Positions 1 to 64,000 of a stretch of 64,000 nucleotides of DNA are shown piece after piece. A program made the position numbers and the translations under genes. A model generated the notes under the pieces. The model made no database searches. It was not told the DNA's origin and saw only the letters and a program-made list of their open reading frames with translations. Every line of letters begins with the position of its first letter. Position 1 is the first letter of the stretch. Origin of the DNA: Protula sp. h YS-2021 (lineage: Eukaryota; Annelida; Polychaeta; Sabellida; Serpulidae); contig OX457025.1 of NCBI GenBank assembly GCA_949752745.1, positions 100,694,439 to 100,758,438 on the forward strand. Reading direction: 5' to 3'.

Positions 1-3000
1 TTCCAGCAATCCTTCCAGCAACCCCTTCCAGCAACCCTTCCAGCAACCCCTTCCAGCAACCCTTCCAGCAATCCTTCCAGCAACCCTTCCAGCAACCCCT
101 TCCAGCAATCCTTCCAGCAACCCCTTCCAGCAACCCTTCCAGCAACCCCTTCCAGCAACCCTTCCAGCAATCCTTCCAGCAACCCCTTCCAGCAACCCCT
201 TCCAGCAACCCCTTCCAGCAATCCTTCCAGCAACCCCTTCCAGCAACCCTTCCAGCAATCCTTCCAGCAACCCCTTCCAGCAATCCCTTCCAGCAACCCC
301 TTCCAGCAACCCTTCCAGCAATCCTTCCAGCAACCCCTTCCAGCAATCCTTCCAGCAATCCTTCCAGCAACCCCTTCCAGCAATCCTTCCAGCAATCCTT
401 CCAGCAATCCTTCAGCAATTCTTCCAGCAACCCTTCCAGCAACCCCTTCCAGCAACCCCTTCCAGCAACCCTTCAGCAACCCCTTCCAGCAACCCCTTCC
501 AGCAACCCTTCCAGCAACCCCTTCCAGCAACCCCTTCCAGCAACCCTTCCAGCAACCCCTTCCAGCAATCCTTCCAGCAACCCTTCCAGCAATCCTTCCA
601 GCAACCCCTTCCAGCAATCCTTCCAGCAATCCTTCCAGCAACCCCTTCCAGCAACCCTTCCAGCAACCCCTTCCAGCAATCCTTCCAGCAACCCTTCCAG
701 CAATCATTCCAGCAACCCCTTCCAGCAACCCTTCCAGCAATCCTTCCAGCAACCCCTTCCAGCAATCCTTCCAGCAATCCTTCCAGCAACCCCTTCCAGC
801 AACCCTTCCAGCAATCCTTCCAGCAACCCTTCCAGCAACCCCTTCCAGCAACCCCTTCCAGCAATCCTTCCAGCAACCCCTTCCAGCAATCCTTCCAGCA
901 ACCCTTCCAGAAAACCCTTCAAGCAACCCTTCCAGCAATCCTTCCAGCAATCCTTCCAGCAACCCCTTCCAGCAACCCTTCCAGCAATCCTTCCAGCAAC
1001 CCCTTCCAGCAACCCCTTCCAGCAATCCTTCCAGCAACCCCTTCCAGCAACCCTTCCAGCAACCCTTCCAGCAACCCCTTCCAGCAACCCCTTCCAGCAA
1101 TCCTTCCAGCAATCCTTCCAGCAACCCCTTCCAGCAACCCTTCCAGCAATCCTTCCAGCAACCCCTTCCAGCAATCCTTCCAGCAACCCCTTCCAGCAAC
1201 CCTTCCAGCAATCCTTCCAGCAACCCTTCCAGCAACCCCTTCCAGCAACCCCTTCCAGCAATCCTTCCAGCAACCCCTTCCAGCAACCCTTCCAGCAATC
1301 CTTCCAGCAACCCCTTCCAGCAATCCTTCCAGCAACCCCTTCCAGCAACCCTTCCAGGAATACTTCCAGCAACCCCTTCCAGCAATCCTTCCAGCAATCC
1401 TTCCAGCAATCCTTCCAGCAACCCCTTCCAGCAATCCTTCCAGCAATCCTTCCAGCAATCCTTCCAGCAATTCTTCCAGCAACCCTTCCAGCAACCCCTT
1501 CCAGCAACCCCTTCCAGCAACCCTTCCAGCAACCCCTTCCAGCAACCCCTTCCAGCAACCCTTCCAGCAACCCCTTCCAGCAACCCCTTCCAGCAACCCT
1601 TCCAGCAACCCCTTCCAACAATCCTTCCAGCAACCCTTCCAGCAATCCTTCCAGCAACCCCTTCCAGCAATCCTTCCAGCAATCCTTCCAGCAACCCTTC
1701 CAGCAATCATTCCAGCAACCCCTTCCAGCAACCCTTCCAGCAATCCTTCCAGCAACCCCTTCCAGCAATCCTTCCAGCAATCCTTCCAGCAACCCCTTCC
1801 AGCAACCCTTCCAGCAATCCTTCCAGCAACCCTTCCAGCAACCCCTTCCAGCAACCCCTTCCAGCAATCCTTCCAGCAACCCTTCCAGCAACCCTTCCAG
1901 CAACCCCTTCCAGCAACCCTTCCAGCAACCCCTTCCAGCAATCCCTCCAGCAACCCTTCCAGCAATCATTCCAGCAACCCCTTCCAGCAACCCTTCCAGC
2001 AATCCTTCCAGCAACCCCTTCCAGCAATCCTTCCAGCAATCCTTCCAGCAACCCCTTCCAGCAACCCTTCCAGCAATCCTTCAAGCAACCCTTCCAGCAA
2101 CCCCTTCCAGCAACCCCTTCCAGCAATCCTTCCAGCAACCCCTTCCAGCAATCCTTCCAGCAACCCTTCCAGCAACCCCTTCCAGCAACCCTTCCAGCAA
2201 TCCTTCCAGCAATCCTTCCAGCAACCCCTTCCAGCAATCCTTCCAGCAATCCTTCCAGCAATCCTTCCAGCAATCCTTCCAGCAACCCCTTCCAGCAACC
2301 CTTCCAGCAATCCTTCCAGCAACCCTTCCAGCAACCCCTTCCAGCAACCCCTTCCAGCAATCCTTCAAGCAACCCCTTCCAGCAATCCTTCCAGCAACCC
2401 TTCCAGCAACCCCTTCCAGCAACCCCTTCCAGCAACCCCTTCCAGCAACCCCTTCCAGCAATCCTTCCAGCAACCCCTTCCAGCAATCCTTCCAGCAACC
2501 CTTCCAGCAACCCCTTCCAGCAATCCTTCCAGCAACCCCTTCCAGCAATCCTTCCAGCAATCCTTCCAGCAATCCTTCCAGCAACCCCTTCCAGCAATCC
2601 TTCCAGCAATCCTTCCAGCAACCCTTCCAGCAATCCTTCCAGCAACCCTTCCAGCAATCCTTCCAGCAACCCTTCCAGCAATCTCTTCAAGCAACCCCTT
2701 CCAGCAACCCCTTCCAGCAATCCTTCCAGCAACCCCTTCCAGCAACCCTTCCAGCAATCCTTCCAGCAACCCTTCCAGCAACCCCTTCCAGCAACCCCTT
2801 CCAGCAATCCTTCCAGCAATCCTTCCAGCAACCCCTTCCAGCAACCCTTCCAGCAATCCTTCCAGCAACCCTTCCAGCAACCCCTTCCAGCAACCCCTTC
2901 CAGCAACCCCTTCCAGCAATCCTTCCAGCAACCCCTTCCAGCAACCCTTCCAGCAATCCTTCCAGCAACCCTTCCAGCAACCCCTTCCAGCAACCCCTTC

Positions 3001-6000
3001 CAGCAATCCTTCCAGCAACCCCTTCCAGCAACCCTTCCAGCAATCCTTCCAGCAACCCTTCCAGCAACCCCTTCCAGCAACCCCTTCCAGCAATCCTTCC
3101 AGCAACCCCTTCCAGCAATCCTTCCAGCAATCCTTCCAGCAACCCTTCCAGCAATTCTTCCAGCAACCCCTTCCAGCAATCCTTCCAGCAATCCTTCCAG
3201 CAACCCCTTCCAGCAATCCTTCCAGCAACCCTTCCAGCAACCCCTTCCAGCAACCCCTTCCAGCAATCCTTCCAGCAACCCCTTCCAGCAATCCTTCCAG
3301 CAATCCTTCCAGCAACCCTTCCAGCAATTCTTCCAGCAACCCCTTCCAGCAACCCTTCCAGCAATCCTTCCAGCAACCCTTCCAGCAATCCTTCCAGCAA
3401 CCCTTCCAGCAATCCTTCCAGCAACCCCTTCCAGCAACCCCTTCCAGCAACCCTTCCAGCAACCCTTCCAGCAATCCTTCCAGCAACCCTTCCAGCAATC
3501 CTTCCAGCAACCCCTTCCAGCAACCCCTTCCAGCAATCCTTCCAGCAACCCCTTCCAGCAATCCTTCCAGCAATCCTTCCAGCAACCCCTTCCAGCAATC
3601 CTTCCAGCAATCCTTCCAGCAACCCTTCCAGCAATCCTTCCAGCAACCCCTTCCAGCAATCCTTCCAGCAACCCCTTCCAGCAACCCCTTCCAGCAATCC
3701 TTCCAGCAACCCCTTCCAGCAATCCTTCCAGCAACCCCTTCCAGCAATCCTTCCAGCAACCCCTTCCAGCAACCCCTTCCAGCAATCCTTCCAGCAACCC
3801 CTTCCAGCAACCCCTTCCAGCAACCCCTTCCAGCAACCCCTTCCAGCAATCCTTCCAGCAACCCCTTCCAGCAATCCTTCCAGCAACCCCTTCCAGCAAC
3901 CCCTTCCAGCAACCCCTTCCAGCAATCCTTCCAGCAACCCCTTCCAGCAATCCTTCCAGCAATCCTTCCAGCAACCCCTTCCAGCAATCCTTCCAGCAAT
4001 CCTTCCAGCAACCCTTCCAGCAATCCTTCCAGCAACCCCTTCCAGCAATCCTTCCAGCAACCCCTTCCAGCAACCCCTTCCAGCAATCCTTCCAGCAACC
4101 CCTTCCAGCAATCCTTCCAGCAACCCCTTCCAGCAACCCCTTCCAGTAACCCCTTCCAGCAATCCTTCCAGCAACCCCTTCCAGCAATCCTTCCAGCAAT
4201 CCTTCCAGCAACCCCTTCCAGCAATCCTTCCAGCAATCCTTCCAGCAACCCTTCCAGCAATCCTTCCAGCAACCCCTTCCAGCAATCCTTCCAGCAACCC
4301 CTTCCAGCAACCCCTTCCAGCAATCCTTCCAGCAACCCCTTCCAGCAATCCTTCCAGCAACCCCTTCCAGCAATCCTTCCAGCAACCCCTTCCAGCAATC
4401 CTTCCAGCAACCCCTTCCAGCAACCCCTTCCAGCAACCCCTTCCAGCAACCCTTCCAGCAACCCCTTCCAGCAATCCTTCCAGCAATCCTTCCAGCAACC
4501 CCTTCCAGCAACCCTTCCAGCAACCCTTCCAGCACACCCTTCCAGCAATCCTTCAAGCAATCCTTCCAGCAACCCCTTCCAGCAACCCTTCCAGCAACCC
4601 CTTCCAGCAACCCTTCCAGCAATCCTTCCAGCAATCCTTCCAGCAATCCTTCCAGCAACCCCTTCCAGCAACCCCTTCCAGCAACCCCTTCCAGCAACCC
4701 TTCCAGCAATCCTTCCAGCAATCCTTCCAGCAACCCCTTCCAGCAACCCTTCCAGCAATCCTTCCAGCAATCCTTCCAGCAACCCCTTCCAGCAACCCCT
4801 TCCAGCAACCCCTTCCAGCAATCCTTCCAGCAATCCTTCCAGCAACCCCTTCCAGCAACCCCTTCCAGCAACCCCTTCCAGCAACCCTTCCAGCAATCCT
4901 TCCAGCAATCCTTCCAGCAACCCCTTCCAGCAACCCCTTCCAGCAACCCCTTCCAGCAACCCCTTCCAGCAATCCTTCCAGCAATCCTTCCAGCAACCCC
5001 TTCCAGCAACCCCTTCCAGCAACCCCTTCCAGCAACCCTTCCAGCAATCCTTCCAGCAATCCTTCCAGCAACCCTTCCAGCAACCCCTTCCAGCAACCCT
5101 TCCAGCAATCCTTCCAGCAACCCTTCCAGCAACCCCTTCCAGCAACCCTTCCAGCAATCCTTCGAGCAATCCTTCCAGCAACCCCTTCCAGCAACCCTTC
5201 CAGCAATCCTTCCAGCAACCCCTTCCAGCAACCCTTCCAGCAACCCCTTCCAGCAATCCTTCCAGCAATCCTTCCAGCAATCCTTCCAGCAACCCCTTCC
5301 AGCAATCCTTCCAGCAATCCTTCCAGCAACCCCTTCCAGCAACCCTTCCAGCAACCCCTTCCAGCAATCCTTCCAGCAACCCCTTCCAGCAACCCCTTCC
5401 AGCAACCCCTTCCAGTAACCCTTCCAGCAATCCTTCCAGCAATCCTTCCAGCAACCCTTCCAGCAACCCCTTCCAGCAACCCTTCCAGCAATCCTTCCAG
5501 CAACCCTTCCAGCAACCCCTTCCAGCAACCCTTCCAGCAATCCTTCGAGCAATCCTTCCAGCAACCCCTTCCAGCAACCCTTCCAGCAATCCTTCCAGCA
5601 ACCCCTTCCAGCAACCCTTCCAGCAACCCCTTCCAGCAATCCTTCCAGCAACCCCTTCCAGCAACCCTTCCAGCAACCCCTTCCAGCAATCCTTCCAGCA
5701 ACCCCTTCCAGCAACCCCTTCCAGCAACCCTTCCAGCAATCCTTCCAGCAACCCCTTCCAGCAACCCTTCCAGCAACCCCTTCCAGCAATCCTTCCAGCA
5801 ACCCCTTCCAGCAACCCTTCCAGCAACCCCTTCCAGCAATCCTTCCAGCAACCCTTCCAGCAATCCTTCCAGCAACCCCTTCCAGCAATCCTTCCAGCAA
5901 CCCCTTCCAGCAACCCTTCCAGCAACCCCTTCCAGCAACCCCTTCCAGCAACCCTTCCAGCAATCCTTCCAGCAACCCTTCTAGCAACCCCTTCCAGCAA

Positions 6001-9000
6001 CCCTTCCAGCAATCCCTCCAGCAACCCCTTCCAGCAATCCTTCCAGCAACCCCTTCCAGCAATATTTCCAGCAACCCCTTCCAGCAACCCTTCCAGCAAC
6101 CCCTTCCAGCAATCCTTCCAGCAACCCCTTCCAGCAATCCTTCCAGCAACCCCTTCCAGCAACCCTTCCAGCAACCCCTTCCAGCAATCCTTCCAGCAAC
6201 CCCTTCCAGCAACCCTTCCAGCAATCCTTCCAGCAACCCCTTCCAGCATCCCTTCCAGCAACCCCTTCCATCAACCCCTTCCAGCAACCCCTTCCAGCAA
6301 CCCCTTCCAGCAACCCTTCCAGCAATCCTTCCAGCAACCCCTTCCAGCAACCCTTCCAGCAACCCCTTCCAGCAATCCTTCCAGCAACCCCTTCCAGCAA
6401 CCCTTCCAGCAACCCCTTCCAGCAATCCTTCCAGCAACCCTTCCAGCAATCCTTCCAGCAACCCCTTCCTGCAATCCTTCCAGCAACCCCTTCCAGCAAC
6501 CCTTCCAGCAACCCCTTCCAGCAACCCCTTCCAGCAACCCTTCCAGCAATCCTTCCAGCAACCCTTCTAGCAACCCCTTCCAGCAACCCTTCCAGCAATC
6601 CCTCCAGCAACCCCTTCCAGCAATCCTTCCAGCAACCCCTTCCAGCAACCCTTCCAGCAACCCCTTCCAGCAATCCTTCCAGCAACCCCTTCCAGCAACC
6701 CTTCCAGCAATCCTTCCAGCAACCCCTTCCAGCAACCCTTCCAGCAATCCTTCCAGCAACCCCTTCCAGCAACCCTTCCAGCAATCCTTCCAGCAACCCC
6801 TTCCAGCAACCCCTTCCAGCAACCCTTCCAGCAATCCTTCCAGCAACCCCTTCCAGCAACCCTTCCAGCAATCCTTCCAGCAACCCCTTCCAGCAACCCT
6901 TCCAGCAATCCTTCCAGCAACCCCTTCCAGCAACCCCTTCCAGCAACCCTTCCAGCAATCCTTCCAGCAACCCCTTCCAGCAATCCTTCCATCAACCCCT
7001 TCCAGCAACCCCTTCCAGCAACCCTTCCAGCAATCCTTCTAGCAACCCCTTCCAGCAACCCTTCCAGCAATCCTTTCAGCAACCCCTTCCAGCAACCCCT
7101 TCCAGCAACCCTTCCAGCAACCCCTTCCAGCAACCCTTCCAGCAATCCTTCCAGCAACCCCTTCCAGCAACCCCTTCCAGCAATCCTTCCAGCAACCCCT
7201 TCCAGCAACCCTTCCAGCAATCCTTCCAGCAACCCCTTCCAGCAATCCTTCCATCAACCCCTTCCAGCAACCCCTTCCAGCAACCCCTTCCAGCAACCCT
7301 TCCAGCAATCCTTCCAGCAACCCCTTCCAGCAATCCTTCCAGCAACCCCTTCCAGCAACCCCTTCCAGCAACCCTTCCAGCAATCCTTCCAGCAACCCCT
7401 TCCAGCAACCCTTCCAGCAATCCTTCCAGCAACCCCTTCCAGCAACCCCTTCCAGCAACCCTTCCAGCAACCCCTTCCAGCAACCCTTCCAGCAATCCTT
7501 CCAGCAACCCCTTCCAGCAACCCCTTCCAGCAATCCTTCCAGCAACCCCTTCCAGCAACCCTTCCAGCAATCCTTCCAGCAACCCCTTCCAGCAATCCTT
7601 CCAGCAACCCCTTCCAGCAACCCTTCCAGCAATCCTTCCAGCAACCCCTTCCAGCAATCCTTCCAGCAACCCCTTCCAGCAACCCCTTCCAGCAACCCTT
7701 CCAGCAATCCTTCCAGCAACCCCTTCCAGCAACCCTTCCAGCAATCCTTCCAGCAACCCCTTCCAGCAACCCTTCCAGCAATCCTTCCAGCAACCCCTTC
7801 CAGCAACCCTTCCAGCAATCCTTCCAGCAACCCCTTCCAGCAATCCTTCCAGCAACCCCTTCCAGCAACCCCTTCCAGCAACCCTTCCAGCAATCCTTCC
7901 AGCAACCCCTTCCAGCAACCCTTCCAGCAATTCTTCCAGCAACCCCTTCCAGCAACCCTTCCAGCAATCCTTCCAGCAACCCCTTCCAGCAACCCTTCCA
8001 GCAATCCTTCCAGCAACCCCTTCCAGCAATCCTTCCAGCAACCCCTTCCAGCAACCCCTTCCAGCAACCCTTCCAGCAATCCTTCCAGCAACCCCTTCCA
8101 GCAACCCTTCCAGCAATCCTTCCAGCAACCCCTTCCAGCAACCCTTCCAGCAATCCTTCCAACAATCCTTCCAGCAACCCTTCCAGCAACCCTTCCAGCA
8201 ATCCTTCCAGCAACCCCTTCCAGCAACCCTTCCAGCAATCCTTCCAGCAACCCCTTCCAGCAACCCTTCCAGCAATCCTTCCAGCAACCCCTTCCAGCAA
8301 CCCTTCCAGCAATCCTTCCAGCAACCCCTTCCAGCAACCCTTCCAGCAATCCTTCCAGCAATCCTTCCAGCAACCCTTCCAGCAACCCCTTCCAGCAATC
8401 CTTCCAGCAACCCCTTCCAGCAACCCTTCCAGCAATCCTTCCAGCAACCCCTTCCAGCAACCCTTCCAGCAATCCTTCCAGCAACCCCTTCCAGCAATCC
8501 TTCCAGCAACCCCTTCCAGCAATCCTTCCAGCAACCCCTTCCAGCAACCCTTCCAGCAACCCCTTCCAGCAATCCTTCCAGCAACCCCTTCCAGCAATCC
8601 TTCCAGCAACCCCTTCCAGCAACCCCTTCCAGCAACCCTTCCAGCAATCCTTCCAGCAACCCCTTCCAGCAACCCTTCCAGCAACCCTTCCAGCAACCCC
8701 TTCCAGCAACCCTTCCAGCAATCCTTCCAGCAACCCCTTCCAGCAACCCCTTCCAGCAATCCTTCCAGCAACCCCTTCCAGCAACCCTTCCAGCAATCCT
8801 TCCAGCAACCCCTTCCAGCAATCCTTCCAGCAACCCCTTCCAGCAATCCTTCCAGCAACCCCTTCCAGCAACCCCTTCCAGCAATCCTTCCAGCAACCCC
8901 TTCCAGCAACCCTTCCAGCAACCCCTTCCAGCAATCCTTCCAGCAACCCCTTCCAGCAATCCTTCCAGCAACCCCTTCCAGCAATCCTTCCAGCAACCCT

Positions 9001-9039
9001 TCCAGCAACCCTTCCAGAAACCCCTTCCAGCAACCCTTC
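1..9039. repeat. 9-kb minisatellite of 12/13-bp units
   Basis: An unbroken tandem array runs from the window edge to about 9039. Almost every unit is one of three types: TTCCAGCAATCC (12 bp), TTCCAGCAACCC (12 bp) or TTCCAGCAACCCC (13 bp), mixed irregularly. Rare variants recur in the same local context: TTCTAG near 5980, 6566 and 7038; TTCGAG near 5161 and 5543; AATCATTCC near 704, 1707 and 1966. This indicates segmental duplication inside the array. The units contain no stop codon in any of six frames, so the long open frames here (Gly-Leu-Leu-Glu, Cys-Trp-Lys, Ala-Gly-Arg repeats) are by-products, not genes. Confidence 0.97.
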
Positions 9040-9232
9040 GCAGACATACAGTTTACATATCGCTAGGTGTCGCAGCGCCCACACAATAAAAATAGAGTTT
9101 AGATATTTATTATTACGATTATTTTAAATTTTACTCGAAAGCAGAAGTGTTCTTAAGCCCACTTAAACGTGGTGAAGTATTTGGTTTAGCCTAGCTTGGT
9201 TTTGTCTTGTTCATACAGAAGATGTACCATAA
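9040..9232. other. AT-rich spacer after the array
   Basis: The array stops abruptly at CTTCG and passes into ordinary AT-rich DNA. I see no gene, RNA or clear repeat in this stretch. Confidence 0.6.
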
Positions 9233-9682
9233 CCTGACTGCTTCGTATATCAGCAGCCGTGCGAACAGGTTCGCGGGCGCGATTTTGAGACCCCTCAGCG
9301 CCCCCCACCCCCACCCCCTCCCTACAAGCTGCAGCCCGTCTCCTTCGCCGACTTCCGTAATCACATGTCGCAAGAATCCACGTCTTCGTGCCGCATCAAG
9401 AAAGCAGCCATTAGAAGATGTGGGAGCTTGGGAGGAAACATTCGCCTTCGCAAGCGCCACGTGCCACCCCCTCCATCCCGAATACACTTGATTATTGTGA
9501 ACTACCTCGCTTTGGGTGGGCTTTTGGCACCTCAACTGCCTCCGCTCTGCATTATTTGCATTTATATGTGTTGCTCAATGGAGAAAAGAAGCAGCGGTAA
9601 ATATAGTCCCCCCCCCACCACCCCCCCCCCCACAAAAAAAGTTCGTACTTTTACATTTGATTTATTACAAAATACTGTTTGA
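9233..9682 (+). CDS. Proline-rich candidate exon, unidentified
   Basis: A frame open from 9233 to a stop at 9680-9682 contains a run of prolines followed by a mixed basic segment (SFADFRNHMSQES, then IRLRKRH). Third positions between about 9260 and 9480 are often C or G, unlike the AT-rich surroundings, which suggests real coding sequence. Candidate acceptors are the CAG steps near 9253-9256; a possible donor is GTAAAT near 9598. The part after about 9490 looks less coding. No family was recognised and no partner exon was found. It could be one exon of a gene whose other exons lie elsewhere, or a decayed remnant. Confidence 0.3.
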   Translation, partial: PDCFVYQQPCEQVRGRDFETPQRPPPPPPPYKLQPVSFADFRNHMSQESTSSCRIKKAAIRRCGSLGGNIRLRKRHVPPPPSRIHLIIVNYLALGGLLAPQLPPLCIICIYMCCSMEKRSSGKYSPPPTTPPPTKKVRTFTFDLLQNTV

Positions 9683-10196
9683 TAAATTTTCGTCACTAAG
9701 TTTATATTTCATCATTGTAAATACTCCTTGTTGCAACGGTGTTGACGTTGTTGTTCAGCAGCCAACCTCTCTGGTCGACTGTGCATGATATCTTTATAGT
9801 TCGCAGATCCACCGAGTGGAACCACTTTTTGAAACTAGACCGAAATTCGCCAAGTGAATTAGATCCCACTTGGAATAATAAGTCATCTGAGAACTGTCTA
9901 AAAAAGATGACTGTTCTTTCTGCAATTTTAACCACCAAGAAGAGAAAAAATTGGTAATGTGTTCTCGTGCTCACTTTTCACATACAAGTAGACGTAATTA
10001 CATGGGATTGAACCCGGGACCTTCTGATTTGGCGCAAAAAAATCAACGCTTTATAAAACTACGCCAAATGGGCTACACTGCTTACGGTAACAATGATTCG
10101 CAAATAAACATATATCAATCTGTTGAAGTGTCTTCTTGTCTGTCACGACATACGCTATTAATGAATAACCGAAAACTCAGGTTTTATGTTTAGCAA
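9683..10196. other. AT-rich DNA with dispersed-repeat pieces
   Basis: There is no convincing gene. A stretch of about 45 bp near 9840-9885 (AAATTCGCCAAGTGAATTAG) resembles one at 12380-12425, so part of this is a dispersed repeat. A tRNA-like element at 9993-10075 is listed separately. Confidence 0.5.
9993..10075 (-). repeat. tRNA-like element (SINE head or pseudo-tRNA)
   Basis: Read on the minus strand, this has an A-box-like stretch (TGGCGTAGTTTTATAAAGCG) and a good B-box (GGGTTCAATCC) spaced roughly as in a tRNA. The middle contains a T-run that spoils a clean anticodon arm. It is better read as a tRNA-derived SINE head or tRNA pseudogene than as a working tRNA. Confidence 0.45.
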
Positions 10197-10199
10197 CCA

Positions 10200-10505
10200 A
10201 CCAAACCGGACAACCATAGACCTCGAACAACTTTAGCTGAACCCAACTTCAGTCCGATTTTAACGGTTTTGGGCTCGAAAGTGATCTTGAGGCCAAGTCG
10301 TCGAAAGTTATACCTTACGTAACGTCGTAGAGGTATGGAGGTGGAAAATGAGGTCAGAATTGCTCTATCTCTTACCATTTTGAGATAAATAGCAACTTCT
10401 GGTTTTGAGCTCGAAAGTGACCTTGAGGTCAAGGTCACTAAAAGTTATACCGTAAGTAACGTCGTAGAGGGATTGGAGGTCGAAAATGAGGTCAAAACTA
10501 GAGGG
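10200..10505. repeat. TCAAGGTCA-rich repeat, two units
   Basis: Two imperfect units of about 130 bp, each with GACCTTGAGGTCAAGGTCA-like sequence, then AAAGTTATACC, TAACGTCGTAGAGG and GAAAATGAGGTCA. Relatives occur at 11.7-12.7 kb and 15.4-16.1 kb. Confidence 0.75.
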
Positions 10506-10724
10506 GCCAGTGTTTTGTTAAAACAAAAACGGATATGTCGCCCCCCTCCCCAGCCCCTATTCAATCACTTGGAACAGAACGAATACAGAAGTGAAGGCAT
10601 TTTACAAATTCAAAATGCCAACATGATAACCTTGGTTACCAGTGACTATTCTGTTGTGAAAAAGACGCTTCACTCATTCAAAATGCAATTGGTTTGTTGA
10701 TGAAGGGACAAAAGTTCACGATGT

Positions 10725-11706
10725 TCGCAAATGATGACGTCATAGATATATATTTGACGTGCCAAAAAATTCTTTGCTTAAAAGTCGTCTCATAATGTAT
10801 TTTGTGCCAAAGCGCTAGGTTCAATAGCTTTCGAGTTATTGAGCTTTAAAACATAAATGGCGTCATAACTCGCAAATGATGACGCCATAGGTACAACTTT
10901 GACGTGCCAAAAAATTCTTTGCTTAAAAGTTGTCTCATAATGTGATTTGTGTCAAAGCGCTAGGTTCAATAGTTTTCGAGTTATTGAACTTTAAAACATT
11001 AATGACGTCATAACTCGCAAATTATGACCCAGTAAGCACAGAAAATTTTCCCATGTGGGATACGTATGGGTTTTAATTGGGATTTGCATGGGAAGGTGGG
11101 AAAGGGGAAAACCCATATTAATCCCGTGGAGAAAGGAGCCATTTCTGGGTGGGAAATGCCTGGGTTTTCCCACCCTGGGAAACCCCCTGTAAAATACACA
11201 TGAAATATGTATGGGAATGCCCATGTAAATCCCACCCGGGTAAACCCAGGTGGGTCCCAACTGGGAAATGCATGGATTATGCGTGGGAATTCCGACCATA
11301 GATTTTACCTCGACTTTTGTCTCATTCCCATGCAAATCCCTGCATGGGATTCACGTGGGAAGGCCAAAAATAACCCTGGGTTTTACATAGGTTTTACTTG
11401 GGTGTGCTTACCGGGGACGCCATAGGTATAACTTTGACGTGCCAAAAAATTCTTTGCTCAAAAAAAGTCTCATAATGTATTTTGTGCCAAATCGCTAGGT
11501 TCAATAGTTTTCGAGTTATTGAACTTTAAAACATTAATGACGTCATAACTTGCAAATTATGACGCCACAGGTATAACTTTGACGTGCCAAAAAATTCTTT
11601 GCTCAAAAAAAGTCTCATAATGTATTTTGTGCCAAATCGCTAGGTTCAATAGTTTTCGAGTTATTGAGCTTTAAAACATAAATGACGTCATAACTCGCAA
11701 ATGATG
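10725..11706. repeat. Tandem array of about 145 bp, four copies, interrupted
   Basis: Four copies share GACGTGCCAAAAAATTCTTT, CTCATAATGT, GCGCTAGGTTCAATAG and ATGACGTCATAACTCGCAAA. They start near 10730, 10877, 11416 and 11564. The second copy is split from the third by the 388-bp insertion at 11028-11415. Each copy ends in the palindrome ATGACGTCAT. Confidence 0.85.
11028..11415. mobile_element. MITE-like element with terminal inverted repeats
   Basis: The left end reads CCCAGTAAGCACA and the right end, reverse-complemented, reads CCCGGTAAGCACA. The interior is rich in TGGGA and TCCCA palindromic words and has no transposase frame. Neighbouring copies of the host array show the uninterrupted site ATTATGACGCC, so a GA (or GAC) target duplication flanks the insertion. 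This fits a short non-autonomous DNA transposon. The superfamily is not recognised. Confidence 0.75.
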
Positions 11707-12735
11707 ACTGGAAAGTGACCTTGAGGTCAAGGTCACCGGAAGTTATACCTTATGTAACGTCGTATAGGGCGTGGAGGTCAAAATCTCTTACTGTTTTCGA
11801 AATAAATCATTGTTTTTCTTAAATAACGTTTTTTCGCGATTTGACCTTGACCATCAAGGTCAAGGTCGAAAAATTTTAAAGGGTGCCTCAGTTCACATCG
11901 TCCTTTATATACATGCCAAGTTTGGCTCTTCTAGCTTCAACGGCCTTGCTGTAGATGTCTGGAAACCGATTGACCTTTTTCGCGATTTGACCTTGATCTG
12001 TAAGGTCAAGATAAAAAATATTTATCAGGTGCACCACTTCAGATGACCCTCCATACATGTGCCAAGTTTGGTTGGTCTAGCTTCAGTGGTCTTGGAGGAG
12101 ATGTCTGGAAACCGATTCGGCGAAAGAAGAAAAAAAAACGAGGAAAAAAAATAGGTGAAGAATTTGAGGCAATCCATCCCCATTTGGTATTATTTTCAAT
12201 ACCAAGTGGGAATAACTATCCGCTCTGTAATGTTTATATATAACAGACAGATCTCCTCAGAGGTCAGTTGTTTTATAACAACGCAGACAACAAACTGGTA
12301 GGCATTACACTATAACTTTGTGGTAATGCTCCGTAGAACGATACCTTTCAGTTATTAGATTAGTTCGAAAAAGAGACAAAAATTCGCACAGCGAATTAGA
12401 CCTAACTTGGAATGATAACTTAAAACGGAAGTTAGGTGATATTGCTATTTGTTAACAATTTTCAAATGTCTGAATGTAGAACATCCTCCAACTACACCAA
12501 CTATACCAGTAAGGTCAAGGTCAAAAATTTTTATCAGATGTACCACTTCAGATGACCCTCCATACATGTGCCAAGCTTGGTTGGTCTAACTTCAGCGGTC
12601 TTGGAGGAGATGTCTGGAAACCGATTGCTCTATTTCTTACCGTTTTCGAGATAAAGGCCAACTTAAGGTTTGGACTCGAAATTGATCTGAAGATCAAGGA
12701 CACCGGAAGTTATACCTTACGTAACGTCGTATATT
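11706..12735. repeat. TCAAGGTCA-family dispersed repeats
   Basis: A mixture of units related to 10200-10505 plus three copies (near 11888, 12031 and 12541) of a segment containing TACATGTGCCAAGTTTGGTT, CTAGCTTCA and GATGTCTGGAAACCGATT. Similar text is common in mollusc genomes as I recall it. The short open frames crossing it are incidental. Confidence 0.7.
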
Positions 12736-13508
12736 TTTTAATAACTCTTAACTTTTAATTCCAGGATCTTCTGTCAAAGTAATTAAGTACGAGTCACGCT
12801 TGTTTGACCAAAACAAAAAACAAAAAACAAAAACAAAACAAAAAAAAAAACGTGCATAAACAAGACAGGAGAAAGGGCGAGAAAACTCCTGTTGTCGCGT
12901 TATCTGAGGCATTAAAATATTGCCAGTCGGGCAAACAATTTTACACCCCCTCCTCTTGTAACAATTAAAGATATGGAGACGAGAATCTAATGTTTAAACT
13001 ATCCACAATATAACAGGCATATAAGGAATATTCTTTTCATGGTGGATCAATTTTGTCAATTTCTATTATAGTGAATCCTCAGTTAAATCATTTTGCTTTA
13101 ACTGATTTCTAAGAAAAAATCAAATGATCTCCAGATGAGGGAATGACTTTTTTTGGCTTTTGTTTTGTTTTGCTTTTTGTTTGTTTGCTTATTTAATAAG
13201 ATCAATGTTGCTTTGATTGGATTTGCGTGGGAATTATTGTTGTTCGTTTGTTTGCTCTATTACCTGTTGTGTAGCTGGTCACTATGTCCCGAGACATGCT
13301 TGTTTTATTCTGCTGTTCCCTCATCACATACGTACGTAAAAAATCCTAACACACAACCCAATCCACTGCCTGTTTATTGCGAGCTGGAGTAATTACATAT
13401 AGAGCTCAAAGAGACCGCTGCTTCAGAAAGCGCAGCTACGGATTGTACACATCATAAGCAATTTTTTATAATCAGTTATAATAACCAGAATTTGTCCAGC
13501 ATAAAAAT
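12736..13508. other. Upstream region of the PAN-type gene
   Basis: AT-rich DNA with an A-rich simple tract near 12815-12850. There is no gene. It would contain the promoter of the gene starting at 13509; a TATAATCA near 13467 is the only TATA-like word close to it, and I do not claim it as functional. Confidence 0.4.
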
Positions 13509-13770
13509 ATGTTTTTACACTTATATATGTTGTACATTGGAGTTGTGGTTAATGCCATAATTGAAAATGATTTTAAATCGGCGAAAAACAAAAAGGGAGT
13601 TGGTAACGTTATCGACACGACCAAAGCGCGTTCTAGGATCGACTGTTCTGCACAATGCTCCAAGGATGAAAACTGCGTCGCAGCAAATTTCGGTAACCGA
13701 CAATGCGAACTACTCGACGCGGCTGTGAATGCTTCGAATATGGTGGAGGAGGAAAACTGGGTGTATATGT
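13509..13770 (+). CDS. PAN-type gene, exon 1 (signal peptide and PAN)
   Basis: 262 nt, 87 codons plus one base. It ends TATATGT before a strong donor GTAAGC at 13771. The last base T joins AT of the next exon to make a Tyr codon. Confidence 0.75.
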
Positions 13771-13938
13771 GTAAGCTGCCACATTTTTATCATTTTTTTC
13801 AAACACACACACACACACCTCCCTCCCCCCCCCCCCCCCACACACATCCCTCCCCACACTCCCCACACAACACTCCGCATACCACACACACAGACACTCA
13901 CACACCCACACACACCACAGGCACCCCTACACCCCCAT

Positions 13939-14003
<65 letters not shown>

Positions 14004-17000
14004 AACACACAAACACACGCATACACCCACACATACACACATACACATGACCACAAAAGAAAACAGCGTCAAAATCTAAGTTTGACATGAAATATTAGAC
14101 AATGACATGTGTTATATGTGTTACCATACTCGTCAAAAACAAAACAAAACAAAAACAACAACAAAACTGGTAGAAAGAGGAGTTTTAGTTCATTTTATTC
14201 ATTTCTTATTTCAATTTCGAGGAATCCTACCTTTTCTACCAACAAGGCGGTTCTGCATTCCGCGTCCAACAAAAACGGGACCCAAGTAATTGTACATATC
14301 CACTTCTTAAGGTTACTGTCTGTCTAGTTTCGTTGTGTGGTTGCTATAAGGTTCGTTCTAGCTGCGTGTGTACTCCTAATTTGGTGCAAGGGTTGTTTTG
14401 TTTATTGAATTTGACATCCCGCGCTTAGGGGATGAAATTTTCAAGGGTGCGTTCCTTAAAAACTTAAAAAAAGGTGTTTTTTCACTGAGCAATGCGCGTT
14501 TGGGGCTCCTTTTAAAAAACATGGGCGCGGTTTTATACTATTACACACATGGTAACCAATTTGTATTTTGGTGCCTTCCTGTCACCCCATTCGACACACT
14601 CACACTCTCACACCCTCACACACACAAACACCCCCACACACACCCTCACACACACATACACACACGCGCACACAACCCCTACACCCCAACACACCCATAC
14701 ACCCACACACACCACACACTCCTCCCCCCCACACTCCCCACACAACACTCCGCACATACATCCAACACAAACAGACACCCACACACCCACACACACCACA
14801 GACACCCCTACACCCCCAAACACACCCACACACACCATACACACAAAACATGCCGCCATTTTACCAGTTTTTGACCATTTTATCGGCAGCACGAATAATT
14901 TCCAAAACAACATCCACCCAGAATTCTGTTATAAAACTGTGATGGGGGAAGCATTATGAAAATTAGTTCCAAACAAGAAAACAAAACACTGTCATCTGAT
15001 GTATTTTTGAGACAAAGGTAGTTTTTTTCAAGACAGATTTACGCTCATTCGCACCCGTGCGGGTGGAGGGGGTGGTGGGCACTCAGGTACACATGGTTAC
15101 CATGCGTGTCTATGACTTTTGAAACAACCCCTACACGCATAGGTTAAAAAAAAACATTCTTTTAACCAAACATAAACAATTTTGAAAATTCCACAAATTT
15201 AATATGCAAAACAGCCAACAACATACATATTTATTAGTACAGCCGAAGCAAGAACGCAACATTACTATAAACATGGATAAAAAAACTAGGCTACATAGCG
15301 GAATTGGCCCACTTGCAGAAACCATTACAGAAAATATTTATATTAAATTATGAACAAAAACTTGGAAGTCACGCAGTACCACTTCTTTGTCGGTGCTTTG
15401 ATCCAAGGGGTTCAAAATGAACCAGAATCCCTCTGTCTCTAATAGATTCGAGATAATAGTCAAGTTCCGGTTTCTGACCTTTACCGTGACCCAGAAGATC
15501 AAGGTCACCTAGTTATCTCTTATGTAACGTTGTTTAGGCCCAAAGGCTCAAAAATGAGCTCAAAATACTCTATCTCTAACCTTTTCCGAGATAATAGTCA
15601 ACCTCCGGGTTTGGATCCAGAGCGTGACCCAGAAGGTCAAGGTGAAAGAGATACCTCTTTCGTAACGTTGTTTAAGCCCTAAGGGTCGAGAATGAGCTCA
15701 AAATCGCTCAATCTCTAACCGTTTTCGTGATAATAGTCTACTTATGGTTTATGACCTTGACCGTGATCCAGAAGGTCAATGTCAACTTCCTGTTTCTACC
15801 TTGAACGTGATCCAGAAGGTCAAGGTCACCGAGTTACCTCTTATGTAACGTTGTTTAGGCCCAAAGGGTCGTAAAGGAGCTCAAAATCGCTCTCTCTCTC
15901 TAATCGTTTTCGATATAAGTCGGCTTGTCGTTAACGACCCGTGAAGTCACGTGACCTTTGACCTTAAACCTCAAGATTAAGGTTAGTGATGAACCGTTTT
16001 CGAGATAATAGTCAACTTCCGGTTTTTTTACCTAGAGCGTGACTCGGAAGGTCAAGGTGAGCGTGTTAACTCTGATGTAACGTTGTTTAGGCCGTTTAGG
16101 CCCAAAAAAAAAAAAGGAAAAAAGAGAAGAAAAAAAAGGAAACAAGGCAGAAACTTCGAGAAAAGCTACGAACTTATCCCCAGTTGCAAACAAAGTTTGG
16201 AGGTGGGAATTAGAGAAAAATGTGCATAGAGAGATTTTATGGTTGGTCTTTTTTGGACGCGAACTGCAGCTATGAAGAAAACCCCCTTCTATAGGAAACT
16301 CGGAATACTGAATGAAATTTACAGTATCCCTTATTAACAATATGGCACTCCGTGTCTGGCCGCAAAATAACGCCCTTTGCGCGCTTGTTTTATATGCATT
16401 GTAACCTATATCTTACCAAGTGCCCATTCACCCTACCCTTAAAGATTTCACACTTTGCCAAAAAGGGCTTTTCTAGATAAGACAGAAAAAGAATGAGATA
16501 GGATGGAGAAAGAAAATAACAATAAACACATCATAGCTTATTTTCTCCCAGGTCACTTCCAGACTCAGTGCCCCCTTCCTCCCCGCCCCCCCCCCCACTT
16601 GCGCTCAAACATTTCCCGCTTACTTATAAGTCGTGTAGGCTTCTCATTGGTAGCATGGGGGGCGTAGGAAAATAAGTCCGTGGTTTTCTGCCTAGATATT
16701 TTGGCGAGTTTATTGTTGCAAAACCTATGCAGTTATGTAATACAATAATTAGCAAAACTTTTTTCGCCTTCTTGTGAAACATGAAACATGACCTGGTTTA
16801 TATTTTATTTTAAGTTTGTGTCACCAGTGTTACGGGTAGAAATTTTCTTGTGACACCGGTATTACTGGCAGAACTTGTTCTGTCAACCTATATCCATATC
16901 CATGTCTTTTCAAATGTTGAAATTAAAAAGAACAGATGTGTATACTTTCGGGTCCGCCTTCCAGGTGCTAAGGTGCGGCAAAACAAGTTTTCAACAAGGC

Positions 17001-20000
17001 ACCGATGGTTTTCGTAGTCAGAAATTAATTTTCATTGATGTCTTCAAATTAAGAAAAAGAACAGTGAGATCTGTCTTGTCAACAATAAATGAGCGATTTT
17101 CGATCAAATGTGAAGTAATTTTATGAGCGATGTGAGTTGGGAGATGTGTGTAGGAAAAAAAAAACATAAAATGGGGAAAAAGAAGCAATAGATGTTGATC
17201 TACACTCCTGTACAGACGACAAAAAAATAGTCCTTCCTGTTTGGCGCTAAAAATCATACAGCTACAAGAAAAATGGTGTATAATGGAAACGGATACGTAA
17301 GCTACGGGAGGCTGAACAGAAGACAGAAGATAAGCCTTTTCTATAAAATGGGCTGAAATTTAAAGTAGATATTCAATGTTTTCTTTGGAGCACTTTATTC
17401 CATAAAATGGCAAAATTATTCATGACCATCTCTATTATGTGCAGTTGCTGATTAATTATAATTAGTGTTTAACATATTATTGTTTCAGAGCTATTTATAT
17501 AGAGTCATCCAGTGAAACTAATTCTATTGTGGGAGGGGGGTGTAATCGATCGGATAATTTGCTTAAAAAGCCAACTGATCTCCATAATTACCTACACTGC
17601 CTTCCACCATTGTTATATATTATGGAACCATCATAAATACATACAATCCTCAATAATCACAATGAGTTTTTTTTACAGATAAGAAAGAGATAAACAAATC
17701 ACAAGTTCCAGGTAATGTATTCTTCACGTTTGTTTATCTTTTATTATTTCTGTGGTTGATTTTTTACACATACCCATAATAGTCAGAATATCAACGTGAC
17801 ACAGGTTTTAATATCAATAAAAAATGCGGAATACCTTGCAAATTTCAACCCCAAATGTGGAGCTTTAAATTACCCTTTTCAACAAGTTATATATTCATGA
17901 ACACAGGCACAGCTAGGTCGTACAGTTGATTATGAACATAAATCGCAAACTAAACAGATACTTGAGTGTTTGGGAAGAGTTTGGGTTTTCCGTTTTAATT
18001 GTTGGACGCGGAGCAGTTTCAAAGTTACTTTTTCTGTGAAAAAGTATTGTACTGATGAAAGGTAACCCTCTTTAACGAAAACGACAGTCCGGTAGTATTA
18101 TAATTTGCTCTTTGCTTGATGCAAAAATTTGCTTTTGATACCTAAATTTGTGAAGATTAAGCAGATATGCAAAATAATGGCAAAATAAGAGGATCTAAAC
18201 AAATAGAAATTACGATCAAATAATACCGTTAAATAAACATATAATGTTTTTGCATCCTAGAGACTTGTGTAACAATGCTAGGAGATGGACGGAATCAGCC
18301 AAATGAGTTAAACTTCCGGTCATTGAATAGGTTAAACATCTTCAAAAATATGACCATGCCCTTAAACGGAACCGTGAAGAACATCACGTACTACGCATAC
18401 CGAGGGGGCACGGCTTATATTTCGTTCTGGAAGGAAGTGACTCACAATGTTTACGAGCTCGTTAACAAATTGACTATAAGTTGCTCCAGCTATGGTCTGC
18501 ACACACAGGTTAGCAAGTCTGCAAAAACAAGTTGCGATACCGTATTTTATGTCAAGGCAAAGGCTACACATGGTCAGAATTCAGCGCTTGTTATTTGTAC
18601 CCTTTGACTGTTATACCAGATTCTAAATTGAAATTTGTAAACAAATGTACAGATGAAAGTTGAAGCTGTGTTTTCTATCTGAGTTTCTGAATTCAGCATT
18701 TTTTCATATATCATTGTTTCTGACTTTTTACTCACATCAAAAGTTCCTTAAAAATTTACTGAGACATCCTTTGGAGATAGAATTAAATGTGAATTCAGTA
18801 TTATTTGTGAAAGTCAACTTTTGTCTACGTCAATAAAAGTTGTTGCATCTTACCGAATACTTATTGCCGATTTATCAAACAAAGTCAAGCTTGTCAATGA
18901 TTTTACAATATGTAAACATGCACTATTGGGTCTAGGAAAGCTTCAAGTGCCACTGAGCCACGTCCCGCCAGACAACCCCCGCCTTGATACTTGCCGCTAG
19001 CGGACAACTGTCGGCGACGCATATCTCCAACTCAAAAAACTTTGTTCTTCACTTTTAAATGAAGCTGATCCTCCACAGAAACCTTAATTGCAATTTATGT
19101 AACAGACTAGTACTTTATAGTAATGTATCTGAACTTCATATGAACTATAAGCTCATTTTATAACATGTGATTAATTGTTAAAAGAACCTTAATTGCATGT
19201 TAGTTTTTAAAGAAGCCAATTAATTACATCATAAAAGGCGAGGTAAACATCACATAACAGGATAATGTCTTACGCATCATGCTGTTTTTCTGACACATAA
19301 TAATCAGATTGAAATGGGTGGCAGTTATCCGCCAGCAGCACTTTTTCAGCGACACATGTATCAGCGGCACTTGTTACAGCGGCAGTTGTACTGTATCCTA
19401 TATTATCATCATCGCTTTTAACTCACCGTAGTCAACCATATGTGGTTGGGTCTATGTTTCACTGACAAAAATATCATTAGGAACAGGGCGATTTGCCTTA
19501 TTTCCGTATTCCACCCTTAAAACATATGGGATAAGTTTGCAGTCTTAATGACCTTTAGTTTCAAGACCCTCAGTCATCTCCAATAGTATCAGAAATGTGT
19601 TACACGATTTTGAACTTCTATTCGGTGTTCCATGCAACATGAGCTTCGTGATATAGTTGCAATAATAACGAATAATAAAGTATATAACTTGACCTCAATT
19701 ACACTCTTGTTTACTTAACTCCAACCGAAAAACCCGGTGGGCGTTATTTATTAGTAAATATGGGAACCCTGATAGCTGGTCTAACCCGCTTCATTTGCTT
19801 AGCTAAGGCAATTGGAGCGAATTTATATAGAGTCATCCAGTGAAACTAATTCTATTGTGGGAGGGGGGTGTAATCGATCGGATAATTTGCTTAAAAAGCC
19901 AACTGATCTCCATAATTACCTACACTGCCTTCCACCATTGTTATATATTATGGAACCATCATAAATACATACAATCCTAAATAATCACAATGAGTTTTTT

Positions 20001-22980
20001 TTACAGATAAGAAAGAGATAAACAAATCACACGTTCCAGGTAATGTATTCTTCACGTTTGTTTATCTTTTATTATTTCTGTGGTTGATTTTTTACACATA
20101 CCCATAATAGTCAGAATATCAACGTGACACAGGTTTTAATATCAATAAAAAATGCGGAATACCTTGCAAATTTCAACCCCAAATGTGGAGCTTTAAATTA
20201 CCCTTTTCAACAAGTTATATATTCATGAACACAGGCACAGCTAGGTCGTACAGTTGATTATGAACATAAATCGCAAACTAAACAGATACTTGAGTGTTTG
20301 GGAAGAGTTTGGGTTTTCCGTTTTAATTGTTGGACGCGGAGCAGTTTCAAAGTTACTTTTTCTGTGAAAAAGTATTGTACTGATGAAAGGTAACCCTCTT
20401 TAACGAAAACGACAGTCCGGTAGTATTATAATTTGCTCTTTGCTTGATGCAAAAATTTGCTTTTGATACCTAAATTTGTGAAGATTAAGCAGATATGCAA
20501 AATAATGGCAAAATAAGAGGATCTAAACAAATAGAAATTACGATCAAATAATACCGTTAAATAAACATATAATGTTTTTGCATCCTAGAGACTTGTGTAA
20601 CAATGCTAGGAGATGGACGGAATCAGCCAAATGAGTTAAACTTCCGGTCATTGAATAGGTTAAACATCTTCAAAAATATGACCATGCCCTTAAACGGAAC
20701 CGTGAAGAACATCACGTACTACGCATACCGAGGGGGCACGGCTTATATTTCGTTCTGGAAGGAAGTGACTCACAATGTTTACGAGCTCGTTAACAAATTG
20801 ACTATAAGTTGCTCCAGCTATGGTCTGCACACACAGGTTAGCAAGTCTGCAAAAACAAGTTGCGATACCGTATTTTATGTCAAGGCAAAGGCTACACATG
20901 GTCAGAATTCAGCGCTTGTTATTTGTACCCTTTGACTGTTATACCAGATTCTAAATTGAAATTTGTAAACAAATGTACAGATGAAAGTTGAAGCTGTGTT
21001 TTCTATCTGAGTTTCTGAATTCAGCATTTTTTCATATATCATTGTTTCTGACTTTTTACTCACATCAAAAGTTCCTTAAAAATTTACTGAGACATCCTTT
21101 GGAGATAGAATTAAATGTGAATTCAGTATTATTTGTGAAAGTCAACTTTTGTCTACGTCAATAAAAGTTGTTGCATCTTACCGAATACTTATTGCCGATT
21201 TATCAAACAAAGTCAAGCTTGTCAATGATTTTACAATATGTAAACATGCACTATTGGGTCTAGGAAAGCTTCAAGTGCCACTGAGCCACGTCCCGCCAGA
21301 CAACCCCCGCCTTGATACTTGCCGCTAGCGGACAACTGTCGGCGACGCATATCTCCAACTCAAAAAACTTTGTTCTTCACTTTTAAATGAAGCTGATCCT
21401 CCACAGAAACCTTAATTGCAATTTATGTAACAGACTAGTACTTTATAGTAATGTATCTGAACTTCATATGAACTATAAGCTCATTTTATAACATGTGATT
21501 AATTGTTAAAAGAACCTTAATTGCATGTTAGTTTTTAAAGAAGCCAATTAATTACATCATAAAAGGCGAGGTAAACATCACATAACAGGATAATGTCTTA
21601 CGCATCATGCTGTTTTTCTGACACATAATAATCAGATTGAAATGGGTGGCAGTTATCCGCCAGCAGCACTTTTTCAGCGACACATGTATCAGCGGCACTT
21701 GTTACAGCGGCAGTTGTACTGTATCCTATATTATCATCATCGCTTTTAACTCACCGTAGTCAACCATATGTGGTTGGGTCTATGTTTCACTGACAAAAAT
21801 ATCATTAGGAACAGGGCGATTTGCCTTATTTCCGTATTCCACCCTTAAAACATATGGGATAAGTTTGCAGTCTTAATGACCTTTAGTTTCAAGACCCTCA
21901 GTCATCTCCAATAGTATCAGAAATGTGTTACACGATTTTGAACTTCTATTCGGTGTTCCATGCAACATGAGCTTCGTGATATAGTTGCAATAATAACGAA
22001 TAATAAAGTATATAACTTGACCTCAATTACACTCTTGTTTACTTAACTCCAACCGAAAAACCCGGTGGGCGTTATTTATTAGTAAATATGGGAACCCTGA
22101 TAGCTGGTCTAACCCGCTTCATTTGCTTAGCTAAGGCAATTGGAGCGAATGTCAATGCCCGCTTTCCAAACCTAACCGGATACGAACTCTGAACTTTGGG
22201 GTTTCCAGACTAACACTCAAACAAATGGAGGGTACCGTCACCCTTACAAATCCGATTTACTTATTTAATCAATCCAGATCAACATCAACAATCTGCGTTA
22301 CTGCGCGCTAAGAAAAAGTGATACTGCACAATTGACATTGTCAACGGAACGGAAGCTGAGAACAATACGAGAATAATGCTCATGTTAATAAAAAATCCTG
22401 ATATGAATATAGACACCAGTTATCGAGGTCAAACAGTGGCCAGCTTTGTCTTGTGCCTTTGTTTTGTTATATTTTTCCTAATATTATAACTTGTGTCATG
22501 ATGTAGATATTTCCCAATGCAGACAGATAGGAGAAAATAATTGCATTTTACGGTCGTCTTCTGTCATGGATTGTATTTAAAAATTTTTCTAAGTGGCTTC
22601 ATGTAGATTTTTTGGTACATTTCTCTAAACAGTAATGGTTTTTGGCAGAGTTAATTCCTATTTTGCTGTTAAATAAGATTAATTGCGTTATTACCAAATG
22701 CATTTTTTGAATGTTTTAGGAATTTACTGCCGATGATAATATGCGAGTAGAGGAAGGCAATGCACTGGGAGTGCATTACTCACATGACAGTGATAAAGGT
22801 ATTTTGTACTACGAATTGGCAGATCGTCGAAGAACTCCGTCTGTGACCATGAGTAACTATGTTAACGTAGAAATACTAAACGATGGCTGGATAAATGGGG
22901 AAACAATTGATTTCAATGCCCTAAATGATGTTTTTGAAGGCCGACAAGCTGTTTCGCTACAGATTGTAATTTGTCTCTAG
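13509..22980 (+). CDS. Secreted PAN/apple-like protein with duplicated exons
   Basis: Exon model: 13509-13770, 17679-17711, 18261-18508, then 22720-22980, with the second and third exons repeated at 20007-20039 and 20589-20836. All junctions are GT-AG and the phases agree (1, 1, 0). One copy of the duplicated exons gives 267 residues. Residues 1-16 (MFLHLYMLYIGVVVNA) look like a signal peptide. Residues about 38-87 have the Cys pattern of a PAN/apple-like domain (IDCSAQC, ENCVAANF, QCELL). The rest resembles a beta-rich extracellular domain that I recall from mollusc secreted proteins but cannot name (WKEV, then GVHYSHDSDKG). It is probably exported; its ligand is unknown. Start choice: first Met after an in-frame TAA at 13482. 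It could also end by intron retention (see findings). Confidence 0.7.
13797..14073. repeat. CA-rich microsatellite block, first copy
   Basis: (CA)n mixed with CCCTCC and CACACTCCCCACACAACACT, starting about 30 bp inside the first intron of the PAN-type gene. A related block lies at 14585-14850. Confidence 0.9.
14585..14850. repeat. CA-rich block, second copy
   Basis: This shares the non-CA words CCACACTCCCCACACAACAC and CACCCCTACACCCCC in the same order as the block at 13797-14073, so the two blocks share an origin rather than being independent CA expansions. Confidence 0.85.
14851..17678. other. Rest of intron 1 of the PAN-type gene
   Basis: Apart from the repeat at 15395-16110 this is AT-rich intron with poly-A, C-run and T-run tracts. 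I see no exon or RNA gene in it. The small open frames (for example 16875-17126) lack splice support. Confidence 0.5.
15395..16110. repeat. TCAAGGTCA-family repeat array in intron 1
   Basis: About five imperfect units of roughly 130-150 bp with TCTCTAACCGTTTTCGAGATA, CGTGACCCAGAAGGTCAAGG and TATGTAACGTTGTTTAGGCC. They are related to the units at 10.2 kb but a distinct subfamily (CGTTGTTTAGG in place of CGTCGTAGAGG). Confidence 0.75.
17679..17711 (+). CDS. PAN-type gene, 33-nt exon, copy 1
   Basis: A T-rich tract and ACAG precede it and GTAATG follows. It encodes KKEINKSQVP between split codons. Its incoming phase of 1 matches exon 1 and its outgoing base G joins AG of the next exon to give Glu. 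Confidence 0.65.
18261..18508 (+). CDS. PAN-type gene, middle exon, copy 1
   Basis: 248 nt after the acceptor CATCCTAG. It encodes TCVTMLGDGRNQP through SSYGLHTQ and stops in phase 0 at CACACAG before GTTAGC. If the donor is ignored the frame continues to a stop at 18605-18607. Confidence 0.65.
18832..18837 (+). terminator. AATAAA, copy 1 (possible early poly(A) site)
   Basis: AATAAA about 225 bases after the read-through stop at 18605-18607, followed by GTTGTTGC. It could end a short transcript that keeps the intron. The same hexamer recurs at 21160 in copy 2. Confidence 0.35.
20007..20039 (+). CDS. PAN-type gene, 33-nt exon, copy 2
   Basis: Identical to the exon at 17679 except for one base at 20032 (A to C), which changes a Gln codon CAA to His CAC. 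Both splice sites are intact. Confidence 0.6.
20589..20836 (+). CDS. PAN-type gene, middle exon, copy 2
   Basis: I see no base difference from the exon at 18261-18508. This copy is the one adjacent to the terminal exon. Confidence 0.65.
21160..21165 (+). terminator. AATAAA, copy 2 (possible early poly(A) site)
   Basis: Copy of the hexamer at 18832, 2328 bp downstream in the duplicated block. Confidence 0.3.
22060..22440 (-). repeat. Dispersed element with tRNA-like part, copy A
   Basis: It matches 27770-28205 over several stretches in the same order (CTTTCCA, GGATACGAACTCTGAAC, AAAAAGTGATACTGCACAATTGA, CAGTTATCGAGGT). On the minus strand a B-box-like GAGTTCGTATCC is visible. The right breakpoint of the 2328-bp duplication (22148) falls inside it. 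Confidence 0.5.
22720..22980 (+). CDS. PAN-type gene, terminal exon
   Basis: 261 nt after the acceptor ATGTTTTAG, entered in phase 0. It encodes EFTADDNMRVEEGNALGVHY and on to a stop TAG at 22978. Joined to the middle exon it reads GLHTQ-EFTADD without a break. Confidence 0.7.
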   Translation, partial: EFTADDNMRVEEGNALGVHYSHDSDKGILYYELADRRRTPSVTMSNYVNVEILNDGWINGETIDFNALNDVFEGRQAVSLQIVICL

Positions 22981-23119
22981 AGAGATAATTACAATAACTA
23001 CGCACAATGGAATGATAAAAAGGATTTTACGGGTTGTGGACACTGCTGAATTAGAGACACTTTCTACCAGTCTATTTTAAAATGCCCTTGGCTTCTATAC
23101 TAAACAATTCTCGCTACTG

Positions 23120-23125
23120 AATAAA
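23120..23125 (+). terminator. AATAAA poly(A) signal of the PAN-type gene
   Basis: This is the first AATAAA after the stop at 22980, about 140 bases into the presumed 3' UTR. Confidence 0.5.
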
Positions 23126-23786
23126 AATCACGGTAACGCAAAAATAACATTGCTCATAACCTCACTAATGCATTGAAATTTACCCCGAAATAAGTGACAC
23201 CTTAATTGATGATGCTGTGCAAAGGCTGTATATAAAATTAATCGCCTTGTTTCTTGACAACTTTGTCACTGAGTACATCACAACACTTCTCTCAACAAAA
23301 GAAAGTGTGCATCCCAATTGCATTGTGTCACTTTGCTCGTTTTTACAGCAACCTCAGTTTCAAAATAGTATCAAAGAAAGTCACTTTTCTATAAAGATAA
23401 AGTCAGTACTGTGTGATAACAGTTATTCTAGAAAATCGACTTGATCTTATTATAGGTAAACTGGCAAATTAAGACAACTTAAAAGCATTTAGGTGTCTCC
23501 CAAACGTTTTTGTTTTTTAAAACATTTTTTTTGTTTTAAGGGGTGTGTTAAAACATTTAAGAATTCGATCGAGTTAGCGTTCAAGTATTTCAGACCAACA
23601 GACTAAACAAACCATGAAAATAAGAAACATACAAATAAGGAAATGATCTTATCACTAGAATGCGAAACATGACAAAGGTTCCCACCATTTTACTGATTTC
23701 AACTGTTAATCGTCAGTTACAAGTTTACAATTACAATGAAATCTGGCATGAATTACATTTTTACCGTTTTACGACCCACATTTTAG
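23126..23786. other. AT-rich intergenic DNA
   Basis: Short open frames only, and no splice-supported exon, RNA or repeat that I can see. Confidence 0.5.
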
Positions 23787-24060
23787 CTATGGGTTTACAT
23801 CGCTATGGCATATTTCATGGTTATGGGTGTATTTTGCGTCTTGACCATGGGCGTATTTCACGGACAGGCTGTAAGCGTTTTAGCGCCATTGTTACGGGCG
23901 TACATCATGTCATAGTTGTGAGCGTATTTCGCGTCTTGGCTTTGGGCGTATTTTTCGCTGTGAATATGGTTTATTTCGGGTGAAGGCTATGTGGGCGTTT
24001 GGCGTCATGGCTATGAGGGTATTTCGCGTATGGCTATGGAGCACTTTGCGTCAGGACTAT
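23787..24060. repeat. Degenerate 27-bp-type minisatellite
   Basis: About ten diverged units based on GGGCGTATTTCGCGTCTTGG or ATGGCTATG. The open frame crossing it is a by-product. Confidence 0.7.
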
Positions 24061-24840
24061 CATCCTCGCATAACGCGCGAAAATCCTGCAATGTTAACGA
24101 CAATAGTGTTGGTTCGGTACGTCCGAGCTAAAATTCAAATATATGTGTGAGAAAGAAAGACTAAAAAATTGGCTGGAATTCACTGTAAAGACATAGTTTT
24201 TGTTTGCAGCAATATATTCAACAAATAACGAGTGACGGCTAATTATCCATGATCATCAGTGTTATGTGGAGATGGTGAAAAATTATAGTGCTATTTCATT
24301 TAGCACTGGTTCAGTTTTACATAGAAATTTTATCCTGTCATCGATTTAATCTGGCAGTAGCCTACAACAAATTTTTCATCCTGCGCCCTTAGAAGGGTCC
24401 CATGAACCGGATGAAGAAGGCTAGACTAGTTTTCTGAATTTTGGTTTAATCTAACTAAACAGATCCAACATTTACAATGCACAAAAGGCCGTTTAATGAA
24501 GAAACAAATGATAAGAGCTGCCGTTAGATCGATCCGATAATTGAAAAGGAAAAACCTCCTGAATTCTCGCCCGATTGGCGCGCATGTAGCTGGCTGGATG
24601 TATGTTTTTATTTTATCCCGTTCACCTTTGTCCATACCAACATAGCGTATTCCTAACCTGAAGCTAATGGCGACGACATCTGACTGAGCTTCTTTAAAAA
24701 GCCAAATATCGGTGCGCAGCATATTTTCCATTGGGGATTGTACTTCGCCGGCCCAAAATCTCTATGTAACACTAACATAACCAGCTCTCAGTAAAACCAT
24801 TAATTATTAAGATATCGCTGTGTCAACCTAGCGTAACCCT
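24061..24840. other. Intergenic DNA with one unexplained minus ORF
   Basis: The minus-strand frame 24731-24426 (starting MENMLRTDIWLFKEAQ, with GMDKGERDKIKTYIQP) reads more like protein than its surroundings, but has no recognised domain and no matching splice sites. It could be a retroelement or gene remnant. Confidence 0.25.
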
Positions 24841-26160
24841 TAATTATCTATACAGGCTACGCATTATCTACCGCTAGTGCTAGAGAGTCTAGTACCTTGC
24901 GCGGCGTTTTAGCTGGGTTTCCCTTGGCGGAACCATGCACGCGTCACTTGCGGAGACCGTATTCGGTGCTCTGGTCTTAGGGTCCTCTGCAGGCCTCATT
25001 CGGCTGTGGCCACGATAAGCGGGTCCTACTTATGGTCCCCATGAACACACATTCTGGGAAACCGCAATTCACTTTTTCCTTTGAGATCCTTCCGCCATCT
25101 AAGCATTCACGCCATTCATTGGCGCTTTCTGGCAGCGCTTACTTAGCCCTCTTCCCCTCGAGTTGTCATGACATTTTGCTCAATGGATTACCAATTCAAA
25201 CAGATATGAGAAGTTTCTTTATGGCCAAATCGAGACCAGTGATCTAGCCTGGTTACGTGATCCTCCCTCGCCCCCTCGTGTGCTCGTGATTTGTGCATAG
25301 TCTATGCCATGGGGCATATAGTCTTTGATTACCCCTCAAGCTGGGGTTGTCCCATGAGCTGTGTCTGGCACCTAGACGGTGTCCTTGGGGAATTTATCCC
25401 CTCCACACCTCTGGCCATCACAAACACACTAGCATATTGGGGTGCTAACTTAGAGATTCGGACGCCTCCGACGACAGCCGGCAGGGCTTCTACTTGGAAT
25501 CCTGCGTGTAATTCTCAATAAATGAATCAGACGACTGTCGTCAGGCTGCTATTGCTCATGGAATACATGGTGGTTTTCCTAACTGATGCCTCATTATTTT
25601 TCACAAAGTCACTATATTTAAGCGTAAGACATTGGAAATCGTGGACTTGCCTATATCTCTGTTTATGTGGGTCACATGGAAATTAGCAGTCACTGTTCTT
25701 GTGGGTCACTTATTGCTTTAACCCGTGGCATTTTCCCAGTGCTGTCATGTCTCCCTCAAAGGTTCGGGTTGATTGTTTCTGACCTTCACAAAGAAAACTA
25801 AGAAATCTAACAGCAGTGGACCCGAAGCTGCCACCGAATAACCGACCGTAAGAGGGACAATTGGGCACGTTTCACTGGGACTCATACCCTGGCTTTGTCG
25901 ATTTGGCTTTACATTCTCCTTTCGGACTACTGCCTACGAAGAAAACCCATATTCTACACCTATACAGCTGAGGCACCATTTCATGGCATTTGAAGGTGCC
26001 AAGGGGAGGGGGGTCGAGTATTTTTCAGGCATTGATGTAGAGATTGTTGCATTCGTTGGAGCACTGAGTTCCAGAGTGAGGTCAATATGCATTTCTGTAC
26101 TTTAATCTGGACCATGTTGTGTCCCTTTTATTATATGCTTTGGATTCTATTCGTTACTTT
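24841..26160. other. GC-shifted, formerly coding-looking region
   Basis: Base composition is clearly richer in G and C than on either side, and short plus-strand frames read like broken protein (LAYWGANLEIRTPP; LAWLRDPPSPPRVL). Stops interrupt all frames. A decayed retroelement, possibly DIRS-like, is my best guess, but the match is too weak to name. Confidence 0.25.
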
Positions 26161-27769
26161 TGCAGCTAGTTAGAAATCGAAACAAAAAAAACCACGCCAC
26201 CACTCCTAATTCCTTTTGCCCTCTAGTATTGAGCATTGCACACAGAGTATTTTAGATTCAAGATTAAACAAACGTAATCTGCCTTTATTTTTTTAATATC
26301 GGTGTAAATAAAAAACGACTAAGATACAGCCATCTGAAAATTTGGAAGCTTTTTGAATGAGAGGACATTATAATAACACACAAATTGTTGGCTTGAAACC
26401 AGAGAAAATATATGTTAAAATGTATGGCTATCATGTGTCATTTTCTAAGGTTTTGAAAATATAATTTATATGAAATTCATGTTCTGACTCATTTCTATTT
26501 TACATAAAAATAAATTTAAATAATATGTACACACTGTTGCTGTCAAAATGTTATATTCTCTTTTTTGAAGAAACGAAATATTTTGTCTATTATTTGTCAC
26601 AAAGTCATTTTATGTATGCTTAATTGAATGTGTGCTTATAAATTCAATCATGCACAATTCCGACAGAACTCAACTCTGTATAGATTACCATACTGATCTC
26701 TTAAACGTTTGTTATGAAGCATTTCTTGCCATCATTTTCATTACACTTTCCATGTAAAGTCATATTATGATGTTTCAGTACGTTGCCAATTCATGAGACT
26801 GATATCAATATCACGCAACAATGTCATAATCAAGCATTTCCGTTAAATCAAGCATTTCCGTTAAATAGCGCAGAAATTGATATAAAAGGTAACAAAAAAA
26901 GAAGAAGAATAAATAGAAGTTATAATTGCTAGACTTTACCATTACACCTTTTACTTTACTTTATCTCTAAAAATATTGGAAAAGAAGAGGTATTCATGGT
27001 TATTGTTCGAGCTATCACACATCTTATTGTATTCTTGTGAAGTCTGTTTGACCCTGAGTGTCCTTATTTTTGGTGTAAATTATTTTGTAATTTGGGCAGC
27101 CATGTAACAGACGGCAAGTCATTTGCATATTTTAGACGGTGAATATGTTAATGGTATTGTGGGTTTGCTATGCGGTCTTTCATTTTGGCTTTCATTAAGG
27201 GTTTAGACACATTCGGGTTTTTCATTGATTTAATCCACCTGAGTAGTTTATCGGTCATGTGACTTTTGCACGTGGCGTCTCATGCATATATTTGTTACCC
27301 CGCACGTGACAAATGCTTCTTTTGAAGCTGGCCAGAAAGGATTAAAACTTTAAATATTTTGGACTTAATCCGTGAGATATCTTATGTGAAAAATTTACCG
27401 AGCTTAAAAATTTTAGTATTGCTGAAATATATATGTAAATGTTTAACCGAAAAATATTGATATTGAAGAATTACTTTAGTGTTCTTGTTAACTGTTTAGT
27501 GAAAGTATGTCCTTCTATATTCTATAAACATTCTATTCTGACAGTTTATTCTAGAAGCAGCATGTTACTTAATAAAATGTTTGAAATTGTCTTTCTTTTT
27601 CCCAGTCTGTGTGGCTCTGGGAGGTGTTGAAATAAAGTTGGCTAATGGAAAATGTTTTTTATCTTCATTTATTAACTTTAAAAGTTGTTAAAATTGTTCT
27701 TTTTATCTCTGGGGTTTCTTTTTGTTGAGGCGATTCCGCTCTTTAATACAACTAACAATGTAGTTGGTC
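26161..27769. other. AT-rich intergenic DNA
   Basis: There is no gene. At 26841-26880 a 20-bp unit (TCAAGCATTTCCGTTAAA) is directly doubled. At 27215-27310 the sequence TTTTTCATTGATTTAATCCA followed by CACGTGGC resembles 37060-37200, a dispersed repeat. Confidence 0.45.
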
Positions 27770-28205
27770 CTCTTCTGTTTGCCACTCTAGTCACTAGCCT
27801 AAAAAGAATTGCCGAAAGACTCAGTGGTTGTTACTTTTTGAGTTCCGTGATAGGTGATCTAATCAACTGCATTCACTTAACTATGCGAATATGGACTAAC
27901 TTAAATAAATTTCCGTCTTTCCATCCCAAGTCGGATTCGAATTTTGGACCTTGAGATTAACAGACAAACGCTCTAGTCAACTGAATTAACCCTCACCCCT
28001 GTACTCAGATCTACTTGCGCAACAAACTTGTATCAATATCGCCAATCTTCGTTATTGTGAACTAGGAAAAGTGATATTGTACACTTGATATCTAACATAA
28101 GCCATACAAACTACCAAACAACACACATGTTGGTATCAAACATACTGTTTTAATATTCTACTTTTAGATAAAAATACATGTCAGTTACAGAGGTGAGATA
28201 TAGTA
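27770..28205 (-). repeat. Dispersed element with tRNA-Asn-like part, copy B
   Basis: On the minus strand 28001-27930 contains TTCAGTTGACTAGAGCG (A-box-like), CTGTTAATC (a GTT anticodon position) and ATTCGAATCC (B-box). Similarity to 22060-22440 continues on both sides of the tRNA-like part, so the tRNA segment is internal to a longer element. Confidence 0.5.
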
Positions 28206-28235
28206 TACCATTTAAGCAGTTTTAATTTTAAAAAA

Positions 28236-28365
28236 TCCATCAGACATGGCATCATAAAAATCACTTAGACATGGGGTTGCAAAACTCCACCAGACATAGC
28301 ATCCATCAGATACTGCGTCACAGAAATCATTGAGACATGGCGTCCCAAAAATCAATCAGGGAAAG
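28236..28365. repeat. Degenerate 30-bp-type tandem repeat
   Basis: About four diverged units of the type CAGACATGGCATCATAAAAA or TCACTTAGACATGG. Confidence 0.55.
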
Positions 28366-29175
28366 ACAGGAATTTTGCACAAAACTTAACTAAACTGAAG
28401 TAAAACATGAAGCGCAACTCTTTTCATCTCTTTTAGTCTCAGTAAAATAGAAACAAAGTATACCTTGAATTCTTTTGAAAGATGTAGTTTTTATTTATCA
28501 AAATGCCAACTCAAATCAACCTTGCATTGGACCAGTCATAAAAACGTTTCTTTTATGTTTTATACAACTTATTTGAAGAAGGCTAGAAAACAATATTTCT
28601 GTATGAAGCTAAACCGTTACAAATACTAACAAAAAGCATAACTCGGGGACGCAGAACAACAACTGGGAAAGAAAACACGATTTATGCTGAAGCCGGATTC
28701 GAAAATCTTACCGGAAGAATGAAATGAGTGAAGGTTTAAATGTTGATAAAAATGTAATATAGAACAGCATTGGTAACTATGCAGACCTTTTCAACACACT
28801 GTTATGATTTCCTTTTTTCAGATCAAAAATGTACCTGCCCAGAAAGGTTTTTTCTTTGATCAATTTTAACGTTAGACAAACATAATTTTTCCTTTTCAGT
28901 ACTTATAATATAAATATAAATTTTCCAATCTTTTCGATACCATAAACAGCAATCAAAATGAGGCATTCAGTACCACACTAATCCCTGCTGTCAATCTCCT
29001 CACCACCCTGCCACCGGTTTAAACCCCTACCGGCCCTGCAGTTATTGGGAGGCTATGTACAATGACTCCACACCACAACCTTCACTTCTGAATTCCCACC
29101 AGTCTGTCGTACCTGCAACGCAACCCCTGTAACACAACGAACAGCCTGGTGTCCTGCCGACAGAAACGTACTTAC
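28366..29175. other. AT-rich intergenic DNA
   Basis: No supported gene or repeat up to the possible minus-strand exon that follows. Confidence 0.45.
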
Positions 29176-29367
29176 TTTCAGGACAACCATATCCGACAGA
29201 GGAATACTAACGTTGATATTTGATTTGTGATGTTTCAAGAGGGTCAGAAAACTAATTAACATATGAATATAGACTATCATCCCTAAAATTCTTTGGTAAG
29301 GGCATTTTAAAAGGGGTATGAGTTTAACAGCCCCACTTCTAAGTGGCGGGTGAAATTCACTGAACAC
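29176..29367 (-). CDS. Possible exon of unknown gene
   Basis: The minus-strand frame (ending NINVSIPLSDMVVLK) runs into a perfect GTAAGT donor at 29175, in phase 0. The upstream boundary is uncertain; the frame starts at a Met at 29367. No domain was recognised and no partner exon is convincing. Confidence 0.2.
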
Positions 29368-30027
29368 ATTTTACACTTAAAAACAAGAATAACTGCATTA
29401 TCAAATGATTTTGGCATTCCAATCACAAATTCTTCTTTAAATTTACAGATTTTTTGACGATTAACATCGCTCACAAAGTAATAGCACTTTCACAACATAT
29501 CTAATTCCTTAGTTGCAAGTTTCATGCTGAATAAAATAATGTTCTTACATCATTTATTGATGTCAAAATTATTATATTGTAACTGTGCGAATTACAAGCT
29601 TAGACAGAAGTAGCCAGCATCTTAAATTGTAAAATTCACATCACAAGACGCGTGTCATCGATTAATAGAATAGCCTACTACATGGCATTACTTGGTGTAC
29701 TTAATTAGAAAAGGTGTCATTGATTAGCTCTTCTGATTCAGCACGTGTCATTGAATAGTCACCGGGATTTAATACGTGATATTAACAGTAAGACTGATTA
29801 GCTCACTTGACTAAACGCGTATAAAACAGAATTTAAGTCATACCTTGTTTTCGAACAGAATTGATGCACACAAATAATAAGAACAATTTCATAGTAACAA
29901 AACCGAAAACAAGTATTCATTTATATATTACGAGTATTCGATGGTCAGTAGTGAGATTTGAAAATCAGTCAATTGGAAGTAACTAGATAAAAATACAAAC
30001 GTTTTAAATTAAGTACAATTAACGTAA
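29368..30027. other. AT-rich intergenic DNA
   Basis: Nothing supportable seen. Confidence 0.45.
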
Positions 30028-30247
30028 GATAAAACCCTTCTGTTTTCTACATTGAGATTAAAGAAGATTAATGATTTTGCAACAGTAGCGGATATGCAAA
30101 AGGTCAATGCTTTTACATCAGGAGTCGGACTTGCACAGAACATCCGGTCCGAATCGGAGTGTTTGTGGATTCTTCAGAATTTCATACCAACTAAAGTATG
30201 CTGCAACTCTTCACAAATCTGCCTTCCTTTTGACAGTCCGCTTTATG
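30028..30247 (+). CDS. Candidate second PAN/apple-like exon
   Basis: The open frame contains INDFATVADMQKV, then SESECLWIL and VCCNSSQICLPFDSPLYG. The spacing of Cys-containing blocks parallels exon 1 of the gene at 13509 (NDF, RSRIDC, CVAANF, QCELL). The exon ends at TATG before GTAAAT (30248) in phase 1, the same phase as that exon 1. An acceptor near 30056 (TTTTCTACATTGAG) is possible, so a signal-peptide exon would lie elsewhere. It may be a paralogue or a leftover copy. No downstream exons were confidently found. Confidence 0.4.
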
Positions 30248-30589
30248 GTAAATACTATGTTACCAAGTACCGCACCCTTCCCCTGTACCCGAAATGTAAA
30301 AATCTGATTCCCTAAAACGGTGATTGTGTTATCAAGTTTTGGTAGGTAAGCAGCAAAATATCTGTTTTGACATCAATCCTGTTCTGTCAGAAGGACCCTT
30401 ATACTCATTATTACCATACAGATAAGAAAGAAACGATTTTGGCATTTTGGTTTGTTCCTTCTGGCTGATGCATTTATTCAAATGGTAAATTATAAAGGTA
30501 AATTATACTGTTTATTTTCGTTCCTGACATAATTAAAGAAAACTGCATTATTTCTACAATAATAAACAGTATTCCGTCACGCAGCTTTG

Positions 30590-31120
30590 CCTTCCATGCT
30601 ACACCACCCTACCTCCAAGAAACTGTCGTATAATTAATAGATTTCTATTCTACTCCACTAGTCCCGAAGCGTTCGTACAACTAACAGATTTGTTTCTCAT
30701 TCAACTTAAACCCATCCCTCCCGAAGCGGTCGTATAGCTAATAGACTTGCTTCTCAATCTACTTCACCCCACCCCCGTCTCACTCGTTTCTCATTCTACC
30801 CCATTCTACCCCACCCCTTTTACATCCGTAGTATGAGTAACAGACTTGCTTCCCATTCTATTCCTCCTCACTCCTACCCCGAAGTGATCGTATAGCAAAC
30901 ATACTTCCCATTCTGTTAAACCGTATCCCAACCCAAAACGTATAACTAATAGACGTGCTTTCAGTTCTACTCTATCCCGTATAACTAATACAGTTGCTTC
31001 CCATTATAATACATCCCTCCCCCACCCTCCCCCACCCTCACCCCAAAACGGTGGTATAACTAATACACTTGCTTGACATTCTATTCCACCCCCAGAGGGT
31101 GTATAACTTATAAACTTGCT
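30590..31120. repeat. Degenerate 60-70-bp tandem repeat
   Basis: About eight diverged units built on GTCGTATAGCTAATAGACTT, GCTTCTCATTCTACTCCAC and CCCGAAGCG. Confidence 0.7.
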
Positions 31121-32160
31121 ACAACTTTCGTGCTTCTGATCCTTTTGATTGATGTGGTTTATTATCGTATTTCAAAATACTGAATCTTTGGAATCTTTGG
31201 AATGCTGAATCTTTTTTGAACTGTTCTCGCATGCTTGTTGCACTTTGTGTTTATAACACATTGACGATAATGTATGTGTTGTAAGCCAATTACTGTCTTG
31301 TTGCATGAGAACATCTTGTTGTTTACTCACGTGATCTTGCTGTGTGATTACGTCATACTAGAAATCGTAATGGTTTTCCTGAATTTGCACCTGCCCACTA
31401 ATGCAGACTCAGTGCATTGGATTTCTGATCTGCGCGATTACGTAGTGTTTAGGTGTAAGCCTAATAAAACCCAACATGTCGCATATTAGTTATGTAACAC
31501 ATTGGACGTTTTCTGAATGCATTTTACGATTCATAGGGTTCTTTTGGCCCAATGTAACGATTTTTACAGCAGTAAAAGATGGGTTTTGACATTTTCTAAA
31601 AAGTATAAAACTTATTAACAAGCCCCCCAAAAATAAAATCATGAAAGTTGTCACATTGTTGGGAATGTTAATAGTTGGACAAATCGGTAAATGTGAAGAA
31701 GGCTATGAAATGTGGTTCAACAATTTAATATATACTTCTAGGAAATGCTGCTCATAAAAACTTTATACCCATCTGTTACTTTAAACTCTATATCTTGTCA
31801 TTCAGTGCCCTCAATAAAGTGTTCAAGCGATCATTGTTTGTATTCATTTGGGTAGAGGTGGAGTGGCAGGAGGGATTCTAAACAATCTGTATGGTTTTGA
31901 GATAATTGAAGATATACCGGTAAAAAGAAATAAACAATCATAATCTGCTGCAGTTTATTAATTCCAAACGCGTTTCGGTTTCTATTTCCGTTAATGCATA
32001 TTTTCTTAAATATTGTAGACACAAGTTATATTTTTCTGTTGAAGGTACTGAGATGACATGATGAAACTTACTGCATCGTGTTGATTGTCAAACTACTGAT
32101 TCAATACAGAAATCTACCGAATTCGCTGTATTGGGCAATCTTTATGCACTCTTGTATATA
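31121..32160. other. AT-rich intergenic DNA
   Basis: No splice-supported exon, RNA or repeat was seen. Small open frames only. Confidence 0.45.
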
Positions 32161-32164
32161 CCCT

Positions 32165-32169
32165 CAACT

Positions 32170-32221
<52 letters not shown>

Positions 32222-33110
32222 GATCAGTTTCTATTGCGCTTTATCTAATTAAAGCTCAAAGCGCATTACAAAAAGTAAAATATACAAATCACAATAGTAT
32301 AACATCTTAATATTACAATAAAACATAACTCGACGAAGATAACCTAAAATGAACTTTGAAACAGTTTGACACGAAACTAATACTGTTTAGTTCAATATTG
32401 ATGGAATAAACACACCCATGTTTAATTGTTGTAATACTGAATAAAAAGGTGCGTCTTAAGCGCTCTTTTAAAACCAGCTAACAGAGATAGGAAGGGCGTT
32501 CCATTCACGATGAGCATAATCCATAAATGCTCTATCACCGTACGAATTCCGAGTTTTGTGCTCTACGAGCAAAAACTATTTTGTGAGCGAAGGATTCTGG
32601 TAGGTCTATAAACAGATAAGAGATCAGTAATATATATAGGTGCACTCCCATTTCAAGCTTTAAAAACAAAAAGTAAAATTTTATATCGTATCCGTTGGCA
32701 GATAGGAAGCCAATGGATTTCACGTAAAAGCGGTGTCGTATGGTCACATCTCCGGGCGTCATATATTAGTCTGGCGGCTGCATTTTGTACAATTTGCAAC
32801 TTCTGAGGAGTTTGGCTGCCATAGGTGTCAGGTATGGTCTAATTCGGGAAATATTTCGCAAATAGAACAGGGCACATTTAACTTTTGAGTTAACAAATTA
32901 TCGCATGGACATCTCCTGATCAAATGTCGCACCGAGATTTTTCCACACTACTGGTAGACTCAGTATTTGAATAACCAACTAAGATGGAAACATTGGGCAA
33001 CTTCGAGAGATTTTGCTCAGAACCTATCAGAAATTGAGCTAACTACGGTACTCAATAGCTTGTTCGCATAAAGCTGTTTGCGAAACTACGGGTTTCAATG
33101 CAATTTCGGC
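32165..33110 (-). pseudogene. 3' end of a non-LTR retrotransposon, decayed
   Basis: Read on the minus strand in shifting frames this gives the C-terminal part of a non-LTR reverse transcriptase: LGATFDQEMSMR, LRNISRIRPYLT, LQIVQNAAARLIYDARR, TTPLLREIHWLPICQRIRYK, YGDRAFMDYAHREWNALP and KTHLF. In-frame stops and frameshifts break it. It is followed by a 3' UTR with GCGCTTTGAGCTTTAATTAG and a (TAA)n tail (32165-32222 on plus), as usual for a 5'-truncated insertion of the CR1/L2-like group. Clade assignment is from memory of the conserved tail only. Confidence 0.8.
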
Positions 33111-34433
33111 AATTTCATATTCAATGGACTTTAACACAAGTGTTAGAAATATTTCCCATGTAATCCTGCAGAGCAGTATTATTTTTAACAGTGCTGCCCT
33201 CAATACCAGACAATAAAGTCAATGAATTTGTTTAACAAAGACTAACATGAGCAAGCAAATCTGTTTAGGATGAACTTTTAATATCTTTAGGATGAATTTT
33301 TAATATCTTTAATTATGTGTTGAATGCAATGCGCTGTCTCTAGGAACAAACTGTGATCTGTAGAGCAGCAGTTTTTTCTTGTAGGTGAGTGACGTACATC
33401 GATAGTGTGTCCATTTTTACAGCCATTGTCGTTTTATTTTATATTTTATAATTGTTATATATGGTCAGAATTGGCGTCACTGAACTATCTGGCCATTCAT
33501 TGTATAAAATACCTGTGTTTGCATGTGGTGGGTAATGCACCGCCACTGCTTTGCCTTCATGTACCATCACATTATTACGAGCAGTGAATACTTAAAACAC
33601 TTCTCAAATTCACTTTGTAACAAAAATATGTTATTTTAAATCCATAATGCACTTTAATTCACTCGAATGGCAGTTCTGATTATAGAAAAATTATAGAGGA
33701 AATCTACATGTAACAACTTTGAAATATTCAGTGACGGCTGACCTCAGATATGTCTTTTAGTTCTCTCTGTGATCAGAAATATTTCTATGATTGCACAAAT
33801 CAAGATATTAAGAAAACCATAACCTTGAAATCAAACAATGCGGACCTTTATTTTGACCTGATACGAGTTTTTATATAAAATTATAATATTGAAATTGGCA
33901 TGTTTAATACGAAGCATCGAGCTATTTCTCACAGTTTGCATAGCTCCCGATGCTTTTGGAGTGCAAGTGTTTCGTGAGCTCCTTGGTTAGAATCATGGAC
34001 TGGTTGGGGTAGTAAGCGGGGATTTTATTTCCTTAGCAAATGCAGTGGGTTAGAATAGGGAATTATAAATTAGTGCCCACAAAATCTTTTGCTTATACCT
34101 TTGAAAAGGAGACAGGAGTGTGGTGGAGGTCAGATTATATGCGTTATTTTTCGTAAACAAGTCAAGATACCGATGAAACTAAAGTCTACAACATTGCGAA
34201 GATACCCTTTAGATATCAGGAAGTTGTCCTTGTAAAATCTTTGTCCAATTATGATTTTTTCTTAAATTAATAGGCAACACATATTGAATAACATGCAATA
34301 AATGTAAAGACTGATATTGACAAATAATATTGAAAATTATTTAATATTCTTTGAAAATGAATAATTTAGTCAATTTGTCAAGAAAACATGTAAGTGAAAA
34401 TGTGGAAAAAAATATACGCAACATTAAAAAATA
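33111..34433. other. AT-rich intergenic DNA
   Basis: A short doubled segment (GGATGAACTTTTAATATCTTT) at 33269-33312. Nothing else supportable. Confidence 0.45.
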
Positions 34434-34645
34434 CTGTGTAAAATCCGAAACCCTGGCAGGAAAATTGGTTAAAATAAGATGTTAAATCCGAAATCTCAGC
34501 TGGAAAAATGGTTAAAAATAAGATGTCAAATCGGAAACCCTAGTATAAAAATGGTTAAAAATAATATTTAAAATCTGGAACCCTGGCTGGAAAAATGGTT
34601 AAAAATAATATGTAAAATCCGAAACCCTGGCAGGAAAATGGTTTA
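34434..34645. repeat. Tandem repeat of about 45 bp, five units
   Basis: Units read AAATCCGAAACCCTGGCAGG and AAAAATGGTTAAAAATAA with substitutions and small indels. Confidence 0.75.
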
Positions 34646-34753
34646 AGGTTTATCAGTATAATTTATCAAATATTTAAAATCTAACACAGCGATCAAAGAT
34701 CAAAAGCAAAGAATGTGGGTTAGATATACACTTTGCCTAGCACCGTAATTTAA

Positions 34754-34978
34754 TCTTTCTTCTGTTGGCATGATATCTTGTTTGTGGAGTACAGACCTAG
34801 AGTAACGTATATTCACTCTGTTGACGAGCTATTAACAGTGACATTTACAAGAAATATAAGCCATGCTTCCTTAATGTATGAAGAATGTGCTGTTCTCATT
34901 GTAGTAGAAAGGGGCAGCATCAAAGTTGTAAAGATGTTCAGAAAACTTGACGATTCGCCATTTAACTCCCTCATTTGA
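34754..34978 (+). CDS. Possible terminal exon, unidentified
   Basis: The open frame ends in TGA at 34976 and contains VTYIHSVDELLTVTFTRNIS, then CAVLIVVERGSIKVVKMF. It reads as a plausible beta-rich protein end. A pyrimidine-rich TTTCTTCTGTTGG precedes it and GTGGAG could be the acceptor. No family was recognised. Confidence 0.25.
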   Translation, partial: SFFCWHDILFVEYRPRVTYIHSVDELLTVTFTRNISHASLMYEECAVLIVVERGSIKVVKMFRKLDDSPFNSLI

Positions 34979-35187
34979 TTTCTTCCATCATCTAGAAGTG
35001 TCTATGTTAAAAATGTGATGATTTACTTATTCAATGACTTTAATTGATCTTAGGTTCTGTTTGTTGGGATCCCCTTAATTTGATATTATTTTGGAAATAT
35101 GTTTTTACAAATTAAGATTTCTAATAAAACATTTACAAATGAAGGTTCTGCATCAAAGGACAAAATCTAGTAGTATCTTTGTTGCAG

Positions 35188-35289
35188 CAGTATACGGCAA
35201 AAATTGAAGGGGTGGGGATTTCTTTCGGAACTGAGCTTCGCTTCAAGCAAAAAAGTTGGCCCAGAAAGATACACAAACGCGTTTCAAGT
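35188..35289 (+). CDS. Possible 102-nt internal exon, unidentified
   Basis: It lies between TTTGTTGCAG and a strong donor GTAAGA, with a clean phase 0 to 0 frame (QYTAKIEGVGISFGTELRF and on to RVSS). No domain was recognised. It might belong with the candidate exon just upstream. Confidence 0.3.
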
Positions 35290-36277
35290 GTAAGAGTCAA
35301 GTTTATTATTTATGGTTGCAGTCAGTTGTACGCTCTACTCTACTCTACTTCTGGGTATATAATTTGATGAACTTTCAGGCTACCCATTTAGGATGAAATT
35401 TATCGGTTGTTAGCATTTGTTAAGAAGTTATATTTTTCTTATTTCGTACTTCGCGTTTTGGGGTTGTTGGGGATGTAAAAAGTCATTTACATGGGCTCTC
35501 CATTCCCCCATTTTATAAATTTATAAAATCTTTAAAACTTAAACACACCATGTTTCGATATTTGTTCAAATTTAATATCCAATCACAGCTGTCTGACTGA
35601 ATTTTCCTTCTTTGTGATGTTGCCGATTGCCTTCAACTTCGTCACTGCAGCTACAGTCCACAGCTACAAAAACTTACTGTTTTGTCTAACGCTGTTTTGA
35701 TGAAGTGAATACTTACGCTTTGGACTTCAATATCTGTTATCGGATGTGGATCTTTCAGTATAACACCATTACAATTGAAGTCAAGCTAATCGAAAGTTTC
35801 AACTCCAGTATCTGGAGTATCAAGCTATCGTGTCGCTGTGACATCAAGTGCCAAGCAGTCATATTCGTCGCATTCATTTTGCCTCCATAACTATTGCAAA
35901 CCAGCATCACAGCCTGTCCACATAAATATCACAGTAACTTTCCGACTAGAATAGTTACATTTAAAAATAAATTGCACAATAATGAACATAAAGCAATGTA
36001 AAGAGAGGACATTGCCTAGCACTTCGCCTTTTTAAAAATTTCTGACTTGTAAGCGAAAAGCATTGTGATTCTTTAGGATTGCGTTTATCCGTGACATTTC
36101 CATTATTTATAAACACCGATGCAGAGGAGTTTTAGCAATTCTAGAGAATATTTGGCTGTTATTTATGATTTATTGATTTGCTGTATAACGTGAGACAACG
36201 TTTGAAGTAACGAACCTAGATGTAGCAGGTATTTGAGGAAATCACTTCTCTGTCTCTCTCACACATGCAAAACACAC
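35290..36277. other. AT-rich intergenic DNA
   Basis: 35690-35890 has somewhat higher GC and an open frame on plus, but no splice support or recognisable protein. Confidence 0.4.
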
Positions 36278-36364
36278 CCCTCCCTCCCTCCCTCCCTCCC
36301 TCCTTCCCTCCCTCCCTCCCTCCCTCCCTCCCTCCCTCCCTCCCTCCCTCCCTCCCTCCCTCCA
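36278..36364. repeat. (CCCT)n microsatellite
   Basis: About 21 CCCT units with one CTTC interruption near 36302. A pure polypyrimidine strand. Confidence 0.95.
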
Positions 36365-37914
36365 AGGGTAGTTGTCATCTCCTATCGATGAGACCTAAAG
36401 GGATATGCCCAACTAAAAACGCTGCTTTTAGCCATTGCACCGAGTGCGCCCCTTTTCTCACTTTCTTGGAGAAGGCCATCAATCAAATTTATATAGATTT
36501 TACAACCTTTAGATAAACGTCTTTCAGCGATGTGCGAAAGAACCAACTGAAGATAACACTTATGCAGCAAATTTGTATCCACACTGTGGGTCCAGCCTAG
36601 ACAAAAGAGTTGAAAGTAAAATGTGTGAAATCGGTTTTGTTTGAAGTGGCTAAATATAACATGCTGTTCAATGAGCTTCAATAGTCAATGTTTTGACAGG
36701 GTCAATCAAGCAACAATTAATAAAACACGTAGAATTTACAAGGAAGTTGGGCCGTTTTTAAAATTGTGATATTGTGATTTAAAGTTAAATTTTTATGCAA
36801 ACCCTTTTCAAACGGTCGTAAAAATGCTTTTAGTGTGGTTAGAAAGTAATTGTTAATTCATCGACCATTTTATTTTAACAAAATCTGTCAAAATGTTGAG
36901 TAAAAACGCTAAATAAGTACGCGAGGAACTGATGTTGCCTCGTTGAGCTCCAGAATCACAATGTAAATGGGAGGGGCTTAGGGCTGCTTTTATAGTCCTC
37001 GTTGGGCCTTTAAGCTGTCGCAGACTGTAAGTCCTTTGTACTTTAAGACAGCAAACCTTTCCCAAGTTTTTCATTGACCTAATCCACCTGGGTGTTTACG
37101 TTTGGGTGTGTTTTTGCACATGGGGTTTCACGTTTTGATTGGCTTAATCCACTTGCATTTTGTCGGTAGTATGATTTTTGCACGTGGCAGTTCACACATT
37201 TCACAGTCTATTGCTCGTGGCATATGGTAATTTTTTGCTGGTCAGCAAATATACACAAGTGAGAAGTAATGCTGAAAAGAGCTTATTGCTGACCACACCG
37301 TCCTCTAAGGGAAAAAACATAAAACCGCTAAAACTTTACGAAGACTAAAAGCACACCCTCTGCACAGTGGTTCAAGACAGTATCTCAGCACAGTGGCTCA
37401 GTGCAGTGGCTCAACACAATCTCATCATCAACGTTCTAATCTGAAAAGAGATAAAATTTCAGAAACAACACACAAACATCGGGAAATCTCGGGAGTTTTT
37501 AAGTCAAACACTGGTCAACGTTGCTTCAGAAACTTTCGTGACGAACACACTGATTAGCTGCCTGGTGATTCGCACGAAGGACCTAATAAGCTTTACGCGA
37601 TCAGGCCATCGGCAAAAGTAGAAGTGGTTGTCTTAAACAAGCTGTTTCCACTTGGACATGTGAGCTAAATCACCGAACAGCAATTGCCCCAAGACAATCA
37701 AAAGTGGGATCCGGCTAGTCCTATGAATAAAGGTGAACGCTAGGAAATAGAAACCTGCAGACAGCCTAGCAGAAGATCGGCACCCCCGGGTGAGCGACCC
37801 ATGAATGGCCAATCAACGAGCTTTACCTTTTCACACATGGGATTGTTCCAACAAGAGTTATTTATGCGCATGGAACTTCCGTTGTGCCCATTCAGTTAAA
37901 CGGTTTTTAAACAG
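36365..37914. other. Intergenic DNA with a dispersed-repeat copy
   Basis: 37060-37200 resembles 27215-27310 and itself contains a twofold repeat (TAATCCACCTG and TTTTTGCACATGG, then TAATCCACTTG and TTTTTGCACGTGG). 37378-37420 has GCACAGTGGCTCA repeated. No gene was seen. Confidence 0.45.
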
Positions 37915-38211
37915 GTTTTGTGCGGTGTAAATGCTTTAGACGTAGTTAGATGGAACCTAAACCAAAAAATCTCGCTTCTTCTCTCCAAATCACAGGCCCA
38001 CAGGCTAAATGGAGCGCAGCGTCAAAAGCGGCGACAGCACACAGTAAGGTGTAAACCTATGGTTAACCGTAGAGATGAAATAAAAAAATTGGTCTTCCCT
38101 CAGATATTGTATTTCAGTTGTGCTTCGGTCAAAAAGGAAGAGGATGATCATTGCAAGCATAGGTACAAAACAGCTACATTTTCACGTAATAATATCAATA
38201 TAATGCTGTAA
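37915..38211 (+). CDS. Possible exon, unidentified basic protein
   Basis: An open frame after TTTTTAAACAG runs to a stop at 38209. It contains VRCKPMVNRRDEIKK and FSCASVKKEEDDHC. A donor-like GTACAA at 38162 would end it in phase 2. A faint look of a cysteine-knot cytokine was considered and not accepted. Confidence 0.2.
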   Translation, partial: VLCGVNALDVVRWNLNQKISLLLSKSQAHRLNGAQRQKRRQHTVRCKPMVNRRDEIKKLVFPQILYFSCASVKKEEDDHCKHRYKTATFSRNNINIML

Positions 38212-39349
38212 ATATAACGTTAAGGATTTAATATGAATTTCAACCGATTTTATACAAAATGCTTATCTTTTTTGTTCTGCTGCTTCGTATAGTTCACGAG
38301 TCTTTCCAGTTCAACACTACTGTATATATTCAACAAAAATTACTCAAGGTTGATTGTTTCTGGCAGACTGTTTAGAAATGCAGCTCCAGGCTCACTGTAT
38401 CTTTTTACCCAATTTTGTGTCTTTTCCCATACACATGTCGCTCATAAAATGTATTTAATTTATTTAAATCTCTGTCAAAAGCAGCTATTTGATCGTTGTT
38501 TATTTATATAATATCGTTGACCTTTAATTTGTGAATTCAAACACTCTGCTTCCACAGTATGATTTGAGCCAAAGCATGGAGGCTGTTATTATTGGTTTGT
38601 TTACAGTACAACAAGTGGCACGAAGTACGCCCATAGTCCCGAGTCGAAATTATAACATAAAATGCCCGAATAAGAATTGTGAGGAATCAGAAGCAAAATT
38701 TCGAAAAATAACGTATTTCGTATATAATATGTGACATGAAATTACAAAGATGAAGATGTGCTTTAGTGTGAAATTTCTCGAGAGGAAGTGATACTTGTTA
38801 ACATTAATTTTACTATATCTGTAAGACTGAAAGAACAGAAAAGAAAAGAGAAAAACTACGCTAAGAAGTAAAAAAAGATGATGAAGAAACTCTTAAGATA
38901 TGTTGCCGTTACAACCTTTAGCATCACACTTTTATATATATTTAAGTGCAGCTAAACATTCAATATTTCAAAAAACACGTAATATACAGTTCGCTGTTTT
39001 TGCGCAGCCCATCGTACTTTCCCTCACTTGTTTAAGTACTTTGTATTCGACATAGATGTTTTGCCTATGTGAACACGTTTGTATAATTCTTTTATTATTA
39101 CAGTAGCAGAAAACATTTCGTTTCTCAATCTGAATTTATAAATGAAATAGTTAATGACTTTAAAAATTAAGTTTAATGCTGAATCTGTTACGCCAAAATA
39201 AACTTGAATTTGAAACTGTAGTGCGAGTAGTTTTGGCTCTTTTGCAGAAGTCTTGACAAGTGGTAAACTCTTATAAACGAGATCTTCTGGGATGTTTTCA
39301 TCAGTTGTTCATGTTTGAAGGGATGTCGGTGGATTACATATTGAATTTG
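38212..39349. other. AT-rich intergenic DNA with a weak exon candidate
   Basis: At about 38560-38734 a good acceptor (TCTGCTTCCACAG) leads into an open frame with CPNKNCEESEAKF and a stop at 38732. No family or partner exon was found. Confidence 0.3.
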
Positions 39350-40530
39350 TAAATTCCCAATAAAAATATTTACTTTTAGCTTTTGACAGATCTATTTGCC
39401 GACCACTTTTTAGACGGAATATGGTACTATTAAAATCTATGTTTGGTTGTTACTCTAACGGACCATTGCTTATTATGGGAAAACACTTCATTGCTGATTT
39501 AATTGAGTTTGGGATACCAAATATCTCAAGCAATTTTGTGCGTACTTGATATTTCACGCAAAAAAATTCCGTAGTTTATCCAAGAACCATCTTCTTTACA
39601 TAAGTCTTGACTAAATATAACTCCCTTTTCAAACCACTCCTTAATAAAAAGTCACTTTCCCTCTTAATTTTCCCCCAAAATTAAATTAGCACTAAAAAAA
39701 TCCACTCAACACAATCAGAGACTTTCTTAAAAATATAGCTGCAGCAACACTCCTGGAAGGTTTTGGTTGTCATATAATTCAACGATATCTTCGATAAACC
39801 TAATGTTCTCCCCTATGAATCTGCCTTTGATGAATCCTGTCTGGTCCGGGTAAATAATTGACTGGATGTGTTTTTCAATACGCTTATCTAGACCTTTGTA
39901 AGGATTTTGTAATCCGTGTTTAATAGAGACACTGGTCTCCAATTTTTATTTAGTTTCTTGTCTTTTCCGGCTTTTTCTAACAGCAGGATTACCCCTCTCC
40001 GTTGTGAGAGTGAGAGCTCACCTTTATCTTGTGCATAGTTTAAGCATTAGACAAGTTTTGTGTCTATTTGTTGCCAAAATTCCAAATAAAACTCTACTGT
40101 AAGGCCGTCACACCCAGGAGATTTATTCAGCTTGAAATCTCTTAAGGCACCTTTACATTCCTGTAAGGTCAGGGCTCCTTCACATTGTTCTAGCTGGGTT
40201 TGGTTCAGTATTTGTTTCATGGTAATTACATTTAAGAAATGCTCAGTATCTGGATTACTATGTGAAGTGTAAAGCGATAAAAAAGTTACAGTTCATTTAA
40301 TATCATTTTGGGATTTTGAATTATACCTTTATCTGTTGATAACAATTTGACCGTTTTCTTTTCATAGAGAAATTTTGACTGTTTGAGAAAGAATTCATTA
40401 CTTTCTTCATTGTGTTCTATGTTTTGGATTTTGGATCTTACCCATGCCCCTCTTGCCCTTTCAGTTTCGAAGGATTCCAGTTCTATTTTTAATTCGCTAA
40501 GATACACTTTTCCCCTTCGCTGACTAAGGT
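39350..40530 (-). pseudogene. Decayed L1/Tx1-like non-LTR reverse transcriptase
   Basis: On the minus strand, in several frames, successive landmarks of this reverse transcriptase appear in order: ERARGAWVRSKIQ and FFLKQSKFLYEKKTVK (linker before RT), ALRDFKLNKSPGCDGLTVEF, WRPVSLLNTDYKIL, then PDQTGFIKGRFIGENIRFIE, then a (D)FEK-like segment. The catalytic YxDD region is not seen, and a C-terminal-like piece (YFYWEFTNSICNPPTSL) follows too soon, so a large internal part is missing. Stops and frameshifts make it non-functional. Confidence 0.8.
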
Positions 40531-43125
40531 ATTGTGATTTTTTTGCTCAATATAGTCTATTTTGCATTAGTGTTTAAAGCATCTTCTTTGGCCCTCTTTT
40601 CTTTTGCCCTGGTTTTGCTACAGTATCTCAAATATTCCAGCTGTATTCTGAAAGCAAACAAAGAAAACAAGGCATTGCATTATAAAATACATATTGTCGT
40701 TTCTAGCAAGATTTACTTTGTCATTGTTTAGCTTCTAAAACTTAACAGCTCAAATACCACAGGATCACATAATAGGATTTTGCAAAGAAACATTATCGTT
40801 GTCAATATTGTGTTTTACTGCGACTTTACTTTTCTTCTGTTTGTCATTCCTGAGACATTTTAAAGAGAAAAACAATGTTTTACCGTTTCCAGTTTCATAA
40901 ACAACGTTACTTCACACATTTTGCCGGTTTCTCTGGTAGAATACACCTGAAATATTTCACTTTAAGTTCTCTTTGATGTCTCAGATATGCTATTATATAT
41001 TATCATTGCGAATATCCAAGATACTCAACAGTATTTTACTGTTCAGCCTAACTGGCTGCCATGGGCAAGGGCGAGGTCAGCCGCATTCGATTATTAATAT
41101 TTGTGGGATATGTCGAGCTTTCTCGTGGCTTGTGCAAATCATTACCGTAAATGACTTTATTGTCGGCCTACATTCCCTCTTAATATCCATCTGCATACGA
41201 TACTCCTGTTGCAATGAAATCTTTTGCATCAAAGGAACAAAACTACAACTATTTATATAATAGATAATTACAGATATTGCAATTCTAAAACCCATGTCTA
41301 GATTGTTATTTATGAATGACACGCCAGTACCCCGAAGTTACACCAAGGTCAGTAATAGTGATTCATTTAGTCCTGACTAAATCGTGTTATAATTCTACAC
41401 GGGACAAAAATCTGATGGTACTTTCGATGATCGCTTAAGCCATTGATTTATGAAGATAACATAAGTACTACGTGGCAGGAGATCCTTAGAACAAGCGTTC
41501 CTGTTTCATGCTCCAAGTTTTATAACGCTTGACGGCGGCGTTAGAACTTTCAGCATAAGAAACACAAACACATATATGCGAGGAAGAAATCTGTTGCATA
41601 AACATTGGATTATCTAAGAGAAACATTTTAACGCTCACATTTCAATTAATTGAATATGTACACATGACCCCAATAAATCTTATTTCCGATTTGGAAATTA
41701 ATATTCCTTCCAGAAAGAATGAAATCCTACAATTATTTATATAAATTATACCGTTGTTATTTTATCTTAAGATCTTTCTCAGAAAACAATAGTGCAACAA
41801 TAACTTTTTAATTTTTTGTAATCCTATCAAAAATACTGAGATAACAATAAAAACGAATTAGCATAATTAATTGCTGCCAGTCAAAGGGTTTCCAAAAATG
41901 AATTGTTGGAGGAATGAAGATTAGTGTTCCAGCTGCAGGTGGCCTAAATAAAGTGCAATCATTGAGCACAGTTATAATCCCACCCACACATGGTTCCCTT
42001 GACAGTGAAGGAATAATCACACACACACCACTTAATACAATGTGTGGCGGCTTAAGAAGACAACGAGGTAGTGAAGACTCTTTTATTCAAAAAACGTAGA
42101 ACTCGAGAACAAAAGGTCGTCTGAAACATCATGAAAATAACATTAAATCTTTTGTCCGAAACCCATGTTAAACTAATGGACAAAAGTCAACAAATTCATT
42201 ACACTGGTGTAAATGCATTCTACTTACATAAATAATAAAGAGCAAAAATACTAATACACGACTTCGCATTACATGGCTGCTCGTGCAGCATAATTACGCA
42301 GTACAAGAAAAGTACAAGATTAATATATTTACCAACTATCGCTCGCCCATGATCCTCAAAGCAGCATGGCACTTGATACTACCGTGAACTAACAAACAAC
42401 TGAGGCCAAGCATGAAAAATCATGGCTTTTAATAAGAGGTTACACGTGGAATGTAGGCTCGGGCCAAAAGAACACTTGATTAATAACCCTGCATACGGTG
42501 GGAACACATGTTGAATGATCCCGCATCCAAAAGTAAGCACAACCTAAAATCGCGTTTTCAAGAAACTTCAGTATGAGTATCAAAGACACTTGTGTTCGTT
42601 ACACAATGAGTTGCAAATACTTGCCTTAATATGTTTCATACCAATGTAACAATAAGAATAATAGAAAAATATCGTTTTTCAGGGGAATCTCGGTGCGAGA
42701 ATATGCGTCCCAATAAGAACTTTCGGTACACATTACAGAACACATAAACCCGACCTGGTGTAAGACTTGACCTTAAGGTGCCTCTATCAATCTAGTTGGT
42801 GCTTGTTATGACATACGTGTGAAGATCATCTTTCCATTCTCTATTATAACAGCGCCCTCAGTCTTGATGTATATTCTAGTTACGGTTGTATATACTTTAC
42901 TTAGGAAATTAGTAACCCGGTTTAGTTTCTGAAAAAAACCGACTTGATTTCATTCCCGGACACACTTGAAATATTTAAGAATGTGGTCTAGTTCGTGTTT
43001 AGTTCGTGTCCGTCAAGACAAACCCTGGAAATAAGAAACACGCCTAACAAGGACACGGTCTGGCTAGTGGAGAAAAAAAAGAGTGCATCTATTATAAAGA
43101 ACCTTGCTTTAACACACATTTATCA
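40531..43125. other. AT-rich intergenic DNA
   Basis: About 2.6 kb with no convincing gene, RNA or repeat. Open frames are short and lack splice support. Confidence 0.45.
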
Positions 43126-43661
43126 TACACATTCATCACGTACTCATTCATAATGTACTCATTCATAATACTCATTCATAATACACATTCACAATGCACT
43201 CTATGGTTTAGGGTTAGGCTGCCCATACCGGGGCTCGAACCACCAACCTTCCGGGCATGGGTCCGACCAAGAGTCCCACGCTACCCAACTGATCTATTCC
43301 GGACTGAACCAAAATGTATTGTGAAAACATGCTATATAAGGCTATAATGCACACATTCATGTCTGGTCCAAAAACCCCCATGCTAAAGTAGTGGGAAAAT
43401 GGTGGTTCTAGACCAAGTTTAATAAATGTAGTTTTTGAAAAACATATGATGTGTAAAATAAGTTTTAGCATTTTACCATGCTACATATTCGAATGTTCTA
43501 AAGTTATAGTAGAGAGAAAATGGTGGTTCTAGACCAACTTTAACAAATAAGTTTTTGACAACATATGAAATATAAAATAAGTTTTAGCATTTTAGCATGC
43601 TACTTATTCAAATGTTCTAAAGTCATAGTTGTGTTATGAATGAGTGCGTGATGAATGTATA
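43126..43661. repeat. Repeat cluster: inverted arms and 121-bp doublet
   Basis: CATTCATCACGTACTCATTC near 43132 recurs inverted at 43634-43661 (ATGAATGAGTGCGTGATGAA). Between the arms, a unit with AAAATGGTGGTTCTAGACCA is doubled with a period of 121 bp (43396 and 43517), and a tRNA-like element lies at 43221-43304. Confidence 0.65.
43221..43304 (-). repeat. tRNA-like element 1
   Basis: Minus strand: an acceptor-like GTCCGGA that can mostly pair with TATGGGC, AGATCAGTTGGGTAGCG (A-box-like) and GGTTCGAGCCC (B-box). The anticodon region is TGGGACTCTTGGTCGGACCCA, a stem closing an oversized loop. It is a relative of element 2. Confidence 0.55.
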
Positions 43662-43715
43662 CGTTATGGCCTAGGGGGGAATCTGAAGGTATGATAGACA
43701 GAAGGTGAAAGTGTT

Positions 43716-43800
43716 GCCCGAGGGCGGGATCGAACCACCAACCTTCCGACCATGGGTCCGCTTATGAGTCCCATGCTCTACCAAGTGAGCCATGCGGGAC
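43716..43800 (-). repeat. tRNA-like element 2 with enlarged anticodon loop
   Basis: Minus strand: a perfect D-stem (GCTC, loop ACTTGGTA, GAGC), a T-arm GGTGG-TTCGATC-CCGCC that pairs fully allowing one G-T, and a partly pairing acceptor stem. The anticodon stem ATGGG/CCCAT encloses 13 bases containing CTCATAA, the loop typical of tRNA-Met. With a 13-base loop and a long variable region it is unlikely to be a normal tRNA. It shares this layout with element 1, so this is a repeat family. Confidence 0.6.
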
Positions 43801-43844
43801 GTAAGGTTAATGTTCGGGAAAACATTCCTCATATAGGGTTAGGG

Positions 43845-44120
43845 TCACATGACTGATGATTGATAGGTCACGTGACTGATGACGTCACGATGATTGACAG
43901 ATGACTTAGGGTTTTACTGCTTAGGAGAGTCTTAGTATGATGTCATGACGTCATTATGACGTCATGATAACGTCTTTATAACGTCATGATGATGCCATTA
44001 TAACGTCATGATGACGCTATTGAAATGGGCGCGCGCTCTATCAATCACCATCTGTTCCAGAACCCCCATGGGCATTCCAGCACACTCTATGACGTCATTA
44101 TAACGTCACTTCATGTTCCA
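43845..44120. promoter_or_regulatory. Cluster of TGACGTCA-type palindromes
   Basis: TGACGTCA or close variants occur repeatedly (near 43878, 43939, 43949 and 44090, with many ATAACGTCATGATGA-type half-copies). It looks like a degenerate 16-20-bp tandem repeat whose core equals the CRE consensus bound by CREB/ATF factors. Binding is not shown. Confidence 0.5.
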
Positions 44121-44141
44121 GAACTGTCGTTTTCCAACTAC

Positions 44142-44220
44142 TGATGGGGTCACATCTTTTTTTTTTATTTTCTTTGGTATCGATTTTTACATTTACCCCT
44201 GTAAATACTGCAAACAACAT
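44142..44220 (+). repeat. Dispersed repeat, copy 1
   Basis: GGGGTCACATCTTTT, TTATTTTCTTTGGTA and ACCCCTGTAAATACTGCA occur here and, in the same order and orientation, at 46138-46216. Confidence 0.8.
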
Positions 44221-45765
44221 TGTGCTCACAACAGACTGAAACATACACACACACAGAACTACACACTACATGTTTACCCTTGGTCTGCGAGACATAACAA
44301 ATGTTTTCTGGTGCTTTAGTTACAGCAAACCTTCACAACTGAAATGTTCTTTTTATTATTTTATTGTTCACGATGAACAAAAAGACTTTAATATGTCTTT
44401 TTTAATTTATCAAGATCTAAATTTTATAGCTTATATTTGTATTTGTTTTGGGCTAGGGTCATTTAATGTAAATACGTCTGCCCATCCAAATAATATTTTT
44501 TTATTTATATTTTTTACACTATCCTCCGAAGACCAAGATACCTAATTTTCTACTGAACTTGTAATTGTCATCACTCACCAGGTTGTTATGTCACTTAGAT
44601 CAATGCTGCAATCTGATTGGTTGATTTGTTTCCTGCTGGAAATGACCTTCTATAAGTTAAATTCATGCAATATCATTATTCATCTACATCAAGACGATAT
44701 GGAAATGTTATTATCATATGACTCAAGAGAATGCTGCAATCTGATTGGTTGCTTTCAAGACTATAATTTGTCATTGTTGACCAGAACACAAAGTCCATAG
44801 ATATCGCAGTTAGTTGTAATCAAAACAGCAAGTCATGCAACAAAGCATATATTGGCTTTATTTCGAGTCAACATGTTACTGACCAGAAAGGGGGAACATG
44901 TTCACCTAATGTTGATCTAATAACTCAACAGATCAATATTTTCGTATCTGGTCAATATTACCTTTATATTTACTTGAAAATATTCAATATCTGCTAATTA
45001 TTCTTGCTACAAGTTTTCCAAATGATAATAAGTAATTGCTACCGACGTTTTAATATGGCACATTGTAATCCAAGTTGAAATTTTCTCTTCATTACAAAGA
45101 AAATATTATTTCCGGCAAACTGTCAAATTTTGGAGACTTAAAACAAGGTGGCTGGATATCTAGACTATTTACAAAATGGCTGACTGAACCAGAGTTTACA
45201 AAATGCCTGACAAGTAATTTGTAAACTGCCTGATCAACAGTTGGCCTGTAACATATACTGACACAGGCTGGTTACAACTCGACCGGAAGGCAGGTAGATC
45301 ACAAACCATGCGGTGGGGGAATAAAATATCTTTTTTTTTTTTAATGGTGGGGGGGGGGGGGAATCAGACTTGGGACATTTAACAGGAAACAAGTATAATT
45401 TTCCTCTTTTTTAAAACATATATTTGATTAGGATTTTTAGTTTCTGCCTGATGTTATTGAAATGATAAAAAGTTGGTGTTTTCTCGATCGGTTCAGCAAA
45501 CGAAGCAGTTTTGCTCCATTAACAGGACACACAAGATACTGAAGCGAGTTGAGGGAAGTGAGTTCGCGTGTACTTAAAACGTGTTACCGGTCAGTGGATT
45601 TTTTTTGAAAACAAGGTGTGCACTTAAGTCTAAACTGATTCTCTCTCTTTTTAGTACCAAAGTCCCCTCCCCCCCTCCCCCCTCCCCCCATTGTATTTAC
45701 AAAATGAAAACAACTTTCACATATTCATACGTTTATTATATTTGGCTGTATTGAGCTATTTATAA
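44221..45765. other. AT-rich intergenic DNA
   Basis: ATGCTGCAATCTGATTGGTT occurs twice (near 44601 and 44731), and T- and G-runs lie at 45331-45362. No gene was seen. Confidence 0.45.
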
Positions 45766-45966
45766 CCAGCTCTGCACGTGTGACCACCCAGCTCTGCACG
45801 TGTGACCACAAAGCGCTGTACATGTGATCACCCAGCTCTGCACGTGTGACCACCCAGCGCTGCACGTGTGACCACCCAGCGCTGCACGTGTGACCACCCA
45901 GCTCAGCACGTGTGACCACCCAGCGCTGCACGTGTGACCACCCAGCTCTGCACGTGTTACCACCCA
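45766..45966. repeat. 22-bp minisatellite, nine units
   Basis: Unit CTCTGCACGTGTGACCACCC plus AG, with a few substitutions. Each unit carries the E-box CACGTG. Confidence 0.95.
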
Positions 45967-46137
45967 GTCACATGCACCTGGAATTGCTTCTTTAACAAAA
46001 TACCATAAGACAAACAACTCTAAACAAATCTTAACAGTCAAATTCATGAACAATATCAAAGCTGTGGATACATGCACAGGCTATATGCCACGTGATCAAC
46101 ACGTGACAACGGCCTCGTCTTCGTATTGGCTGGCAAG

Positions 46138-46216
46138 ATGGGGGTCACATCTTTTGTTTTATTTTCTTTGGTAGCGAGATTTTTGACATTAACCCCTGTA
46201 AATACTGCACTCACCT
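46138..46216 (+). repeat. Dispersed repeat, copy 2
   Basis: Second copy of the 79-bp segment at 44142-44220, about 2 kb downstream. Confidence 0.8.
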
Positions 46217-46427
46217 GACAGACACCGTGATTAATACACAACAGCAACCTTCAGCTAGAACATCAACAATCGAAGTTTTATTTATGAAGCGCAGTTTTTT
46301 TTATCAATACATCAATTTAAAGCATTAAGCATTTTTCATACAGAATGACCCCTGGGTGTGTGGGGGGGAGGGGCAGGGGTGACTAGAAGCGAGTCTTCTT
46401 GCAAAAGGCCATATGTCCTTTGAACTT

Positions 46428-46531
46428 CAGCCTCAGTCATACACGAGCACTCAGCCTCAGTCAAACACGAGCACTCAGCCTCAGTCAAACACGAGCACTC
46501 AGCCTCAGTCAAACACGAGCACTCCCAGCCC
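46428..46531. repeat. 24-bp minisatellite, about four units
   Basis: Unit CAGCCTCAGTCAAACACGAG plus CACT. Confidence 0.95.
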
Positions 46532-46852
46532 AGTCACAGTAAAACTGGACCTTAATTTCTGCTCAAAATTTTCTCAGTTTTAAAACTGATACATTTAGTT
46601 ACTATTATTTGTTACTATTATTTATCATTTACATGTATATATTTATGTGTTATTTATTTATATGTTATTGATTTATTATTAATGTATGATTTATTTAGTA
46701 CTATTACTTTTTTATGACCTTGTTGTTTTCATTACTTGAGATATAAAACCACGGTCAGATGCCGCTTATGACAACGCGGACAGATCTAGGAAATATAAGA
46801 GAACTGCTAACACATGAACACACACAATGACGGCTGGAAAGGGCTGTGCTAC
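46532..46852. other. AT-rich spacer between arrays
   Basis: Runs of TTATTTAT words; no gene. Confidence 0.5.
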
Positions 46853-48917
46853 GGGCATCACATCAGTTATAGGAGATCCAGCAATTGTGATCATTTGTGA
46901 CGAGCACCACATCAGTTAAAGAACAGCCACAAGTGTGATCATTTGTGACGAGTACCACGTCAGTTATAGAACATCCACAAGTGTGACCATTTGTGACGAG
47001 CACCACATCAGTTATAGAACAGCCACAAGTGTGACCATTTGTGACGAGCACCACATCAGTTACAGAACATCCACAAGTGTGATCATTTGTGACGGGGACC
47101 ACATCAGTTAAAGAACAGCCACAAGTGTGATCATTTGTGACGAGTACCACGTCAGTTATAGAACATCCACAAGTGTGATCATTTGTGACGAGCACCACAT
47201 CAGTTAGAGAACATCCACAAGTGTGATCATTTGTGACGAGTACCACGTCAGTTATAGAACATCCACAAGTGTGATCATTTGTGACGAGCACCACATCAGT
47301 TAGAGAACATCCACAAGTGTGATCATTTGTGACGAGTACCACGTCAGTTATAGAACATCCACAAGTGTGATCATTTGTGACGGGCACCACATCAGTTACA
47401 GAACAGCCACAAGTGTGACCATTTGTGACGAGCACCACATCAGTTACAGAACATCCACAAGTGTGATCATTTGTGACGGGCACCACATCAGTTATAGAAC
47501 AGCCACAAGTGTGACCATTTGTGACGAGCACCACATCAGTTACAGAACATCCACAAGTGTGATCATTTGTGACGGGCACCACATCAGTTATAGAACAGCC
47601 ACAAGTGTGACCATTTGTGACGGGCACCACATCAGTTACAGAACATCCACAAGTGTGATTATTTGTGACGGGCACCACATCAGTTATAGAACAGCCACAA
47701 GTGTGACCATTTGTGACAAGCAAAACATCAGTTACAGAACATCCACAAGTGTGATCATTTGTGACGGGCACCACATCAGTTATAGAACAGCCACAAGTGT
47801 GACCATTTGTGACGAGCACCACATCAGTTACAGAACATCCACAAGTGTGATCATTTGTGACGAGCACCACATCAGTTACAGAACATCCACAAGTGTGACC
47901 ATTTGTGACGAGCACCACATCAGTTATAGAACAGCCACAAGTGTGATCATTTGTGACGAGCACCACATCAGTAACAGAACATCCACAAGTGTGATCGTTT
48001 GTGACGGGCACCACATCAGTTATAGAACAGCCACAAGTGTGATCATTTGTGACGAGCACCACATCAGTTACAGAACATCCACAAGTGTGATCATTAGTGA
48101 CGAGCACCACATCAGTTAGAGAACATCCACAAGTGTGACCATTTGTGACGAGCACCACATCAGTTATAGAACAGCCACAAGTGTGACCATTTGTGACGAG
48201 CACCACATCAGTTACAGAACATCCACAAGTGTGATCATTTGTGACGAGCACCACATCAGCTACAGAACATCCACAAGTGTGACCATTTGTGACGAGCACC
48301 ACATCAGTTATAGAACAGCCACAAGTGTGATCATTTGTGACGAGCACCACATCAGTTACAGAACATCCACAAGTGTGATCATTTGTGACGGGCACCACAT
48401 CAGTTATAGAACAGCCACAAGTGTGACCATTTGTGACGAGCACCACATCAGTTACAGAACATCCACAAGTGTGATCATTTGTGACGAGCACCACATCAGT
48501 TACAGAACATCAACAAGTGTGACCATTTGTGACGAGCACCACATCAGTTATAGAACAGCCACAAGTGTGACCATTTGTGACGAGCACCACATCAGTTACA
48601 GAACATCCACAAGTGTGATCACTGGTGACGGGCACCACATCAGTTAGAGAACATCCACAAGTGTGATCATTTGTGACGGGCACCACATCAGTTAGAGAAC
48701 ATCCACAAGTGTGACCATTTGTGACGAGCACCACATCAGTTAGAGAACATCCACAAGTGTGACCATTTGTGACGAGCACCACATCAGTTATAGAACAGCC
48801 ACAAGTGTGACCATTTGTGACGAGCACCACATCAGTTATAGAACAGCCACAAGTGTGACCATTTGTGACGGGCACCACATCAGTTATACAGCATCCAGCA
48901 AGTACAATCATTTGACA
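46853..48917. repeat. 48-bp minisatellite, about 43 units
   Basis: Unit: CATTTGTGACGAGCACCACA, TCAGTTATAGAACAGCCACA, AGTGTGAC. Variation is confined to a few positions (ATA/ACA/AGA, CATCC/CAGCC, GATCA/GACCA, GAG/GGG). 48 is a multiple of three and the unit lacks stops, so long frames exist on both strands (543 codons on minus, 16-residue repeat). The edge units are diverged, as in an array that grows from the middle. I read it as a minisatellite, not a gene. Confidence 0.95.
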
Positions 48918-49237
48918 GCAGTAGTTTTGAACAAATAAATCAAAACGTTCAAACACATTTTGGCACCGACAAAAAAAGGATAAGAAATAACGCTGAAATA
49001 CACATAGCCTTCTGTAACTGTTGCGATTCGACTGACCCATCATAAATTATCGCCACGAGGAAATAACACGTACTGTTTTTTCTCTTTACTTTTACAAGTC
49101 TATTTATCTATATCTAGGTATCTATTGAAAATATGTGTTTGAATTATATCTCTTAATGCTGCCAAAATTCGATGTCATGACCACTGGTGTTTTTGGCTTG
49201 GAAATCAATTTATAAGCTGCCTCTTTGTTGCACTGTG
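48918..49237. other. Spacer between arrays
   Basis: Unique AT-rich DNA; nothing supportable. Confidence 0.5.
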
Positions 49238-49996
49238 ATCAGTACACACGAATAACACGTGTCATTGATAAGTACACACAAAATAACACATGTCATTGAT
49301 AAGTACACACAAATAACACGTGTCATTGATAAGTACACACGAATAACACGTGTCATTGACAAGTACATACGAATAACACGTGTCACTGATAAGTACACAC
49401 AAGTAATACGTGTCATTGGTAAGTACACACGAATAACGCGTATCAGTGACAAGTACATACGAATAGTATGTGTCATTGATAAGTACACACAAAAAACACA
49501 TGTCATAGATAAGAACACACAAATAACACGTGTCATTGATAAGTACACACGAATAACACGTGTCATTGATAAGTACACACGAATAACACGTGTCATTGAT
49601 AAGTACGCACAAAATAACACATGTCATTGATAAGTACACACAAATAGCAGTGTCATTGATAAGTACACACGACTGACACGTGTCATTGATACGTACACAC
49701 GAATAACACGTGTCATTGATACGTACACACAAAATAACACGTGTGATAGGTAAGTACACACGAATTACACGTATAATTGATAAATATACACAAATAATAT
49801 GTGTCATTGGTAAGTGCACACTAATAACACGCGTGACTGATAAATACAAACAAAATAACACGTGTCATTGGTAAGTACACACGAATAACGCCTGTCATTG
49901 ATTGGCACACATGACTAGCACGTGTCACTGATGGTGACACATTACTAACATGTGTCACCGGTCGGTACACACGATTAACACGTGTCACTGATAACG
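49238..49996. repeat. 30-bp minisatellite, about 25 units
   Basis: Unit AATAACACGTGTCATTGATA plus AGTACACACG with indels of one base, which shift the frame. Many units hold CACGTG. Confidence 0.95.
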
Positions 49997-50349
49997 TATT
50001 TAGCACACAACAGCAGTCATAGCCTTCAGAAGGACCCAAAGTTAAGCAGTAGTAACCACTTGTTTGCTTATACACTTACAATTACCAGACAGTTACTGCT
50101 GGGTGGTTGTCAATAGTAACAAAATTATAAATATGTAAATAAATGAAGCCTTATTCACGCAAGAACAACCTGACTTGTGATCCACTTGCTCGTGAAGCAG
50201 GTTGAATCTGTTAAAATGCACACTCTGTAGCTAGCACGGGGGGGGGGGAGATTAGGGTGTGTGGGAGCGGAGATGGGGCTGTCCGGAAGAACGTGGGAGG
50301 GAAGCTAATTAGCTTGTTAGCTTATTAACATCATGGGGTCAACCCGTAC
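49997..50349. other. Spacer between arrays
   Basis: Unique DNA with a G-run at 50240. No gene. Confidence 0.5.
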
Positions 50350-50705
50350 ATGGCACGTGCACAACTCCAAGCATCGAGCACAACTCCTTGCATCGTGTAA
50401 AACTATAGGTGTCGTGCACAACTACATGTGTCGTGCACAACTCCAAGTGTCGTGCACAACTGCATGCATCGTGCAAAACATCGTGCACAAATCATGTAAC
50501 GTGCACAACTACATGCATGGCGCACAACATCGTGTACAAATCCATGCATCGTGTAAAACTATATGTGTCGTGCACAACTACATACATCGTGCACAACTCC
50601 ATGTATCGTGCACAACTCCATGTATCGTGCACAACTCCATGCATCGTGCACAACTCCATGCGTTGTGTACAACTCCACGCACCGTGCATAACTACACGTA
50701 TCTAC
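50350..50705. repeat. 19-bp satellite family, monomer block 1
   Basis: Unit of the type CTACATGCATCGTGCACAA, about 19 copies, moderately diverged. Confidence 0.9.
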
Positions 50706-50743
50706 CGCGCTACAAGCGCTGTCCGACTCCGCATAACTTAATT

Positions 50744-51892
50744 GATTCCATGCAGCTGAAGTTAATAGATTCCGTACAGCTCCATGCAATTCGCATAACT
50801 ACATACATTCTGCACAGCTTCATGCAATTCGCATAACTACATACATTCTGCAAAGCTCCATGCAATCCGCATAACTACATACATTCTGCACAGCTCCATG
50901 AAATCCGCATAACTACATACATTCTGCACAGCTCCATGCAATTCGCATAACTACATACATTCTGCACAGCTTCATGCAATCTGCATAACTACATACATTC
51001 TGCACAGCTTCATGCAATCTGCATAACAACATACATTCTGCACAGCTCCATGCAATCAGCATAACTACATACATTCTGCAAAGCTCCATGCAATCCGCAT
51101 AACTACATACATTCTGCAAAGCTCCATGCAATCCGCATAACTATATACATTCTGCACAGCTCGATGCAATCCGCATAACTACATACATTCTGCACAGCTC
51201 CATGCAATCTGCATAGCTACATACATTCTGCACAGCTCCATGAAATCCGCATAACTACATACATTCTGCACAGCTCCATGCAATCCGCATAACTACATAG
51301 ATTCTGCACAGCTCCATGCAATTCGCATAACTACATACATTCTGCACAGCTCCATGCAATCCGCATAACTACATACATTCTGCACAGCTTCGTGCAATCC
51401 GCATAACTACATACATTCTGCACAGCTTCATGCAATCTGCATAACTACATACATTCTGCACAGCTCCATGCAATCTGCATAACTACATACATTCTGCAAA
51501 GCTCCATGCAATCCGCATAACTACATACATTCTGCACAGCTTCATGCAATCCGCATAATCACATGCATTCTGCACAGCTCATGCAATCCACATAACTACA
51601 TACATTCTGCAAAGCTCTATGCAATTCGCATAACTACATACATTCTGCAAAGCTCCATGCAATTCGCATAACTACATACATTCTGCACAGCTCCATGCAA
51701 TCCGCATAACTACATACATTCTGTACAGCTTCGTGCAATCCGCATAACTACACACATTCTGCAAAGCTCCACGCAATTCGCATAACTACATACATTCTGC
51801 ACAGCTCCATGCAATCCCCATAACTACATACATTCTGCACAGCTTCATGCAATCTGCATAATTACATACATTCTGTACAACTCCATGACGTC
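50744..51892. repeat. 19-bp family, 38-bp dimer block
   Basis: About 30 copies of a 38-bp unit made of two 19-mers, CTCCATGCAATCCGCATAA and CTACATACATTCTGCACAG. Each half aligns with the monomer of the preceding block, so this is a two-monomer higher-order repeat. Confidence 0.9.
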
Positions 51893-52235
51893 AACAGAAC
51901 CTCATGCGTTGTCCGTAACTACATTCACTGTTCGTTACTTTTTGCATTGTCCGTGACTGCTTGCGTTGCCCCTAACTACTTATATTGTCCGTAACGTATT
52001 GCATTGTCTGTGACTACTTGCATTATTCGTGACTACTTGTATTGTCCGTGACTACTTGCACTGTCTGTGACTAGTTGTATTGTCCGTAACTTATTGCATT
52101 GTCCGTGACTACCTGCGTTGCATCTAACTTCTTGTATTGTCAGTGACTACTTGTATTGTCCGTGCCAACTTGCATTGTTCGTGACTACTTGCATTGTCCG
52201 TGACTACTTGCATTGTCTGTGACTACTTGCACTGA
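51893..52235. repeat. 19-bp family, monomer block 2
   Basis: About 18 copies of CTACTTGCATTGTCCGTGA, a third variant of the same 19-bp monomer. Confidence 0.85.
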
Positions 52236-52312
52236 TTATTATATCCAGCAAACAATGGTCTTTACAAACCAAAACGTAAAACACACGCATTCCTGTTCCC
52301 CAGCAGAATAAA

Positions 52313-52358
52313 TATGCTAACCACACATGCTAACCACACATGCTAACCACACGTTCTA
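52313..52358. repeat. 13-bp repeat, three units
   Basis: GCTAACCACACAT repeated three times. Confidence 0.9.
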
Positions 52359-52684
52359 GCCGTGCACGTAAAATCAGCAAACGAAAACTTTGTTGTACTA
52401 ATTCAAGATCGATCTGGCTTGCTGCTAAGACTTGTGAGTCTCTAGGTTGTCACGCTCTAACTTTCAAATATTTTTTTTTCTAAATGCGTTATTAGCGTTA
52501 ATTACTTTTAGAGACTTTAAAATTTTTTGTAAAAGAATGTGAAGTTGATCGCAGGTATATGCGATACACGGTGCTGTTCCTTGTTGATGACACTAAAGAT
52601 ACTGAGCGGATTGATCAGTGAAATAATCAATCAAATCTCTATAAAGACAGAGAGGAAAAAAGGGAAAATAAAATCTGCCACGAA
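52359..52684. other. Spacer between arrays
   Basis: Unique DNA; no supported gene. Confidence 0.5.
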
Positions 52685-53562
52685 ACAGTCCACGACATCT
52701 GTCACAAAATGGCGAACGGATGAGGAGAGCAAGATGGCGGACCGACAGCACGACAAAGATGGCGGACCGACAGCACGACAAAGATGGCCGACCGACAGCA
52801 CGACAAAGATGGCGGACCGAGAGGGAAGAAGAGTCAATAAAATCCGCAACGAAACAGTCCGCGAGGCCTGTCACAAAATGGCGACCCGATAAGGAGAACA
52901 AGATGGCGGACCGGCAGCACGACAAAGATGGCCGACCGACAGCACGACAAAGATGGCGGACCGAGAGGGAAGAAGAGTCAATAAAATCCGCAACGAAACA
53001 GTCCGCGAGACCTGTCACAAAAATTGCGGCCCGATAAGGAGAACAAAATGGCAGCTCGACAGCACGACAAAGATGGCCGACCGACAGCACGACAAAGATG
53101 GCGGACCGAGAGGGAAGAAGAGTCAATAAAATCCGCAACGAAACAGTCCGCGAGACCTGTCACAAAAATTGCGGCCCGATAAGGAGAACAAAATGGCGGC
53201 CCGACAGCACGACAAAGATGGCCGACCGACAGCACGACAAAGATGGCCGACCGACAGCACGACAAAGATGGCAGACCGATAGGGAAGAAGAGTCAATAAA
53301 ATCCGCAACGAAACAGTCTACGACATCTTTCACAAAATGGCGGCCCGAGAAGGAGAACAAGATGGCGGACCGACAGCACGACAAAGATGGCCGACCGACA
53401 GCACGACAAAGATGGCAGACCGATAGGGAAGAAGAGTCAATAAAATCCGCAACGAAACAGTCTACGACATCTTTTACAAAATGGCGGCCCGAGAAGGAGA
53501 ACAAGATGGCGGACCGACAGCACGACAAAGATGGCCGACCGACAGCACGACAAAGATGGCTG
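52685..53562. repeat. Composite array with 25-bp subunits
   Basis: Higher-order units of about 144 bp (one about 170) contain GAAGAAGAGTCAATAAAATC, CGCAACGAAACAGTC, AAAATGGCGGCCC and one to three copies of AGATGGCCGACCGACAGCAC plus GACAA. The larger unit differs by one 25-bp subunit. Many AAGATGGCGG and AAAATGGCGG words match the YY1 consensus. Confidence 0.95.
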
Positions 53563-53745
53563 GCATAAAGCATGGCACATACAACAATACTACATTCAAT
53601 ACTACACGAATTTATTGCTGTCCGCCAAGCTACTTACACGCTGCTATATCTGTGCTGCCAATGGGTGAGGACGGAGGGGAGCTTAAGGGAGTAATAAACC
53701 TTCTTACCGATATAAGCCCAGGCAAAACCTGCGTTAATGGTGATG
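53563..53745. other. Spacer between arrays
   Basis: Unique DNA; nothing supportable. Confidence 0.45.
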
Positions 53746-53749
53746 GCCG

Positions 53750-53960
53750 GAGTGTGTGTGTGTATGCATGGAGGGGGGGGGGGGGGTGATGGTGGAGGGA
53801 CGGGGAGAGGGGAAGGAGAGATGAGGTCTGGAGTGTGTGTGTGGGGGGGGGGGGCGGCGGAGGGAGGGGGACAGGGGATCGAGGGGTGATGGGCGGAGTG
53901 TGTGTGTGTGTGTGTGTGTATGAAATGGGAGGGAAGGGGGAGGAGGGAAGGATGATGGCC
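53750..53960. repeat. GT and G-run low-complexity block
   Basis: (GT)n tracts separated by G-runs and GGAGGG words, repeated about three times with ATGGCCGGAGTGTGTGTG. Confidence 0.9.
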
Positions 53961-54295
53961 GGAGGGGGGAAGGGGTAGTCAGATACACCACGCTTCATGA
54001 CAAGAACGCTCCGATTGTCCTTGGATTGTAGTTGGAATTGCATGAAATCTTCACCGTCTTAACTTCCATATGTCTCGAAGCAGTTCACTGCTGACCACTA
54101 GGATGGGGAGCGGAGAGGGAGAAACCCTCAAACAAATGAACATTTCGTGACGTTTTACAAAAGCAGGCGACAGCACGCTATCATCATTCTGAGAACATAT
54201 CCAATAACATTTAGCCCTATAGTTGGCAAGCACCTAAAAACTGAACAGCGGCTACGTAAGCCTTCACTATAATAACAACAGTTTGACCACATATT
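53961..54295. other. Spacer between arrays
   Basis: Unique DNA; nothing supportable. Confidence 0.45.
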
Positions 54296-54765
54296 TTTGA
54301 CTACATCGCTTTGACACACTGTGATCCATTCCCAGTTTGACACACTGTGACCAATTCACAGCTTTAACACACTGTGACATATTTCCCAGTTTGACACACT
54401 GTGACCAATTCACAGCTTTAACACGCTGTGACATATTTCCCAGCTTTGACACACTGTGACCCATTCCCAGCTTTGACACACTGTGACATATTTCCAAGCT
54501 TTGACACACTGTGACCCATTCCCAGCTTTGACACACTGTGACATATTTCCCAGCTTTGACACACTGTGACCCATTCCCAGCTTCGACACAGTGACCCAGT
54601 CACAGCTTTGACACACTGTGACCCACTCACAGTTTTCACACAGTGACCCAGTCACAGCTTTGACACACTGTGATCCACTCACAGCTTTGACACACTGTGA
54701 CCCATTCAAAGCATTGACACACTGTGACCCATTCAAAGCATTGACACACTGTGACCCAGTCATTT
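54296..54765. repeat. 27-bp minisatellite, partly alternating dimer
   Basis: Unit AGCTTTGACACACTGTGAC followed by CCATTCCC or ATATTTCC. The two types alternate over much of 54330-54560, giving a 54-bp dimer. Confidence 0.95.
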
Positions 54766-54916
54766 TGGTGATACCTGTGATCCGTATGACGTCCTTGAAC
54801 ACTTGGTGAGTCAGTCACACAAACTCTCAGCATTCGCTCTGTCAGAGATCACAGTCTCCCCCAACAGCAAAAACCAAATTACAAAGCTAAAAAAGTGACC
54901 ACTTTCATGAGGAAGA
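54766..54916. other. Short spacer
   Basis: Unique DNA between two arrays. Confidence 0.5.
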
Positions 54917-55768
54917 AACGTGACGAACATGGCAGCAACATGCTCCGGGTGACGAACATGCCAGCAACATGCTCCGGCTGACGAACATGCCAGCAACATG
55001 CTCCGGGTGACGAACATGCCAGCAACATGCTCCGGGTGACGAACATGTCAGCAACATGCCCCACGTGACGAACATGCCAGCAACATGCCCCGCGTGACAA
55101 GCATGCCAGCAACATGCCCCACGTGACGAACATGCCAGCAACATGCCCCGCGTGACAAACATGTCAGCAACATGCTCCGGGTGACGAACATGCCAGCAAC
55201 ATGCCCCACGTGACGAACATGCCAGCAACATGCCCCGCGTGACGAACATGCCAGCAATATGCTCCGGGTGACGAACATGCCAGCAACATGCTCCGGGTGA
55301 CGAACATGCCAGCAACATGCCCCGCGTGACAAACATGCCAGACATATGCCCCGCGTGACGAACATGCCAGCAACATGCTCCGGGTGACGAACATGCCAGC
55401 AACACACCCCGCGTGACAAACATGCCAGACATATGCCCCGCGTGACGAACATGCCAGCAACATGCCCCGCGTGACGAACATGCCAGCAACATGCCCCGCG
55501 TGACGAACATGCCAGCAATAAGCTCCGGGTGACGAACATGCCAGCAACATGCTCCGGGTGACGAACATGCCAGCAACATGCCCCGCGTGACAAACATGCC
55601 AGACATATGCCCCGCGTGACGAACATGCCAGCAACATGCCCCGCGTGACAAACATGCCAGAAACATGCCACACGTGACGAACATGTCAGCAACATGCTCC
55701 GCGTGACGAACATGCCAGAAACATGCCCCGCATGACGAACATGCCAGCAACATGCCCCGCGTGACGAC
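54917..55768. repeat. 29-bp minisatellite, about 29 units
   Basis: Unit GACGAACATGCCAGCAACAT plus GCCCCGCGT or GCTCCGGGT. 29 is not a multiple of three, so the protein frames repeat every 29 residues and are by-products. Confidence 0.95.
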
Positions 55769-56408
55769 CATCATGATAGTGAAATCCGAGGACGGTTTTT
55801 TTTATCGTAAAGAATGATAGATGCGTGCATGCTGTAACGTTTCGACGCACTTGCTCAAGAAGTAAGCGTCCCCCCCCCCGACCACCCAAAAAAAAAAAAA
55901 ACAACAACAAAAACATACGCTGTGATATCCGCGCACACTATCACTTCTAAGTTTTTGCAATTCGTTAAACAATCAATAACACTTTGGTTATACTTATTTT
56001 TACAACCAAATGAACACAAATTTTATGTCATGTAAGTATGTGTACAAAAGTAAAAAAATAATAACTCAGGATAGTTGCATATTGCTGTAGAGATCCACAA
56101 TATCGGGCAGTGATGAAGGCAGAGAGAGGGGATTGTGGGAGGAGTGTGTAGGCCGTCACGTGACCTACCACCACCCGTCCCACCATCCCTCTCCCCTTAC
56201 AGATCGACGATATCTGGCAGAGATGGGAGCAAAGGGTGAGGGTGGCAGGACTGTGCAAGTCGTCACGTGACCCACGAGCGCCCCTCTCACCCACCCCTAC
56301 TCCCGCCCATTCAACTACAAAAACACAGTAACATTGAGACAGGACACCAGAGGTATGGGGGGGGGGGGGGGAGGGGGGAGGGGGTTGACCGACAGGCTCT
56401 TCAACCAA
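55769..56408. other. Region 3' of the LDLRAP1-like gene
   Basis: This should contain its 3' UTR on the minus strand. 56185-56260 and 56080-56160 are related (GATCCACAATATCGGGCAG and GATCGACGATATCTGGCAG, then GTCACGTGAC), a twofold repeat. No clear poly(A) signal was seen. Confidence 0.45.
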
Positions 56409-56568
56409 TCAAAGCTGGATCAGATCCCCGACGACGGCCTGCTGTTGTTTCGTCTGGTCCTGGTGCTCGAGCCACGCCACTAAGTTATCGTCCAGCTCGT
56501 CCGCACTCAAGTCCGTGGTAAAGGTCGAGTGTCTGAACGGGTTCGTCTCCGCATCATTCGCGCGGCGC
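56409..56568 (-). CDS. LDLRAP1-like, terminal exon g
   Basis: After TTTCTCTCACAG it encodes RRANDAETNPFRHSTFTTDL and on to GDLIQL, with TGA at 56411-56409. An acidic amphipathic stretch (SADELDDNLVAWLEHQ) could bind an adaptor appendage. Confidence 0.78.
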
Positions 56569-58293
56569 CTGTGAGAGAAAAAGATGTCACGTGACGCAAC
56601 ACATGACGCGGACTGATATCGTTTCTGTTTTCTTTTGCTGCCAGCACAGGGCATGTCGCAGAAACGTAGCAGAAATAGCAAACACCTCCCTCCCTCCCTC
56701 GCCCCTTCCCCCTCAATCCCTCCCTCCCTCCCTCGCCCCTCCCTGTCAATCCCTCCCTCGCCCCTCCCTGCCAATCCCTCCCTCCCTCGCCCCTCCCTGT
56801 CAATCCCTCCCTCGCCCCTCCCTGTCAATCCCTCCCTCCCTCGCCCCTTCCCCCTCAATCCCTTCCTCCCTCCCTCCCCCTCCCTGTAAATCCCTAACTC
56901 GCCCCTCCCTGTCAATCCCTCCCTCCCTCGCCCCTTCCCCCTCAATCCCTTCCTCCCTCCCTCCCCCTCCCTGTAAATCCCTAACTCGCCCCTCCCTGTC
57001 AATCCCTCCCTCCCTCGCCCCTTCCCCCTCAATCCCTTCCTCCCTCCCTCCCCCTCCCTGTAAATCCCTAACTCGCCCCTCCCTGTCAATCCCTCCCTCC
57101 CTCGCCCCTTCCCCCTCAATCCCTTCCTCCCTCCCTCCCCCTCCCTGTAAATCCCTAACTCGCCCCTACCTGTAAATCCCTCCCTCGCCCCTCCCTGTCA
57201 ATCCCTCCCTCGCCCCTCCCTGTCAATCCCTCCCTCCCTCGCCCCTTCCCCCTCAATCCCTTCCTCCCTCCCTCCCCCTCCCTGTAAATCCCTAACTCGC
57301 CCCTCCCTGTCAATCCCTCCCTCCCTCGCCCCTTCCTCCTCAATCCCTTCCTCCCTCCCTCCCCCTCCCTGTAAATCCCTAACTCGCCCCCACCTGTAAA
57401 TCCCTCCCTCGCCCCTCCCTGTCAATCCCTCCCTCGCCCCTCCCTGTCAATCCCTCCCTCCCTCGCCCCTTCCCCCTCAATCCCTTCCTCCCTCCCTCCC
57501 CCTCCCTGTAAATCCCTAACTCGCCCCTCCCTGTCAATCCCTCCCTCCCTCGCCCCTTCCCCCTCAATCCCTTCCTCCCTCCCTCCCCCTCCCTGTAAAT
57601 CCCTAACTCGGCCCTACCTGTAAATCCCTCCCTCGCCCCTCCCTGTCAATCCCTTCCTCCCTCGCCCCTTCCCCTCCTCCTATTATATTTTTTCTAGCCT
57701 TCCCTTTTGACAACACCACTAAGCACGTTCACAAATTCTTCATCTCTTCCACGATACACCACGATGGTTTTTTTCTTATTCCATAGCTTCAATTCAACGC
57801 TAGTTTCTTTTTTTTCTGACGTCAGCACCTGACTTATACCTTATAGTACACCCGGATACATGCTATCTGTTTACACGTTCACGAACTTATACTGAACGCC
57901 TTACAGCAATGAACACCGCCTGTATTACTCCGCCGTCTTACACGACAATAATTACAGCAAAACACCCGTTAATGAACACCTCTGCTGGGAGAACACGCGC
58001 CCTACTAGCGCCAGGTTCAGCACACATACTCCTGTCCGCCACTTGTTAACGAACACCTCGTTTCTTATGAACATTTCCTCCACCACCCACCCACCCCACC
58101 CCTATCCCGCTCCATTAGTACCGCATTATGTGCATTATAAAGTGTTCACATTTTACAAACAAAGAACAGAGGGGGCCAAGAAGAGGTGAGACAAAAAGAC
58201 AGGAAAATGCGTTACCCGCTCCGGACTGGGGAATCGGTGAAGCTGTCCTCGAAGCCCTGCAACACAGCAGTAACACCCAGTCACGTGACACTC

Positions 58294-58384
<91 letters not shown>

Positions 58385-61300
58385 CGAGAAGAAACCCCGC
58401 CACTCATCTGCTTCTTATTGCCACAGGAAATTTTATCATTTTTTTTTTTTTTGTCCTGGGGTGACAACAGTTAGCTGAGGGTTTCCTGGGTGACAAATTT
58501 GCATTCCTAAAAGCGGCAAATACAGCTATCTCTGACGTCAACAAAACAATGATACGGATCTTGCGTAGCAAGTTTTTTTTTAAATTTTTCTTTAGCCTTA
58601 TCCAATGCCAGGAGAATTGACAACGGGTTGACTGGAGGCTTTATCAAAATCTTGGCCAGCGGTAAGTGAAACTGGATCGTGAACTTTCTACATGTTTAAA
58701 ACCTATCAAAACTTACAAAACTATTACAACGCAACTGCAACTAGAGCGGCCTGTGGGTGGAAAACAAGTACAGCATTTATTAAAAGTCCTCTCGAAAAAA
58801 AATTACGACGGCCTGGTGTAGAGCAACGCCACCTGTTAATGAGGCCCTCTTTTCCTTCCCCCACCCCGCACACACAGTACAGGGACCTGGTGTACAGCAG
58901 CACGGCCTGTGAATAAACCCCCCCCCCCTCCCACCCATCCCCCCTCGCCCCCACCTCCCCTCCAGTACACATAGTACCACTGCCTGTTGTAGAGAAGCAC
59001 AACCTGTGAATGAGCCCTCCATCTCTCCCCACCCACGCAGCACCACCTGTGAATGTGCGCCCCCTTAGCCCCCCCCCCCCCCTCTCTCTCCCCTCTGCAC
59101 ACTCAGTACAGCCCGCGGCCCGTGAACAGAAACACCTACTTGTGAATAAGACACCCTCCCCAGCCCCCTCTGCACACCCAGTATCGCTGCCCCTGTACAG
59201 AAGCACCCACCTGTGACTGAGGCCGCTGTGACGAGGAGGAAGACGACGCACAACTGCTCGACGTGTCATCGCCGCGCTCCCGGAACGCTTCCTGTGACAA
59301 CACAATCCGCTCTCTACATCTCCCTGGCAACTTTCAAACTACCACCTTTTTATACTACGTTCGTCTCCAAGATAACCACACATTTTTTTTCTTAAATGTT
59401 TTCTTACCCTCTTAATATATACATATATATTTTCTTGGCTGCTCAAGACAAAAGTCACAATTTTTAGAGCCAGAAGCAGCAGAGGTATCACATCTTTTTT
59501 CAAACATTCACATTTTCCAGCACGACCTTGAATCTGACCTCGTGTTTGGCTTTCTCTAATTTCTCTGTGTGATCCTCGAAGTCTTCTTTGGCAATCTGAA
59601 ACGCTTGTGCTACGGTCAAGGTCACCGCCTCGGCCTGCAAAATACGTCGACAGCTTTAGTCGTACCAACAAGACAGTGGGCGCAGATGAAGGCAGATGAA
59701 GGCCTATTAATAGATCTGGGCGGATCCAGGACATGGCCCCAAGGGCGGACTGGTTTTTACATGACGTTTTCGAATTACGTAATTGTTCAACATGACGTCA
59801 GCCGGGTCCTTCAACAAACACTTCATAAGCACGTGTGACGTCAGTCACGAATGTAACAAAAAAGTACCCACTTTCACGCCTTTTTGAAGCATTTTTTTTT
59901 ATTTTATCTTTAACTGTTTTATTGTTACCTTTTTTTGGGGGGGGGGGATTTAACAACTTCATTACATAAATTTAATATCCTTTTTTAGATTTCATAATAA
60001 CACACGACTTTTGTTCTTGGGGCATAGAGGGAGGAATTTAACAACTTCCTCACATAAATTTAATATCCCTTTTTTATTTAAATTTAGAAAAACGCACGAT
60101 TTTCTTCTTGGGGCAGAGAAAAGCATGACACTCCATGTTCTCGTTCTCCGTGTTGCGGGCTATGTACGCAAACACTCTCTCATGACTCTTGTCTGCTGTG
60201 CAAAAGTGAATTCTGCAAACCGACAACACACCGCTCTAGTCTCAAACGTGTTGCGCATGCGCACACGGCAGACACTTCTCACGTATTTCATTTTTCGTAT
60301 CATTTCTTTTTTTTTGTGAGTAAATTGACAGGAGTTTCGAAAACTGAAATAAAAAAAAAACACGACTGTGAAATTCTAAAGTCAAAAGCGGTTAAATGCA
60401 GAAACGCAAAAAAAAAAATGAAACCAGAAGTATTTACGTAATAATACTGAGTTTGCTCAGAACCAAAATCAGAAAGGTACCTGTAAATACTGAGACTGGT
60501 AAGTACCAAAATCAGAAGGGTACCTGATACTGAGACTTAAGTACTGAAATCAGATAGGTTCCTGTAAATACTGAAACGGGTAAGTACTAAAAGCGGAAAG
60601 GTACCTGTAAATACTGAGACTGGTAAGTACTACTTTACAATCCAAATTGGTGACTACAATTCCTTTGCTTGAGATGGAAATCTCCACTTTGGGAAGTTTT
60701 TTGGCAGATTTTGCCTGTAACAAAATAACCAGTGGATGAATCACTTTAAGGAATAATTGTCTGAATAGTTTAATCTACTTTATACAGTGAAAGAGAAATG
60801 CCAAGCTTCGAGCAGCCAGATCAGCTGCAGGTGCCACAATGCTACTCGTTTGGTTATCCATTCGTTTGTTGTTGCTGTTTTTCTTAATTAAAAAGACGTT
60901 CAAGCAACTATTATAACACAGTCGTGACATAGATTCTGCCATAGCAAATGTAGTTTAGGAAATCAAGACTCAAACTGTCTTGGCTAAATACCCATTGAAA
61001 ATGGTTCTTATTTATTACCCACAAATTTTAAACCGAACGACATTCCCTTTGCTGGTGAGATTTTTTTTTTTTTTTTGCTTTGTTTGTTTTGTTTTTTATG
61101 TTCAATCCAACAAACACAAGAAATGAATATTAACGCGCTCAGAACGAGCCCCAATCAGCCCTGACTGCCTACCAGAACGAGCCCCGATCAGCCCTGACTG
61201 CCTACCAGAACGAGCCCCGATCAGCCCTGACTGCCTACCAGAACGAGCTCCGATCAGCCCTGACTGCCTACCAGAACGACCCCAATCAGCCCTGACTACC

Positions 61301-61527
61301 TACCAGAACGATCCCCAATCAGCCCTGACTGCCTACCAGAACGAGCCCCAATCAGCCCTGACTACCTACCATATCGACGATGATTTTGACCGCCTTAGAG
61401 CTGACTTTGTTGCCATAGCTCTCCCCCTCCACCAGCTCCTCCACCAGGGTGCTGCCGAGGTACTCCAGGTAGAATTTTATTCCCGTCCTCACAGGCTCCT
61501 TTTCTTGTCCCCACTTGTCTTTTATCT
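56409..61527 (-). CDS. LDLRAP1/ARH-like PTB-domain endocytic adaptor, 5'-incomplete
   Basis: Seven exons (61527-61370, 60714-60605, 60212-60098, 59634-59512, 59291-59211, 58256-58216, 56568-56409) join with consistent phases into 261 residues ending DLIQL. The first four form a PTB/PID domain: FYLEYLGSTLVEE, KKLPKVEISISSKGIVVT, SIYR-IHFCTADKSHERVFAY, ECHAFLCPKKKI, then AEAVTLTVAQAFQIA. The order and wording resemble LDLRAP1 (ARH), an adaptor linking LDL-receptor-type tails to clathrin and AP-2; GULP/CED-6 is the next-best match. The tail has FEDSF (FxDxF, the AP-2 alpha-appendage motif) and NPF (EH-domain ligand). The N-terminal exon, needing a phase-1 donor, was not found between 61527 and 64000. 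Four of six introns start with tandem repeats. Confidence 0.82.
56685..57683. repeat. Polypyrimidine minisatellite in the last intron
   Basis: About 1 kb of CCCTCCCTCGCCCCTCCCTG, TCAATCCCT and TAAATCCCTAACTCGCCCC units, grouped into higher-order units of about 120 bp near 56800-57150. In transcript sense it is polypurine (GGGAGGG), with recurring TTTACAGGTAGGGG and TTTACAGGGAGGGG words that resemble splice donors. Confidence 0.95.
57684..58215. other. Intron DNA between exons f and g
   Basis: Unique sequence of fairly even composition. No extra exon was recognised. Confidence 0.5.
58216..58256 (-). CDS. LDLRAP1-like, 41-nt microexon f
   Basis: Lies between GTGTTGCAG and GTAACG and encodes GFEDSFTDSPVRS plus two bases. 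It is the only segment I found that takes phase 0 to phase 2, as the next exon needs. A (GTT)n tract lies just upstream in transcript sense. Confidence 0.65.
58294..58384. repeat. (AAC)n microsatellite, about 30 units
   Basis: An uninterrupted AAC run on plus, (GTT)n in transcript sense, ending about 36 bases upstream of the acceptor of microexon f. Confidence 0.97.
58385..58789. other. Intron DNA
   Basis: Intron between exons e and f; T-runs only. Confidence 0.5.
58790..59221 (-). repeat. Degenerate minisatellite built on exon e donor
   Basis: In transcript sense six diverged units contain CTCATTCACAGGTGGTGCTT, CTGTACA, GTACTG and GTGTGCAG, spaced about 50-100 bp. The first unit is the true exon end and donor (CAGTCACAGGTGGGTGCTTC). 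Confidence 0.8.
59211..59291 (-). CDS. LDLRAP1-like, Ser-rich linker exon e
   Basis: 81 nt between TTGTCACAG and GTGGGT, phase 0 to 0. It encodes EAFRERGDDTSSS and a serine/glutamine run. Its last bases and donor are echoed by a minisatellite in the next intron. Confidence 0.7.
59512..59634 (-). CDS. LDLRAP1-like, PTB exon d (C-terminal helix)
   Basis: Begins after TATTTTGCAG with AEAVTLTVAQAFQIAKEDFE. The end is placed at AAAAT before GTGAAT (59511). An in-phase alternative at TTCAAG before GTCGTG (59527) would shorten it by five residues. Confidence 0.75.
59947..60119 (-). repeat. 86-bp doublet spanning exon c donor
   Basis: One copy covers the end of exon c and its donor (CCCCAAGAAGAAAATCGTGC) plus intron. 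The second (59947-60030) has CCCCAAGAACAAAAGTCGTG and the same following TAATTTAAATTTATGTGAGG-type sequence. Confidence 0.8.
60098..60212 (-). CDS. LDLRAP1-like, PTB exon c
   Basis: 115 nt after GTTTGCAG. Its first A completes an Arg codon, then IHFCTADKSHERVFAYIARN and on to CPKKKI. The donor is the less usual GTGCGT at 60097. Confidence 0.82.
60440..60640 (-). repeat. 43-bp tandem repeat spanning exon b donor
   Basis: In transcript sense AGTACTTACCAGTCTCAGTA, TTTACAGGTACC and TTCTGATTTT repeat about four times. The unit nearest the exon includes its last 26 bases and the donor. Confidence 0.88.
60605..60714 (-). CDS. LDLRAP1-like, PTB exon b
   Basis: 110 nt after TTGTTACAG. It encodes AKSAKKLPKVEISIS through SLSIY plus AG. 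The donor GTACCT at 60604 is repeated downstream in the intron. Confidence 0.8.
61139..61369 (-). repeat. 33-bp tandem repeat starting at exon a donor
   Basis: In transcript sense seven units of GGTAGGCAGTCAGGGCTGAT plus CGGGGCTCGTTCT. The first unit begins at the splice donor itself (ATATG then GTAGGTAGTC). Confidence 0.93.
61370..61527 (-). CDS. LDLRAP1-like, PTB exon a
   Basis: 158 nt after TGTGTATTCTCAG. It is entered in phase 1 and encodes IKDKWGQEKEPV through VKIIVDM. The donor GTAGGT at 61369 is the first unit of a 33-bp array. Confidence 0.8.
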
Positions 61528-64000
61528 CTGAGAATACACAATAATGAAATAAATAAATAAATAGACCAATCTGCCACAATGATGTACAGGATGTTACACT
61601 GTGTGCTCGATTTGCTTCAGGAGTCACCGATTTGTTCCAAAAGTCCAACTTGGGAGGAGTTTCTCTAGTTAGGAGCTGATTGGTCTAGAGCGTACCCCGT
61701 TAAGGTCATGGTCATTTCCGAGGTCGAGCCCTTCCGCTTGTAATAACTCCTTTTTGAATAGTAATTTATATTTCTTATATGTTGGATCGGCATCCCGCTT
61801 CAATTCATCGCATTGAAATGGCCAAAAAAGTCAACTGCACTCGCTCTCCAGCACCGCTGTGTTGGTATTATGCATGATTAAACGACTTACAAGTCTTGGG
61901 TAGAGTTCGCTAAAGGCCCTCAAAGTTCATTTAAAGTAAGAATTTCTAAATAACCAGAAATCTCCCACAATAATTGGCATTTGTTTACATACAGCAAGCA
62001 TGTTTACATACAGCAAGCAATTGCACCAAAATTTAGTAATAAATTTTGCAATTATACCTCACAAAGTTTTGAACTGATATTTCAAAAAGGCAACGAAGAA
62101 TTACAAGTTTAATATCACCGATAAGCATATTAAATTTATGCCTAATTCTGCAACAGCTCATAGCTGTTAACTTGGTATATATTTACAGACAACACATGAT
62201 CTCTTTATTAAAATTTGTGGTTATGTTAACAAACATGTGACAGCTAAGCAGTGGTGGGCAAACTTTAAAACCTCTTGTCATCCGGTCGACTACTTCAGAA
62301 AAATTAGTCGTCTGGGCCAAAAATTGGGTCGACAAGGAAGACAACAATTATAGCATCGATAACAACATAACTTTGTCCTCCAACTTTTTCGCAGCTTACA
62401 AGTATCGGATATTGCGTCACATTGGATCGAATGACGTAATTTCTCGGTTCTGGCCAAGTAGTTATAATGAAGGTGCATTGCATTTCATTTAGTTTCACTC
62501 ACAATAATTCAGACATTTTTTTTATGTTTAAACCCAACGCCCGTGTAAGCTGTTCATACATATCTGGTTCCTTAACAAATCGGGGCTAGAAATCCATTCA
62601 AAACAGTTTTTCATCGTGGTGTATCGACTTTGCCCCAAGGACTCTTCGTTCCACCTGTGTGAACTGCTCCGCCCACCCATGTAAAGGTTTCACCCCCCCC
62701 CCCCACCGCTTTAGTGTTGAAGCCCTTGTCTTATTTCACTAATAGAAATAAAACTTTTATTTCATTGCTTCAACAGAATATACTTTGTTCGACTTTTGTT
62801 TCCCCTGGATTTTATTACAGTTTTGGCATGGAGCACTTCTGTGCATCTTTGTTCAAACCTTACATTTTTTCCTGTAACGATCTCAGTGTGGTACCGAAGC
62901 ACACCGAAGGGATTTCTTTGTATTATAACGCTTCCATTTTACACTAACACTACGGAAAATCTTCCATTAATCTACTCATTAACTCAGCTGTGTTGCCTAT
63001 ACGTTCATCTCGTTGGCGATTTGCTGATTAATCATCTGGATCGATCCTCTTCCTTAAACACCGTATTATTTAGTATAAGAATTCTGAAGCAAATAAGAAA
63101 TCAGAAAATTTTTGGCAGGCTATTACGGAATAGACTACCGATAAATCGAATTCACAGAAATCGATATTTTTATATTATTTCATCATTTTCTGCTGCAGAC
63201 TATATAAACAAATTACTTTCTAACCTTATAAACAGAAACTATGAAAAAAATGAAAATACGAATAAATTTTTAAACTTTTCAATATCGTCAAAAGATAAGA
63301 ATTTACATGGCTGAACTTATTTTCATCCTTTAGCGTAAGAAAAATCAAGCATTGTTGATTTCTGTGACATTTTAATTCTTAGTAGTCTATTTGGGAATAG
63401 CCTACCCAAAAATATCTGGTTTCTTATTTGCTTTAGAATTCTTATGTCAAATAACAGCTTTCACTTTTTCGCATCTGTCCACTCTTTAACTACCTCGATA
63501 AAGTTGCACTGATTTATTTCAATTTCGAACAATCGTGTTTTTTCTGTGAAAAATATCTTTTTATGAACTGTACGTGTTGATTTTTCCTCCCTTACAAATC
63601 CACAATTTTATTCACAAGGGTTACAGAAACAGTAAAATGCAATCCATTACACTGAGCCAAAATAAAATGTATGCAATAAGCAAACGTGCTTTGCATAAAG
63701 ATGTTTTTAAAATGGAATATTACTATGAAATATAAGTAACTCGAAAATAATGAAATATTGAGAGCAGCGATTTCCTGGATGTCATCCGGACGACCAGTCT
63801 GAAAAAAACTGTTTCATCACCACTGCAACTAGGTGTGTAAGCTAATTTTTCTCCACTTCAACGAAGAAGTAAAAGATGTGCTGTGCATTAAAAATTGCGC
63901 CTGTTTTGCAAAAAAAAAAAAATGTATCAGCCAGTTCACTGTTTCGACTGCGCATGCTCAGTACAGAAAATTTGTAAGATTCCACTGGAGATAAAACATA
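61528..64000. other. Upstream of the visible LDLRAP1-like exons
   Basis: Probably intron or promoter of the minus-strand gene. I did not find an exon encoding an ARH-like N-terminus. A plus-strand open frame at 62796-63314 is AT-rich and resembles no protein I know. TGTCATCCGG followed by a CGAC and TCTGAAAAA context occurs near 62276 and 63780. Confidence 0.4.

Follow-up and report, generated by a model that had tools for sequence, protein, structure and literature searches.

The closest described counterparts of the arrays reported here are the mirage minisatellites of amphioxus, known from Adh3, troponin C, the globins BflGb6 and BflGb9, and PGBD5, for which RT-PCR suggested regular splicing (PMC3087553, PMC3902484). 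Their tandem units straddle the junction of an exon with an intron, on the 5' or the 3' side and often with AG/GT signals, and unit length differs from gene to gene; the possibility that new introns come from mirages has been raised before. A potato RdRp case also involves a tandem duplication holding splice signals, and an earthworm metallothionein gene contains large minisatellites within an invertebrate intron; their units average about 180 bp and the relevant passages do not describe copying of exon ends (PMC4974935, PMC12783039).

The locus analysed here shares with the amphioxus mirages both the boundary-spanning unit and the gene-to-gene (here array-to-array) variation in unit length. 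It differs in that four introns of a single gene are affected, at donors only, in that the host is probably not a cephalochordate, and in being known from DNA alone. Unlike the potato case, its donor and acceptor regions look unrelated and no acceptor derives from a copy. Given that repeats of this kind also occur at both ends of introns in other genes of this repeat-rich genome, the arrays have the look of a known side product of repeat formation rather than of a device aimed at splice sites.

The window (the whole 64,000-nucleotide stretch that was analysed) carries on its minus strand an LDLRAP1/ARH-like gene, of which seven exons and six visible donors were found, with one frame running through the seven exons to a stop (Table 1). 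The ends of exons Ea to Ed and of the last exon were set by frame together with alignment to LDLRAP1 homologues (tblastn), those of Ee and Ef, which are unalignable to the homologues, by frame and the GT/AG rule only. No first exon was recognised in the window, nor among the 25 tblastn matches listed for the next 9.9 kb. In a tree that includes no cephalochordate sequence the gene groups among molluscs and annelids (support 97/94), and forcing it with deuterostomes gave an AU p of 0.047. A CCT7 tree, likewise built with no cephalochordate sequence, gave AU values of 0.35 with vertebrates and 0.33 with spiralians; the best 120 of 8000 scored CCT7 proteins include no Branchiostoma name, and identity among them never exceeds 74%. 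The genome is probably that of a spiralian; homologue names had at first pointed to a gastropod, but the trees do not decide between phyla.

Table 1. Exons, donors and tandem arrays of the LDLRAP1/ARH-like gene (positions in the window; the caret marks the exon/intron junction).
Feature	Position	Strand	Details	Basis
Exon Ea	61370..61527	-	PTB domain; donor 61369 ATG^GTAGGT	tblastn of homologues; one-frame model
Ea-donor minisatellite	61140..61371	-	33 bp x 7.1 (7 copies), 95% match	TRF
Exon Eb	60605..60714	-	ends SIY plus two bases of R; donor 60604 CAG^GTACCT, phase 2	
Eb-donor minisatellite	60443..60632	-	43 bp x 4.5, 80% match; includes 26-28 nt of Eb plus donor	TRF
Exon Ec	60098..60212	-	ends CPKKKI; donor 60097 ATC^GTGCGT	homologue alignment; frame
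Ec-donor doublet	59941..60119	-	88 bp x 2.0, 77% match; includes about 22 nt of Ec plus donor	TRF
Exon Ed	59539..59634	-	donor probably 59538 GAG^GTCAGA, without array	
Exon Ee	59211..59291	-	ends RPQSQ; donor 59210 CAG^GTGGGT	one-frame model; unalignable to homologues
Ee-donor diverged array	58816..59224 (end approximate)	-	genuine exon end with its donor; five degenerate copies	below TRF detection
Exon Ef	58216..58256	-	donor 58215 CGG^GTAACG, without array	frame; GT/AG
TCCC-rich higher-order array, last intron	56687..57669	-	copies neither splice site	TRF
Last exon found	56409..56568	-	ends DLIQL stop	homologue alignment; frame

Tandem arrays lie at four of the six visible donors, the donor tests finding none at Ed and Ef, and at none of the seven acceptors (hypergeometric 0.021); the background set of these tests omits the window's first 9.5 kb. 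At Eb, Ec and Ee the unit takes in the donor and about 14-28 nt of the preceding exon, and so spans the boundary; the Ea unit does so marginally, being flush with the donor and sharing 2 nt with the exon. By TRF the arrays reach 2 nt into Ea, 28 nt into Eb and 22 nt into Ec, and the Ee copies span up to about 14 exon nt plus donor. At Ea the first copy is flush with the donor and six further copies carry CTG^GTAGG(T/C)AGTC. In the intron-2 array, at Eb, 26 nt of the exon end, which encodes the conserved SIYR, recur without a mismatch. In the Ec doublet the exon tail is identical to its intronic copy at 18 of 20 nt, and the donor copy lies 92 nt away (TRF period 88). At Ee the genuine exon end with its donor can be aligned with five copies (TTCACAG^GT or variants of it), and the best six alignments sum to a score of 203, compared with 116 +/- 8, maximum 137, in 200 shuffles. 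The preliminary description had placed repeats that copy or adjoin the exon end and donor at these four donors, and TRF bears it out for three and the shuffle-tested alignment for the fourth.

Because the units are unrelated and their divergence differs (internal match 95%, 80% and 77% by TRF, the fourth being too diverged for TRF), the four arrays arose separately, as had been proposed. The direction of copying was from exon to intron, since the Eb and Ec tails encode residues common to the homologues shown: SIYR, and CxKxKI (CPKKKL in one homologue). For the Ea array, whose unit begins exactly at GT, lariat-templated copying was considered; exon sequence in the three remaining units led to its being dropped for the arrays as a whole. 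According to the Rogers model, introns are born by tandem duplication of an AGGT-bearing piece of exon, and the arrays would be relics of that event. Although mirages have been proposed as a source of new introns in the amphioxus work (PMC3087553), we give this origin almost no credence: donor and acceptor regions resemble one another no better than shuffles do in all six introns, and the lowest tail (20 of 500 shuffles) belongs to the intron after Ef, itself without a donor array.

The extra donor-like GT words claimed for the copies are present, GT being retained in 13 of the 15 registered copies beyond the four real donors. Selection might keep such copies as decoy donors or splicing regulators, and a C. 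elegans minisatellite is reported to be linked to alternative splicing (PMC4039745). Pooled over the arrays, the donor columns hold 28 mismatches in 135 positions, against 151 in 516 (p 0.052), but the Ee rows, whose register is poor, inflate this figure. Once they are removed, the three cleanly aligning arrays show 15 mismatches in 90 for the donor 9-mer and 49 in 321 for the rest of the unit, so that the donor is no better conserved. The copies match U1 no better than the real donor does, save one copy by one base, and splicing at them would produce stops or a frameshift. We thus regard selection for decoys, which the preliminary description had put forward, as very improbable.

When five minisatellites were placed at random in the gene's introns, the fraction of trials in which four came to lie 30 nt or less from a donor was 6e-5; the simulation was made on a gene already selected for showing the pattern. 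By an alignment criterion 18 of 370 intronic control sites of the same gene are positive, compared with four of six donors and none of seven acceptors; the gene is a donor-side outlier. Its large minisatellite without boundary anchoring is the TCCC-rich array of the last intron, negative in both donor and acceptor tests.

The same genome's assembly (863 Mb) was surveyed at 26 myosin and CCT loci, using those 59 of 87 myosin matches that lay in the stretches sampled and 40 of 67 Cpn60_TCP1 matches. Stretches were selected as exon-dense, and HSP60-like, near-identical-cluster and haplotig-like matches were left out. For the 99 exons, the GT/AG rule set 96 donors and 98 acceptors; these are predicted boundaries. 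At least one donor that looks real (L043) escapes the rule, and other boundaries may be misplaced by it (the L062 acceptor). For PTB, eight of ten matches were read in contig orientation, donor and acceptor sides being swapped for the minus-strand L003, L005, L006 and L008. A Pkinase search gave 133 matches; because these were mostly long exons, its 30 loci (L010-L039) stand outside the analysis.

Boundary-spanning repeats are present in more than one gene of this genome, at 5' and 3' boundaries. At a CCT-gene donor (L062) a 66-bp unit copies 33 nt of exon tail plus the donor, in an array extending to +2193. A myosin donor (L041) has about 27 copies of a 34-bp unit with 20-24 exon nt, a second (L044) is a clear mirage, and a third (L043) was seen by eye only and falls outside the boundary matches counted below. 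Two myosin acceptors, at L043 (76-bp unit) and L047, have mirages, as does the acceptor of another PTB gene, L002 (40-bp unit). Of the three high-scoring PTB matches L002 alone counts as a mirage: L003 is a simple repeat, and the L007 array stops short of the exon match.

These loci bear on two further readings. Had the arrays first arisen inside introns, with the exon end later shifted into them, such creep of the splice site could apply to Ee, whose end does not align to the homologues, and to Ea, where the array takes in 2 exon nt only; the Eb and Ec tails are conserved coding sequence, and the copied L062 exon tail and L043 exon head sit within Pfam-matched exons, which makes it a very improbable account. 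Tandem repeats are also difficult to assemble. An assembly or sequencing artefact is nevertheless barely credible, given that copies differ from one another, units differ between arrays and separate loci share the structure.

Of the 138 kb sampled, 14.4% lies in TRF arrays. These cross three donors and five acceptors, compared with 3.24 and 3.31 expected under random placement across the 26 loci. By the alignment criterion, 9 of the 96 donors and 6 of the 98 acceptors have boundary-crossing copies. Together these make 15 of 194 boundaries, the rate at intronic control sites being 5.1% (p 0.10); five of the 15 score below 38, the range in which chance and low complexity matter. Five cut-offs were tried, on control sites that overlap one another, and the stricter ones gave a 1.6-2.8 fold boundary excess with nominal p from 0.11 to 0.015: 10 of 194 boundaries against 475 of 17594 control sites at one (nominal p 0.045), 7 of 194 against 230 of 17594 at a further one (nominal p 0.015). 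The strictest left five acceptors and two donors.

In a coarser sliding test of 59 myosin exons, donors were positive in 6 of 59 cases against 54 of 1082 control sites, and at a higher cut-off in 4 of 59 against 20 of 1082; acceptors showed no excess (3 of 59 against 55 of 1082). On visual inspection, some of the donor matches reflect arrays lying past the donor or exon duplication. The L040 match at 2281 comes from exon duplication, and the L043 match at 1064 from a repeat that includes a tRNA-like stretch.

A mechanism coupled to transcription or splicing could favor exon/intron junctions for duplication, or in some genes the donors; repeated duplication at donor sites of the LDLRAP1-like gene had been suggested. 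The contrast between donors and acceptors in the LDLRAP1-like gene, its placement simulation (P about 6e-5), the coarse myosin excess and the weak boundary excess at stricter cut-offs speak for such a mechanism. Elsewhere, however, acceptors are about as frequent as donors, the TRF arrays fit random placement, and the LDLRAP1-like gene was chosen for standing out; the survey of other genes does not support donor-directed duplication, and we hold such a mechanism to be unlikely. About as unlikely, in our estimate, is that this lineage births minisatellites preferentially at junctions, at about 2-3 fold the intronic rate, and that the bias toward donors is strong in some of its genes. If it did, introns would lengthen from their edges, and the spare splice sites building up would supply material from which new splice forms or introns could arise.

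We consider it probable that the arrays are mirages produced by neutral minisatellite birth that happened to span junctions, without targeting of splice sites. Short tandem duplications would by chance span an exon/intron junction and then expand into minisatellites; the first donor would remain in use, and the added copies, sitting in the intron, would drift neutrally. The genome's high rate of minisatellite birth would suffice for this. Because the exon's coding sequence is presumably under selection, growth of an array into it would be stopped, giving the sharp edge at the junction. Three observations run counter to neutral birth: the donor-only excess of the coarse myosin test, the nominal boundary excess at stricter cut-offs, and the outlying LDLRAP1-like gene.

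These results extend boundary-copying minisatellites from amphioxus to a probable spiralian. Their frequency in the tested sample, close to that expected from random repeat birth, offers a simple null model. They also call for caution in gene prediction, as an exon end and its donor may be present many times over in nearly the same form, about 27 times in one of the myosin arrays.

In the rest of the window, a Pfam scan of 133 of the 218 listed open reading frames gave three weak families, none usable, and Rfam at gathering cut-offs gave no match. Some 33 nt downstream of the predicted donor of a PAN-domain exon (13485-13770) lies a CA-rich array; boundary copies are absent there.

The LDLRAP1/ARH-like PTB-domain gene occupies window positions 61527-56409 on the minus strand. 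It matches the Pfam PID domain (E 8.6e-17), its best homologue is LDLRAP1-B of Patella vulgata (55% identity, E 2.7e-52), and the seven-exon model (Ea to Ef and a last exon) gives one open frame with a stop where the C-terminal end is expected. The model shows six donors and seven acceptors; no first exon was recognised in the window, nor among the matches listed for the next 9.9 kb. In a tree built without cephalochordate sequence the gene sits on a long branch among molluscs and annelids (97/94); the fit is worse when it is constrained to deuterostomes (AU p 0.047) but not when it is constrained to molluscs (0.408).

As the preliminary description had it, tandem arrays start at, or copy, the exon end plus donor at four of the six donors, and the left edge of an array is found at each of them (see table). 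No array edge is present at the other two donors (59538 and 58215), and none of the seven acceptors of this gene has a boundary-copying array.

Tandem arrays at donors of the LDLRAP1-like gene (window positions)
Array	Donor and left edge	Strand	Description
33-bp array	Ea, 61369	minus	flush with donor; 7 copies
43-bp array	Eb, 60604	minus	includes 26-28 nt of exon Eb
doublet	Ec, 60097	minus	includes about 22 nt of exon Ec
diverged array	Ee, 59210	minus	5 degenerate copies; donor and at most about 14 nt of exon Ee

Exon sequence has thus been copied into the adjoining intron; one intronic copy of the 43-bp array matches exon Eb identically across 26 nt. Since the copied tails of Eb and Ec are conserved coding sequence, the direction of copying at these two exons is from exon to intron. 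The Ee array has an alignment sum of 203, against 116 +/- 8 for shuffled sequence, a value reached in none of 200 shuffles. Unit lengths and sequences are distinct and internal match (by TRF) declines from 95% to 80% and then 77%, with the Ee array, the oldest-looking of the four, too diverged for TRF; the arrays therefore appear to have arisen independently and at different times, which agrees with the separate origins originally proposed. The intron after Ee also holds a pure (ACA)30 microsatellite (58294-58385).

The extra donor-like GT words that had been noticed in the copies are real (GT is retained in 13 of 15 extra copies), and selection for decoy donors had been suggested to account for them. 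Counting from the donor, the first in-frame stop is reached after 18 nt for Ea, 55 nt for Eb, 24 nt for Ec and 75 nt for Ee, and the only copies ahead of it are Eb +43, where GT is lost, and Ee +71, where the frame is shifted. In the three clean arrays the donor is not better kept than the remainder of the unit (mismatches in 15/90 donor columns versus 49/321 elsewhere); adding the poorly registered Ee array gives 28/135 versus 151/516 (p 0.052). Judged from sequence, selection on decoy donors finds no support in these arrays.

Minisatellites whose unit duplicates an exon/intron boundary are known from amphioxus as mirages. Clear examples at loci elsewhere in the same genome show that boundary-copying arrays extend beyond the LDLRAP1-like gene, and to both intron ends. 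At L062, a CCT gene, a 66-bp unit copies a 33-nt exon tail plus GTGCGTC and the array extends to +2193; at L041, a myosin locus, about 27 copies of a 34-bp unit contain the donor and 20-24 exon nt. L043 has a diverged mirage at a donor (about 35 exon nt; recognised by eye and missed by the alignment criterion described below) and another at an acceptor (76-bp unit, 3.1 copies). L044 has a clear mirage at a donor, L047 one at an acceptor, and L002 a 40-bp mirage at the acceptor of a PTB exon, presumably Shc-like. One L062 exon appears to have boundary-crossing arrays on both flanks, at the donor and at an acceptor that is a prediction.

The frequency of such arrays was estimated in the genome assembly (863 Mb, 218 contigs), where exons were located through two conserved, intron-rich families, Myosin_head (87 matches) and Cpn60_TCP1 (67 matches); the sample comprised 26 stretches (138 kb) holding 99 of the 154 exon matches. 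A sliding test of 59 myosin exons placed array edges near 6/59 donors and 3/59 acceptors (controls 54/1082 and 55/1082), and at a higher cut-off near 4/59 donors versus 20/1082 and 2/59 acceptors versus 29/1082; the excess in this myosin-only test is limited to donors. The same 59 exons also enter a larger test, in which CCT loci were added and boundaries predicted by the GT/AG rule. TRF (period at least 10, score at least 50) detected 74 arrays covering 14.4% of the 138 kb. Counting edges between 60 nt inside the exon and 3 nt outside, 3/96 donors and 5/98 acceptors had an array edge, compared to 3.24 and 3.31 expected if edges were uniform. A more sensitive alignment criterion, requiring a copy to span the junction with 8 nt on either side and the deeper exon to be unrepeated, identified 9/96 donors and 6/98 acceptors, compared to 601/11718 intronic controls (5.1%); p is 0.10 for donors and acceptors together and 0.097 for donors alone, values that are a guide only because control sites overlap. 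With the same reservation, boundaries exceeded controls at cut-offs of 34 (5.7% vs 3.5%, nominal p 0.11), 38 (5.2% vs 2.7%, 0.045), 45 (4.1% vs 2.0%, 0.06) and 55, the strictest (3.6% vs 1.3%, 0.015; two donors and five acceptors). An enrichment at donors, as expected under the mechanism first proposed, in which DNA is repeatedly duplicated at donor sites, appears in the 59-exon myosin test. The TRF donor count is close to the random expectation, and together the TRF and alignment counts lend no support to donor-targeted duplication.

The LDLRAP1-like gene remains an outlier in the rate of arrays at its donors. By the alignment criterion 4/6 donors and 0/7 acceptors carry arrays, compared to 18/370 control sites in its own introns. 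With a left edge defined by a downstream score of at least 40 and an upstream score below 26, such positions make up 5.5% of those sampled in the gene, compared to 3.3% across the window from 9.5 kb onwards; at 5.5% the binomial probability of four of six donors is 1.3e-4, and in random placements of five minisatellites four came to lie no more than 30 nt from donors at a frequency of 6e-5, both figures applying to a gene noticed through its pattern. Repeats occupy 57% of 46-62 kb (by an array list drawn up from TRF and the donor arrays), and we read the gene as an extreme case within a broad distribution, lying in a repeat-dense stretch; a donor bias restricted to some genes is a less probable reading.

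Boundary rates are close to random placement, and targeting would therefore be unnecessary. Probably, small tandem duplications arise at many sites; those straddling a junction would survive because the outer splice site still yields mRNA, and would then expand through slippage or unequal exchange.

PMC3902484 adds PGBD5 and troponin C to the mirage cases. By title or abstract start, with most subscription journals beyond the search, no report of mirages outside cephalochordates was found. For CCT7, among the best 120 of 8000 matches, identity to named spiralians (annelids, a brachiopod, a chiton and nemerteans) is 70-73%, the highest identity (74%) is to unnamed proteins, insects and vertebrates are similar or lower, and the top match by E-value is a beetle protein (63%). 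In a CCT7 tree without cephalochordate sequence its grouping with two annelids is weak (88/81), and larger groups are left undecided. Overall the host is probably a spiralian.

Some further repeats were observed. Close to the myosin donor of L043 (1083-1388, gene orientation) lies a 120-bp tandem repeat with a tRNA-like stretch, GGTTCGAATCCCGCC, which we take to be possibly a tRNA-derived SINE in tandem. Four pairs of equal-scoring myosin matches link G000:C74 and G000:C11:7267119-7278461, which are probably alternative haplotigs; these paired contigs would allow a look at allelic length change of arrays. In the window, a CA-rich array lies about 33 nt past the predicted donor of a PAN-domain exon (13485-13770, plus strand) and contains no boundary copy. 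Four of the eight plus-strand GGTAAGT words of the window are antisense in the LDLRAP1-like gene (60498, 60579, 60622 and 58661), three of them within the 43-bp array and the end of the exon that its units copy; no such word occurs on the window's minus strand. Downstream of the gene, 46851-55771 is dense in minisatellites (units of 48, 30, 38, 19, 25/145, 27 and 29 bp). ORFs 18245-18604 and 20573-20932 are identical and 2,328 bp apart, and a repeat recurs at equal spacing (19333, 21661); the pair marks a longer segment that has been duplicated in direct orientation. A 9-kb array of about 728 copies of the 12-base unit TTCCAGCAACCC occupies 1-9039, starting at the window edge.
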